Below the pieces are notes generated by a model. The model saw only the letters and a program-made list of their open reading frames with translations, searched no databases and was not told the DNA's origin. A DNA stretch of 64,000 bases from Athripsodes cinereus (Eukaryota; Arthropoda; Insecta; Trichoptera; Leptoceridae): NCBI GenBank assembly GCA_947579605.1, contig OX388305.1:33183542-33247541 (forward strand), given 5' to 3'. This document shows positions 1 through 64,000 of the stretch, in pieces (the stretch's first letter is position 1; each line of letters starts with the position of its first letter). The position numbers and the translations under genes are program-made.

Positions 1-94
1 ATATTGAAATAAAAAAAAAAACAATTTACATGTTTTGCTCATGAGGTATCTTAAGAGAAAATAGAACACTCATTTATCTATATAGGTATATCGA

Positions 95-345
95 CATTGT
101 TGATAAAATCTCCAAGCTGGAATGGAAAGTGGCTGGTCATGTGGTAAGGCAAGAGGATGGCAGGTGGACTTTCAGAATTCTTGAATGGGGGCCGTGGGAG
201 GACAAAAGAAGTGTAGGAAGACCCCAAAAAAAGTGGGATTAAGATGTATTATACAGATGATGGTAAAACAGTGGTATCGTGTTGCCTGAGATAGAAAAGT
301 GTGGAGAAGTTTGAAGAGGCCTATATTCATCAGAGAGTACATGCA
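95..345 (+). mobile_element. RTE-like LINE C-terminal relic
   Basis: In one plus-strand frame this reads as the C-terminal end of a non-LTR reverse transcriptase ORF (KLEWKVAGHVVRQEDGRW, then a GRPQKKW motif) before a stop near 240. The downstream bases look like decayed continuation. It is a 5'-truncated, non-functional fragment. The GH-V-R-ED-RW and GRP-KKW signature is typical of the tail of endonuclease/RT elements. No target-site duplication was identified. Confidence 0.6.
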
Positions 346-540
346 TACTTAGAATCCATTGCTAGTATCGAAAAAGTTTTTTATAATATTATAAGTGCTT
401 TTTTGAAAATATTACATATTTACGGTGGTTGAAGATACTCAGATTGACGGAAAATATTAAGTATCACGTTTTTTAAATAGTAACATTTAGGTATTCTAAA
501 TAATAATAAGTGCGAAAAATACCAAAATTCTTTATGACGT

Positions 541-643
541 AGTAGAAGATTCCTGTAGGAAATGTCTTTCTAAACCGGAAACGACACAACACATAGTTTC
601 GGGTTGTTCTACTATCGCTGAAACTGAATACACTTATAGATAA
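541..643 (+). mobile_element. R2/R4-type retroelement zinc-knuckle relic
   Basis: The plus-strand reading CRKCLSKPETTQHIVSGC closely matches the CCHC zinc-knuckle region of the longer R4-like element at 48425-52064 (CLAKPETIQHIVSGC). This is a second, small relic of the same family. Its reading is cut at about 643 by the RTE-like LINE that follows. Confidence 0.65.
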
Positions 644-992
644 TCTATCTATCTATCTATTCCCTCACGCCGTATCCCAAGTGGGGTAGGCAGAGAGAAC
701 GGAACACCAATTAGATCTGTCCTTACATACTTCTTTCGCTTCCTCTACAGTCATACAATTTCTCATGCACGCACGTCGGTTTCTTTTACTCAAAACACGG
801 CCGTCCTTGAGAATTTGATCTACATGTTCAAGCCATGTAGTTCTCGGACGCCCGCGCTTCCTCACACCCCTCCTTTCAGCCAAGTATATCCTCTTTGTCA
901 TTCTTTCCTCTTTCATTCGTTCCACATGACCAAACCATCTCAATTCATTTACACGCATTCTATCCACAACACTCCTCTTGCATCCACTCATT
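644..992 (-). mobile_element. 5'-truncated RTE-like LINE, 3' end
   Basis: On the minus strand this encodes about 108 residues of LINE C-terminus (LRWFGHVERMKEERMTKR, GRPRTTWLEHVDQILKDG) ending at PTWDTA. The element's 3' end lies at the left and carries a short ATCT-type repeat tail. A 13-base duplication, CACTTATAGATAA, sits at 631-643 and 993-1005. It is a target-site duplication and shows that the element landed inside the R4-like relic. A longer sister copy is at 9083-9560. Confidence 0.8.
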
Positions 993-1439
993 CACTTATA
1001 GATAAACTAATATTCATTCCATGGTGCGATTATTCATTCCATGATTTTTAATGCACATTCTCATGAATACCAAAGAACAAAAATCTAAATAATTAATTCA
1101 ATGTGAATAAGAACTAATTCAATATGTACATGAGTATGTAAGTCTTCATATAAACACAAAGCATTGTCTACAAAAATGTTTACAATAAGTATCCGCTAGG
1201 TGCATTCAGGATTTTATTAATTTATGGAATCGAAGTTCGTTCCAAAAATACGTCAACAATATTGTGATGTTCTTATTGATAATTTTTGTTACACACTTTA
1301 AATGATTTATCTTTTATTTATCGTTGATTTTTTAACTCTTACTTACTTGGTTAAATAGAAAACTATATTAGGTATTATTATATTAAAATGAGATCTGTTT
1401 ATTCAGTGTGTTTTAGACATTTTTTTTAAGATGCTCCGT

Positions 1440-1990
1440 TTTGTGAAAAAACTACCGCAAGGACCCATTCAAGAATTATGACACCTCCTGAACAAAAGGG
1501 CCTTTAACCTTGCCTTGAACACCTCCACACTCTTCAAAGTTCGCAAATCACAGAGAATTTAGTTCCACTGCAACGGACCAGCGACGTATCTAGTATAAAA
1601 TTGTAAATCGAAAATAAATAAGCAATGAGAAATGCCACCCATTGTGATTATCCCATTTTTGAAACTAGCAAAATTCACCTCTCCTGTCGGGAACACGGGT
1701 AGAAACCAGCCTCCTCCAGAGCGTCTCTGTGCCAATTGCGTCACCTCTTCCCACGACATTCCTTGCGCTCTGAGTTGCGTCATTGTGATAGGAACGGTGT
1801 ATCGTGAAAGAGGGATGTCTGGGCAGACGGAACCCTTGCGGATTGAAGAATAGTGCACTTTCTGGCCAAAAAAATATAAAAATTATCGCTGGACATTCTC
1901 AGAACATGACCCAGCCAGGACCATCGTCTATCCTGTAACACGGAGATTACAGATTTCTGCTGGGTGTGTCGGCGCGTAGCATCATTTGTG
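1440..1990 (-). mobile_element. Decayed non-LTR retrotransposon tail
   Basis: Minus-strand frames contain a LINE-like C-terminal pattern: FYTRYVAGPLQWN followed after a stop by SVEVFKARLKALLF, resembling the WNSLP...FK-RL motif near the end of many insect non-LTR polyproteins. Several stops are present. Boundaries are approximate. Confidence 0.45.
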
Positions 1991-2586
1991 ACATTTTAAT
2001 ACCATTTTACATCCAAAATCCTCCTAAGATACTCGTTTTCAAAGCTTAGTATAGCTTAGTAAGCTTAGACGGAAGAACAGTGCTCTTTTTGGTCAACTGT
2101 ATTGAATTCTAACTGTATGATATAAAAAAAGAACATGATCGCGTTTGGGGTTTATATAGTTCTGAGATGAAACGTTTTGTCAGATTGTACAGATTGTTTA
2201 TACACACGTTGCGTTTCGTGATGATTTGCAGAAATGTATACAGTGTTATTCTTACTTTCACCACAATAACACTTGCACTACCCATACTTTTCACAGTGTT
2301 TTCATATTTGAATACCATTTTTAAATAAGGCACTAAATGCCAGAATATTCAAATAACAACACAAGGTAGATAACTTTATTTCTCTGATATTGCAGGAGTC
2401 CAAGGACTCCTATTTATTCGTTTAGGTGACGATTTATTAATATTATAATTCTCTCTAGTTTAATACCACTATGCCAGTGTTGGCATCTCCGATCCTACCA
2501 CGTCAGTGACACAAGGTAAACTGTGCTTTTGAGTTATAATATTTTCATTTAAAAGAAAACAACGTTGATTCAGAAATAAAACTTCA

Positions 2587-2775
2587 TTAATTGAGGGACG
2601 CCGAGGACCCGGTAGGGAACAGATGTCCTGGCTGGGAAACATAAGGGAGTGGACTGGCATCCGAAGTGTGGGAGAGCTGTTTCAAAGCAGCGCAGGATAG
2701 GGACAAGTTCGCCGAAGTGATCGCCAACTTTGGGAGGACCCGACAAGGCACTTGAAGAAGAAAAAGAATTATATA
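2587..2775 (+). mobile_element. RTE-like LINE C-terminal fragment
   Basis: The plus-strand reading IEGRRGPGREQMSWLGNIRE is the same C-terminal family as fragments at 22434-22640 and 28672-28885. It is followed by stops and an A/G-rich tail. The repeated IEGRRG-GR--MSWL core across three copies supports the call. Confidence 0.65.
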
Positions 2776-2824
2776 AACTATTTTTTTGTTGCTCAAATTA
2801 TAACTGATACATGTATAGATTTTT

Positions 2825-2960
2825 TTATTTTTATTTTTATTTATTTTATTTAACAACAATTGTACAGACAAGACAATACATAGACTATTTGATAAAACTT
2901 AAATCTAAACATCCTCCTTATAGAGACAAGTCTCGTGTAAAGGAGGGTTAATATATAATA
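2825..2960 (-). repeat. LINE 3' UTR tail with (ATTTT)n
   Basis: A run of TTTTATTT-type repeats leads into sequence that looks like an inverted non-LTR 3' UTR. Similar (TTTA)n-headed stretches occur near 4965, 11595, 13600, 13725, 15755 and 49560. The family was not identified. Confidence 0.35.
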
Positions 2961-3090
2961 GAATAAGGCTCTAAATCCTTATAACTTTAAAAGCATCAAA
3001 ATTAATACTTTGGCAATATTCATAGTCACCTTAATACGAAATAAACACAGATAGTGCGTTATATTATGTAGCATTTGCAAAGGTAGGTAC

Positions 3091-3596
3091 CAGGGATGTT
3101 GCGGATGTCGATTTTTACACATCCGCGGATGTGAATGCGGATGCGGATTTTTGAAGGCTCACATCCGCGGATGCGGATGCGGATGTTCAAGATGTTATAG
3201 AAAAAATTAGGAACTATCTTAGTTGGTAGGCCCCACTGTCAAATATGTGACGAAATTGTTGCTACAATAATATGATGGTTTTTTGGTGAAATTTTTTTTT
3301 TGTTATTTGCAAAAACCGGCAAAAAAAATAAAAAAATAAAGTAAAACCGGCAAAAATAAAAACGCTTCGGATCTTGTCACCATTTTTTTCGTTCCCATTG
3401 GTTAATGTCAAGTGCGAACGGCACGCGCCATTCGCCGGCCCCGCCCCATTTCTTTCTTGTCGCAAATTGTCTTACATCCGCATCCGCATGAACATCCGCA
3501 TCGATTATTGCGGATGCGGATGCGGATGCAGATGTCCAAATACATGCGGAAGCTCCGCATTTGCGGATGCGGATGCGAATATTCGCAACATCCCTG
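3091..3596. mobile_element. hAT-type MITE rich in GGATGC repeats
   Basis: The element begins CAGGGATGTTGCGGATG and ends with the inverted counterpart (GCAACATCCCTG). It is flanked by a perfect 8-base duplication, GTAGGTAC, at 3083-3090 and 3597-3604. An 8 bp duplication with CAGGG termini is the hAT signature. Both arms carry runs of the hexamer GCGGAT in opposite orientation, giving long potential hairpin arms. There is no transposase. Short ORFs inside it (for example 3374-3673) are products of the repeats. Confidence 0.85.
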
Positions 3597-3922
3597 GTAG
3601 GTACATAGAATCGATATATTTTATACTTATCTTAAATTTTTATTTTTTGGCACTTATGTGGTTTCTTATTTGAATTGGTTTTCATGTATTCCGTTCAATA
3701 AAAACTGTGTAGGTGAAAGTTGGCAAACATTTCATTTTAATATTTTTTTAAATAATAATTTCTCCAGAACATGAAATTACTACTACGTTTACTACGATTG
3801 AAATATTTTTTTTATTCAGACACTTAAACATAAGGAATGAAAAATAAAACAACGATTAAGATAATATTATTATGACAAAAAAAAAACTATAAAAACATTC
3901 AGCATAAAGTCAATGATATAAT

Positions 3923-4439
3923 TAGAGGATTCGATCCCGACCCTTTTTTCTAATCCCAAGATTTCGGGATTATCTATAGTTAATCCCGGGATGACTCCGG
4001 TATTGTATTAATAATGAAAATCGGTAAAAAAAAATCAGTAAACCATGTCAAAATCAGCATTTGTTATCTTTTGACAATGTATTTATATTTAAAATTATTT
4101 TTCTTTTATTTTTCTATACAATAAATCACAAACGGCTAAGTGAATACTGTGTGCAAAATATACTTAGTGCACTGAACTAGCAAATTTTCCAACCTTCAGC
4201 ATAGCATTTGGACCATCGGTGACTATTACCACAATATCGGTATCTAATGAAATATCGAACTCAGAAAGGTGCTCTTTTAAGATACGAACACACGTTTCGG
4301 TTGTCAGTGATTCATTATTGCGAATGTGTCCCAAATTCATGAATTATTAAAAAATTGTACTTATCCCGAGAATCCCGGGATTCATTACATTTAATTCCGA
4401 AAATTCGGGTCTAATATACGACCGGGATCGAATCCTCTA
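3923..4439 (-). mobile_element. hAT-like element with transposase relic
   Basis: Both ends carry TAGAGGATTCGATCCCG as inverted repeats. The flanking 8-mers GATATAAT and GGTATACA match at 5 of 8 positions and may be a decayed target duplication. The minus strand at about 4150-4310 reads LKEHLSEFDISLDTDIVVIV then TDGPNAM, which resembles a hAT transposase core (VTDGA..M). Only this fragment survives. Confidence 0.6.
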
Positions 4440-4919
4440 GGTATACAATGCAACATGTTATCGAGGGATTCGATACATTTTTCATTGACATTTTATCAAC
4501 TGCTGTGCCATTATTAAAATATATCACCTAAAGATAAATAAATGCACAAATATGGTATTATTAAACTTCGTCGAAAATAATTTGATTGCTAAATATTATG
4601 GAAAAGATAATAAGATAAAACATTCATAATGAATCATTCAGTTGATTAATAAAATATAGACGCATTGCTTCTGATCAAAACGCCGTAACATTATTATCAA
4701 AAAACTATAAACGAAACATTCAAATAATAATGATATGGATCTGCTATTATATTCATAATTAATTAAATAAGTATTATGTTTCACAAAACATCAGACAATT
4801 TCAGTTATTGCGGTTAGCAACTGTATTACAGTGTATTTTATTAGTCGCTATTTATACTAACTAACCAAATTAATGCGATAATCTATATTTATTTGTATGC
4901 ATAATATATCTATATTTAT

Positions 4920-6194
4920 TAGAGATACAACGAAGAGTATATTTGCCGAATACCGAATATTACTTACTTATTTATTTATTTATTTTATTTATTTTTACGA
5001 TATTAAAGAATTAAACAGTCATAACATAACATGTTAACAATTAATACACTCAACATCCTTGCATAATTGTTTCATTTGTATTTTGTTTGTGGGTTTCCTT
5101 ATTTTATTAATATGTATTTTATTTAAATTTAATGTCAAGGTGGATTTTTTGAACACATACATACATACTTGACTTATTATTAGTATATGATAGATTTTAA
5201 ATTTTACGTCTAGATTATAGAGTATTTGTACTGCATACCTGTATTATTATATAATAATTATTTTGAATGTTGTTCCTCGCTAATGCTAAGCGCACTAGTG
5301 CCTAATGAATACAAGTTCAGCATGTATCGATTGTAGTATATATTTTGATGTTTTTTTTATAAAATTATTGTCACAAGTTGGGTAGAAATTGTTTTTTTTT
5401 TATCTTTTTTCGATTTCGGTGAATTTGCTATAGTAGCAATGATACCTATAGATGCATAATGTTGTTATTGTATGTATACCTTTATGTATGATGCACTTGA
5501 TTATGTTATACAGTTGAATGTAAGATGTATATCTATTTATAATTTGAAATTTTTATAACAGATGTGAAATGTGATATTCTATTTTGTTTTGTAATATAAT
5601 TTTTTGTAAAAGGCAATTGCCGTATATTGAATAAATAAATAAATAAACATGTGGACCAGTAAAGATTCCACTCTTACCAGAAATGTCTTAGTCTTGAGAA
5701 AAAAGCAAAAGTTAAAAAAAAGTCAAAGTAAAGTTAAAAATAAAAAATCCCAAAATACTAGAAATCAAATTATGCAAGATCATGTGCCGAAAACCGAATA
5801 TTCGGCAAAACAATGGTGAAAATGTGCGGTACTCTCGATGGCGCATCTTCGTGTAGGTACATCATAGACATATTTAGTAGATTTGCAGCGCGGTACATTT
5901 TTTCGAATTTTTTGTGTTCCAGCATTAATAATAACAATAATAAAATTATGTTGTTTCACTCCATATCAAATTAAATTAATTAATTAGATATTTGAGGATT
6001 AATAATAATAATGCATCTGCAGCTGACAATGAAATGGCAACAATCTACAAGCTATTAGTTCCTTCCAGTTTTACATTTAAACTATTCGGCAGAATAACGA
6101 ATATTAGGCAACTATTCGGTATTCGGCCGAATAGTAAAAGTGTTGCCGAATAGGCAGAATACCGAATAGTTGCCTAATATTCGTTGCATCTCTA
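4920..6194. mobile_element. hAT-type element with nested LINE tail
   Basis: The ends are TAGAGATACAACGAA at the left and, inverted, TAGAGATGCAACGAA at the right, followed inward by GAATA/TTCGG-rich arms. The 8-base flanks ATATTTAT (4912-4919) and ATATCTAT (6195-6202) differ at one base, consistent with an aged hAT target duplication. A LINE 3' tail (AAAGGCAATTGCCGT then AAAT repeats, ending near 5646) is nested inside. No transposase ORF was seen. Confidence 0.7.
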
Positions 6195-6202
6195 ATATCT
6201 AT

Positions 6203-7755
6203 AATAGAACGTGGATGTAATGTCCTAAAATTGATGAATTTATTGTACGACACTTGTTGTCCAATAATAATAATATATTGTATATATAGTTACTTTTATA
6301 TTTTTACGTATTAATGACAAATACCGCTTGTAAGAAAGTGAAATATTTAAGATCTTGATTTTGTTGATAGAATAATAGAGTATTGTTTGACCAAATAAGA
6401 TATAGGTAAGATTTGAACCTAAAAATGTTGATAAGATAATAATTAAACCAAACAAGGGCGTATCAGTGACTGCTGAAGAAAAAAATAAGTTTTATTTTAC
6501 CCAATATTTATACAATAAGATCTCAAATTTCTCCTCCTAATTCGCAATCTAAACTTGTACTCATTGATATATAATGTATCTGACTTCCCTCCTTCCTAGA
6601 AAAAAGATCTTACTTCACCTCTGAGCCTAGATACAATAAAAATAAAATAATTACTTTAGGTTTTGATTGGCAACTATAGGCTGCATAAATATAGTAGGTA
6701 CTTTAAATTAATATGATAGTTATGTTTATGCACTACATTTACAAGATTTCAGGTATGTAGTTGTAATAATCTTCAACATTCATTTCCACACACTCATAAT
6801 ATAACAAATTTAATTATTTTATTTAAGATAACAGTATTTATAGAAACCACCATATTATTTTTTTAATTCCATCGTAAAGTTGTGTGTTTAAATATGTGTA
6901 TGTAATAATAATGCGATGTACTCACTTCTCTTTTATAATCACCGTCGTTGGTATGCGTGTAAACACAAATATTGGAGTTCAGTAAACATCGGTAATATAA
7001 ACCAGCTGTTTTAAGAAGTGTGAACTGTACAAAAAGCAAGTATAATTATATACTATGTAGGTAGATACTAGCTAGGTACATAATTCCCGCATAAATATTT
7101 GGGTATGTAAGTATAATATGCATGTTTACCAGACAAGTAACATGGAAACTAATGCTCTGTATACAAACTTACCTACATCTTTATTCAGCGCAATACTGGA
7201 TGATATTTATTCATAAATTCATACCATTACCGTATTTCCTGCAAATGGGGTGTTGATCAGCAACCTTTGAACCTTATCTTGGGAAATGTGATCGGGGATT
7301 TGATATAAAAACACACGATAAAATTGAAGAGAGAACGTACTTTATTTCACCATGAATATGACAAGTTGAACAGAGAGATTTTCATAGATTTGAACGGCTT
7401 ATATAGATACAACCATAGACAATAAATAAATTGTGAATAATTTACAAAATTCTTAAGGTGGAATCCACGATCATTTCCATGTGTTAACATGGGGTAGCCA
7501 GCAAATTATCTGCAGTTAAAAAATATGCAAGTTGTCCTCTTTCATAAGGTATTTATCAACAAAGCTATTGCAGTTCATGTGAAAACATTCTTCAAAAATT
7601 ATAATGCATATTCTCCAAACTCTCTCCAGTCATCGAAAAGGTTCTAAAATTTGAAGAATTTAATGAACCTTAATATTTTTCCAGTAAACGGCACATTGCG
7701 TGAGGAGAGCCTGAGAACCTGGTAAGATAATTATAACGGGGGCTGAAGAAAAGAG
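6203..7755. other. AT-rich intergenic stretch, nothing recognised
   Basis: No ORF, RNA or clear repeat could be supported. ORFs here are short and low-complexity. Confidence 0.5.
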
Positions 7756-7756
7756 G

Positions 7757-7925
7757 CGTGGATGGGGCCGAGTACCAAATTAATGAGGCCACACAGAAAT
7801 CACTACACGTGGCCTTGCACATGACAGAGAGTCGCTCAAGGTGGAGACAGAATCTGATGGTCTACAGAACGAGGGATGATGGTCACGATTCTCAGGATTG
7901 AGGAACCGATGGTGATGATGATGAC
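7757..7925 (+). mobile_element. LINE C-terminal fragment with GATGAT tail
   Basis: One plus-strand frame reads about 48 residues (ALHMTESRSRWRQNLMVY, then TRDDGHDSQD and stop) followed by a GATGATGATGA tail. The basic RSRWR segment and GHD-QD terminus resemble the end of RTE-like endonuclease/RT polyproteins. It is 5'-truncated. Confidence 0.6.
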
Positions 7926-7929
7926 GGTG

Positions 7930-8995
7930 ATTTTCAATTGCACATTGAAACCGGGTTTATGGCTAGTGTGTACATTAGTATCAATTACGAATTCACACAC
8001 GGGTAAAATAATCTTTTGAACCCGATTATTTCATTATTACATTTTTCTGGGTTTCTTATCAACTAAATACCATAAGTGAGTTAACCGCCGATAATTACCC
8101 AAATAGAGCATTGATTTTTACGCGTTCTCACGATCTTTGTTCATGATACACCATTTCTAATATCAAACGATCACACAAAAGCATTGGCATTATTATAGGT
8201 AGAAGTTTTTAATCGACAAAAAAGCGCTATAAATAAGAAGGGTTGTGTCCTCTCTGTATTCCCTCGAAAATGTTGATTTTTTCCTTGTTCCATTTTTATA
8301 TGGAAGGTAAACACGATAATATTTAAAATTACAATTATATTATCTAATCAATTATTAGAGTAAAACGCATGTGTTTTAAAGCAGATTAAATATAATGAAG
8401 TTCGATAAAGATAAAAAGTTCGATACTCCATCATCAACCTATAATTATAAATAGTTGGTAAGTTATAGCTATCTAAGTAACTTTGCGAATATTATCGCAT
8501 CATATATCAAGTATTTATTTCATTTATATTTTTTATCCAAAAAGCTTAATTACGTTATTGGGTTATGCTGTAAGCTTAGCGGTTAATTAGTTCAGCCATG
8601 TTAAGTCTAATATTAGATTGTTAGATATTATAAAAAAAATATGATAATCCATACCAAACCATACACAATATGCGAGAAGTTATTATGTTTGTTTTAGGAT
8701 TATATTCCTATTACATAGATTAGTGCTGTGCGTAGTATTTGAAGCTTTGATCAAATACGACATACGAATTAAATTAACTGTGTACGAGCACTAAAACATC
8801 AACGTAAAATATACTCAACTTATTGTAAAATCTTAGAAATGTGAATTACTCGTATCTCAACTTCGTATACTAAAATGCATATTTAGCGACAGGACGGAAA
8901 TCGGAAATACAAAAATGACGAGATCGTGGTATATTAAAAATTTTCAAAAGCACTTCTCTCTACTTCAAATTAAAAATTGCGATAGAAACATGGAC
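7930..8995. other. AT-rich intergenic stretch, nothing recognised
   Basis: No gene or repeat is supported. It ends at a poly(T) run of 14 bases (9000-9013). Confidence 0.45.
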
Positions 8996-9082
8996 TTAGT
9001 TTTTTTTTTTTTTACAACTTAGGATAATGAGTCACGCCAAATCTAAAAGATTTGTCGGCGTGTTCTCTTATAACATACTATA

Positions 9083-9560
9083 CTATACTATACCCTCACG
9101 CCATGTCCCAAGTGGGGTAGGCAGAGAGAACGGAACGCCAAACAGATCTATCTTTACACACTTCCTTCGCTTCCTCCACATTCATACAGTTCCTCATACA
9201 CGCACGTCGGTTCCTCTTACTCAACACGTGGCCGTCCTTGAGAATTTGATCCACGTGATCAAGCCACGTGGTTCTCGGACGCCCGCGTTTCCTCACACCC
9301 TTTCTTTCAGATAAGTATATCCTCTTTGTCATTCTTACCTCGTTCATTCGTTCAACATGCCCAAACCACCGTAGTTTATTCACGCGCATTCTGTCCACAA
9401 CAGTCTTCTTGCATCCGCTCATTCTTCTAATATCCTCATTCTTCACTCTATCACGCAGCGTTTTACCAACCATTCTTCTCAACGATCGCATCTCTACTGC
9501 ATTAACTCCACTTTCGTCCTTCTTCAACCACGTCCATGTCTCGCTTGCATAGGTAAGTGT
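9083..9560 (-). mobile_element. RTE-like LINE 3' fragment with TSD
   Basis: The minus strand keeps an open frame of about 160 residues ending PTWDMA, with the motifs YASETWTWLKKDE, LRWFGHVERMNE and GRPRTTWLDHVDQILKDG, the C-terminal part of an RT polyprotein. ATAACATACTATA at 9070-9082 is repeated at 9561-9573, marking the target-site duplication. The 3' end (left) is GGGACATGGCGTGAGGG plus a TATAG-type tail. The uninterrupted frame suggests a fairly recent 5'-truncated insertion. Sister copies are at 644-992 and, decayed, at 27645-27750. Confidence 0.85.
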
Positions 9561-9764
9561 ATAACATACTATATAACATACTATATACATATATTAACCT
9601 AATACGACATTAATCTAAATACATAAATAAAAATCAGTTATATATAAATCCACACTTTATTAACCATTCCTTGACTAATTTTTTTGCAATATTTTTACTC
9701 TTGCATTTCTTAATAGATACCGGCATCATATTAACTATTTTTGGCACGTTATATTCAAATGTTC

Positions 9765-9946
9765 TTTTTTTTTAAAAAAAAAAGATATATCTGGGTTTTG
9801 TTATAAACCCAAATACAACCTTATACACCTTTCACAGTAAGCTAAAAGCTTGTGTCGTGAAAGGGGAGTTTGCCGACACCTGGGATCGAACCCCGGACCT
9901 CATGTTCATAAGGCCGAGACTCTACCTCCAGGCTACCGACGAACTT
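9765..9946 (-). mobile_element. tRNA-derived SINE (family A), copy 1
   Basis: Read on the minus strand it starts GTTCGTCGGTAGCCTGGAGG, contains a pol III B-box-like GGTTCGATCCC, and ends with CCCAGATATATC plus an A-rich tail. Six copies of this roughly 175 bp family lie in the window. Confidence 0.85.
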
Positions 9947-10366
9947 CCGTATTTATTATTGAATTAGGGACTACATATCCCTCATTAAACTTAAATCTTG
10001 TGTGATGCATATGTCGAGGTTTTTCTTTATATTCGGTTTTTGAAAACTGGTCAAGGACAACTCTCTGCCAAAACAAGCCTTTAGCAGATAACACCTTAGT
10101 TCGTAATCAATTTAACCAAAAAAGTCGAAAGACATCTGTCTAATGTTTTTTTTATATCTATAGTAGAAAGAAAGGCTTATTTCAATATATCCAATTATGG
10201 AATTCTACTACTAATTTGTGCACCGACAAAATAAACAAAGAGCCAATATAAAAAAAAGTCCTCTACTGCCCTAGATACAGATTAACAATATTAACACTTA
10301 ATAGTATACTGTTACCTACTTGCAAATCTTAGTTTTATGATGAAAAAAAGTATAAAGGTGAATTCT

Positions 10367-10640
10367 TCAAATGATGATGATGATTCTGGATGATTTTATT
10401 TTGACGCCGTTTAACAGTCCCTTGACCGTCTGAAGGGCGCCAGTGAAGAGTTCAGTTTTTAATTTGCTTCTGAAGCTGGTGACAGTCTGACTATCTCTCA
10501 ATGGCACCGGTAAGCGATTCCACATAACCGACCCAATAACACCAAAAGCCCTCTCATAGAAGTTAGACTTACCGGCTCTATTGGGCTCAGAAAGTCTATT
10601 CACAGCCAGTTCCGAAGAGCTCAATCTCATAACCTCCGTA
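10367..10640 (-). mobile_element. Non-LTR tail with (ATC)n end
   Basis: The minus-strand frame (87 residues from the first Met) contains YERAFGVIGSVMWNRLPVPL and TSFRSKLKTELF, the standard C-terminal WN-LP...F-SKLK-LF pattern of Jockey/CR1-like elements. It terminates in an ATGATGATG microsatellite at the left, which is the 3' end. It is strongly 5'-truncated. Confidence 0.75.
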
Positions 10641-11728
10641 TAATTTATTCCGATTGCAAATATTTATTTCTATAATTATAAATAATCTTCTATAGCCACA
10701 TTAACCAGAAAATGATATACTTAAATACTGGTGCCTTCGTTGTTAATAAATATTTTTTAGATAGTTAGGTAATTACGTAAATAAACCAATATTGAACTTG
10801 ATTTCAGATAATTGTTTACGATACAACATAAAGAGAAATGTATGTTATATTTTGAGATTTAATTTTCAAAGTTTCAATCTTTTCAAAATGTTTATAGTAA
10901 AATCCTATTTCGTAAATTTCAGTAATTAGTCTACTGCTCCTGTCGTGTGTAAAGGTGATTCAATTTTCGTAGCATATTTATGCAATAAAAAGCACTCGTT
11001 TGCAGCAAAATATGGTCTTGAGGGGAGTGTTAAAGAGTAAATGGATTATTTTCTTACAAAAAATTAAATAAAAAATAACACAATATGTTATCTATCATTG
11101 TGTTTCCTTTGCAATTGACTCATACATCACGCGACACACTACAAAAAAATAAAATTTTGAAGTACTCTATTCTGTTTTCAATGGAGCATCTACTCATTGG
11201 CGATTGATCAGGAAATACCTAAATAATCTCCACTCATAGATAAATATATGTAAACAAACTTTTGAGTGTGACTTGCCTACAAACCAAGTGATGAGAAAAT
11301 ATCGGTGAATGATTTTCTTATCTCCAGATAAGATATTATTTATGGATAAGCGATTAAAAATATGATATACGTTGACAATGCCATTTTATTTATAGTTTGT
11401 TTGTTTATTTTTGCACAACAGTAACGAATTAGATATCTACTATAAAAAATAAATTCTTGGATATCGCATATCGAATATTCCAACAAAGCTTTAAGCTTTT
11501 CCGTTCTGAACTAAACTTACACCATGATTTTAAGCCATAAATTAATGTTCGGGAAAGATGGCCTGAAAATCTTTTTTCATCGCTGAACATGTGTTTATTA
11601 CTTATTTATTTTATTCCTCACTGTACATTAGTTACAATATTTCAAATCAATACAAAGTATCATAAAAATATCAGTCATGCAATTCAATTATTTTGATTTG
11701 ATTAGATATAGAACTCGAAAATTGTATT

Positions 11729-12300
11729 TTCCTTTTCTGATTTTTTAACATTTTTTATATATGCTTTAACATGAGTTGAGTTCGTCGGTAGCCTGGAGGT
11801 AGAGTCTCGGCCTTCAGAACAGGGGGTCCGTGGTTCGATCCCAGGTGCCGGCAAACTCCCCTTTCACGGCACAAGCTTTTAGCTTAGTGTGAAAGGTGTA
11901 TAAGGTTGTATTTGGGTTTATAACAAAACCCAGATATATATCTTTTTTAAAAAAAAAAAAAATATATATTTTTATTTTTCATGTTTTTGTTAAATAAAGT
12001 ACTTCAAATTTATGTTCATTTGTAGGTCAGAAAGGGATCTTAATTGTTTTTTGCCTTTTCTGATTTTTTAACATTTTTTATATATGCTTTAACATATATT
12101 TTTATTTTTCATGTTTTTGTTAAATAAAGTACTTCAAATTTATGTTCATTTGTAGGTCAGAAAGGGATCTTAATTGTTTTTTTCCTTTTCTGATTTTTTA
12201 ACATTTTTTATATATGCTTTAACATATATTTTTATTTTTCATGTTTTTGTTAAATAAAGTACTTCAAATTTCTGTTCATTTGTAGGTCAGAAAGGGATCT
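11729..12300. repeat. 130 bp tandem repeat, about 3 units
   Basis: The unit beginning CCTTTTCTGATTTTTTAACA recurs at 11731, 12054 and 12184. The last two are exactly 130 bp apart and nearly identical. The first is split by a 193 bp SINE-containing insertion (323 minus 130). It lies in the segment downstream of the last receptor exon found. Confidence 0.9.
11780..11964 (+). mobile_element. tRNA-derived SINE (family A), copy 2
   Basis: A full-length copy, from GTTCGTCGGTAGCCTGGAGG through the B-box GGTTCGATCCC to ACCCAGATATATATC and a poly(A) run. It sits inside the first unit of the 130 bp tandem repeat. Confidence 0.88.
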
Positions 12301-12443
12301 TAATTGGTTTGCTCATTATTGTAATTAATTGCTATATTTATTGTTTTAACTGTAGATCCATAAAGAATAAATAAAATAATTAAATATTAAGTTGAATTAG
12401 ATAAAAAAGGAAATTTTTTATTAAAAATTAAAGTTTCACTTAC

Positions 12444-15400
12444 CCAAATGTTAACCAGATATCGAAGCACATAATGTTCAGCCATGAAAATGCTACCATG
12501 AAGCTGAAGTACACGGAATAGCCTGAAAAAATAAGTGCATGGGTACTATAGTGATCTTTTTTTTATATTAATTGATAAAAGAATAGTTGAATGAATATTT
12601 TAACACCTTCCTTACTCTTGACTTACGTAATAAGAGTTATACTCGTAGTAGAGATTAAAGAAAACTATTTTGGTAAAATCTGTGTACTATAAAATCGTTT
12701 ACTTAAAGAGATATTAACCCAATTCAGTAACGTATTTTGGTAATTATTTAAAATTGGAGCACGTAAAAATTAATGATTTGTTAAAAATACATTGTGTTGA
12801 AAAATAGTGAAATTCAGATCATCATTCCCGAAATAAGATACATCTCGAATATGTGAATGCAATGAGATATTCGAATATTTATTATTAAGCGTGTAATATT
12901 GAAAAGATTTTCAATACAAATTATCCCTTTACATTTCAAAACAAGCTCAATGACAAGAATCTTTGGAGGGGCGCAGGGGCAATGAACCCCCAATACAACA
13001 AGGACAAGGGGATGAAAATGTAGGTATATAAGTATGTGATTTTAATATTGAGTAAAATAAAACTCACCCAAAGTCATGCAATGGGTTGTCAAGGGAACTA
13101 AAGGCCACTGTATTCTCGCCAAACAGGAATACGCCACCAACAAAGCTGCCACGTAAAACATAAGGATACGGCCATGGAGATTCTGTAGAGGTGGTAAGAC
13201 AATGTACACTAACAATGTTGCCGCCAGGAACACACTAGAGATCACGAAACCCTGAGGAAAATATTAAAAAAAAAACACACATTATACATACTTATGGAAA
13301 CTATTGATAGAAGCAGCATTGGCCTAACTATAATACCATCTGGGGCCCGTGGCAAGTTCATTGGACAGGGTCCCCTCAGTAAAAATTGTCACGTAGTTAT
13401 TAAATTTTAATAAATTACTTTAGTAGTAAATCAACACTATTACTAATGTTGTGTGCATTATAGTTAAATATCTAATAAATTTTATTTTAGAAAGCATAGG
13501 TATTAAATAATTTTAATAAAATAACAATATAATATTTGCAAGATATTTATTAATCAAATTATTCTTTCCGAGCTTCCTGAATTAAAGATGTTAAATTTAT
13601 TTATTTATTTATTCTTTTTGCACATCATCATTACATAACAGTGTTAAAAAAATAATATAAAATTTTAGAAACTCATTTCAGAAACTTAAATGTCTCATAA
13701 AAGTTTTTTTACGAATATTCGACTTATATTTGTTTATTTATTTCTCACTGTACATTAGTTAATTTTTAGTGAGTTTCAAATCAATACAAAATATCAAAGT
13801 ATCATAAATAAGTTTCAAATCAATACAAAGTATCATAAAAATATCATCAATACAATTGAATGTAGAGAGCGAGTATATCGCTAGAATGCAATGTCTTCCG
13901 ACTAAAATAATCATATTTGTAAAATTTTGAAATCATGGGCGCCCTATTTGATTCCAGACACTTCAATTAACACAAAAATATTCGATATATTTGTTTTGAA
14001 TGACGATTATAAATAATTCACACGTAGTATATGAAATTACATTAATACGCTATAAATTTGCCTAACCTACTAATAAAATATGCGTAATGCTTTAGATATT
14101 ACTTATAACACAATATGAAATAGCTAATATTCAGATACTAATTAATTAATTAACACGTAATTAAAATTATTAATATGCCTTGCGTGCTGTGCTTTGACGA
14201 CTGTTTTTTGTACGAAAATGTCTACGATAATATAATGTACCTAGGTACATTTCATTTACGTACATTGTTCGTCTCCCTTACAGTCAAATAGTATGTTACA
14301 CTGTGACACTTTTTTGGTGAAAAATAATATAAAATTCGTTCGTAGACTTTGTCGGTAACCTGGAGATACAGTCTCGGCCTCAAGCACAAGATGTGCGCGG
14401 TTCGATCCCAGGTGACGGCACACTTCACTTTCACGATACAAGCTTTTTTTCTTTCACTTATGGCATTACGTTCTGCAAGGATGATTTTTGCCAAAAACAG
14501 TATCTAAATGTTCTTAATCGTCAGGAAGAAGATAGTTATTAGATAATGATAAAATTTGCCTTTATCGATTAAAGAAGGGACACACAAGCTGAAGAAAAAT
14601 TAAAAATACTGTATTTCAGTTTAACCAACACTCATTATAGTGTTTTTATTTTATATTAACAACATGGAACTTAACAAAATGAAAAAATAAATACTACAAA
14701 ACGGTAATTTCAATAGTTTATGTATTATGTTTGTTTTAAGTTGATATGGGTTAAATATTTGAATGCGCCAATATTTTTAATGTTTTATTGATTAATTACA
14801 TAAGGTTTCATTTTATTTTATTGTTTTTTGTTTGCTTTATATGTATTGATTGATTATTGTAAAATATATTATAACCTTACTAATGTAAAAGGCCAAATGC
14901 CGTTGATGATAGAAATAAATAAATAAATAAATATTGCTTTTAACTGAGACAACCTTTTTGCGTGTTTGTCTTACAAGTTGAGAATTACCTATCAGAGTAT
15001 TAAAGAATATTAAAATTTTCTTACCACACTGTAGAATCTCATTTTAGTTTTAAAAGAGTCACTTTTCTCAATTGGTACTGGAAAACACACAAAAAAGTAT
15101 GATCCCTTCGGTTTGTCGGGACACGGTGAGTCCACAGCTTCCATACAAAAGTCGTGACCGTGTGGATGCTCTGCACGAGGCAGCACTAAATTTCCCTTTT
15201 GCACACTCACATACCCTATATCTTTTGGGTTGCTTGGGTTGAGGATGTATTTGTTTTTGGGGCAGCTCTCTTTATAACGAATACCCAAAACATCTGAAAA
15301 AATATTACAACTTCATAAGATGGCATTTTTACGCTATTACACCATTCATAAAAATAGCACTGACAAGAAATAATTATTATGAATATCTATTCCAAAATAT

Positions 15401-18400
15401 TACTTGTTTATGAATACTTTATGGCCAATTTTATCAGACAAATAATATCAAAACTAATAATGCCCTCTCTACTCTCTCATCTATCAACTATATTCTTAAA
15501 TAAATTATATTTGTAAGTATTTTATTTAACAAATTTATAAATTTGTATGGAGAATGAACAATTCATTTACGAAAAATTATATTTATTTATTTAATAAATC
15601 AAACGTCACAAACACTTTGGAAATTCATTATAATTAAAATGATTTTAAAACACTGTATAATTTTCAAATTAAATTTATTCACCTCAAACCTCAAACTTTG
15701 GAGGGGAAGAAATTTAATATCGAAATTATATAGTGTTTTAAAATCATTTTAATTTATTTATTTATTTTATTCTTCTTGGTCAACATCATTCATATAACAA
15801 AATCAACAAATAAGTTAACATAAGAAAAAAATGTGATGTGCAGTGGCGAGATTATCACTTTAAAGTGATTTCTTCCATCTAACTATACGAATTAATTATT
15901 TTATAGTAATTAGTGTTATTGAATATTAATTATTTTGTAGCCCGGGATTACGCTTTATGCGATATTATTGTTGTTTCACAGCATTTTCAGGTTCGAGTAA
16001 AAAAATAAGCCCTAAACTCGCTTCCTCATTATTGTAAGTTTGTTATTGCATCATTCAAGAAAACGTAATTTTGTGAGTGGTAGCAATCTTCCTGTTCATT
16101 TATTCATACCATCGCAGAAATTTTCAAAAATACGGTAGCCAGTGGACCATGTGCAAGTTTAATAAACATGCAAGTCGGCTTTTCCATGCTAAAAAATGTT
16201 GTTTCTTTTAGCAATCATAATATAAATACAGTGGTACCTTGACATACGAGAGCCCCAACATACGAGTTTTTTGAGATACGAGCCGTCGAGCTAGCGATTT
16301 CTTACTTTGAAATACGAGCAAAATTTGAGATACGGACTATTTAATGACACTTGCCTAACTCACTTCCGGAACATTCTGAAAGGGAGGAAGAAACAAACCT
16401 CCTTGGACATGTTTTTTTGAAAGGCCTATAGATGAAAGTGAGAAAAGCGTGGCGAAAAATGCCAAAACCAGTGAAGAGAAAAGCACTGAAGAGAATTAAG
16501 CGAAAGTAACACTTTATAAATCTAGTTTATTTCTTTAAATTCTCTTTTATTATGTTTCTGTACCTACAATATTTGTCATTTATGAATACATTTTTCTTAT
16601 TCAAAAACACTTATCAAAAATAACTGGGTGACATTTTGGAGCTGGAACGGCTTAATGGCAGTTTAATTCATTTCAATGGGGAGATTTGCTTTGAGATCCT
16701 AGTAATTTGAAATACAAGCAATGTTGTCTGTCAAAACTCGTATGTCGAGGTACTACGTAACACCTTATTACGAATGCATTTTGAACCAGTGATATGTTAT
16801 ACCTAGATTTGCAATATGAATCTCAAACATGTAACATCAATAAAATCTCTTTGCGGTCCTTGGTGCCGCAGTTTTTAGTTTGAAAAAAAGCGACACACAT
16901 ATAAATTGTTTGTAGATAACAAGAGATAGACGATATGAGAATGGGGATTATTACAGACGACAAAGGCCGGTAGATAGAGATGAATATATACATAAGAAAA
17001 GAGATGAATATATCGAGGGTATACAACCAAAATGCACTAAGTCAGTTTGGTGCTACAAAAATTGTCAAAAACTATTCAAGTAATTAACATATTTCCTATG
17101 TTTAAATTTGTTTGCAAAGCCTAAAAGTCACTTACCAATATCATCTTAATTAAAGTTCAAACAATACATGGCGAATTTGTATTGATCTAAACACTTTTTT
17201 TTTCATTTAACTGCCACCATGTCATCTCAAAACTGAAATGACTTAGTGCATTTTGGTTGTATACCCTCGATATATTACTCAGGTATTGTACCTCGACGGG
17301 TGGGTACACATTTATAGAGAATATTTGTATGACATTGCGAATCTAGTTGTAACATATCACTGTTTTGAACTACAGTTTTCCTTACAGCTATAATTACATG
17401 GACTTTTTTAAAGATAGATCCATTTAGCAAAGTGATGAATCTTAACTTATCTACTTGTAATGTAAAATTTCAATTACTTTTTATTTACAAACAAATTGTA
17501 CTCTTACATTTTAGTTAATATTTAGATATTCACTGTGTCGGTGTTTAGGTAGTAGAATTCCATATCGAAAAAATAAAACAGGTGTTTTATTCTACTAAAG
17601 ATTTATTTTGTGCGAAAGACGTCTCTCTCACAAAATAAATCTTTAGTAGAATAAAACACCTGTTTTATTTTTTCAATATTTAGATAGTTCGAGCTATTAC
17701 TTCACATTTTTTGTAATTATAATATTAAAATACATAGGTCAAACAATAAATACGATGTGTATGAATCTTACTAGAGTTGATTGACGACTTTTGAAAACCA
17801 ATAAAACTATCCATAACAAGATGTAACTGAATGTACTTTTTTTTAAATAATATTTACTTCTTTATTAGGTCTGATTTAAAATTGAATCATAATTTATAAT
17901 GTAATGTTTCGTATCTCTACCAATTTAATATAATGTATTATAATAATAGTCCATTATCTGATATTAATCGCTTGTTATTCAATTGTAAGACTAACAATGA
18001 GCTCATTAAAAAGGCTAAACTAACTAAATGAAAAAAATATTTATATACAGATAGTCCTCTCTGTACCATCAAAAAGTAAGGCGTTCAGGATAGAGCATGT
18101 ACATCTTCTCTGAATTGAAAATTTAAAAAAAAATATGAATTCTAATCTAAAGTAGGTACCTGGAGGATCTGTTGGAATAGGATGCTTGATGTCTTCTAAA
18201 TTGTAAAATTTAGGGGAAAATCCATATTCTGTACTTAAACCACAAACTGGTCTTTGTCCATTGCATTTATTATTGGCAAATTTGTATATTTGCCCCTCCG
18301 GACAACACTTGGTAATACAGACACCATCTTCGCAATTAGGTTTACAGGATCGAGCGACTAATTCCTTTTTTAGATTATAGTCGACACAAAAATCTCCTTC

Positions 18401-19198
18401 GTTAAAATGCAACCGTTTGGAACCTTTTATTAAATCTAAATTCTTGCCGTCAAGTTTAAACTCGAAAGTTTTCGAAGTATAATGCAGGGCATAATTTGGT
18501 GTGCCGCATGTTCTCAATCCATATTTTAGATCCAATGCATCAAAATCTTTCGGAAGGAGATTGCTCAAAGTAGAAAAGAATTCATCAGGTTCTGAGATAT
18601 TTCTAGGAACACAAATATTGCTTTCTGTATCAAACACCATATTATCAGTGCAACATTTGGTAAATGATCGAAATATTGGAATAGTAATAAGTTCAGATTG
18701 TTGAGGTGTACTGCAACCTAAAACAATTACCGATCCATTCCCTACTTCGAAGTGGTCTGGAGTCGCTTCAATAAATACTTTATCCATGCAATCATCGTCA
18801 GACATGGCATTAAGGGAAGCAATTTCTTTCTGAAAGTATTGCTCTGCGGTGCATTGTTCTGGAAAACCTATCACAACTTTGGATAAAGGTCTGACCACCT
18901 TGAAGGAGGCTAGAGGATATTTTAATATGGTATCAAATATAATATCCGCATTCTCGTCGTAGGCATTTGTACATTCATATGTAACCAATGATTGATTTGT
19001 CGTACGAAGTAATCCTTGATTCAAAGGACAACATTTTTTGTATGTTTTCAAATTCCGAGAATCAACAGTGTCCTTATTGTTTACATCCATATCACTACTT
19101 AACAGTAACATATTATCACTGTTTATGTTATCACAAAGACATTTTGATAAGATACAGAACAAAATACCAAGAAAATTTATATTTAGTGAGAACTCCAT
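12444..19198 (-). CDS. Methuselah-like GPCR (partial, 3' exons missing)
   Basis: Four coding exons on the minus strand join in frame: 18160-19198, 15025-15293, 13068-13251 and 12444-12522, each bounded by GT-AG. The protein begins with a signal peptide (MEFSLNINFLGILFCILSKC), then a cysteine-rich ectodomain of about 400 residues with KCCP, TKCC and TKCCPEGQIYKF motifs typical of Methuselah receptors. Exon 3 encodes TM1 and TM2 (FVISSVFLAATLLVYIVLP and the segment ending at LARIQW). Exon 4 encodes TM3 with CFDIWLTFG. The last exon ends in phase 2, so translation must continue, but no TM4-TM7 exon was recognised to the left; they probably lie outside the window. As a family, these are plasma-membrane class B-like receptors. 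The ligand here is unknown, and the copy cannot be assigned to a numbered mthl gene. Confidence 0.88.
13725..13860 (-). repeat. LINE-tail repeat, internally duplicated
   Basis: CTCACTGTACATTAGTTA and TTTCAAATCAATACAA match a stretch at 11612-11680, each preceded by (TTTA)n. Within this copy the TTTCAAATCAATACAA-AGTATCATAAA part is repeated. It is probably an inverted non-LTR 3' end within the receptor intron. The rest of this intron (13260-15020) is AT-rich and unassigned apart from the SINE and LINE tail listed separately. Confidence 0.5.
14343..14450 (+). mobile_element. tRNA-derived SINE (family A), truncated copy 3
   Basis: A diverged 5' half, with GTCGGTAACCTGGAG, B-box GGTTCGATCCCAGG and ACACTTCACTTTCACG, stopping at ACAAGC. 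It lacks the 3' half seen in the full copies. Confidence 0.75.
14740..14935 (+). repeat. LINE 3' tail with (AAAT)n
   Basis: AAAAGGCCAAATGCCGTTGA followed by AAATAAATAAATAAATA resembles the tail nested at 5590-5646 (AAAGGCAATTGCCGT plus AAAT repeats). It is a non-LTR 3' end. Its 5' limit cannot be placed. Confidence 0.5.
15300..16225. other. Receptor intron 1, left part: AT-rich, one inverted repeat
   Basis: Apart from the inverted repeat at 15632-15754 and a (TTTA)n-headed stretch near 15755, no feature is supported. Confidence 0.5.
15632..15754. repeat. Inverted repeat, about 33 bp arms
   Basis: AATTAAAATGATTTTAAAAC at the left has its reverse complement at the right end (GTTTTAAAATCATTTTAATT), with arms of about 33 bp around a 57 bp centre. 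This is a small MITE-like hairpin. No target duplication was defined. Confidence 0.75.
16229..16757. mobile_element. Tigger/pogo-type MITE
   Basis: The left end CAGTGGTACCTTGACATACG and the inverted right end GTAGTACCTCGACATACGAG are imperfect terminal repeats, flanked by TA at 16227-16228 and 16758-16759. GA(A/G)ATACGAG motifs recur inside. The TA target and CAGTGGTACC-type ends fit the pogo/Tigger group. There is no intact transposase. Confidence 0.75.
16787..17362. mobile_element. hAT MITE, interrupted copy
   Basis: The terminal repeats CAGTGATATGTTATACCTAG and (inverted) CAGTGATATGTTACAACTAG are flanked by a perfect 8-base duplication, TTTTGAAC, at 16779-16786 and 17363-17370. Subtracting the nested element at 17013-17270 gives about the same length as the uninterrupted copy at 32391-32706, which is in the opposite orientation. 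Confidence 0.9.
17013..17270. mobile_element. Mariner-type MITE nested in the hAT MITE
   Basis: The terminal inverted repeats are about 31 bp and begin TCGAGGGTATACAACCAAAA. The insertion is flanked by TA on both sides (17011-17012 and 17271-17272). Comparison with the empty site in the 32391-32706 copy shows the element duplicated only the dinucleotide TA, as Tc1/mariner elements do. It has no coding capacity. Confidence 0.9.
17568..17673. repeat. Near-perfect 106 bp palindrome
   Basis: The arms 17568-17612 and 17629-17673 are exact reverse complements over 45 bp (core AACAGGTGTTTTATTCTACT). The 16-base centre is itself partly palindromic (AGACGTCT). Transcribed from either strand it would give a long hairpin. 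It lies in receptor intron 1. Confidence 0.93.
17675..18155. other. Receptor intron 1, right part; nothing recognised
   Basis: AT-rich, no repeat or RNA supported. A TAATATTTAGATA(T/G)T phrase occurs on both sides of the palindrome (near 17516 and 17674). Confidence 0.4.
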
Positions 19199-20740
19199 TG
19201 CGTCAACAGATCGTATTGTGTTATCGAATAAACACGTTCACGTAAAAAAAATATTTCAAAAAACTTTTATATCACATGATTTTGTAACGAATTTAATTTA
19301 AAATGTGCACTTCTACTACTACTTCCAACACAGTTAAGAATATTATCATTCTTCACATTATTAAATTTATGTACTTTTGAAATAATTTTATTATGTTGTC
19401 ACATTCCATAAAATATTGGCGCTGTTTTTTTTTTGTATACTGCCGCAATATTATGAACAAGAAGAAAAACGCGAAGGTACTACTCGACTTATCACTCAAC
19501 CATAGACCGCTGAGATAACGTCATACTCCGAACATGTCTACCGAAGCTCTGACTCTAGCTTTCAGTTCAGAGATTACGGAAAGAAAAAGTAGATCCTGAC
19601 TTGCCTATAATATTATAAGTTATTTTATGTTTTACACAAATATATTAATTATATATTTATATCGGACGACGTGTGAGTTTCCAGAATGCTATGTGCGTTG
19701 TTTGCGTGTGTGATATTTTATTATGCCTCAACTATTATTGTTCATTACTAATATTTCAGCTACAGGTGGGAGTTTCATATTAACTTGTTGATTAAACTTT
19801 CTTATAAAGGAAATAAAATATAAATGACGGTAAATAATTTGATGATAGAGTCTTGAACTTTCGACCAAGAGATTGGAATTTGATTCCAACCATGACTCTC
19901 TATTTTTAAAAAGAAAAAATCTTTGAGAAGGAGGGTAAAAAATCTTTCACAATGAATTGAATGTAAACAATATATTTAATGACATTTTTCATGCAATAAT
20001 GTACCTAGGTATTTAATGTTTCGAGCGTGAAGAATTAATTGTGTAATGAGACAGTTAGCTAGCTTCTTTCTTTCTTTCATGATGAAAATTTTGGTTTTGT
20101 AAGGGTGGTCAGTTGATAATACCTTTAACTCCCAATCGGATGATCCGAAGCTCCAATCTCGTTGTCAATTTTCCTTCATAAAGTGTGTGAGAGTTTAGAT
20201 TTTTTAAGGGAAATAACTAAGAATCTTCTTGGATATTTCAGGAGTCAAATAACTTATTTTTACCCGTTTTTAAGAGGAATTTTGGTTTTAGGGATGACGT
20301 GTATTAGTATAAAAGAAAACTAAGATCTTGACGCTATCGCTATTTCTTCTTCGTCGGTCATGCAGTGAGTGAATTTTTGATGTTCATCATACATTTTCAA
20401 TCCATATGCTCATCTTCAGTCCACGAATTGGTTAGTACCTACTACGATATCCATTTCTTCAATTTCTATTTTGTCAACTTTCTGTTTGTGCCTCTGATTA
20501 ATAAATAAATAAATTAGTTATAATGATTTTTGTAGAAGTTTTATTTGATATTGTTTGAAAAAAACAAATAAATTAAACCAAATATTTGTAGAATTTTTAA
20601 CAAACTTATATGAGACAATGTAAGGTGAAAACTGGCTCAGTCTACCTTGGTACGGGCTCATGCCCAGTTAGGTAGATTTTTTGTGACTTATCTTTTAAAA
20701 ACTGTTTTTGTAAATGAAATAAATAAATAAATGTAAATGC
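19199..20740. other. Receptor 5' flank and AT-rich intergenic DNA
   Basis: The receptor's 5' UTR and promoter should lie just right of 19198; no TATA box or initiator could be fixed. A LINE-like tail with (AAAT)n ends at about 20731 (GTAAATGAAATAAATAAATA). No gene is supported. Confidence 0.45.
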
Positions 20741-20746
20741 TAATCA

Positions 20747-20925
20747 TTTTTTTTTTTAAGTTATATCTGGGTTTTTGTTATAAACCCAAATACAAACTTA
20801 TACACCTTTCACAGTAAGCTACTAAAAGCTTGTGTCGTGAAAGGGGAGTTTGCCGGCACCTGGTATCGAACCACGGACCCCTTGTTCACGAGGCCGAGAC
20901 TCTGCCTCCAGGCTACCGATGAACT
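20747..20925 (-). mobile_element. tRNA-derived SINE (family A), copy 4
   Basis: A full-length minus-orientation copy: the left T/A run is the tail, the right end is the tRNA-like head (GAGTTCATCGGTAGCCTGGA read on the minus strand), and the B-box GGTTCGATACC carries one change. Confidence 0.85.
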
Positions 20926-21115
20926 CAATATAAATTATACTTCTTCTTACTTAATTTTACGGCAATGCACCCGCAATCGAGTGAATTATGATAAATTATA
21001 CTTATACTAGCATAATTTCTCTCTCTGTTGAATCAAAGTTATAAATCCAGAATAATTTGATGATGGTGAAGGATGACTTTTTGGACACCGTATAAGGAAG
21101 TATCCGGCGCAAGTA

Positions 21116-21133
21116 CCCCCCCCCCCCCCCCCC
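21116..21133. repeat. Poly(C) run of 18
   Basis: Eighteen consecutive C residues, a rare mononucleotide tract in this AT-rich DNA and a spot where assembly length may be uncertain. Confidence 0.9.
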
Positions 21134-21210
21134 AGATTTTAGACAACAATTTATAGAACCACCTTATATTCAGTCTAACAAGCTATTTTCCATACTTTTT
21201 TTACTACTAC

Positions 21211-21447
21211 ACCATCACGGCACATCCTACAAGTGGGGTAACCAGCAGACCAGCTGCATGCAATAAACATACAGGCCGTCTTCTCTGTGCCAATAAATAA
21301 TTAAGACATTCAGGACGGGTGGCCAACCCTCATTGCTGAATTTGAGATGTAAAATGTCTTTATTTTTCGAACATCTGCCTTTTACAGGACTCTCGAAAAC
21401 TTACGGAAAAGAGTGGGAAACCAATTCTTCGCCGGGTACTCCACGGC
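21211..21447 (-). mobile_element. Short repeat family B (SINE-like), copy 1
   Basis: A 237 bp unit from ACCATCACGG to GCCGGGTACTCCACGG with fixed ends, shared with 24579-24812 and 31164-31399. On the minus strand its 3' end reads GCTACCCCACTTGTAGGATG then GCCGTGATGGT, resembling the 3' terminus of the RTE-like LINEs at 644 and 9083. A TAG-type tail follows at the left. Confidence 0.75.
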
Positions 21448-22037
21448 TTTTTTTTCCATACTTTTCCCAATAGGTACCTAATTTTGGATATTTTCCTATT
21501 ACTTACAAGATCCTTAGGGATGATACCCTTCCCCCACTTGCTCTCCTCCATGGATACACCCATGTCCAAAACACTTCTAACATGCTTATTAAAAAAAAAC
21601 AAATATTTTAATATACAAAGAATCACGAAAGGCAAAATACCAATATGTTGGCTGATCAATTCAAGAGGCATGTGACTCCAGTTTACGATGCAGTGTACCT
21701 GGCTCAGAACAGAAGAAGGTGGCGAAGGGTAGCCTATGAAAAGCGAGAGAAACTTATGTTCAAATGAGTGCTATTTATATACTACTAATCAAGAACTATT
21801 ACTTTTACTACTGTAAATTATATTATTACTCCCCATAATGGACACTTGAAACTATTACAAAACATTGCAACACAAGCAATTTCTTTAATTAGATATTGTT
21901 GAGTGCATTGTTGAGAAAGAATGTCGAGAGAAGATAAATAAAAAAACACTAAAATTATATAAGAACTAATCATAAGGTATTGAATTGGATGTTGACTACT
22001 CAAAAGTTATATTAGGATAGGTTATGTGAACTAAATA

Positions 22038-22766
22038 CAGTCGATTTCGCTTAATTGGGACAGCCGCTTAGGTATTTGGGACAAATCTCAAAGAACAGAA
22101 ACCAAACCAAGAAACCAATAGTAAGTTTATATGTCTAATTGGGACAATATTCCGCTTAATTGGGACAGTAAATTTAAGATTTTGTAGAAGTGAAATGTTA
22201 CAAAAACAAAAGACAGACTACACTTGACTCATTTTTGCATTGAATTAAATTGTATGTACCTACCCATTTATTATTTTAATTAAGAATTTATCTTTTTTCT
22301 TAAAAGTTTATATTACATATTATTTGTAATTTATATGATAATTTATATTACCTATATGTAATTTACAGTTTCCAAGAGTTTATAAAATAAAATAATTGAA
22401 AAAAAATATGCATTGCTTAATTTTATGTTTGTATTAGTTGATAATAGAAGGCAAGATTGAGGGACGTCGTGGAGTAGGAAGGAGGAAGATGTCGTGGCTG
22501 CGGAATATACGGCAATGGACCGGAATAACACGGATGGGTGAGCTGGTCTGCACAGCGCGAGACAAGGAGGCATTCTCCAGAGTGATCGCCAACGTCGGGG
22601 GGACCTGATACGGCACTGATAGAAAAAGATTACTGGTTAATGGCATTAGTTGCCAAAACCAAATAAATTAATTTTAAAAAATGTGAAATTCGCTTAATTG
22701 GGACAGCCGCTTAATTGGGACAAAATGCCCAAGTCCCGGTGTGTCCCAATTAAGCGGAATCGACTG
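22038..22766. mobile_element. pogo/Tigger-like element with nested LINE piece
   Basis: The ends CAGTCGATTTCGCTTAATTG and (inverted) CAGTCGATTCCGCTTAATTG are terminal inverted repeats flanked by TA (22036-22037 and 22767-22768). CGCTTAATTGGGACA recurs subterminally at both ends (at least four times), like transposase-binding repeats. The centre is occupied by an RTE-like fragment rather than a transposase. Confidence 0.82.
22434..22640 (+). mobile_element. RTE-like LINE C-terminal fragment
   Basis: It reads KIEGRRGVGRRKMSWLRNIR and continues to VIANVGGT before a stop at about 22608. This is the same family as 2587-2775 and 28672-28885, and the best preserved of the three. It sits within the Tigger-like element. 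Confidence 0.75.
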
Positions 22767-23015
22767 TAATTCATATCAACTATGTCCAGTTTACATAACA
22801 GACAGACAGTATTATACCAAAGAATTCATACTTTTATCAGGGTCCGCACTATCAAAATACATGCAGATAAAAATTTATGTATTTGCAGTCACATCCTAAT
22901 CTGAAACAGTAATATTAAATGAAGATAAACTATTCTCTGACCTAAGACCTGAGATAAAACAATAATAATAATATACATGGTAAACTGTCAACTTTGTAGT
23001 TTCCCTTACTTTAGA

Positions 23016-23021
23016 TCAGTC
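23016..23021 (+). promoter_or_regulatory. Candidate initiator of the T-protein gene
   Basis: TCAGTC matches the arthropod initiator consensus and lies 43 bases upstream of the AMT start codon, giving a plausible short 5' UTR. No TATA box is obvious. Confidence 0.4.
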
Positions 23022-23058
23022 ACTCCTCACAGCTACATTAAATTACAACAATAACACC

Positions 23059-24300
23059 ATGTTTCATGCAAGTAAAATAGTCACTAGTGTTTTTAAAAAC
23101 AATTCAGTTAAGTTTATACGGAGACCCATTTGTGTAAGTAGTGTATTGTGCAGTTCAACATCTCAACCTAAAAAAACATCACTGTATGAGTTTCATATTA
23201 AGAATGGAGGTAAAATGGTTGATTTCGCTGACCATTTGCTTCCTGTGCAATACGCCAACATGAGTGTATCAGAATCTCATCAATACACAAGAAATAATGC
23301 ATCTTTATTCGATGTATCCCACATGTTGCAGACTTTAATCAGAGGAAAAGATTGCATCGATTGGTTTGAATCAATATGTCCGGTGGATCTAAAGGGAATG
23401 TCCAATGGAAGCTGTTCACTCACTGTATTCATGAATAATAAAGGAGGGATCTTAGACGATTTGATTGTGACAAAAGTAGATGAAAATAATTTGTATGTAG
23501 TGTCCAATGCTGGGAGAATGGAACATGATAAACAACACATGATGGAGCAATTAGAAAAATTCAAGAAACAAGGTAAAGATGTCGATGTAAACTTCTTGGA
23601 TGTCTCTGAAAGATCACTGGTGGCATTACAAGGTCCAAAGGCAGTAGCAACATTACAAAGCATGTGCGAGATAGACTTATCCACATTATACTTTATGAAT
23701 TCGGTAACAACTACAGTTGCTGGAGTAAAGGAGTGCAGAGTAACGAGATGCGGGTACACTGGAGAAGATGGTGTCGAGATATCAATACCCGCACAGGAAT
23801 CTGTGAAAATTTGTGAAATGCTTATAACATCACCCAATATTAAACTTGCTGGACTAGGAGCGAGAGATTCATTGAGATTAGAAGCAGGACTTTGCTTGTA
23901 TGGGAATGACATAGACGATACCCTGACACCAGTAGAAGCTAACCTTGTATGGCTAATCGCTAAACGAAGACGAACAGACGGCAATTTCATTGGAGCTGAT
24001 GTTGTATTGAAACAAATAAAGGAAGGAGTTACCAAGAGACGTGTAGGATTAAGATTAGAATCAGGGCCGCCCGCTAGGAAGGGAGCACAACTCATGCCTC
24101 AAGATAGCACTGAAATCATAGGAGTGGTGACCAGCGGATGTCCCAGTCCAAGCTTAGGAGGAAGTGTAGCTATGGGGTACGTACAGGAACAATTCAAGAA
24201 ACCAGGAACAAATTTAGTGGCTAAAATACGTAATTCAAATATACCGTGCCAAGTAGCCAAGATGCCATTTGTACCTGCTAAATATTATACAAAGAAATAA
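23059..24300 (+). CDS. AMT: Aminomethyltransferase, mitochondrial (glycine cleavage T protein)
   Basis: A 413-residue uninterrupted ORF. The family transfers the methylene group of the H-protein-bound aminomethyl intermediate to tetrahydrofolate and releases ammonia, as part of the glycine cleavage system in the mitochondrial matrix. The N-terminus (MFHASKIVTSVFKNNSVKFI) is basic and Ser-rich with no acidic residues, as expected of a matrix targeting peptide. The enzyme core follows from about residue 39: LYEFHIKNGGKMVDFADHLL, SLFDVSHM, DDLIVTKVD, VVSNAGRMEHD, the folate-domain CGYTGEDGVEIS, LGARDSLRLEAGLCLYGNDI, TPVEANL and VTSGCPSPSLGGSVAMGYV, ending MPFVPAKYYTKK. Length and motif order match animal T proteins across the whole protein. 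There is no intron. It lies between two minus-strand genes. The 271-residue ORF on the opposite strand is a shadow of this gene. Confidence 0.97.
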   Translation: MFHASKIVTSVFKNNSVKFIRRPICVSSVLCSSTSQPKKTSLYEFHIKNGGKMVDFADHLLPVQYANMSVSESHQYTRNNASLFDVSHMLQTLIRGKDCIDWFESICPVDLKGMSNGSCSLTVFMNNKGGILDDLIVTKVDENNLYVVSNAGRMEHDKQHMMEQLEKFKKQGKDVDVNFLDVSERSLVALQGPKAVATLQSMCEIDLSTLYFMNSVTTTVAGVKECRVTRCGYTGEDGVEISIPAQESVKICEMLITSPNIKLAGLGARDSLRLEAGLCLYGNDIDDTLTPVEANLVWLIAKRRRTDGNFIGADVVLKQIKEGVTKRRVGLRLESGPPARKGAQLMPQDSTEIIGVVTSGCPSPSLGGSVAMGYVQEQFKKPGTNLVAKIRNSNIPCQVAKMPFVPAKYYTKK

Positions 24301-24301
24301 A
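24296..24301 (+). terminator. Poly(A) signal overlapping the AMT stop codon
   Basis: AATAAA overlaps the TAA stop. If used, the 3' UTR would be only about 20 bases. Another AATAAA lies near 24518, so which is used is open. Confidence 0.35.
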
Positions 24302-24578
24302 GATATATGTGGATGAAAAAGAGAATTTAATTTATATTATCTCTTCAATACATTGATTAGAATCTTATAAAACTTTTTTAGTGCACAAGATCAAAAGTGT
24401 TAACTCCATCTATCAATTGAATTCTCGTCTCGTTTTGTTGTTTGTATTGCCTTTGAAAAGGTATGTACTACCATTGTGAATTTATAAGTGTTTCGAAATA
24501 TGTATAATCTTTACTTAATAAATTAGCAACTCATTGAAAACAATAAAAAAAACATTAATTTTATACTACTACTACTAT

Positions 24579-24812
24579 ACCATCACGGTATATCCCACAA
24601 GTGGGGTAGCCAGCAGACCAGCTGCATGCAATAAACATTCAAGCTGTCCTCTCTGTACCAATATAAAATCAAGACATTTAGGATGGGTGGCATCTCATCG
24701 CTGAATTTAAGATGTAAAATGTCTTAATTGTTTCGAACACCTGCCTTTTACAGCACACACAAAAACTTACGGAGAAAAGCGGGAGACCAATTCTTTACCG
24801 GATGCTCCATGG
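24579..24812 (-). mobile_element. Short repeat family B (SINE-like), copy 2
   Basis: 234 bp with the same termini as copies 1 and 3. On the minus strand the 3' end GGGATATACCGTGATGGTAT is followed by a TAG-repeat tail (seen as ACTACTACTACTA at the left). Confidence 0.75.
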
Positions 24813-24985
24813 GTCACTTTACACTCTTATCTCTAAATTTATTTATCATCTTATTTATTCTATAATTCAAAAGTAAGATAATTCAATTTAGAGAATTGAT
24901 TCCAATCAATTAAACTTTTACACAACATTCTCAATATGTACTTAAAAAAAAAAAAATACTTGAATTTAAAATCCGTAGAAACAGA

Positions 24986-25440
24986 GTACTGTAAAGGAAA
25001 AATCTTTTTGTTGGGAACCTGGTGAACAAAAATGTAGAATTCTTCTTGGTGAATCACATCAGTAGGACAGCCTCAATACATTACGCAAACACAGTGCTAA
25101 AGATTTATAACATACTGTTATAAGTTTTTAAATAGAAGCAGTGCAAGAAAGTCTTTCTGTTGAGCTTGGTGAACAAAAATGTAGCATTCTTCTTGCTGAA
25201 TCACCATAAAACAGTCTCATAACATTATGCAAACGCATTGCTAGAGATTAATAACATACTGTTATAAGTTTTTAAATAGAAGCAGTGAAGGAAAGTCTTT
25301 CTGTTGAGAGCCTGGTGAACAAAAATGTAGCATTCTTCTTGGTGAATCACCATAGAACAGTCTCATGACATTATGCAAAAATATTGCTAGAGATTTATAA
25401 CATTAACATACTGTTATAAGTTTTTAAAGAGAAGCAGTGC
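24986..25440. repeat. 146 bp tandem repeat, three units
   Basis: GGTGAACAAAAATGTAG recurs at 25021, 25168 and 25314 (period 146-147 bp), with shared CATACTGTTATAAGTTTTTA blocks. Units differ by scattered substitutions, so the array is not young. No coding potential. Confidence 0.88.
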
Positions 25441-26366
25441 TACACAATTTGAAACAATATCGGGAAAGATATATTTCCAGATAATTAAGTGGATTTATAT
25501 AAAATCAAATATAATCAGTCCATACACTTTTTTATTTTATTTCATGAAACCTATTTCACAAAAATATAAAAATAAAATCTAGGCACATAATAAAATTCAC
25601 TGCATAATGTCAATATTTACATCATTTGGCACGGCTTGGTTTCTTATATCTACATTACGGATGGATTATAATTTAATTTCGTCTACACATTGTATGTAAT
25701 GTAACAAAATAATTGAATTTCAATATTTCATAATGACAAAAAAATTAAAAGTAATGTGAGTATTCATTCATATTTGAGATTTCGAGAAATCAAAGAAATA
25801 AAATAGCATTTCTATAAAATAAATTCAAATATAGAGAAAACTTAATAAATGCAATATATATACAAAAAGGTGATAAAAATATTCATTAGGTATATTAGTT
25901 TTATGACACAACATTTTTACTGGCATCTAAAGGTTAAAACGTTGTTACAAGTTTTAGCCAAATTTATATTCATATTTTTTTATCATATTAATTCACATAT
26001 TGCTCAAACAAATATTTTACATATTTACGCATTAAAAATCTAAAACAAAACACTAGCTATTTTGGACGGGGGGGGGAGTCATTATATATCTACCATAAAT
26101 AATATTTAATTATTTGAAAACTGACCAAGAAAACACAATAGGTACATCATATTTTAAGATATACATTATGTCACTGGTTAAAAATTAACTTTCAATTTGT
26201 TTGCAATCTAGTATTTCATTGATTGTAAATTAGGGATCATTTTTATTGGAAATAAGTTTTCCATAATAATCCTGTCTCTACTCAATATAATTAATATTTT
26301 GCATTTGACAGTTTTCCGCAAGTATAAACATTTCTTATACAAGAAGATACTTCAAAATACAAACAA

Positions 26367-26372
26367 TTTATT
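26367..26372 (-). terminator. Candidate gbb poly(A) signal
   Basis: AATAAA on the minus strand, 105 bases past the gbb stop codon. Choice of site is a guess. Confidence 0.35.
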
Positions 26373-26477
26373 GCACCATTTCATAGTTGTATTCATTATA
26401 ATTTTACAAAAGAAAGGCACTTATAAATATGTATTACATGACCGTGCATTGTTCACCAATCCTTTTCCCTGTTTTTT

Positions 26478-29400
26478 TCAATGGCAACCACAACTTTTTA
26501 CGACCATATTTTTGTATTTCTTCAATATCACATTGGAGTCGTCCAAAAAGAATAACACAGATATCGCTGTTAACTTTGTTGGAGCACAACATGGCTTTGG
26601 AACCTGGAAATATAAAGTGTAATCAATAAAATAAAATTAATAATGATAATGATGATGGTAATTGAATATGAACAGCTCAAGACCGAAAAATAAATAAAAA
26701 TAATGGAAATACCTAGGTTCATAAATGAACACAAAAAGGTTGAAGATAATTTTAAAATAAGTAAAATAAAAAAAATATATCTACTCAAAATTTTACAGAA
26801 GTTTGACTAAAAAATATGAAAATAAGCTTCCTTTTTACACGTTTGATATTTCCACAAATGTGTGTATATTTATTATTTTCATAATCAAGTTAATATAAAA
26901 TAAACTGATATTTGGAGAGTGTTTGCGTTATTTTAGCCCAATATGTGATAATTTCACGAGTCTAAAGGCCGCTACATAAAATGGTTTAATAATTTAGGGG
27001 GGTAGCTGCCCCCATACTTTCAAAATAAAGTTTATATGCCATTGCCAAACACAGTTTACAATTCAAAATCAAATCTTGTGAAAGAGATAATATAAAATGA
27101 ATTAGATTTCAATAATTGAGAAAGAGTAACATTAGTTTTTAAAGGTAATATTTAAATTGAATCAAACACTGTTTCATTCCACTATGAGATTGTTTTAATT
27201 ATTATAACATTTTCAACTACAATGATGACTACATAGTGGAATCAAACAGTGTTTGATTTAATTTAAATATCATCTTTTATAATGCATTTCCACAAAGTTA
27301 CACTTGAAAATATAGAATATTTAGTAGTTTTATGTTTTCTAAGACTTATAAGAGATATTCTATTTATTATATGGAAAATAATTGGGTATACAATTGTGTC
27401 AACTCACTTCACTTGGCTTCTGTAAATGAACCAATGTCTGTACTATTGCATGATTGGTTGCGTTCATATGGGCATTCAGTGGGAAATTACATTCACCACT
27501 ACAATAGAATGCTCCGTAGCCATCAGGTGCTATAATCCAATCCTGTAATCACAACAACAATTATTATTAAATAGTTTTTGAACAAATATTCTTAGATAGA
27601 ACATAAGTATTAAATAAATTTTTCATTTCTATCTATCTATATTTCTGTACCCTCACACCGTGTCTCAGGTGGGATAGGCAGAGAAAACGGAGAGCCATAT
27701 TCATCTCTTCAAAGATAAGTCATTCATATTTTACTCCCTCTACCTTTTCATTTCAAGTAATTATTTATGCCTATTAAGTGTCCTCTATCCATAATACTAC
27801 ACTCTCTTTCTATCCTGCAAAAGATGCACATCTTCAGATTAAATCATACCTATCGTGATAAACATTAAAATATATTATTATTCCTACAAGAATAGTAAGC
27901 AATCAGTTACTTTAATAAACCTAAGCCAAATTTATGGAAACCTAATGGATGATCGAAACACACAACTCGACCCACATGTTATAAATAGGTAAATCAGCAG
28001 CTTTGGGCTTGTGGTCTCGGCGGATACTTGGAGGGATTCCTGCGTGGGTGGGGTTTGGAAATAACACATTTATGCCTGTAAAGGGGCACAGCATTGCTCA
28101 TGTCTTTTGCTATTATTATTTTTTTTTTAAAAGATATATCTGAGTTTGTTATAAACCCAAATACAACCTTATACACCTTTCACACTAAGCTAAAAGCTTG
28201 TGCCGTGAAAGGGGAGTTTGCCTGCACCTGGGATCGAACCACAGACCCCTTGTTCTGAAGGCCGAGACTCTACCTCCAGGCTACCAACGAACTCAATGGA
28301 ATTTTATTTTTAAGATGTATATGTTGAGCCTGTTGGTGTATGTTTGTAACGAATGAATAAATAAATAAATAGAAAAATAGGTACCTGCCACTCTAAATCC
28401 TTGAAACTGACATATAATGTCTGGATTTTGCAAATTCTGGATGGCCACTGAGAGTAGAGTCCTAAAAACAAAAATAAATATGTATTATGAGTGCATTTAC
28501 ATATTGATTCGTAAATCTAAAATACATATTGAAAAAAAAATATTGCTGAAATGAGTTCAAATTGAATGGAAGAGATGTAGAACTATAAAAAGAAAACAAA
28601 TATAACAAGAAATAGAAGATTTTCCATCTAGTGTAATATATAGGACACATACATCGAAATGAGAAATATGGTTTGCTCCAACTCATTTTGAGGGAAAAAT
28701 TGAGAGTGGTCGCAGTGTAGGAAGGTAGCAGATGTCCTGGCTAAGATATATCTAAGAGTGGACCAGAGTCTAGAGGATCGAAGACCTGTTCCGGCTAGCA
28801 CAGGATATAGAAGCCTACAATAGGATGATGGCCGTAACGTTGGAGGGACCTGGCATGGCACTTTAAGAAGAAGTAATAGATAGAATTGGTTTGTCCCTGC
28901 TTGAGAAAGGTTCATAGGTGCTGAGTGTGAGGAAACTGACACTGCATTTGCAGTGAATGTGCAGAGTGGTTATTCACAACCCTCATCATTGAAGTCAGCA
29001 ACATTTTTTGACACACATTCATCTTCGAATTGAATTGACAGAATCAGGGAATTCATTGTGTTGATGACCAAACCTTTACAAGAGCTATTTGATGGTCGGA
29101 AGTAAATATCTATCAATTTGGTACAATATGCAAATTGATCAATATTTAGTACACGCAAATATCTGCCTCTAAAAATAGTAACAAACAAATTTATTATCTA
29201 TGGTTATTATCTTGCCATTTACAGGTATGTACATGACTGCAGTGTTTGCCCCATCAATCATTGTTTTATGTACCTAAGCCTAATATGCCTCTACACAATT
29301 CTAATGAAACAAACAAGGGTGTGTAAAATATTGGGGCACCTAATTAATCTGTAATGTGATAATGAGCTTTTAGGTAGATTGTTGACACCGATTATTAAGG

Positions 29401-32400
29401 ATAAGTGTTGAAAAAACATTATTATCATAAATTAGATAGGTACCTACATATTGTTATTACAAGTATCCATATATGTATGTATATATTGCTATTAATCTCC
29501 AATTTCGGAAGATACTATGATAACATTAACAAGTACAGCATATTATGGACTAGATCTTGTAAAATAAACTATGAAGATAACGAAATATATTATTTTGGTG
29601 GATTGTAGCTTGATGTTAAAATCCTACTTCGTAGATTGAGTTTTTTTTTTAAAAAAGACTAAATTGTATGGAAATCACAGGTAAATATCGTCCCTCTTCT
29701 GACTAACTGCCATATCTGACATTTTTGGTGAAATCGAGTTATGATCACCAATGTGTACTTATATGTGCCCTGCATGTTCTCACTGAAGATCACACCTGTA
29801 ACTGTTACCGTTATCCTGGAACAGCTTTCTGATTTGTTGTCGTATTTAAGAATTACTCTCAATAAAACGTGTTGTCGTACCTACAAATTCCTCAAAATTT
29901 CCTCACAAAAATTATTTTGAGATATATTAGAATAGGTACAAATAAAATAATGTAATATATTTACACTGTATCATATAATTAGGAGAGACGATAATATGCA
30001 CGGCAAAAGACTAAAAACGCTCTCCTGAACAATTTACATTTAGGCAGATACGACTGTTAGTCAGAAGAGGGACGATATATGGGGCTGTAATTTATTTAGA
30101 TATATTTATATGGGACCATAATCTTTTTAGTATTATTTTTTCTGCCGCATGTATGTAGCTGAAATATCTAGATGGTTAAACAAAAGAACAAGTTAAAAGG
30201 AAAATGAAAAAGGTTTATGATTTTCTATGATCGTCGGGCAAAACTATTGTTGCATACTTTGTTAACTTCCATATTATAAAAACTAGACAAAAAGTTTTAG
30301 ATAAAATCGTGGGTTTTATGCTAGAAATAGACAACTCAAATTTGATTGTTTTGAATTATATATTTCTGATGTTTGCCTTTAATGTTTTGAGTAATTTCTC
30401 GTACTAATTATGAATTGAGAGGCTTTCTTATACTGCTATTAAAGTGTTTCAATAATATATATAATATTAATTACTATCCTTCTAAGTGTAATATCATGAT
30501 TCATCCATTATCTCAGAACTATTGATTTTGAGTTGTCTAGTTCTAGCATTGAACCCACGAAATAAAGAAATGGTTGTTTGCAATAAGACTCTCAGATTTA
30601 TCACAGATGCAAATTATCTCACTATCGACCTCCAACACCAAAACATAAAATTGGGTTACAACAAGTGGAGGAGTTCTACTGGATGGTGCAAGATAGAGAG
30701 TCCTTCTCTATTTTAGTACACATTTATAATTTTCTACACTCTTCTCTATAGTGATTGCGGATTTAGAGTAAAAGTCATTATTTACTTTATTTTATACGTA
30801 TATCATTTTAAAGATTGTGATGCAGCCTGTAAATACCTGAGATTGGGTCTCTAGGATAAGAGTCTTGCGTGTAATGGTTCTTCTTATGTTTCTTTGCTTG
30901 ACGCTTCTTTCTGGAAACCACCCTCTCATTGAGATTGACTGAAGCCTTCAAGAATGCTACCATAAATGGCTGTTTGTCATCTTCGCCTTTGGTGCTGACT
31001 ATTCCTATTTCATCTGGCCTTATCTCATGACCTGAAACATAACATAACATTACATTGCAACATAACATAACAGCAACAACATAAAAAAAGATTGAGATAC
31101 CTAATTACTTTTTATTTATTTTATTTATTAGCCAAGCAAAACATACAGTCATTTGGTATACATACCATCACGGCATATCCCACAAGTGGGGTAGCCAGCA
31201 GATCAGCTGCACATAAGAAACATGCAAACTGTCCTCTTCGTGCCAATATAAAATCAAGACATTCAGGATGGGTGGCAAGCCTCATTGCTGAATTTAAGAT
31301 GTAAAATGTCTTTATTTTTTCGAACACCTGCCTTTTACAGGACACTCGAAAACTTACGCAGAAGAGTGGGAGACCAATTCTTTACCGGGTGCTCCACGGT
31401 ATAAATTATTTATAATATGTATCATTTGGTACATATTATAAATAAATATATTACATCAGTATTTGACCAGGGAAGTTTGCAGATATTACTAATAAATCAG
31501 CATGTTTAAAAATCTTCGAAAAACTGATTATGTCTTAGGGTTGACTGAAAGACGTTGCTCAGCAACAAGTCCGCCTTTTGGGCCAGATTATTTTGTTTAT
31601 TATTCTTTTACTATCAAGTTGTGTATTTTTTTAATTTGGCCAGTAAAGATTTATTTATTTATTTATTTATTATGATAATATTTAGTTATAATAAATAATA
31701 TAGTGGGTAAATATTCTTCAAATTTTTGTTTGTGCAAATGTTTGTTATAAGTTATTTTTAAGGTATAATTATAACTTTATAAAATTAAATAAATAAAATA
31801 AAATAAATAACCATGGAATATTTTATTGAATGAACAAATAAGACTATTTGGGAACTCTCACCACATCCAATGACATCCACGGAATAATGCACTACATGAT
31901 GTTTTTTCCAGAATAAACCTAATCGTAATAGACTTAATATTCCATGCTTCAAAATAAGACATTCAGGATGGGTGGCAAACCTCATCGTTAAATTTAAGAT
32001 GTGAATTTTTTTTTCAAATACCTCCCTTTTACAAAGACATTTGAAAACTTACTGACAAGAGTAAGAGATCCAATTTTTTGCCGTGTGCTCCATGGCATTC
32101 TTATAAAGCTTTTTAAAAAAAATATTAGCAATACTAGATATTAAAATAATATCAAATATATAATTATATTTTTTAATTACCTGGTCTTGAGTGTTGATGA
32201 ACTTCCAAATATAATCCATTGTTATCATTGGGAAATGCCACCCATTCTGTGAACACATCTGTGATATTGATTTCGATCCATCCTTCGTAAGATGCTGTGG
32301 TGTTTGTGGCTGATATCAAATCCAATTCAAGATTTCTAAAAAAATTAAAATAATAAGTAACAAATTTTTGATAAAAGTATTTATGTGAAACAGTGATATG

Positions 32401-35400
32401 TTACAACTAGATTCGCAATGTCATACAAATATTCTCTAAAAATGTGTACCCACCCGTCGAGGTACAATACCTGAGTAATATATATTCATCTCTTTTCTTT
32501 TGTATATATTCATCTCTATCTACCGGCCTTTGTCGTCTGTTATAATCCCCATTCTCATATTGTCTATCTCTTGTTATCTACAAACAATTTATATGTGTGT
32601 CGCTTTCTTTCAAACTAAAAATTGCGGCACCAAGGACCGCAACGAGATTTTATTGATGGTACATGTTTGAGATTCATATTGCAAATCTAGGTATAACATA
32701 TCACTGATGTGAAAAGCACTGGTTTACTCATGAAAAAAACTAGGCAACCACCTAGGGTAGGGTTATAAGAATTTGATAAATATTCTTTAAAAAATAAGAC
32801 AAAAATTTGGGTGTATTTCCGTAGCCAAATTAAACTTATGATTTGAATCAGTAAGAATTTCACTACTAGCTGTAAAATATAATTTGTGAATAAGATCAAA
32901 ATCTAATGTGCAATATTGTGTACACTCAACAACCATAGTTTGTTTCAAACAAAATATACAAACAAAAATAATTTTAGAGTAATATGAATATGGTAGTTAG
33001 GTAATTACATGTAATAGATATACAGGCTGTGATCTCTGTGCCATGAAAAATTAAGACTTTCAGAATGCCACCACTACTATAGCCTACTATATACCATCAT
33101 GACATATCCCATAAGAGGGGTAACCAGGAGACCAACTGTCTGTGATAAACATGCAAATTGTCCTCTCTGTGCCAACGAAAAATTAAGATGAATATGGGCT
33201 GGTATGGGCTTGTATATGGGCCTGTAACCCAAAACATATTGTTTCAATAAACAAATTTAAAACTCCAAAGTGTTTTACTTATAAATATTTAAAAAATTAA
33301 GATATTGAGGATGGGTTGAGAACCTCGTCACTAAATTTAAGATATTGTGAAATATCTTTTCAAACACCTGTCTTTTACAAGACATTCGGAAACTTATGGA
33401 AAAAGTGGGAGACCAATTCTTTGACGGGTGCTCCACGAAACACTTTTCAGAATGGGTGGCATACTTTGTTGCTACATTGAAAATATATGTCTTACATGTC
33501 CTACTATGTGAACTAATGATAAAAAAATGCTACAATTTATAAGGATTATTAAGATATCTACAAACAATTATTTATAATAAAAAAAACATCAACCAAAAAT
33601 ATGATCTGCATGCATTGATTCTAGATCACTGCCACCTATAATACAGGTGGCAGTGTTCTAGATCTATTATAATTATAAAAATTGTTTAATAATAAAAAAA
33701 AGTATTATTATTTAGGAATTTATTGTAGGGTATGTATTATTCACTAATTATCTAATAACTTCCTGGAATGACTCCCAAGTCAATGTGATTATCAGTTTGG
33801 GAATTTACACAGGTAAAAAACCACACACACAAACACAACATACAGACAAAAGGTAGAAGTGGACCTACCTGGAATGAATAGAAAAAAAAGACTTATACTT
33901 AAGTGGTTTTGAGTGGTATTAGTAAATCATTAAATTGTAAAGTGAAGAACTTATACAGTTTAATTTAAATTGGGTAAATATGTTTCTATCAAGCTTTGAA
34001 TTAAATAAAAAATAATTCTTTCACTTTAAATAAAAAAATTAAAAGTTCATAATATACCTAAGATAAAAATAAGAAATTAGGTATTGAATTTTTCACAATA
34101 ATTATGCAGATTTATTATTATGCTAGAAATATTATTATTTCGCCAAATTCTATGTTCTCTTTGTCAACACCTGATAAGGTGCGGCGTGATGTAAAAGATA
34201 GAAACATCAAGACACAATATTATGTAAACAACAATACAATGTATATAAAAATATCTATATGTTTGTAGGTAGCTCTTTAAATGGATATCTATTTGAATTT
34301 CGAACAAAGTTTTCTATTTGTATCAATATCATTAATTTTATCTGTTTATTTAGAAAGCACCATAATCCAGCAACCTTTGCGAGATTAAATAATATTTACA
34401 TAGTTAGGTAAATCACATCGTTTTCAGTAGAAATCGTAGTTAGAACAGGTGTTTTTATGCCGTGAATATTTTCTCCCACAACACCGATTGGTCTGGCGTC
34501 TAGTTACACATTTTTTACAGATATTTTTACATATAGCAAGGAGAAACATCACAAGCCAGCCACCTTAATCATTCCCCAACGAAATATTGACAGTTGCAGC
34601 TTTGGTTTGCTTTGGTTCGACTAGGTTATGTGTCTTCTCGTGAAACATCCCACATTGACGGTATTTTTCGTGTATTATCGCGTCTATAGCATCTAGCAAG
34701 GCCCTGAGAAGTCACCAAGTGATTACGGAGGAAGAATCACATCGTTTTCAGTAGAAATCGTAGTTAGAACAGGTGTTTTTATGCCGTGAATATTTTCTCC
34801 CACAACACCGATTGGTCTGGCGTCTAGTTACACATTTTTTACAGATATTTTTACATATAGCAAGGAGAAACATCACAAGCCAGCCACCTTAATCATTCCC
34901 CAACGAAATATTGACAGTTGCAGCTTTGGTTTGCTTTGGTTCGACTAGGTTATGTGTCTTCTCGTGAAACATCCCACATTGACGGTATTTTTCGTGTATT
35001 ATCGCGTCTATAGCATCTAGCAAGGCCCTGAGAAGTCACCAAGTGATTACGGAGGAAGAATCACATCGTTTTCAGTAGAAATCGTAGTTAGAACAGGTGT
35101 TTTTATGCCGTGAATATTTTCTCCCACAACACCGATTGGTCTGGCGTCTAGTTACACATTTTTTACAGATATTTTTACATATAGCAAGGAGAAACATCAC
35201 AAGCCAGCCACCTTAATCATTCCCCAACGAAATATTGACAGTTGCAGCTTTGGTTTGCTTTGGTTCGACTAGGTTATGTGTCTTCTCGTGAAACATCCCA
35301 CATTGACGGTATTTTTCGTGTATTATCGCGTCTATAGCATCTAGCAAGGCCCTGAGAAGTCACCAAGTGATTACGGAGGAAGAATCACATCGTTTTCAGT

Positions 35401-38400
35401 AGAAATCGTAGTTAGAACAGGTGTTTTTATGCCGTGAATATTTTCTCCCACAACACCGATTGGTCTGGCGTCTAGTTACACATTTTTTACAGATATTTTT
35501 ACATATAGCAAGGAGAAACATCACAAGCCAGCCACCTTAATCATTCCCCAACGAAATATTGACAGTTGCAGCTTTGGTTTGCTTTGGTTCGACTAGGTTA
35601 TGTGTCTTCTCGTGAAACATCCCACATTGACGGTATTTTTCGTGTATTATCGCGTCTATAGCATCTAGCAAGGCCCTGAGAAGTCACCAAGTGATTACGG
35701 AGGAAGAATCACATCGTTTTCAGTAGAAATCGTAGTTAGAACAGGTGTTTTTATGCCGTGAATATTTTCTCCCACAACACCGATTGGTCTGGCGTCTAGT
35801 TACACATTTTTTACAGATATTTTTACATATAGCAAGGAGAAACATCACAAGCCAGCCACCTTAATCATTCCCCAACGAAATATTGACAGTTGCAGCTTTG
35901 GTTTGCTTTGGTTCGACTAGGTTATGTGTCTTCTCGTGAAACATCCCACATTGACGGTATTTTTCGTGTATTATCGCGTCTATAGCATCTAGCAAGGCCC
36001 TGAGAAGTCACCAAGTGATTACGGAGGAAGAATCACATCGTTTTCAGTAGAAATCGTAGTTAGAACAGGTGTTTTTATGCCGTGAATATTTTCTCCCACA
36101 ACACCGATTGGTCTGGCGTCTAGTTACACATTTTTTACAGATATTTTTACATATAGCAAGGAGAAACATCACAAGCCAGCCACCTTAATCATTCCCCAAC
36201 GAAATATTGACAGTTGCAGCTTTGGTTTGCTTTGGTTCGACTAGGTTATGTGTCTTCTCGTGAAACATCCCACATTGACGGTATTTTTCGTGTATTATCG
36301 CGTCTATAGCATCTAGCAAGGCCCTGAGAAGTCACCAAGTGATTACGGAGGAAGAATCACATCGTTTTCAGTAGAAATCGTAGTTAGAACAGGTGTTTTT
36401 ATGCCGTGAATATTTTCTCCCACAACACCGATTGGTCTGGCGTCTAGTTACACATTTTTTACAGATATTTTTACATATAGCAAGGAGAAACATCACAAGC
36501 CAGCCACCTTAATCATTCCCCAACGAAATATTGACAGTTGCAGCTTTGGTTTGCTTTGGTTCGACTAGGTTATGTGTCTTCTCGTGAAACATCCCACATT
36601 GACGGTATTTTTCGTGTATTATCGCGTCTATAGCATCTAGCAAGGCCCTGAGAAGTCACCAAGTGATTACGGAGGAAGAATCACATCGTTTTCAGTAGAA
36701 ATCGTAGTTAGAACAGGTGTTTTTATGCCGTGAATATTTTCTCCCACAACACCGATTGGTCTGGCGTCTAGTTACACATTTTTTACAGATATTTTTACAT
36801 ATAGCAAGGAGAAACATCACAAGCCAGCCACCTTAATCATTCCCCAACGAAATATTGACAGTTGCAGCTTTGGTTTGCTTTGGTTCGACTAGGTTATGTG
36901 TCTTCTCGTGAAACATCCCACATTGACGGTATTTTTCGTGTATTATCGCGTCTATAGCATCTAGCAAGGCCCTGAGAAGTCACCAAGTGATTACGGAGGA
37001 AGAATCACATCGTTTTCAGTAGAAATCGTAGTTAGAACAGGTGTTTTTATGCCGTGAATATTTTCTCCCACAACACCGATTGGTCTGGCGTCTAGTTACA
37101 CATTTTTTACAGATATTTTTACATATAGCAAGGAGAAACATCACAAGCCAGCCACCTTAATCATTCCCCAACGAAATATTGACAGTTGCAGCTTTGGTTT
37201 GCTTTGGTTCGACTAGGTTATGTGTCTTCTCGTGAAACATCCCACATTGACGGTATTTTTCGTGTATTATCGCGTCTATAGCATCTAGCAAGGCCCTGAG
37301 AAGTCACCAAGTGATTACGGAGGAAGAATCACATCGTTTTCAGTAGAAATCGTAGTTAGAACAGGTGTTTTTATGCCGTGAATATTTTCTCCCACAACAC
37401 CGATTGGTCTGGCGTCTAGTTACACATTTTTTACAGATATTTTTACATATAGCAAGGAGAAACATCACAAGCCAGCCACCTTAATCATTCCCCAACGAAA
37501 TATTGACAGTTGCAGCTTTGGTTTGCTTTGGTTCGACTAGGTTATGTGTCTTCTCGTGAAACATCCCACATTGACGGTATTTTTCGTGTATTATCGCGTC
37601 TATAGCATCTAGCAAGGCCCTGAGAAGTCACCAAGTGATTACGGAGGAAGAATCACATCGTTTTCAGTAGAAATCGTAGTTAGAACAGGTGTTTTTATGC
37701 CGTGAATATTTTCTCCCACAACACCGATTGGTCTGGCGTCTAGTTACACATTTTTTACAGATATTTTTACATATAGCAAGGAGAAACATCACAAGCCAGC
37801 CACCTTAATCATTCCCCAACGAAATATTGACAGTTGCAGCTTTGGTTTGCTTTGGTTCGACTAGGTTATGTGTCTTCTCGTGAAACATCCCACATTGACG
37901 GTATTTTTCGTGTATTATCGCGTCTATAGCATCTAGCAAGGCCCTGAGAAGTCACCAAGTGATTACGGAGGAAGAATCACATCGTTTTCAGTAGAAATCG
38001 TAGTTAGAACAGGTGTTTTTATGCCGTGAATATTTTCTCCCACAACACCGATTGGTCTGGCGTCTAGTTACACATTTTTTACAGATATTTTTACATATAG
38101 CAAGGAGAAACATCACAAGCCAGCCACCTTAATCATTCCCCAACGAAATATTGACAGTTGCAGCTTTGGTTTGCTTTGGTTCGACTAGGTTATGTGTCTT
38201 CTCGTGAAACATCCCACATTGACGGTATTTTTCGTGTATTATCGCGTCTATAGCATCTAGCAAGGCCCTGAGAAGTCACCAAGTGATTACGGAGGAAGAA
38301 TCACATCGTTTTCAGTAGAAATCGTAGTTAGAACAGGTGTTTTTATGCCGTGAATATTTTCTCCCACAACACCGATTGGTCTGGCGTCTAGTTACACATT

Positions 38401-41400
38401 TTTTACAGATATTTTTACATATAGCAAGGAGAAACATCACAAGCCAGCCACCTTAATCATTCCCCAACGAAATATTGACAGTTGCAGCTTTGGTTTGCTT
38501 TGGTTCGACTAGGTTATGTGTCTTCTCGTGAAACATCCCACATTGACGGTATTTTTCGTGTATTATCGCGTCTATAGCATCTAGCAAGGCCCTGAGAAGT
38601 CACCAAGTGATTACGGAGGAAGAATCACATCGTTTTCAGTAGAAATCGTAGTTAGAACAGGTGTTTTTATGCCGTGAATATTTTCTCCCACAACACCGAT
38701 TGGTCTGGCGTCTAGTTACACATTTTTTACAGATATTTTTACATATAGCAAGGAGAAACATCACAAGCCAGCCACCTTAATCATTCCCCAACGAAATATT
38801 GACAGTTGCAGCTTTGGTTTGCTTTGGTTCGACTAGGTTATGTGTCTTCTCGTGAAACATCCCACATTGACGGTATTTTTCGTGTATTATCGCGTCTATA
38901 GCATCTAGCAAGGCCCTGAGAAGTCACCAAGTGATTACGGAGGAAGAATCACATCGTTTTCAGTAGAAATCGTAGTTAGAACAGGTGTTTTTATGCCGTG
39001 AATATTTTCTCCCACAACACCGATTGGTCTGGCGTCTAGTTACACATTTTTTACAGATATTTTTACATATAGCAAGGAGAAACATCACAAGCCAGCCACC
39101 TTAATCATTCCCCAACGAAATATTGACAGTTGCAGCTTTGGTTTGCTTTGGTTCGACTAGGTTATGTGTCTTCTCGTGAAACATCCCACATTGACGGTAT
39201 TTTTCGTGTATTATCGCGTCTATAGCATCTAGCAAGGCCGGCCCGCAGGGTCGAATTTCAGAAACGAAATGACCTTGAAGTACTTGAGAGTACTGAGAAA
39301 TGCTAACAAGTCTCAGACTCTGGGAAAGGAAACTCCTGCTCTACTCCTCCATGTATTAGGAGGCGGGCAACGTCAAAAGTAACGACGTAGTAGACAGGGA
39401 CCGATTGTTGGTCGGTATAAGCTAACAACCAACCCTTCTTAACGGAAGATGTTGGAAAGGGCACTCTCTTGCCCGGAGGAGCTAAAATCTTCTCAAAGGC
39501 GGAGGAACCTTCGAGGTCAACGGCATGAGGATGTGGAATGCAAGGGAAGCTACCACATTAAAGGCTCTAGCAGCATCCCAAAGTACCAACGAATTATGAA
39601 AATGATAAGATCTTTAGTAAAATCTTCCGGAGGTAAAATAGACCCCCGTTCGGCTCTCCGGGTGGGGTCTGCTCTAGATCTTGTCATTATGCAGAGTACA
39701 CACGAGAAAGAAGAAGAGGATGTGAGAAGAAAACAAACCAACAGAAACAGCACACAAGGAAGATACGCCACCTGGAACGTCAGAACGTTGCTGCAGAACA
39801 GTAAGCTTGACAACCTAAAAGAAGAGATGAAGAAAATGAAATTAAGCGCGTTAGGAATCTCTGAGATGAGATGGCCTAATCCTGGAGATATGTGGACGGG
39901 AGAGTTTCGACTGATCCATAGCGGTAGTATAGAGGGGAAACCGGGGCAAGGGGGGGTAGGAATCATGTTTAGTAAGGATTTGGGGAGGAGAGTAAAGGGG
40001 TATGTACAGTATGGAGGTAGAATTATTTTAGTCAAGCTAGACACCAGACCCGTAGATACAATACTCATTCAGGTTTACATGCCAACATCTAGCCATAGCG
40101 ACGAAGAAATTGAGAGCATATACGAAAACATCCAGAAATTGCTAGATGACACAAAAGCTGAGGAAAATGTGATTGTAATGGGAGACTGGAACGCAGTAGT
40201 TGGGGAAGAAAGAGAGGGATCAATCGTAGGAGCGTATGGGCTGGGCATTAGAAACGATAGAGGCAACCGTCTTATTGAATTTTGTGCCAAAAATAAAATG
40301 GTTATAGCAAACACATGGTTCCAGCACCACTTTAGACATCGTTATACGTGGAAATCTCCCGGAGACAGATTCCGGTCGCAGATTGACTACATTTTAACGC
40401 GGCAACGGTATAGAAACCAAATTAAAGACTGCAGGAGCTATGCAGGCCCGGACATTGATAGCGACCATAATATGGTTGTGGCGGAAACCATACTGAAATT
40501 CAAAAGGCTCGAGAAGAGAACCACAAAAAGATGGGACTTAAAGCTTTTGAAAACAAAAGAAGTAAAAGAGAAATACGACGAAAAAACTAAGGTTTGCGAT
40601 TTTGAGAGCAATGAAAGTGTAAACAGAGTATGGGAGAAAATCAAAGAGAAAATTACTACAGCGGCAGATGAGGTAATAGAGAAAAGAAAGCCGCAAGCTA
40701 GGAAAGAATGGATTACGGTCGATATATTAGAAATGATTGAAGAAAGAAGGAGGCTAAAGAACTCGAGAACAGAAGAAGGAAAAAAGGAATATAAAATCTT
40801 GAGAAACAAAATCAACAGGGAGTCCAAATTGAGAAAGGAATGCTATCTGCAAGAAAAATGCAGGAATATCAACAGAAATATAAAACAAAGGAAATTTGAA
40901 ACTGCATATTCTGAAGTCAAGAATTTTTACAATGATAAGACACAACCACGATGTGCTATCCAAGATCAAAACGGCAAACTACTGTTTGAGGATGAATTGA
41001 TTGTTAAAAGGTGGAAAGAATACCTAGAACAACTTTACAAAGGAAAGAACATACTTGAGGAATGTAAAGCACTGGAAACAGAATATGACAAAGAAAATAA
41101 TGGAGATGACATCTTAAGAAGTGAATTTGATAATGCCTTATCAAAATTGAAAGACGGCAAAGCACCAGGTATTGACCTAATTCCATCAGAGTTGCTTAAA
41201 TGCGCAGGAAGCGGCATGCTTGACACTTTGTATAAGCTTGTCTGCAAAATATATAACACAGGAGAGATACCTGAGGACTTTGCCAAATGTCTGATACGAG
41301 CGCTACCTAAGAAAACAGGCACGACAAAGTGCGAACAACACAGAACATTAAGCATGATATCACACGCTTCTAAGATACTCACCAACATTATAATGAAAAG

Positions 41401-43769
41401 GGCGGAAAGTAAAATCAACGAAACACTTTCAGAAGATCAATTTGGATTCCGCAAAGAGACAGGTACAAGAGATGCAATTCTGAGTCTAAGACTTGTTCTT
41501 GAAAAGAGAATAACAGTAAATAGAAACACGTATGTAGCATTCATCGACCTAGAAAAAGCATTCGATAAAGTAGAATGGGAACAACTTTTTAAGACTCTAA
41601 ACCAGATAGGAATGAGCTATAAGGACAGAAGAGCAATCTGGAGCCTATACAAGAATGAAATGGCTGTAATTAAAAGCGGAGAGAGCTGCGCAGAAGCGAG
41701 GGTAGAACAAGGTGTGAGACAGGGATGCTCAATGTCGCCAGCACTCTTTAACTGCTATATACAGCGAGCTATTGATGAACTCAGAGAAGAAATGAAGAAC
41801 TGGACAGGAGTAAAAATAAATGGGAAAAAAGTCGACATGATTAGATATGCAGACGACATAGCACTGCTCGCAGACTCCGAGATGGAGCTGAACGAAGCCT
41901 TAGGGAAAATGGAAAGTATACTGTTGTCAAAGTACAACATGAAAATAAATAAAGATAAAACAAAATGTATGGTCGTTGGAAGGGAGGAAGCGACTGCGAA
42001 CATTGCCATAAATGGAGTGAGCATCAAACAAGTAAGAGAATTCGTGTACTTGGGCAGCAGAATAAACCAGGACGGACGCTCCAAATCAGAAATTGTGAGC
42101 AGAATAAACCAGGCACGAATTGCCTTTAACAAAAAATCCAAAATATTAGAATCCCCTAATATTGATCTAAGCGTGAGGAAGAATCTCACTAAAGCCTTTG
42201 TGTGGAGCATTTTGTTATATGGGTGCGAGACGTGGACCATCAGCAAGAGGGAAAGCGGACGGTTAGCGGCATTTGAAATGTGGTGCTATAGACGCATGCT
42301 GAAGATTCATTGGTCGGAACACGTCGAAAACGAAGAAGTGTTAACCAGGGTTGGCGAAAAAAGGCAACTCCTCAAAAGAATCTGCCAACAACGAGCTAAT
42401 TGGATTGGCCACAACATCAGGCACCCAGGACTGCTCATCGCAATCGCAGAGGGCAGGACCGAAGGCACAAATGGCAGAGGTCGACCGAGAGACGCCTATA
42501 TGGACCAACTGAAGAGGGACATGAGCTGTGGCTCATATATGGAGTTGAAGAGACTAGCTGAGAATAGGGAGGAGTGGAGAAATAAGTCAAAACTCGTTGC
42601 AGACCAATCCAATGGATTGTAACTCATTATATAGGTAAATCAAAATGGTGCCTACTCAAGTACATAATTAATCCATCTAAATATAACTGCTAATAAACGA
42701 TAATCGCGAATTAAATAATTATGTACCTAAGTAAGTATTCCCGCTTGCAAGTTGACACATGGGGGAAATCATAGAGATTGTCAACCTGTGGTGTTCGATA
42801 TATTAAATCGGAAAAATTCTATGTTGAGTTTAACTCTTGATAAACAAAAAAAAATGAGTAGGTATGTTAATAGAAAATTTCCTTGATCAAAACGAGTGGT
42901 TGACCTTTCAACATAAAATAAATCGACATACTTACTAAGAATGGAATAAAAATTTAAAAATAATTAAAAGCAAATGATTAGACCAAAATTTGTAAAAAGT
43001 CGTCAGAATTTGTAATGAAACAGGAAGTACCGCTGATAAAATAAATAGATATCTACGTAAACTTACCCTTGATTTCCTACGCTGACAATTTTATGTGCAC
43101 TTATCGTGAAAATTTCCTCTTGATCATACGAATTGTTCGCATATTGGAAAAGTCTAAGTTCTGCATTGAAAATTGACTCTCCTACGGGTGCCTCTGATAC
43201 ATCAAACCAAAGTCTCCTTCCCTTCTCATGCCTCAATCCAGCCCCGTGGTGATCTGGAAGAGATAAGTTTAAATAAAATACTGCACACTCAGCTGTTAAT
43301 GTAGGTAAGTTATAAATATGTAGGTATTGTACAGTATGAAAACGACGTATCAAAATAATAATATATGTATTACAAAATTTAAATTTAGCGCTTTACTTTT
43401 GCTTTGAAAGGTCATAATGACATCGCTCTGATCTATCGCTTGAAGATCTTCCCCACTTAACATCATTTTGGAACTTCTTGTAGGTCTCGCTTCATTCTCC
43501 TCCGCTAGAGATTTATACACATCCAACAAAAATATTGGAGCTGATTTATTGAGAGGAACATTCCTTGCTTTCAAGGGTCTTGATGGTAAACCTAAAAGAT
43601 CTAATATTTCATGTTCCACTAGCATCCTTTCACGACGCGTCATTCCTCGTTGAATTATTGTTTGATCTAGTCCATTGTCGATATATAATCCTGATAAAGA
43701 AGCGTTGACAACGAGAAATATACAACACAACACAAAACATGTAAAAACACGAGATAAACAAAACGCCAT
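26478..43769 (-). CDS. gbb: BMP ligand glass bottom boat (gbb/60A, BMP5-8 type)
   Basis: Seven minus-strand coding exons join in frame to 415 residues: 43397-43769, 43067-43253, 32181-32335, 30837-31031, 28385-28461, 27408-27542 and 26478-26603. The product is a secreted TGF-beta-family signal: signal peptide, prodomain ([42 protein letters not shown]), furin site RKKR in exon 4, then a mature domain of about 133 residues. The mature domain has the cysteine-knot pattern: [69 protein letters not shown] and the C-terminal KSCGCH. All seven cysteines are present, including the one for the inter-chain disulfide, and NAT is a likely N-glycosylation site. These features fit BMP5-8/gbb better than Dpp. 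Exons 1 and 2 are 143 bp apart, then intron 2 is 10.7 kb and holds an antisense 8.2 kb retrotransposon. Start: the only Met before a signal peptide ([20 protein letters not shown]). Confidence 0.96.
27141..27278. repeat. Inverted repeat, about 45 bp arms, gbb intron 6
   Basis: ATCAAACACTGTTTCATTCC and the inverted counterpart ATCAAACACTGTTTGATTCC lie within arms that also share ATATTTAAATT and ACTATG. It is a MITE-like hairpin lying between gbb exons 6 and 7. Confidence 0.75.
27645..27750 (-). mobile_element. Decayed RTE-like LINE 3' end
   Basis: CCCTCACACCGTGTCTCAGG followed by TGGGATAGGCAGAGAAAACGG matches the 3' termini at 660 and 9093. It is preceded by CTATCTATCTAT, the same type of tail as at 644. 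Confidence 0.6.
28119..28293 (-). mobile_element. tRNA-derived SINE (family A), copy 5
   Basis: A full-length minus-orientation copy in the gbb intron between exons 5 and 6, with head GTTGGTAGCCTGGAGGTAGA and B-box GGTTCGATCCC read on the minus strand. Confidence 0.85.
28672..28885 (+). mobile_element. RTE-like LINE C-terminal fragment, decayed
   Basis: Reads [10 protein letters not shown], stop, QMSWLRYI in the plus frame, the IEGRRG-GR--MSWL family with stops. It ends with TTTAAGAAGAAG. It lies in gbb intron 4, antisense to the gene. Confidence 0.65.
29688..30075. mobile_element. TA-flanked MITE (mariner-like)
   Basis: The ends TCGTCCCTCTTCTGACTAAC are identical over 20 bases as inverted repeats and are flanked by TA (29686-29687 and 30076-30077). 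388 bp with no transposase, in gbb intron 4. Confidence 0.82.
30307..30560. repeat. Long inverted repeat, about 48 bp arms
   Basis: The left arm starts TCGTGGGTTTTATGCTAGAA and the inverted right arm TCGTGGGTTCAATGCTAGAA. Both continue ATAGACAACTCAAA or similar. A MITE-like foldback element in gbb intron 4. No clear target duplication. Confidence 0.8.
31164..31399 (-). mobile_element. Short repeat family B (SINE-like), copy 3
   Basis: 236 bp with the family's fixed ends (ACCATCACGG and GTGCTCCACGG). It lies in gbb intron 3, just 133 bp from exon 4. Confidence 0.75.
31500..31670 (+). repeat. Retroelement 3' tail ending in (TTTA)n
   Basis: GACGTTGCTCAGCAACAAGT then CGCCTTTTGGGCC, ending AGTAAAGATTTATTTATTTA. 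It has the look of a non-LTR or SINE 3' end; no coding part. Confidence 0.4.
31951..32095 (-). mobile_element. Short repeat family B, partial copy
   Basis: Carries only the half from ACATTCAGGATGGGTGGC to TGCTCCATGG. It ends 86 bases before gbb exon 3, close to that exon's splice donor side. Confidence 0.65.
32391..32706. mobile_element. hAT MITE, uninterrupted copy
   Basis: Ends CAGTGATATGTTACAACTAG and (inverted) CAGTGATATGTTATACCTAG. Perfect 8-base duplication ATGTGAAA at 32383-32390 and 32707-32714. This 316 bp copy is the empty-site reference for the interrupted copy at 16787-17362. It lies in gbb intron 2, 56 bases from exon 3. Confidence 0.92.
33023..33437 (-). mobile_element. Short repeat family B, broken copies
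   Basis: A partial piece at 33023-33072 is followed by a near-complete copy at 33093-33437. The latter is split by about 110 bases of unrelated sequence (33188-33297) placed after the AAATTAAGAT segment. Confidence 0.6.
33440..34404. other. gbb intron 2, AT-rich flank of the retrotransposon
   Basis: No gene is supported. It contains a small hairpin at 33621-33661 (stem CACTGCCACCT, loop of 7, outer CTAGA pairs). The left copy of the retrotransposon's target duplication begins right at the end. Confidence 0.5.
34411..39239 (+). repeat. 324 bp tandem array, 14.9 units
   Basis: The phrase AATCACATCGTTTTCAGTAG recurs every 324 bases (34411, 34735, 35059, ... 38947). The last unit is cut after AAGGCC at 39239, where the unique leader starts. 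Fourteen full periods plus 293 bp make 4829 bp. By eye I see no base difference among units. 324 is a multiple of three, yet no long ORF runs through, so every frame has stops and the array is noncoding. If a unit is taken to begin at CTGAGAAG, right after AAGGCC, the first (leftmost) unit lacks its first 31 bases while all others are complete. Confidence 0.97.
39240..39448 (+). promoter_or_regulatory. Unique structured 5' leader of the retrotransposon
   Basis: 209 bases between array and ORF. Visible pairings: GCCCGC (39241-39246) with GCGGGC (39363-39368) closing a domain. Inside it are AGGGTC/GACCTT with ATTTC/GAAAT (39247-39276), AGTACT-TGAG-AGTACT (39279-39294) and CTCC/GGAG (39347-39362). 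Just outside, ACGTC/GACGT (39370-39388). It is probably a folded 5' UTR. Its function is unknown. Confidence 0.55.
39449..42622 (+). CDS. RTE-like endonuclease/reverse transcriptase polyprotein
   Basis: A 1057-residue intact ORF. An apurinic-endonuclease-type nicking domain spans about 105-345 ([39 protein letters not shown]). A linker follows, then a reverse transcriptase at about 565-830 with [41 protein letters not shown] near 698, [14 protein letters not shown] and the catalytic [10 protein letters not shown] near 800. The C-terminal region carries [24 protein letters not shown] and [10 protein letters not shown]. Such proteins nick target DNA and copy their RNA at the nick. The domain order, single ORF and very short 3' region fit the RTE clade. 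No frameshift or stop is seen and all named catalytic motifs are present, so it may be active. The first Met is used; Met50 is an alternative. Confidence 0.95.
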   Translation: MLERALSCPEELKSSQRRRNLRGQRHEDVECKGSYHIKGSSSIPKYQRIMKMIRSLVKSSGGKIDPRSALRVGSALDLVIMQSTHEKEEEDVRRKQTNRNSTQGRYATWNVRTLLQNSKLDNLKEEMKKMKLSALGISEMRWPNPGDMWTGEFRLIHSGSIEGKPGQGGVGIMFSKDLGRRVKGYVQYGGRIILVKLDTRPVDTILIQVYMPTSSHSDEEIESIYENIQKLLDDTKAEENVIVMGDWNAVVGEEREGSIVGAYGLGIRNDRGNRLIEFCAKNKMVIANTWFQHHFRHRYTWKSPGDRFRSQIDYILTRQRYRNQIKDCRSYAGPDIDSDHNMVVAETILKFKRLEKRTTKRWDLKLLKTKEVKEKYDEKTKVCDFESNESVNRVWEKIKEKITTAADEVIEKRKPQARKEWITVDILEMIEERRRLKNSRTEEGKKEYKILRNKINRESKLRKECYLQEKCRNINRNIKQRKFETAYSEVKNFYNDKTQPRCAIQDQNGKLLFEDELIVKRWKEYLEQLYKGKNILEECKALETEYDKENNGDDILRSEFDNALSKLKDGKAPGIDLIPSELLKCAGSGMLDTLYKLVCKIYNTGEIPEDFAKCLIRALPKKTGTTKCEQHRTLSMISHASKILTNIIMKRAESKINETLSEDQFGFRKETGTRDAILSLRLVLEKRITVNRNTYVAFIDLEKAFDKVEWEQLFKTLNQIGMSYKDRRAIWSLYKNEMAVIKSGESCAEARVEQGVRQGCSMSPALFNCYIQRAIDELREEMKNWTGVKINGKKVDMIRYADDIALLADSEMELNEALGKMESILLSKYNMKINKDKTKCMVVGREEATANIAINGVSIKQVREFVYLGSRINQDGRSKSEIVSRINQARIAFNKKSKILESPNIDLSVRKNLTKAFVWSILLYGCETWTISKRESGRLAAFEMWCYRRMLKIHWSEHVENEEVLTRVGEKRQLLKRICQQRANWIGHNIRHPGLLIAIAEGRTEGTNGRGRPRDAYMDQLKRDMSCGSYMELKRLAENREEWRNKSKLVADQSNGL
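42643..43066. other. gbb intron 2, right flank; nothing recognised
   Basis: AT-rich intron sequence between the retrotransposon's right target duplication and gbb exon 2. Confidence 0.5.
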
Positions 43770-44178
43770 AGTGTGAGAATGGTCAATAATATTATCGCAT
43801 CGCCGGACTGTCGAACATCACGGACACTTGGAAACTGCAGGCATGTCCATTACATTATATCTATAAACGTATACCATACCACAACTTCAATAGGATAGGA
43901 GTCGAGTAGGTAGGTAAAATAAATTATAAACATAAAACAAGGCGGATAAACAAGTTATTCCACCAGCATCACCCAAACTTTTGTATAAATAAATCTATTT
44001 ACTTCAGCAAGAAACATGCCGATACGGGTAATAATTATAATCTTAACAATCCTACTCACACACAAACACCTGTAAAATCTTTGTTTACGTATAATTTTAG
44101 TACGTGTTGGCAAATGTTATTATAATTGAACCATTCAAATTGATTAATAATAAATTAAGACTTTGAATGGATACATAC
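43770..44178. promoter_or_regulatory. gbb upstream region
   Basis: The 5' UTR and promoter of gbb should lie here. No TATA box or initiator could be fixed with confidence. The first 100 bases are relatively GC-rich (GCATCGCCGGACTGTCGAAC), unlike the flank. Confidence 0.35.
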
Positions 44179-44353
44179 TAGTTCGTCGGTAGCCTGGATG
44201 AAGAGTCTCGGCCTTCAGAACAAGGGGTCCGTGGTTCGATCCCAGGTGCCGGCAAACTCCCCTTTCACGGCACAAGCTTTTAGCTTAGTGTGAAAGGTGT
44301 ATAAGGTTGTATTTGGGTTTATAACAAAACCCAGATTTATCTTTAAAAAAAAG
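44179..44353 (+). mobile_element. tRNA-derived SINE (family A), copy 6
   Basis: A full-length plus copy about 0.4 kb upstream of gbb: head GTTCGTCGGTAGCCTGGATG, B-box GGTTCGATCCC, end ACCCAGATTTATC plus A-rich tail. Confidence 0.87.
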
Positions 44354-44359
44354 TACATA

Positions 44360-46105
44360 ACGCATACCTATATATCTAATGAAAACTAATAGTACCTACC
44401 TCTCCATAGAAATAAAAAAATATTAACGAAGACAATGTTTTCAACCACAATAAAGAAAAAATCTCTTTTTGTGATTGGAACAAAATACCTACATATATAG
44501 AAATAAATCTTTAATTTAGCATGTATTTAAATGAAAGAAATTGTGGTCATATGCGCAGAACAATTAATATTCATTACTGCGTTGAAAAAGTCCCAGCTAC
44601 CACCCGGAAATTTGGGGTCTTTCATTTACCTAATATAATTTCTACACTAACAAAGTGTCCACACGGGAGGTGCGATGGTGGGCAACCTAAAGTGTTGGCC
44701 GGCCAAAATCTTCACTACTTCTTACTACAACCCAATTAGTGATTACCACCCAAATATTATAGATAATAAAACACCGATAATCTCGCCACCGCATCATCTC
44801 AACATTTCTATTTTATAATGATGGCATTTGATCATAAAATAAACACGACTTGAATATTCTTTCTGACTTCTATTGTGACTTTAATTTCATTCCAATATGA
44901 ACCTTGCACCATGAAAAACTAATACATCTTCAACATTATTAATATATAATATGTAGGATTTGGCATGTCATATCTAATTCATTTAAGATTGAGAGCCACT
45001 GAAAATATGCACGCGCCATCTATCTATTGTTATCAGAATTAGGTTATGTGGGAGGGCCTCTATTCAAGTCCAGGCTCTTCTTGGAATCCTAACTTTGAGG
45101 ATTCTAAGAAACTTTTTCAGCAGAATATAATTATTATGCACAAGACTGATTAGCATAGAGTTTTCTTCATTTATAATAAGATAAACAAATATTAAGAATT
45201 TATAACTTTTAAATTGATCTTTCTCCCTTTTCATTATACAAGATAATTTTCCTTATAATTCACATTGTAGGGAATATTAGGTAAAAAGTCGATATCTGTT
45301 AAATACCATGTACAAAACATTTGGCAATGATACATAGCACCTATCAAATTCATCCTTAATATCACATTTCTCTCTATTGAAAATCAATCTTAGAAAATAA
45401 TAAACTACATTCTACAACATTGTGAATACTTTTTCCGAAGGTGTGAAAAATGAAACTAAAATTAATTAGAAAAAATCTATTACATCAAAAATATCAAATT
45501 ATGGTTTCACCAACATTAATGGAAAAATATAAAACAGAAAAGTATGGTTTCATCTTTAGAATTGATTAACAACAATAAAAACATACAAAAATAAATATTC
45601 TAATTATGCTAGGATAGAAAAAATATTAATACAAAATAACGAGTAAAAACAATTTAAATCATGCTAACTAGCTACAAATAACAGCAATACAAAATTATTG
45701 AAACTAAATCACAGAAATTGCATTTTTAGATTAGGTTACTTCATCCAAGATATTCATTCACTCATTTAGTAATTTACCACAGATCAAAGTTCCAAAACTT
45801 TCATACTAACGTTCCATTGCCTCTGTCCTTCATGCTTAAATTTATGTAATGTATCTCCGAATTCATCAAGCCGTGGAGTTCTAGAACATTCTATCATTGG
45901 TTTCACTTGAATATGTTGAAATTGAGAAAATTTAGTGACACATAATATGGTGTGTACTATATTCCCATAATTGCATTATTTTAAATCTCAGGTAGTCATT
46001 CAAGTCCAGATTGACAGAAATTAATTATATTCATAGTACAATAAATTTTAATCTGTATTTGATCTTTTTCGAAACTATGATAAATAAAGTTGCTAATTTC
46101 TTGAT
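44360..46105. other. Intergenic, gbb to NUFIP1; no gene supported
   Basis: AT-rich. The 72-codon ORF at 44521-44739 resembles nothing I recognise and has no visible splice partners. The NUFIP1 3' UTR must occupy the right end. Confidence 0.45.
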
Positions 46106-48195
46106 TCATTTATCAGGGAAGAAATTATTTTGTACAACATAGTGAACACATTGCAGAATAACATTTCGTTCTTTTCGAATATCTTTTTCCAAAAGCTTTT
46201 CGAGTAACGTTTTTGGCAGTCTTCGTCTATTTTGCTCTCTCTGTATTTTATTATTATTTCCCCGCTTGCTATCCCCCATAGCCATTTGACTAGCATTAGT
46301 TACTTTTGGTGCGACAAGTTCTTCATTTTTATTTGAACTTTTTCTTTTACGTGTTCGTTTATGAATAGATTCTTTATTAGCATCAGAATTACTAGGAACA
46401 ATATCTATCAAACTACTTATGTGATCTGTACATTTGTCAATTTTTACTTCCTCGGGTCCACTTTCATTATCATCTACATTTATATTAGAACTACCTATAC
46501 TTTCTGAGATTACACAGTTAGTTGAAGGAGATATTTCACTTGATTTTTTGATATAAACTTTTGATTGTTTGTCTACTACTTCAACTATTGGATCTTCATT
46601 ATCTGAAGAATCATAAGCACTAATCAAATTACTTAAAGCCTTGCAAACAGCAGATGTATTTTGTATTTGATCTTTATCTGGAAGAATATCTTCATCTTTC
46701 CATTCATCGTCCTCAATATCTAGATTGTCATCTGACATTGGTGTGTCATCACACATCACATCATCTCTTATTAATTGGCTTGTACCTTTGAAAGGTTTTA
46801 AATTACAATAAAGTTCTTCTGTCGAATTGTCTACAGGTTGTGCTGATTTCTGATCCATTTTAGTCGACTTTTTAGCTTCAGTATTTTTATTTGAACGATT
46901 TTTAGATGATTTGCTTAAATCAGTTTGTAACGCTGGCTTCCATTTACCATTTGGAAACTTTTCATTTCTCTGTGATCTCTCACGATATGACTTCTGGTTA
47001 TTATTTCTCGAATCTGAAACATTTCTCTTTTAGATACTCATTCCACCAAAATAAAAATAAATATTTGATTATATGAAATATAAAAATTTAACTAGCCACT
47101 TACTATTTCTTTTATTATTAAATCTGCTTTTATCATCTTTAAGTTTTTCTCCCCTATCGTTGCATTCTTGTTCCTGTGCCTTCTTTTTTTCAATATTTGC
47201 TCTACTAGGATAATTTTTTTTGCGTTCGTTAATCCAATTATTTATGTCTTCTGGAGTATCCGTCTTACAAATCTTCTTATAAAGACCTGTGCTGTGTTGC
47301 ATTTGAATGTGTTTAGTCACAATATTCATATGAGCAGTGAATGTGCACCCATCAATACCACATTTCTGAAATCATATATTTTTTATACTAAGTAAAAGTG
47401 ATAATTCAATGCAGGCATTGTACTCTCTATTGGTATATTAAGATTAAAAATCAACATATATCAAAAATATAATTCATTAATCTCTGCAAATCTAGCAAAT
47501 AGAAATATATGGTTGTAATTGCTGTACGGTACTTCATTGGTGATGTTGTACTTTGAACCCACAAACGCCTCATTACACATTCATGACACAAGCTTATCGC
47601 TCAGTTAATGAGAATAAGTTTCAATTTCAGATTCAGGAGCCAAGTTTTTTCAAAAGTAAGCTAATAAGATATTGGTGTAGCGTGCGGCGAGACACAGTAT
47701 CTTACTAGTTCGCTGCACCTTGATAACATAAATGTATAGTGGTGTTGTTTTTTCTATGATTTTTTTTGTGTAATATATTGTATAAATACTTTTGAATTTG
47801 AAAGATTAAATGCATACCTGATGTTCCCTATTATGATCACTGAGCAACTCCATTGTATTGAACCCTCTTTCACAAGGATCACACCAAAACTCAAATTTTT
47901 TCTCCTGAGGTTTGGATTCCTTTCTTTGAAAATGGTCATTATTTTTAAACTCTCCCATTAGATGAGGAGGGATTGTAGCTCCTCTAGGTCCAAACATTGG
48001 TGGTGGCTGCATATGCACTGGCATTCTAAGGGCTTCTGGCGTCATTCCATAAGGAGGACGAATGTAGGGTGGGCGGCAATTTTTCATGAGAGGTGGTCTT
48101 GGAGAACCCCATGGCATTCTACCGCGAAGCGGTCCACAAGCCGGCGAAGGACGAAAAAATATTGGTGGTCGGCTGTTAAAACCGTCAGAATTCAT
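46106..48195 (-). CDS. NUFIP1: NUFIP1-like nuclear FMRP-interacting protein
   Basis: Three coding exons on the minus strand, 47818-48195, 47104-47365 and 46106-47013, join in frame to 515 residues. The N-terminus is Pro/Arg/Met-rich (MNSDGFNSRPPIFFRPSPAC), followed by a C2H2 finger (FWCDPCERGFNTMELLSDHN, spacing C-2-C-12-H-3-H). Exon 2 holds a second Cys/His segment (CGIDGC...HIQMQH) and the NUFIP1 signature INERKKNYPSRANIEKKKAQ. Exon 3 is acidic, then basic, ending in the conserved TLLEKLLEKDIRKERNVILQ and VHYVVQNNFF. The family bridges the 15.5K/SNU13 protein and assembly factors in box C/D snoRNP assembly in the nucleus; that role is inferred from homology. The gene is head to head with the BAP18-like gene. 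No frame disruption seen. Confidence 0.93.
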
Positions 48196-48884
48196 TATAG
48201 ATTATAAGAAAACAACGAATAAATCAATTGTACAATATAATTCTACCAAAACATAACCTAGCAACAAATTCCACTGTCAAAAATTCAAAACATGCGCTTG
48301 CGCTCAGAACCAGTATTGCCAACGTGGATTTAAAAAAAGACCTACGTTAAGGGGTATTCATCATACACTTGTTCACTTCACTCTGGATTCTTCATTGAAT
48401 AGGTGTGAATAGAATTTATGTTTCATCGTGATAACGGATGAAAGCGATTACCAACCAACATAATTTTATTGAAAAAGGAAAAATTAAAGAATGTCAGGAC
48501 ATGGTTTCTAGTTATCAAATTATTAACATGAATAATAACGAAATATACAAATATTTAGGTTTTCCACAATCTAAAAATTTAAATCACTCTTTAATCAAAA
48601 CTCAATTAACAAATGATTTTAAAGATAGACTTAATAAAATATTTAAATGTGATCTATCGGCCAAAAACATAGTAAAAGCAATAAACGCGTGGGCAATCCC
48701 ATTATTAACATATTCATTTGGCATCATAAAATGGTCTAAAACGGATCTAGATAAATTAGAAAGACTTATTAGAACACAATTAACAAAAAATAGATATCAC
48801 CATCCAAATTCCGCAAAAGAAAGGTTGGTTCTGTCTAGGAGTATAGGAGGAAGAGGAATTGTTAACATTTCCTCTTTACATAAT

Positions 48885-49160
48885 AGACCATTAAAGGTCA
48901 CGTGGTCTTGTCTATGGATTTGCTTTTGCTTGGGGGGCAAACAGTCAGATTGCGCAAATCATCCTTGTAAGATGTTATGCCATAAGAGAAAAAAAAGAAA
49001 GCCAGACGACAAAATAATAACAAAATCGACACTGACAGTTTTTTTTTATTATTAAGTATTCTTTAGGCGTTCCACCTAATATTACACCGTAATCGTCTGT
49101 TGTGTTGGGATGCCTGATGCCCCTCAATGATTTTTCTGTGACGTCATCCTTTAATGGTCT
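48885..49160. mobile_element. MITE with 5 bp duplication inside the R4 relic
   Basis: 276 bp. The ends AGACCATTAAAGG are exact inverted repeats and ATAAT is duplicated at 48880-48884 and 49161-49165. It interrupts the R4-like reading frame right after SSLHN. The superfamily is not certain from 5 bp alone. No ORF of its own. Confidence 0.85.
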
Positions 49161-49182
49161 ATAATTAAATAGAATCCCTTAA

Positions 49183-50985
49183 CCTTCGCCTTACTGAAAT
49201 CAAAAACTTACTCGCGCTCCTAACATGTGTAGTGACTACACATTTTCAAATAAGCGGTTTAAGATTGAAAAAATAGGAATAATCATAGCCAAACCATTCA
49301 GACAATTATAAGTAAAGTATTGTATATATGTGTATTGTATAGGAAATCATAAAAATATATAAATTATTGCTGAAAACGTGAAAAAAATAACATCATCTAG
49401 CGCTCATGAACCTAGCGAGAAGACAACTCATTATGAATAGCGAAGGCCAACTGACGGCTGACCGCACGCATAGCGACGCGTTGTGCAATCGGCAATCATC
49501 GGCTGATAGTCCGACTACATTTGCGTAAACTGCAGTGGTTGCAAACTATTTAATATGTTATTTAATTAATTTATTTATTGTTACACAATTATAAAGACAA
49601 TCAGTGCATAGAAAATGGATAATCCAACCTGTTCTAGGATTATGCTAAGACAAAATATATGTATGTACACAAATCAAGATTATAATCAAAGTAAATAAAA
49701 AAATTAAGTATAACCAGCACATATAATAGTCCATTAAAAAAAAAAGAACAGGCTACGTACAAGCTTACAGAAAAAAAAATGATTTACAGAAAATAGATAA
49801 AATTAAAAATCATTTAAACCGTAAAAGTTATAAGCAGTAATAGATACAATAAGATGAATAATTTTATGACTTGGTTCCAAATGTCTCTCGATGAATCCGC
49901 ACTTAAATAAATTATTTATTTTACAATTAATGATTCTGGATATAATGTAACTCAAAAATTAGATTTACCGGTAAATTAATATATTAAAGTTCAAAAATCT
50001 ATCATAATATTAAATACATGGAATATTGTAAAAAGAAAATTAACGCAGATATTTCAGGCACGATTGTGGTATTTTGAACCTGCGTTTTGAGCCTAATACT
50101 TTGATATTTTGTATATCTGGATAGGTGAATTTTTCCCGGCATTAGACTGTTAAGTTTTTGTGTGATCATGACTGATCATATGGAGACTTATCTGGTTGTA
50201 TAATGCTGAGAAGTGTGGATGGCCATTCCGCCGCCGCGTAAAAAATAATATTATTACATTTATGTTTATTTTAATTGTAGATAATAATATTTATTTGAAA
50301 TGTTTACCTACATAATAATATTTATTTTAAATGTTTATATAATAATATTTATAAATAAATCGCTAATAAATCCATAAATGAAGTGCCCTCACGAAGAAAT
50401 GAACTGAAAAGTAACGTTATATGATATACACCTTTCCCTCTTATGATATAATAATATAATGAAAAGTTGGTATTTAGAAATGTAAAACGAATACCTACCT
50501 ACCTAGTTATAATTATTGAAATTATTATGGAACGGAAATAATAAATCACTTTGAAACCTCTGGATTTAAGTCAACTTCGTAAGTAAAAGAATAGATCTGG
50601 AATGATAAAACACGACTGCGTGCTATTTCGCATAGTCCTTCCTCAGCACAGTTCGCGAGAGCGAGATGTAAATAGTGTTCACTATCTAACGAAAACAGCC
50701 GAGTACGAAGCGTCGAAGACACGTGAGATATAGTTAGTACATCGCGCATTTGATTGTATTAGTAAGATATTTTGATTGTGTTTGTAAATTTATTTCCGTT
50801 CTTCAAAAAATGTCTTTGAAATAGTCAATAAGTTCCAATTATTATTAATATAATTTTTTAATTCGATGCGTAAATATATTACTGAGGATTACCTAAAATC
50901 TTGACCTTCAATTTATTGTATTTATTGAAATATTAATTATAAACAGAAGCATGTGTACTGACTACACATTACCGGACGGCAAGTG
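49183..50985. mobile_element. TTAA-flanked non-autonomous element (piggyBac-like)
   Basis: 1803 bp between TTAA at 49179-49182 and at 50986-50989; deleting it with one TTAA restores the R4-like frame (ESLKTYFRNKQNNSILHK). The terminal octamers CCTTCGCC and, inverted, CACTTGCC match at 5 of 8. Near each end lies a 19-base palindrome (ATGTGTAGTGACTACACAT at 49225-49243, one-base variant at 50951-50969). TTAA targeting plus internal repeats suggests piggyBac ancestry. There is no transposase ORF. Confidence 0.75.
49946..50246 (+). mobile_element. Second R4-like 3' end, inside the TTAA element
   Basis: AGATATTTCAGGCACGATTG through GAGACTTATCTGGTTGTATA and GCCGCCGCGTAAAAAA aligns over about 250 bases with the 3' UTR at 51855-52064. 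This is a separate 5'-truncated R4-like insertion carried within the TTAA element. Confidence 0.85.
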
Positions 50986-52064
50986 TTAAAACATATTTTA
51001 GAAACAAACAAAATAATTCTATATTACATAAAATTATAATACAGGCCGATAAAAATCATACACCTTTAAATTTAAATGACGAAACAGTAGGTCCGCGATT
51101 AAACTATTTAAATATTTTGTTAGAATCTTGGGGTAGGAAGGAACTTCATGCTAGACACCTCAATGATCTCAACCAATCTTATGTTGACAAATATGCGTCA
51201 AACAGGTGGTTGACCGTATGGGGAAACCGAGGGTTTTATGCTAGCAATTCAAGATCAGGTAATAAATACAAAAAATTATCAAAATGTCTGGCCAAACCAG
51301 AAACAATTCAACACATAGTTTCGGGTTGTTCCACTCTCGCTCAAACTGAGTATACCAATAGACATAATCATGTCGCAAAAATAATACATCAAAATTTAGC
51401 AATTACACATAATCCTTTAAACTCACAAATAGTAATACCTTATTATAAATACAACCCGGAACCGGTTTTAGAAAATCAAAATTACAGGCTCTATTATGAT
51501 AAAACCATAATAACAGATAGACAAATACATCATAATAGACCCGATTTAGTATTACATGATAAACGTAATAAAATAACGTACCTATAATAGACATCGCTGT
51601 CCCAAATACACATAATATACAAACAACCGTCGCAGAAAAAAAACGTAAATATACAGAACTAGCAGGAGAAATAAAAAATATTTGGCATTCTAGATCCGTT
51701 TATATAATACCTTTAGTCATTTCAGCTACAGGGGTAACTCCGAAATCTTTAATAAATAATTTACAAAAATTAGATTTACCGGTTAATTTGTATATTAAAT
51801 TTCAAAAATCTATTAGGTATAATAAACACTTGTAATATTGTAAAAAAGTTTTTGAACACAGATATTTCAGGCACAATGCTGGTATTTTGATCCCGCGTTT
51901 TGAGCCTAATCCTTTGATATCCTGTATATCTGGATAGGTGAATTTTTCCCGGCATTAGACTGTTAAGTTTTTGTGTGACTATGACCGATCATAATATGGA
52001 GACTTATCTGGTTGTATAATGCTGAGAAGTGCGGATGGCAATTCTGCCGCCGCGTAAAAAAAAA

Positions 52065-52376
52065 CTTGTTTACGATCGTTTCAGTGAAAGGACCTTTCAT
52101 CAAAATTATGACGAGTGGTAATCTCCTTCCTCCGTCATCGCTAGTGATCACTATTGATGAAACGCCTGTTAATCTTGGAGGATCATCCGGAGTGATAACT
52201 GAAAATGAACAAATGTGAACGCCCCTTTAGGCTGGTATTATTATCATAGACAAGAATTATTCTTCATAGACATTTTTAGCGGTTTTCTTATCCCGGCGTC
52301 CTGCCAAATTGACGGATGATGTCGAGGTTTTGATGTTATTTGTTTATTTTTTAAAAGTAATCTTTCTTTTACGAAC
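52065..52376. promoter_or_regulatory. BAP18 proximal upstream region
   Basis: The 312 bases between the R4-like poly(A) and the BAP18 start codon should hold its promoter and 5' UTR. The 68-codon ORF ending at 52218 runs out of the R4-like 3' UTR and is not convincing as a gene. Confidence 0.35.
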
Positions 52377-55300
52377 ATGAATAATTCGGCTGCAAAGGTT
52401 TGTTGAATCTGTATATTATTTTCAGATACATCATAGTGCGAAATTTTCCTTACTAATGGTAATTTTCAGGTTGGTGAAATATTCACTGAAGCTGGTGCAG
52501 CATTCAATAAATTAGCAGAAATGACGATGCAGCTGCATCCTATGGCAGAATCTCCAGCGGGGTAAGCTATGATAAACTCATAAGATTCTCCGTTCTAGTA
52601 TTATTATTTAGATAATCGATAGTAAAAAGCTGTGAGCAAATCCTTATCTGAATCACTGTAGTATCTTCAGTGAATATTAAGGAACATCACAGGACAGTCA
52701 ATGGTTTCAAATAAATCTATAAACTTGCAATAGTTGGTGTGAAACCAAGTTTATTTAATATATTCATGAATGATATATTTTATTGAGCATATTATTTATA
52801 AACTATGCAGTCCAGATCTACAGAAGTGCTATTATTTGCCTATGACCTCAACTGATATAAATCATTAGTTGACTGTAGTGCTTTGAAATAACTTTGATTC
52901 TTCATATGACTGGTGAAAGCAAAACAAACTTTATTTCAATATTGGTAAATCCCAGATTATGATTATTAGATTTCACAAAACGTTAGTCTAAAATAATGCA
53001 TAGTTATTCGATAATAGGGCTACGAACTAGAGATATCTGAGCATTACTTTCTCTGAAGACCTGACTTATAATTTACATATAGAAGAAATTGTCAGTAGAT
53101 GTAGATCTATATTAAATAGATCGGGCTTCATCTTCAGGCCGGTGACTGGCCTCAATTTTATCATCCTTATAGACTGCTTTATGTGTCTCTAGAACAACCA
53201 TTGCTAGATCATGACACCACAATAATATAACAGATATTTTTGCTGATAATAATTAACATTATAAAATTATGATATTAACTGTTTAATTTTATAATTTGAC
53301 ACTGGGCAGTTGCTTTTGTTATTTGTCTGTAAGCTTATTCATATAGTTCGTTAATACTCGAACTCCACTGTGTATTATAACATGCATCTTTGTAATGTGT
53401 AAAGAGCTTGTGCCGTGAGTTATTATTATTTTTTTGTTTTTTTTTTTTATATATATAAATAAGTTTTATTTCTTCACTAATTACTGACATGTTTATCACT
53501 TTCATTTGTTTTATTGGCTACCTATTCGTGAGAGTTGTCCTAATGGTATGGATGGATTCTTTACTGATCTATCATGCTACTGTTGTGCAATGTAAAACTA
53601 GTTTTTACTCCGTAAGAAAATCAAAGAGGCAACATTTATTTTAAATATTTATTGAACAGTTTTATATTTGTAAGGTTGGTAAGGAAAATGTTTTTTTTCT
53701 CGTATAAAATGTAATGTAATGGAAATGCATTTCTTATTGTTTAGGAGTAAATGGACAGATGAAGAAATTGAGATGCTTCGTACCTGCGTTCATAACTTTG
53801 CAGACGATTTAAATAAATTAAGTCAACATATTAAAAATAGAACAGTGTAAGTTAAACTGAAATATCGTTGTAGAATTAACATGCAATATTTATTACAAAT
53901 GCCTGTCTTAAGGGGCCCCTTTAGCAATAACGATAAATCATTCAATTTTCAACAAGTTTGGTACACAAACTCTCAAAACTTGTTGATTCTACGAACATTT
54001 TGATTTGATAAAATATGAAAACAAATATTAATTACCAATATCAAACTTTAACTTTTAAAAAAAACTCGATTTTAGCTTCATAGTATTCGTTTATAAAAAA
54101 GCATAATTCTAAAAATCGAATTCGGGGGTGTGTTTGGTACATAAATGCACGAGAAACAAATTTTCATATATTTATTTTAATATTGAGAATATTTAGATAG
54201 TAATTACAATTATAGAACAAAAAAAAACTATTTTTTTTGTTGTTGATTTCATGGATATTGACCGACTTAAAATTTTTTTTTTTTATAAATTTCTCATATT
54301 TTGAAACCAAAAATCACCACATGAACTCAATTTTTTGTATACTTAAAAATGTTTGCTTAAATCTATAGTATTTATATGCTTGATAGGATAAATAAAAAAT
54401 AGGTATATATATTTTACAAATAATTTGTATTTTGATATAACAAAGAGTACCTAAATAAATCTCGTCAGTCTGCGATTCATTTATTTTTTAGTAAAAAACT
54501 AATATTGGTAATAAATATTTAATTTTTTGTTTTTTCAAATCAATATGTTCGTTTCAAATCAATAGGGTCAACAAGTTTTGGCAGTTTTTCTATCAAATTT
54601 GTTGAAAATAGAATATTTTACCATTTTTGCTAAACGGGGCCCTTAACATGCAGTATTTAATACAAATGCCTATATACATTTGCATAATTAGTATTTCCAT
54701 TAAAGAAGTGTTTGCATTTGTCTTGGTGATGTTGTATTTATTTTACAGTAAGTTAGAGTACCATGTACTAAATATCTCAATTTTTTCATCTTTATTATAC
54801 AATATTCTTATAAAAATGTGTATTTTTAGATCACAAATTAGGACAACATTAAAGAAAAAGACATTTGAAGATGCCGGAATTCCCGTTAGACAAATTGTAG
54901 TTGGTAATCAAAACCAGCAGCCTAGCGGAGTGCAACAAATAAACCAGCCAGTGCAGCAGATGACACAGCCACCGCAGAATGCAGTGGCGGTGCAACAACA
55001 GCAACAGCAGCAGACAATGATTGGAAAGAGCGCAGAGGTATACATGAGGTAGACATAAATAATTGCACCGCAGACACCTAACAGACACTAATACAACACA
55101 CGACCGCTCAATGTAGAGCATGTACAGATCTACAGCTCAGATGGACAGTTAATTAAAACGCCATGCACTGTAACTTTACTCATACACAATATACAGTGTT
55201 GAAGCTACACACCTACCCTAATCAATGATAGATTATGAATACATCATGTTTTGTAAATGTTGCAACGTATATGGTTGTAAAAATTTGGTTATCCACAGTT

Positions 55301-57466
55301 TAATATTTAAAATGATTAAGTTGTAGGTCTGCGCGTGCTCTTACAATTTTATGGTATTTTAAACAGTGTTGTAGGCTTTGCGCAATAAGTTTGATTTTGC
55401 TGGGTTTATGGTAGTAGAAAGATTAAATTGGTACGTAACTAAATACAGTAATGCATGCCGTTGTAAAACAGCTTAGAATAATAATTGTGAAGTAAGGGAA
55501 TAATAATTGGACCATGAACCCTTATACCTTTTTGTGTAGATCAAAAATGTGAAAATCGTGATATTTTGATCTGTTTATTGTTGCTATTACAGTTGATAAT
55601 GTCTTGTTACAGTTTAATAGTTTGATACCAACATAACATTTCTTTAATAGTGTTCAGAATTCTAAATGCCAATGAGGGTGGATGTATTATTATTCTTAGT
55701 TTAAGTTATTAAACGGAGAATAATAATACATTAATATGATTATTTACATAAAAAATATTAGCTTTTTATGTGTTGAAACATAAGTATTATTTCTTGTATT
55801 AATTTTTTTTATATTTTAATTCGTCTCATACGTAGGTGTATTTAAAATTTGTAAAAATCGCGACTTGTCTGTAAAACAGGAGAAAGTTTGCAACACTATT
55901 GAAAGAAAGTAATATGAGGTATTGGTTATAACAAAATATTCAATATTAAAGTTAATTTATGATAGCTTAAAAAAAAGACGTGTCGAAATTCGGGTATCTC
56001 TAATAAAGCACTTCGTAAAAATAAATAATTATATTTTATTTCTTGATTAATTTATGAAATAATTGAAAATCACTATGAAAACATAGTAATGATTTATTTA
56101 TTGTTATAGTATATTGACTGTACTCTCATAGATATGTTTTTTTTTCTATTAATACAGAGTATCAAAATAATGTATCAGCCTCAAGTTGTCGTCAGGCATT
56201 GATATACCTACTTCTGTTTTGATAAATTTGAATTTTAATTTGACTAATGAAATCATCCAGTACACACATTTTGTTTTTATATAATTAAAATTAAAGTCCT
56301 AAAGTAACTTCTAAGTTTTGAGAATTTAAATTTTACATTATCTTCAAAATTTTAGTAATAAATGTAGTTTGTTATATAAATAGTACTAACACAAATAGTT
56401 TAATAAATGTAAATATGCCGAGTCCTATTGATGAGCATTTTTTGTACATAGCATATACTGTACAGAAATGTTTTGTAGAATTATTGTCATAATCATCATC
56501 TTGCCATTTCCCTTTCAAGGTAGGCAGTCAGGGTTGAGCATTACTTATTACACCTTGCATACACTTCTGTTTCAGTCACTGTCTTAATAGTTTCTCATGC
56601 ATGCTCTCCTATTCAGTGTGCTCATCACGTGTCCGACCTGTAAAATTTGGTTTATATGATCTTTCCGTTTTATCCTCTCATCCATGTATATCTTCTTAAT
56701 CAGTCTGTCCTCGTTCATTCTAGCCTCCATAGTTCACTTTCACCGTTGTTGTTTTCTATCATTCTACAACCTTCACTTATGCTGCTGCTATTTCATACAT
56801 ATCTTTTAGACTTTTACCACTCATTCTTATCAATAATCTCATTTTTTCTCCATTTATAACACTTTCATTTTTTTTAGCTTGCATACATGTTGACACTAGG
56901 ATGGCAAAGTGCACCAAACTTTTATCTGTAACGGAGATATTTCTGTTATTATTATATTGGTTGGATTACACTCTTTCACCTTATTGTCAGCTGTCTTTCT
57001 TCATTCGCTGTCGCATCTTCCATTTCTCATGAATAAACTATCCAAATATACAAATTTGTCACTTTTGGCACTCTTATCAGAATTGATCGGAATTCTTGCT
57101 CAAGTTAATAGCTCGATAACTCCCGCACTCTACGTGCCGTGAGTAAAAAGCATTTAACTCATTCGTTCTTCTTTTTTTATTTAACTTCCTTCCAAAATAT
57201 CTTCATATTTTCTTTCAAACAGTTTTTTACACTCAAGTGCTATTTTTTTTATCAGTAATTTTACTTCCTTACATTTTTTAGAATTATCGTATTCGAATTT
57301 TAGAATTAGCGATAGTGTATTTAGATTGATATTTTACTGTTATTGATATTTTTTGCAGGTAACGTTAAATATGCTGAACGCCCCTGAATCTGAAGTCGAC
57401 GTTGAGGGGCTTTCCGCCGATGTGAAGTTGGAGTTTGAAGCTGGCCACGAAGAAGTGACCGGCTGA
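52377..57466 (+). CDS. BAP18: Chromatin complexes subunit BAP18-like
   Basis: Five exons join in frame to 176 residues: 52377-52397, 52470-52561, 53745-53846, 54830-55037 and 57359-57466, all GT-AG. Exon 1 encodes only MNNSAAK. Exon 2 gives VGEIFTEAGAAFNKLAEMTM. Exons 2-4 form a SANT/Myb-like domain (SKWTDEEIEMLRTCVHNFAD, LNKLSQHIKNRTV, SQIRTTLKKKTFEDAGIPV). A Gln/Pro-rich linker with seven Gln in a row follows. Exon 5 gives VTLNMLNAPESEVDVEGLSA and an acidic end. This order matches human BAP18 (C17orf49), a small subunit reported in MLL1 and NURF complexes that reads H3K4me3; function here is by homology. Reading through exon 4 would end at VYMR. Introns 2-4 hold LINE and MITE relics. Start chosen because a short Met exon before VGEIF is conserved in the family. 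Confidence 0.94.
52735..53225 (+). mobile_element. Decayed LINE reverse transcriptase, BAP18 intron 2
   Basis: With several stops the plus strand reads VKPSLFNIFMNDIFY, LLFAYDLN (from an LLFADDLK-type catalytic box), and further RT-like pieces. An old Jockey-like relic with no function. Confidence 0.6.
53908..54646. mobile_element. TTAA-ended MITE in BAP18 intron 3
   Basis: The ends TTAAGGGGCCCCTTTAGCAA and (inverted) TTAAGGGCCCCGTTTAGCAA form terminal repeats that include TTAA. A second layer of flanking similarity lies outside it: AACATGCAATATTTATTACA at 53878 and AACATGCAGTATTTAATACA at 54645. No ORF. Confidence 0.72.
55040..56475. other. BAP18 intron 4, AT-rich, nothing recognised
   Basis: No repeat or RNA could be supported in this part of the 2.3 kb intron. 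Confidence 0.45.
56480..57150 (-). mobile_element. Decayed LINE 3' region, BAP18 intron 4
   Basis: Plus-strand text such as TTTCTCATGCATGC and CTCGTTCATTC parallels the inverted LINE copies at 701-960 and 9180-9350, in the same order. An old inverted RTE-like relic; limits approximate. Confidence 0.5.
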
Positions 57467-57469
57467 CAC

Positions 57470-58755
57470 ATGTAATATACCGTAGTTATAGTATTGTGTG
57501 TAATATAGACATAAGAATTTCGTTTACTTATTTATGAACGCTGCTGTGTATATGCCATCATGGATAATGTTATCTAGATTGTATTTTATTCATCATTTAT
57601 TATTTAAGTCTACCATTTCGATAATAAAAAGAATCACCAATTGAAAGTATAATAATAACAAAGTGTAATATTTCTCTAATATTATTAATTGTAAACTAAA
57701 TTATAAAGGTGACATTTTCATTTGTGATTAAAATGATTCCACTATAAATGCTGTTTTTTGTACTCTGTGTCTTATTCAACATTTTTTCTAGGCTGTGGAA
57801 AACATACATCTGAACTTCTTTTTACATAATATGTAGGCCAACGTTTTAATATTCAGCTGCTGTGCTTAAGTGATTTTGATTCTATTCCGAGATCGAGACC
57901 TGGCAGCTCCCGTTTTGACTCCCCCCACCTCGTCTCATGAATACAACTGTCTTTATCGGGGGTACAGTGAGCTCATCAGAATCAATTGGAACATATTTGT
58001 GTTGTAGTTTCCAAACATTATTTAATTTCTTTCATTCAAGAATGGGGTGACCCACCCATCCTAAATATTGTGCGAGTTTTTTTTTTTATCCCGGCTCGCT
58101 TGTTTGTCTCAGGGATGCAAGTTGAGTTCTTGGTTGTGAATAAAAGAGATTATTTTGAACTATACAATATTTTTTTATTTTATTATTTTAGAAATATATA
58201 TGGCAAGTAGCCTTTTACATGTTGACATAAATTTTTAAAAATATAAAAAGACAACAGTGACATAACCATAGGTATAAAATTACTGTGTCTAAAGATCAAA
58301 CAGTAACCAGATTTATTGGAGCTATTCAGTTTATATACATAAAACATTATTTTTTTAAATTTATTTCCAGATATATAAAAATATAACAATTACAAAAATC
58401 CACTTAAAATAAACATATTACTTTCTATTAAACTGAAATATAAATATTCTTATATTAATTAAAACAAATGGAATTTACTGATGTGCTAGACACATCAGTT
58501 TGAGATAATTTCTTTATTGGAGCCTTCCAATTATATACTTTTTAGTAATTAATATACATTATTAAAACAATAAAAATAGATTCAAACAAACCACCACGAT
58601 GTATAACTTGGATAGACAATTCACACAGATCGAGCTAGTCCCAAACTTAGATTGAATCTTGTATTATGGGTACTAATACGACGATACACATATACAATGC
58701 ACCAAACACATAATAAGCAGACCCAGGACAATTGAAAAAGATCATTCTTCATTTT
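57470..58755. other. BAP18 3' UTR and AT-rich intergenic DNA
   Basis: The candidate poly(A) signal AATAAA at 57623-57628 is 157 bases past the stop. Beyond it no gene or recognisable repeat is supported. Confidence 0.45.
57623..57628 (+). terminator. Candidate BAP18 poly(A) signal
   Basis: First AATAAA after the stop codon (GATAATAAAAAGAATC context). Confidence 0.45.
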
Positions 58756-58756
58756 G

Positions 58757-58805
58757 CCTTGGCCGGGGATCGAACCCGGGACCTCGTGATTCAAAGGCAA
58801 GAGTT
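58757..58805 (-). repeat. tRNA-like 3' half (SINE relic)
   Basis: On the minus strand: CTCTTGCCTTTGAATCACGA then GGTCCCGGGTTCGATCCCCG, i.e. an anticodon-arm-like segment and a perfect T-arm (CCGGG-TTCGATC-CCCGG). The 5' half is missing, so it is not a functional tRNA. It is a different SINE family from A. Confidence 0.55.
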
Positions 58806-60115
58806 TTCTAACATAAAATTTGACATCGGAGCCCAGGATGTCGGACCAAATGTTTCTTCAACCATCAAAGAACCAAGTCAATTTTTCAAATTATTCTTCA
58901 TGGAAGAATTAGTAACGGAAATAATACGGGAAACAAATGCATATGCAAAAGTCAAACTCCAATCAAAAGTTCTAACCGCAAATTCTATTTGGCAAAATTG
59001 GCGTGAAGTACAAAAAGATTATACAAAGGAGTATTTTAAAAATTATTTTGGGAAAACCTAGAGACTACCCCACGCAAAGTCTTTTTGCTGAGGCAAAAGT
59101 TCCGCAGTTGCAGATTATATATAAGAAAAATGCACTGAAACAGGTGTACAGGGAGTATTTCGTTGATAAAATCCACCCCCCGGAATGTATTCGAGTTAGC
59201 CATCGTTTCGATAAGTTAATTAATATACCTAAAAAAAGAACAGCCTTTGGACAAAATCATTACACGTATCTCGGGGTGAAGTGGTTCAACGAACTGCTCC
59301 CTAAATACAGACATGCTGGCGGTGCGGAGTTGGGGCGATTCTGTGGTGATATTAAAAAGTTGTTTGGTTAATTTTGTAAATTTTTGGCTGTCCTTGACTT
59401 GTATGTATGATAAAAAAAAAATCTCTTTCTTTGTCTTAACTGATATTACCAAATGTCGTTTTTTTGTTTTGTTTTTTAATACTTTTCAATTATGTATTAT
59501 ATGAACATTTTTATATTTTTATTTTTTTTGGTAGAAACTAACTCCCTTCAAAACACGAGTATATCTCTTTTTGAAGGGATGTCATCTATATGTTTTTTTA
59601 TGTGTAAGTTTGTAAATTATTTCTGTTTGTGTTATGTTATTATGCATAAATAAATAAAAAAAAAAAAAAAAAAGATGAAATATTCTGGATGTTGCACTTG
59701 AAGACGCAGGAAACTGGTCATAGTGATTTAAAAACACTCATTCAAAAAGTTAGCAATTTTTTGGAATATATAAATAAAAAATTTGCTGACTACTTCATAC
59801 CCAACAAAAATATCAGTGTTGACGAATCAGTAGTGAAATTCAAAGGAAGAATATGCTTTATAACCTACAATCCAAATAAACCCATTGCTTCCTCCGATTG
59901 CAGGAAGATAGATATACCATATCTCTTGCATCCCAAAGGAGCACAAAATTCATATCCCAAACCAAAATGACGTAGATAATTTCCTTTGTCACAAATGGTA
60001 CAGTGTTGAAGAAAGCAGTTCAGATTTTGAATCAGACAATTCAATGGAAAACAGTGAAAATATTTTAAATTCAGTTTTAAAATATCAAAAGGAAATGGGA
60101 CATACTAATTAAGCT
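58800..60115 (+). pseudogene. piggyBac-like transposase relic, split by a LINE
   Basis: The N-terminal piece (58803-59045) reads FFKLFFMEELVTEIIRETNA then YAKVKL, the conserved start of DDE_Tnp_1_7 transposases. After the LINE insert, 59674-60112 reads FADYFIPNKNISVDESVVKF then KGRICFITYNPNKPI, which contains the first catalytic Asp of the DDD triad in the VDESVVKFKGR motif. The middle and the rest of the catalytic domain are missing and frames change, so it is dead. Confidence 0.75.
59055..59673 (+). mobile_element. 5'-truncated LINE tail with poly(A)
   Basis: The frame ending at 59371 reads YTYLGVKWFNELLPKYRHAG then FCGDIKKLFG and stop, the usual G-K-FN-LP...F---IK--L terminus of Jockey-like polyproteins. 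A 3' UTR of about 300 bases ends with AAATAAATAAA and a long A run at 59673. It sits inside the piggyBac-like relic. Confidence 0.75.
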
Positions 60116-60127
60116 GGAATTAGTTTA

Positions 60128-62212
60128 GGGTAGAGGCGGCACCATTCGACAGGTGGGGCACCTATGACATTTCCCGCATATATTTAACTTGAAATAACAA
60201 CGGTTTACTGCTAATATCACTCGCATGTGTTATACATAACTTATGCATAAGTTATACAGTTGTGTCTTGTTGTTTGTGGTAGATACGCATGTTTTAGGTT
60301 ATTCTTGACATTTGATATAATTTTAACGGATACTTTGGTAAGTGTTACATATATTTTTTTTTATAATTCGATGTTTTTAATCACATTTAAAAATTATTTA
60401 ATCATTTATACTATAGATTCTGTATATGAGTAATAAATAATTGACTGTGGGAAACAACTGTTGAATTTTTTTTACAAAATTATTATTGGGGCACCTTCGA
60501 CATATAGATATGGGGTACCTTCGACAGTCTGTCGGAGGTGCCCCAAGTTATTTTTTTATATTTATGCCTACTAAATATTAGTAACATGAGATAAAATAAA
60601 TATGTTTTCTTTTAGAAATAATGGTTCGAAACTACAAAAGAAAAACAGAGGGGGATTCTGTGGATGAATCAAAAATGAAATTGGCTATAGCGGACATACT
60701 TGCAAAAAAAGAAACTAATTCATCGGCAGCAAAAAAATATAATTTAAAAAGAACGACGATAATAACCCGCATCAAAAAACACATGCAAAAAACTAGTGAC
60801 TCTAGAAAAAATAATGATGAAAATACTTTCAAATATCAATCGGAATTTACGTCATCCCAAGTTTTGACAAAATTTCAAGAAACAGAATTATGTGAATATT
60901 TAAAAAAATGTTCTAATATACAACACGGATTAACTTATGATATGGCGAGACGACAATTTGTTTATCAGTATGTAAAAGCAAAAAAGGTTGCTTATCCGTC
61001 ATCCTGGGATGAAAATGGTAAAGGAGGCAAAGATTGGCTGAGAAGTTTCATGAAAAGAAACCCATCAATTAGCCTTAGAAAACCTGAAAACACCAGCATG
61101 GCTAGATTGACTGGGTTTAACAAAAAATCAATTGATGATTTTTTTCTAAACTTAGAAAATGTATGTAAAAAATATGAATTTGCAGCAAAAACATTTATAA
61201 CTTAGATGAAACGGGTGTTTCAACGGTCATGGATGCACCAAAAGTAATATCAGAAAAAGGAAAACGAACAGTTTCTCAAGCAGTTTCAGCTGAAAGAGGT
61301 TCTTTAGTGACAGTTGTGGGTATTATTAATGCTGCAGGAAACCAAATACCACCGGTTTATGTTTATCCACGAAAGCGTTTCAATAATAAATATATGCAAA
61401 ACGCATTACCAGGATCTTTAGGACTGGTATCCAAAAGTGGATGGATGATGGCAGATATTTTTATAGATGTTTTAAAGCATATAAAAATTAACACAAACTG
61501 CTCACAAGAAGCACCAATACTACTGTTGCTGGATAATCACGTTTCCCACTGCAGCTTGGATGCGATTGAGTTTTGTCGTGAAAATGGCATTATTTTGTTA
61601 ACATTTCCTCCACATACTTCACACAAACTCCAACCCCTAGATGTGGCTATATATGCACCATTTAAAAAGTTTTGCAAGGTTGCTTTTAACAACCATATTG
61701 TATCAAATCCTGGGAAAAAAATTACCATAGATGATATTGCAAATCTAAGCAGCCATTTTTGAGAGCATTTACGCCGGAAAAAAATTTTGGAAGGGTTTCG
61801 ATGCTCGGGGATATACCCTTTTAATAGCTTAATTTTCCCCGACGACGAATTTTCTGTGTTAGAAAATGTTCCAGACATTAAAATTGATGATTCAAACGTG
61901 AACACAATGGAGGTGCCCACAAAGTTGGTGGAAACTTTATTTCCTTCTCCAAGTAAAATAACTTGTTAAACGTCGAAGGTAGCCCATAAAGGTGCCGAAG
62001 GTGCCCCACATTGGGGCACCTTCGACAATTCTTAGAGTTTTGTTTTATAGTTAATATTATCTTTAAGAAATAGTAAAACGCAAATAATATCGTATAACGC
62101 TATAGAGAAATGATGTATGTTGAAATATTTGATTAAATTATTTATTTATCATTTTACTGGACCATGTTATTTCGACAAACAAAAAAAGTGTCGAAGGGTG
62201 CCGCCTCTACTC
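60128..62212 (+). mobile_element. pogo-like DNA transposon, nearly complete
   Basis: 2085 bp. The ends GGGTAGAGGCGGCACCATTC and (inverted) GAGTAGAGGCGGCACCCTTC continue GACA, giving 24 bp terminal repeats with two mismatches, flanked by TA (60126-60127 and 62213-62214). It carries its own transposase relic and nine copies of a GGGGCACCTTCGACA-like motif near the ends. It lies just downstream of the piggyBac-like relic. Confidence 0.9.
60621..61969 (+). pseudogene. pogo-like transposase, frameshifted
   Basis: Three frames make one protein. 60621-61205 has an HTH_psq-type DNA-binding domain (SAAKKYNLKRTTIITRIKKH) and a CENPB-like segment (GGKDWLRSFMKRNPSISLR). A one-base loss near 61200 breaks the first catalytic motif, where the next frame supplies NLDETGVSTVMD. 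61229-61762 has PILLLLDNHVSHCSLDAIEF and HTSHKLQPLDVAIYAPFK, giving the DDD triad with the DETG Asp. Further shifts near 61757 and 61785 precede RCSGIYPFNSLIF and the end. The HTH-DDE_1 order is typical of pogo. Few lesions mean a fairly recent death; sequencing error in the A runs is possible. Confidence 0.88.
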
Positions 62213-62214
62213 TA

Positions 62215-62800
62215 CTCTTTATTTGTAATTTTCGGGACTTCTGACAAATAGAATCTTGAAAAAAATCGTTAATTTATTACTCATCAAGTGAAAGTATTTA
62301 ATATTTATTTAACATTGCACGTACTCCGTGTATATTTTCCATTTTTTCTAGAATTTTTAAAGATGGCCAATAACTGTACTTTCTTAAATTGAAAAAACAA
62401 AGAAAAGAAGTTTCCAAAAAACGTTTTTCAACACTTGAGGTAGGAACAAAATCATGATGTACGGTTGGATAAGGAACGTCAAATCAGGAATATCCCTCAT
62501 GAATTCCAAAAATCAAAGATAAAAAAAATGTTCCACATCTTCACCATGAGGATAAAGTCAAATAGAGCATTTAAAATCTTTTATGAATTCTTAACCTAAA
62601 ACACTATCTCACTATTGTCGCAGCAGATCAAGCAAGCTGAATCTTGAACCAGTTTTTTTAAAAAAAAATTATCTTAATGAAGTGTATAAATCGAATTGCA
62701 CTTCAACAGACAACATAAATTCTATTTCCTACTGTTTGTTTTTTACTAAATTTGATGAGATGAATTTAAGTATGTATTGATAAGATGAATTTAAGTTTTA
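62215..62800. other. AT-rich stretch, nothing recognised
   Basis: No ORF, repeat or RNA could be supported. Confidence 0.45.
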
Positions 62801-62804
62801 TTCA

Positions 62805-63600
62805 TCGCCCTCAACGCTCCTCTCGGGAGCACAGGGCAGAAACCTTAAGAAAAGGTAGGATGGAGCCGTCCTTTCCCCGGGCCTCGGTATCGTCCCCCAG
62901 CATACTTAAAACGACCAACTACTAACAGAAACAGAATAAAGCCTCGGACACTTGGACCTCTACAGGAGAGGGGTGCCTAATCACGATTTGCTACCTCAGA
63001 GTACTGAGATTAGAGATGTTCATGTGCCTGGACGCCCTTTACCTGCTCTACCCGTGCAATGTAAAATTACGCTCTTGCTGTATGCAAGGTGCTCTGTGAT
63101 ACCATGACGATTCATGGGCCTGAAGCATTTCAAGGAAAGCTGGAGAAAAGGTAGGATGAAGCCGTCCTTTTCCCGGGCCTCGGTATCGTTGGGCTTGTCC
63201 CCTAACATACTTAAAACGATCGACTACTAACAGAAACGGAATAAAGCCTCAGACACTTGGACCTCTACAGAAAAGGGGTCCATTTACTCTCGGGAACATA
63301 GGGGAAAAACTTAAACCTAAAGAAAAGGTAAAATGGAGCAGTCCTTTCCCCGGGCCTCGGTATCGTCAGGCTTGTCCCCTAATATACTTAAAACGACCGA
63401 CTACTAACAGAAACAGAATAAAGCCTCAGACACTTGGATCTCTACAGGGGAGGGGTCCATTTACTCTTGCACGGCTAAAACCGAAAGCAGAAACTTAAAG
63501 AAAAGGTAAGATGGAGCCGTCCTTTTCCTGGGCCTCGGTATCTACTAACAGAAACGGAATAAAGCTTGGACCTCTACAGGAGAGGGGTCCATTTACAGGT
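62805..63600. repeat. Tandem GC-richer repeat, four units of about 178 bp
   Basis: GGTAGGATGGAGCCGTCCTT-like starts occur near 62854, 63149, 63327 and 63505; later spacing is about 178 bp and the first gap is 295 bp because of extra sequence. Shared blocks are CCCGGGCCTCGGTATCG, CGACTACTAACAGAAAC and ACTTGGACCTCTACAG. The last unit has an internal deletion. It is markedly GC-richer than its surroundings. No coding potential; perhaps part of a retroelement UTR. Confidence 0.85.
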
Positions 63601-63639
63601 AGCCCCCTGATTTAAGTATATACCAGACAAAAAATGATG

Positions 63640-63900
63640 AATGCCGTACGTGTTCTTCATTTGAGATGAAAGACATTTGATTGGAAGAATATAATGACCA
63701 TATTAAAAGGAAAAATTCAGCAAGAGAAGAAAAAAATGCTGATAAAGAATTTGCTTTGGAAGGTAAAGCAACATGCCTTACTCTATGTGCAAAGTTTTAA
63801 AATTTGCCCCCAAAATTAATGCTAGTGCCTTGTACCACAAGGAAAAAGGTTCATTGTTTCTCCTACTCTTTATGGTAGTGTTTTTATTCTGTATGAAATT
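63640..63900 (+). pseudogene. Relic of an uncharacterised insect transposon protein
   Basis: Plus frames read AREEKNADKEFALEGKATCL then, after a frame change, KINASALYHKEKGSLF. This resembles a protein found in many insect genomes with AR-EK--DK and K--A-ALYYKTKL motifs, seen from memory as transposon-derived. Broken by stops and frameshift, and it runs towards the window end. Confidence 0.4.
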
Positions 63901-64000
63901 TTAAATTGCTTTTGTTTTTCTCTTATCACGGCTTTCCCAGTTCTACAAAAATGTTATCCAGGAACCCACATGGCTGAAAGAGTCATTGTTAGATAGAAAT

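Follow-up and report, generated by a model that had tools for sequence, protein, structure and literature searches.

An intact RTE-like retrotransposon of the trichopteran Athripsodes cinereus was found downstream of 14.9 identical tandem monomers of 324 bp, with array and element enclosed by a single 11 bp target-site duplication. Both lie in a window of 64,000 nucleotides (contig OX388305.1 of assembly GCA_947579605.1, positions 33,183,542 to 33,247,541 of the forward strand), which is the whole stretch of DNA analysed and to which all coordinates below refer (Table 1). The arrangement is best explained by an RTE family that carries promoter monomers at its 5′ end and that was inserted here as a unit of 8.2 kb into an intron of the gene gbb, a reading that we judge to have about an even chance of being right.

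Table 1. Coordinates of the features in and around the insertion (positions in the window)
Feature	Position	Strand	Remarks
Left copy of the target-site duplication, TAGGTAAATCA	34405..34415	+	34411-34415 common to the first monomer
Monomer array	34411..39239	+	14.9 identical 324 bp units, in ORF orientation
Initiator-like TCACATC	34413..34419	+	A (34415) at the 5′ junction
Non-repeated 5′ segment ('tether')	39240..39595	+	356 bp between array and ORF
Possible pseudoknot of HDV topology	39241..39394	+	P1 39241-39246/39363-39368; P2 39340-39345/39389-39394; P3 39347-39350/39359-39362
APE/RT ORF	39596..42622	+	1008 aa; AP endonuclease and reverse transcriptase; free of stops and frameshifts
3′ end of the element, CTCATTATA	42623..42631	+	9 bp, from stop to target duplication
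Right copy of the target-site duplication, TAGGTAAATCA	42632..42642	+	Starts after the 9 bp 3′ end
Exon with TGF-beta propeptide (TGFb_propeptide), in an open stretch	43066..43392	-	Pfam; one side of the insertion
Two TGF_beta domain exons of the same gene	27402-27548, 26481-26636	-	Pfam; other side of the insertion

The monomer array and the APE/RT ORF

The period-324 array covers 4829 bp with 100% matches and 0% indels, every base from 34411 to 38915 being equal to the base 324 positions downstream; the original prediction of 14.9 tandem units, all of them identical, was thus borne out, with zero mismatches. It had also proposed that the first unit is 31 bases short, as the outermost monomer of L1 is. 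The arithmetic holds (15 × 324 - 4829 = 31) if 39239 is taken as the last base of a unit, but that phase is arbitrary and, being a matter of choice, makes the shortfall weak evidence for a likeness to L1. The absence of any difference over 4829 bp bounds the divergence within the array at ∼6 × 10–4 substitutions per site at most (95% bound). In butterflies the mutation rate is ∼3 × 10–9 per generation, which would place the last homogenisation within some 200,000 generations.

The G+C content of the array (0.407) is close to that of the ORF (0.412), the flanks having values of 0.269 and 0.338. No blastn match was found within the window between the monomer and either the tether or the ORF, which rules out the derivation of the monomer from one of these, and no further copy of the monomer was seen in the window (the blastn output omits monomer matches of >200 bp; the period scan shows a single array). 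A long ORF within the monomer was also ruled out, the longest open stretch having 52 codons. Rfam and ARAGORN (bacterial setting) likewise led to the rejection of a tRNA, a ribozyme or any other RNA of a known family in monomer or tether; the sole Rfam row returned was the unrelated mir-1275, which scored 19.9 bits where the cut-off is 71. RNA of the monomer shows no unusual degree of structure (z +1.06; equally good folds in 87 of 100 shuffles), and patterns made from the monomer gave 0 matches in collections of viral and prokaryotic contigs.

The ORF is uninterrupted and contains both Exo_endo_phos and RVT_1, with no further Pfam family at E ≤ 0.001, in agreement with the original prediction of an intact RTE-like APE/RT element. 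Its start had been placed at 39449. That frame is indeed open (1057 aa, with an in-frame ATG at 39449), but an alignment of eight relatives puts the conserved start at 39596: six of them begin at, or about one residue from, Met50-52 of the 1057-aa ORF, another begins further in, and the remaining one has an unlike, longer N-terminus. The 1008-aa ORF was therefore taken as the conserved one. The stretch 39590-39700, ahead of the endonuclease domain, encodes an N-terminal motif conserved among the relatives (SGGKIxPxSDLRxG); its DNA could also pair, as judged by eye, as a candidate pseudoknot (CCGGAG/CTCCGG with GACCCC/GGGGTC).

As in RTE elements, a single ORF specifies an AP endonuclease followed by a reverse transcriptase, with no RNase H, and the 3′ UTR is very short (9 bp). 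The simple-sequence repeat usual at RTE 3′ ends is absent; this trait is best regarded as usual rather than defining, since the 3′ UTR of RTEs is described as holding repeats regularly or often in the available text of PMC2887409. The hairpin that can be drawn at the 3′ end is unremarkable, 18 of 200 shuffles folding as well.

Among the best 120 of 206 matches, the closest relatives of the 1008-aa ORF are psyllid proteins with 58-60% identity, and the 14 that bear an organism name all come from psyllids or aphids. In a quickly built tree with 116 rows (115 of these best 120 matches, five of ≤850 aa having been dropped, and the ORF itself), the ORF was sister to four psyllid proteins, with an SH-aLRT support of 99. 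Several relatives in the tree are named craniofacial development protein 2, which we take to be RTE-derived. The element is assigned to RTE by its architecture, by its short 3′ end and by what its relatives are named, the tree consisting only of database relatives and having no reference RTE sequences (RTE-1, BovB, JAM1) among its rows. No lepidopteran relative is named among the best 120 of 206 matches, most rows of which are nameless. Horizontal transfer of the RTE is a possible thought, and is kept at that level because most relatives are nameless, the comparison covers the best 120 of 206 matches, and the search scored only the 7985 best candidates. Relatives were also sought in viral and prokaryote contigs, where 0 of the 23 and 144 pattern matches (respectively) were confirmed.

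One target-site duplication around array and element

Pfam domains on both sides of the insertion (Table 1) show that array and RTE lie within an intron of a minus-strand gene of the TGF-beta family. This agrees with the predicted location in a gbb intron; the domains themselves point to the TGF-beta family, and the gene is taken to be gbb/BMP-like, the name gbb being that of the original prediction. With the host gene on the minus strand, the element is antisense to it. Other features were observed in the same window. An intronless ORF of 413 aa for an aminomethyltransferase (23059-24300) is only ∼70% identical to its best lepidopteran relatives; it gave 7958 matches at E ≤ 10–50, and the organisms named among the first 78 of the 120 listed are all moths or butterflies. 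A broken DDE transposase is present at 60621-61762 as two adjacent ORFs; the first has 194 aa, the second 177 aa and a DDE_1 domain (E = 1.8 × 10–14). A unit of 130 bp occurs in 2.7 copies (98% alike) at 11964-12310, with a further piece at 11727-11772, and imperfect tandem units of ∼177 bp (84% matches) occupy 62831-63605, near the end of the window. These last repeats (62.8-63.6 kb) were considered as a second RTE 5′ end and rejected, as they gave no blastn match to monomer, tether or ORF.

The 11-mer TAGGTAAATCA, for which the chance expectation in the whole window is 0.05, is present at both ends of the insertion and a third time at 27986-27996, 6.4 kb upstream in the same orientation; this third copy is probably due to chance, no partner having been found for it. 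The original prediction had placed the repeat just before the array and again nine bases after the ORF stop. The nine-base gap is correct (42622 to 42632), whereas the left copy proved to overlap the array by five bases: only its TAGGTA lies outside, and its last five bases, AATCA, are the first five of the monomer. A sharing of these five bases has a chance probability of ∼0.0017 at the composition of the window. Either element and target had a microhomology at AATCA, or these bases belong to an 11 bp duplication and the element begins at 34416. Joining of the cDNA end to the target through microhomology has been described for R2 (PMC3774820, in the text available), and would explain the shared AATCA. 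A duplication of 11 bp is within the range of 6-12 bp given for lepidopteran RTEs in the available part of PMC2887409.

When random pairs of window stretches were compared in a generous search (26 × 100 positions), ≥11 bases were shared in 9 of 4000. With stretches of 21 × 31 positions, modelled on the two ends, 83 of 200,000 pairs drawn at random from the window had an 11-mer in common; pairs lying <500 bp from each other were passed over but still counted among the 200,000. If the array bases are excluded, leaving only TAGGTA, the relevant figure is that for a 6 bp match, which was seen in 30,513 of the 200,000 draws (15%). The ∼25 bases to the left of the array also share 9 bp with the 3′ flank, far from the end of the element.

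A duplication belonging to the RTE alone was sought in the 30 bases before 39240, whose longest match to the 3′ flank is 6 bp and misplaced; no monomer position shares ≥7 bp with 42623-42680. Insertion of the RTE into or beside a ready-made array, with a duplication of its own, was thus ruled out for lack of a fitting repeat. The array ends exactly at the duplication and is not resumed downstream of the element. The claim that one target-site duplication encloses both therefore stands, given the rarity of the 11 bp match and the absence of a duplication for the RTE alone. As in L1, the monomers of this one copy lie within the target-site duplication, upstream of tether and ORF. Since the RTE by itself has no target duplication, array (whatever its length at the time) and RTE very probably entered the site together; their common orientation, their similar G+C content and the fit of the boundaries to one unit support this further.

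The 5′ end of the element and the origin of the array

If the monomers are part of the RTE family, target-primed insertion would have brought 8.2 kb into the gbb intron from an RNA that begins inside the monomer array and continues through the 356 bp tether and the ORF to the 9 bp 3′ end. Each monomer would probably have its own transcription start, the outermost intact start setting the 5′ end, by analogy with mouse L1, and the element would in this way bring its own promoter to each new site. The array would then travel with the family, and the 14.9 units would have been there at insertion rather than arising by later unequal exchange. A full-length insertion would place the first RNA base at 34411-34416, where the A of an initiator-like TCACATC coincides with the 5′ junction. 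The initiator motif is YYANWYY, and the monomer has three such sites per 324 bp, with no full match to the DPE motif at the usual distance; at this density the site at the junction is weak evidence, and suggestive only. Against the promoter-monomer reading count the single copy seen and a fold of HDV topology starting at 39241, which suggests that the usual 5′ end of the RTE is at the border between array and tether.

The tether RNA (39240-39596) folds better than 100 of 100 shuffles (z -2.75). A scan for the P1-P2-P3 topology over 640 starts (38900-39539) ranked 39241, one base past the array, highest as a 5′ end, with the runner-up at 39340 (44 vs 45). The score at 39241 was reached by 0 of 1000 shuffles in which the first 8 nt were kept, a figure to be read knowing that the descriptor was written after the pairing had been seen and that two P2/P3 sets compete; in a broader search, scored slightly differently and likewise with a post hoc descriptor, 1 of 100 shuffles equalled or beat the pseudoknot. 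A double pseudoknot can thus be drawn that resembles, as a model, the HDV-like ribozymes at the 5′ ends of R2, R4, L1 and RTE, and that would put the 5′ end at the array/tether border. Unlike those ribozymes, the fold at 39241 lacks both P1.1 GG/CC and a clear catalytic C in J4/2, and Rfam returned no HDV match for tether or monomer; these absences, the post hoc descriptor and the rival P2/P3 sets leave no case for an active ribozyme. HDV-like ribozymes that cleave at the 5′ junction have been reported for RTE (PMC3774820, in the text available). Together with the fold at 39241 and the 276 bp 5′ UTR of HmRTE-e01, this gives a fair hint that 39240 is the ordinary, or ancestral, 5′ end of the RTE.

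Such an end would suit a one-off chimera, in which a template jump at the 5′ end of the RTE RNA (∼39240) onto an unrelated RNA of a 324 bp satellite or other repeat left one duplication around an array foreign to the RTE family. We consider this unlikely, even though the fold at 39241 and the cleavage of RTE 5′ junctions described in the available text of PMC3774820 would make 39240 a normal 5′ end, and the 356 bp of the tether are close to the 276 bp given for the 5′ UTR of HmRTE-e01 in that of PMC2887409. The monomer also has no likeness by blastn to tether or ORF within the window, but it was not seen elsewhere there, the period scan showing a single array and the blastn output omitting monomer matches of >200 bp. 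A length of 4.8 kb is, in our judgement, great for the product of a jump. A similarly small probability is given to expansion in place, that is, to an array that had just one or a few 5′ monomers on insertion and reached 14.9 units at this locus through unequal exchange or slippage. The perfect identity over 4829 bp (≤ ∼6 × 10–4 per site) suggests an amplification so recent that it may postdate insertion, and young mouse L1 subfamilies average 3-4 monomers, with >10 at only seven loci (PMC9022269, in the text available); however, equal homogeneity would be expected had the source array been freshly amplified. Expansion in place would in any case need at least a monomer and part of another in the RNA, and so modifies the promoter-monomer reading rather than opposing it.

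That the RTE merely neighbours a pre-existing 324 bp satellite array, the 11 bp repeat being coincidental, is very improbable. Only six of the 11 repeat bases lie outside the array, the 11-mer has its third copy in the window, and TAGGTA and its complement TACCTA are frequent there (45 and 38 times, respectively), all of which would suit coincidence. Yet an 11-mer at those places is expected by chance in ∼4 of 10,000 cases, the RTE has no duplication of its own, the array ends at the element, and orientation and boundaries fit one unit. It is also improbable, to much the same degree, that the number of units (though not their presence) is an artefact of assembling a perfect repeat. A walk through a repeat graph would equally give 14.9 identical units, but neither flanks nor tether recur in the window, and modern long reads comfortably exceed 4.8 kb. 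Within the favoured reading of an RTE with its own monomers, we propose, tentatively and as something rather doubtful, that an RTE lineage evolved a heritable array of promoter monomers independently of L1, upstream of an ancestral 5′ end, ribozyme-like but now unable to cut; the loss of 5′ self-cleavage would be what let the element take along and amplify sequence lying before that end.

Relation to other elements and meaning

In mouse LINE-1 (A, Tf and Gf), monomers confer promoter activity and a tether precedes the ORF, and monomer arrays with a tether are also found in some other vertebrate L1s (PMC9022269, in the text available). The likeness to mouse L1 as described there extends to head-to-tail monomers at the 5′ end, an incomplete outermost monomer and a non-repeated tether before the ORF. 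Unlike mouse L1, the present element has a single ORF of the RTE type and 14.9 identical units of 324 bp, whereas young mouse subfamilies carry few monomers on average and many monomer subtypes (PMC9022269, same text). With the lepidopteran RTEs (HmRTE-e01, BmRTE-d01 to -d25) it shares a single APE/RT ORF (990 aa in HmRTE-e01 vs 1008 aa here), an extremely short 3′ UTR (14 bp vs 9 bp here) and, as they do, duplications of variable length (PMC2887409, in the text available). HmRTE-e01, in contrast, has a plain 276 bp 5′ UTR right after the duplication, and the available text of PMC2887409 mentions no 5′ monomer array for it. The 3′ end without a simple-sequence repeat is a further difference from these lepidopteran elements.

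Among non-LTR elements outside L1, SLACS has 185 bp repeats upstream of its RT ORF. The FoTeR telomeric elements, also outside L1, likewise bear variable-number tandem repeats at the 5′ end, upstream of the RT ORF (PMC12857005, in the text available). Unlike the present element, both belong to other clades, with a restriction-like endonuclease, and the FoTeR repeats were sought as units of 6-100 bp (PMC12857005, same text). No description of 5′ monomer arrays in RTE was recognised in the literature searched, a collection thin on subscription journals, available in part, and in which terms with an apostrophe such as 5′ UTR are unsearchable. The arrangement, already known in L1, would be new for RTE, provided that other copies bear it out.

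The gain of promoters by promoterless non-LTR elements, and the rise of monomer arrays, have been studied almost only in mammalian L1. If the promoter-monomer reading is true, a compact insect RTE would offer a second, unrelated case, in which the factors that favour such arrays could be tested directly, the candidates being promoter renewal, template jumping and loss of 5′ self-cleavage. If the insertion is instead a one-off chimera, it would be a clear example of a retrotransposon bringing satellite DNA into the intron of a gene.
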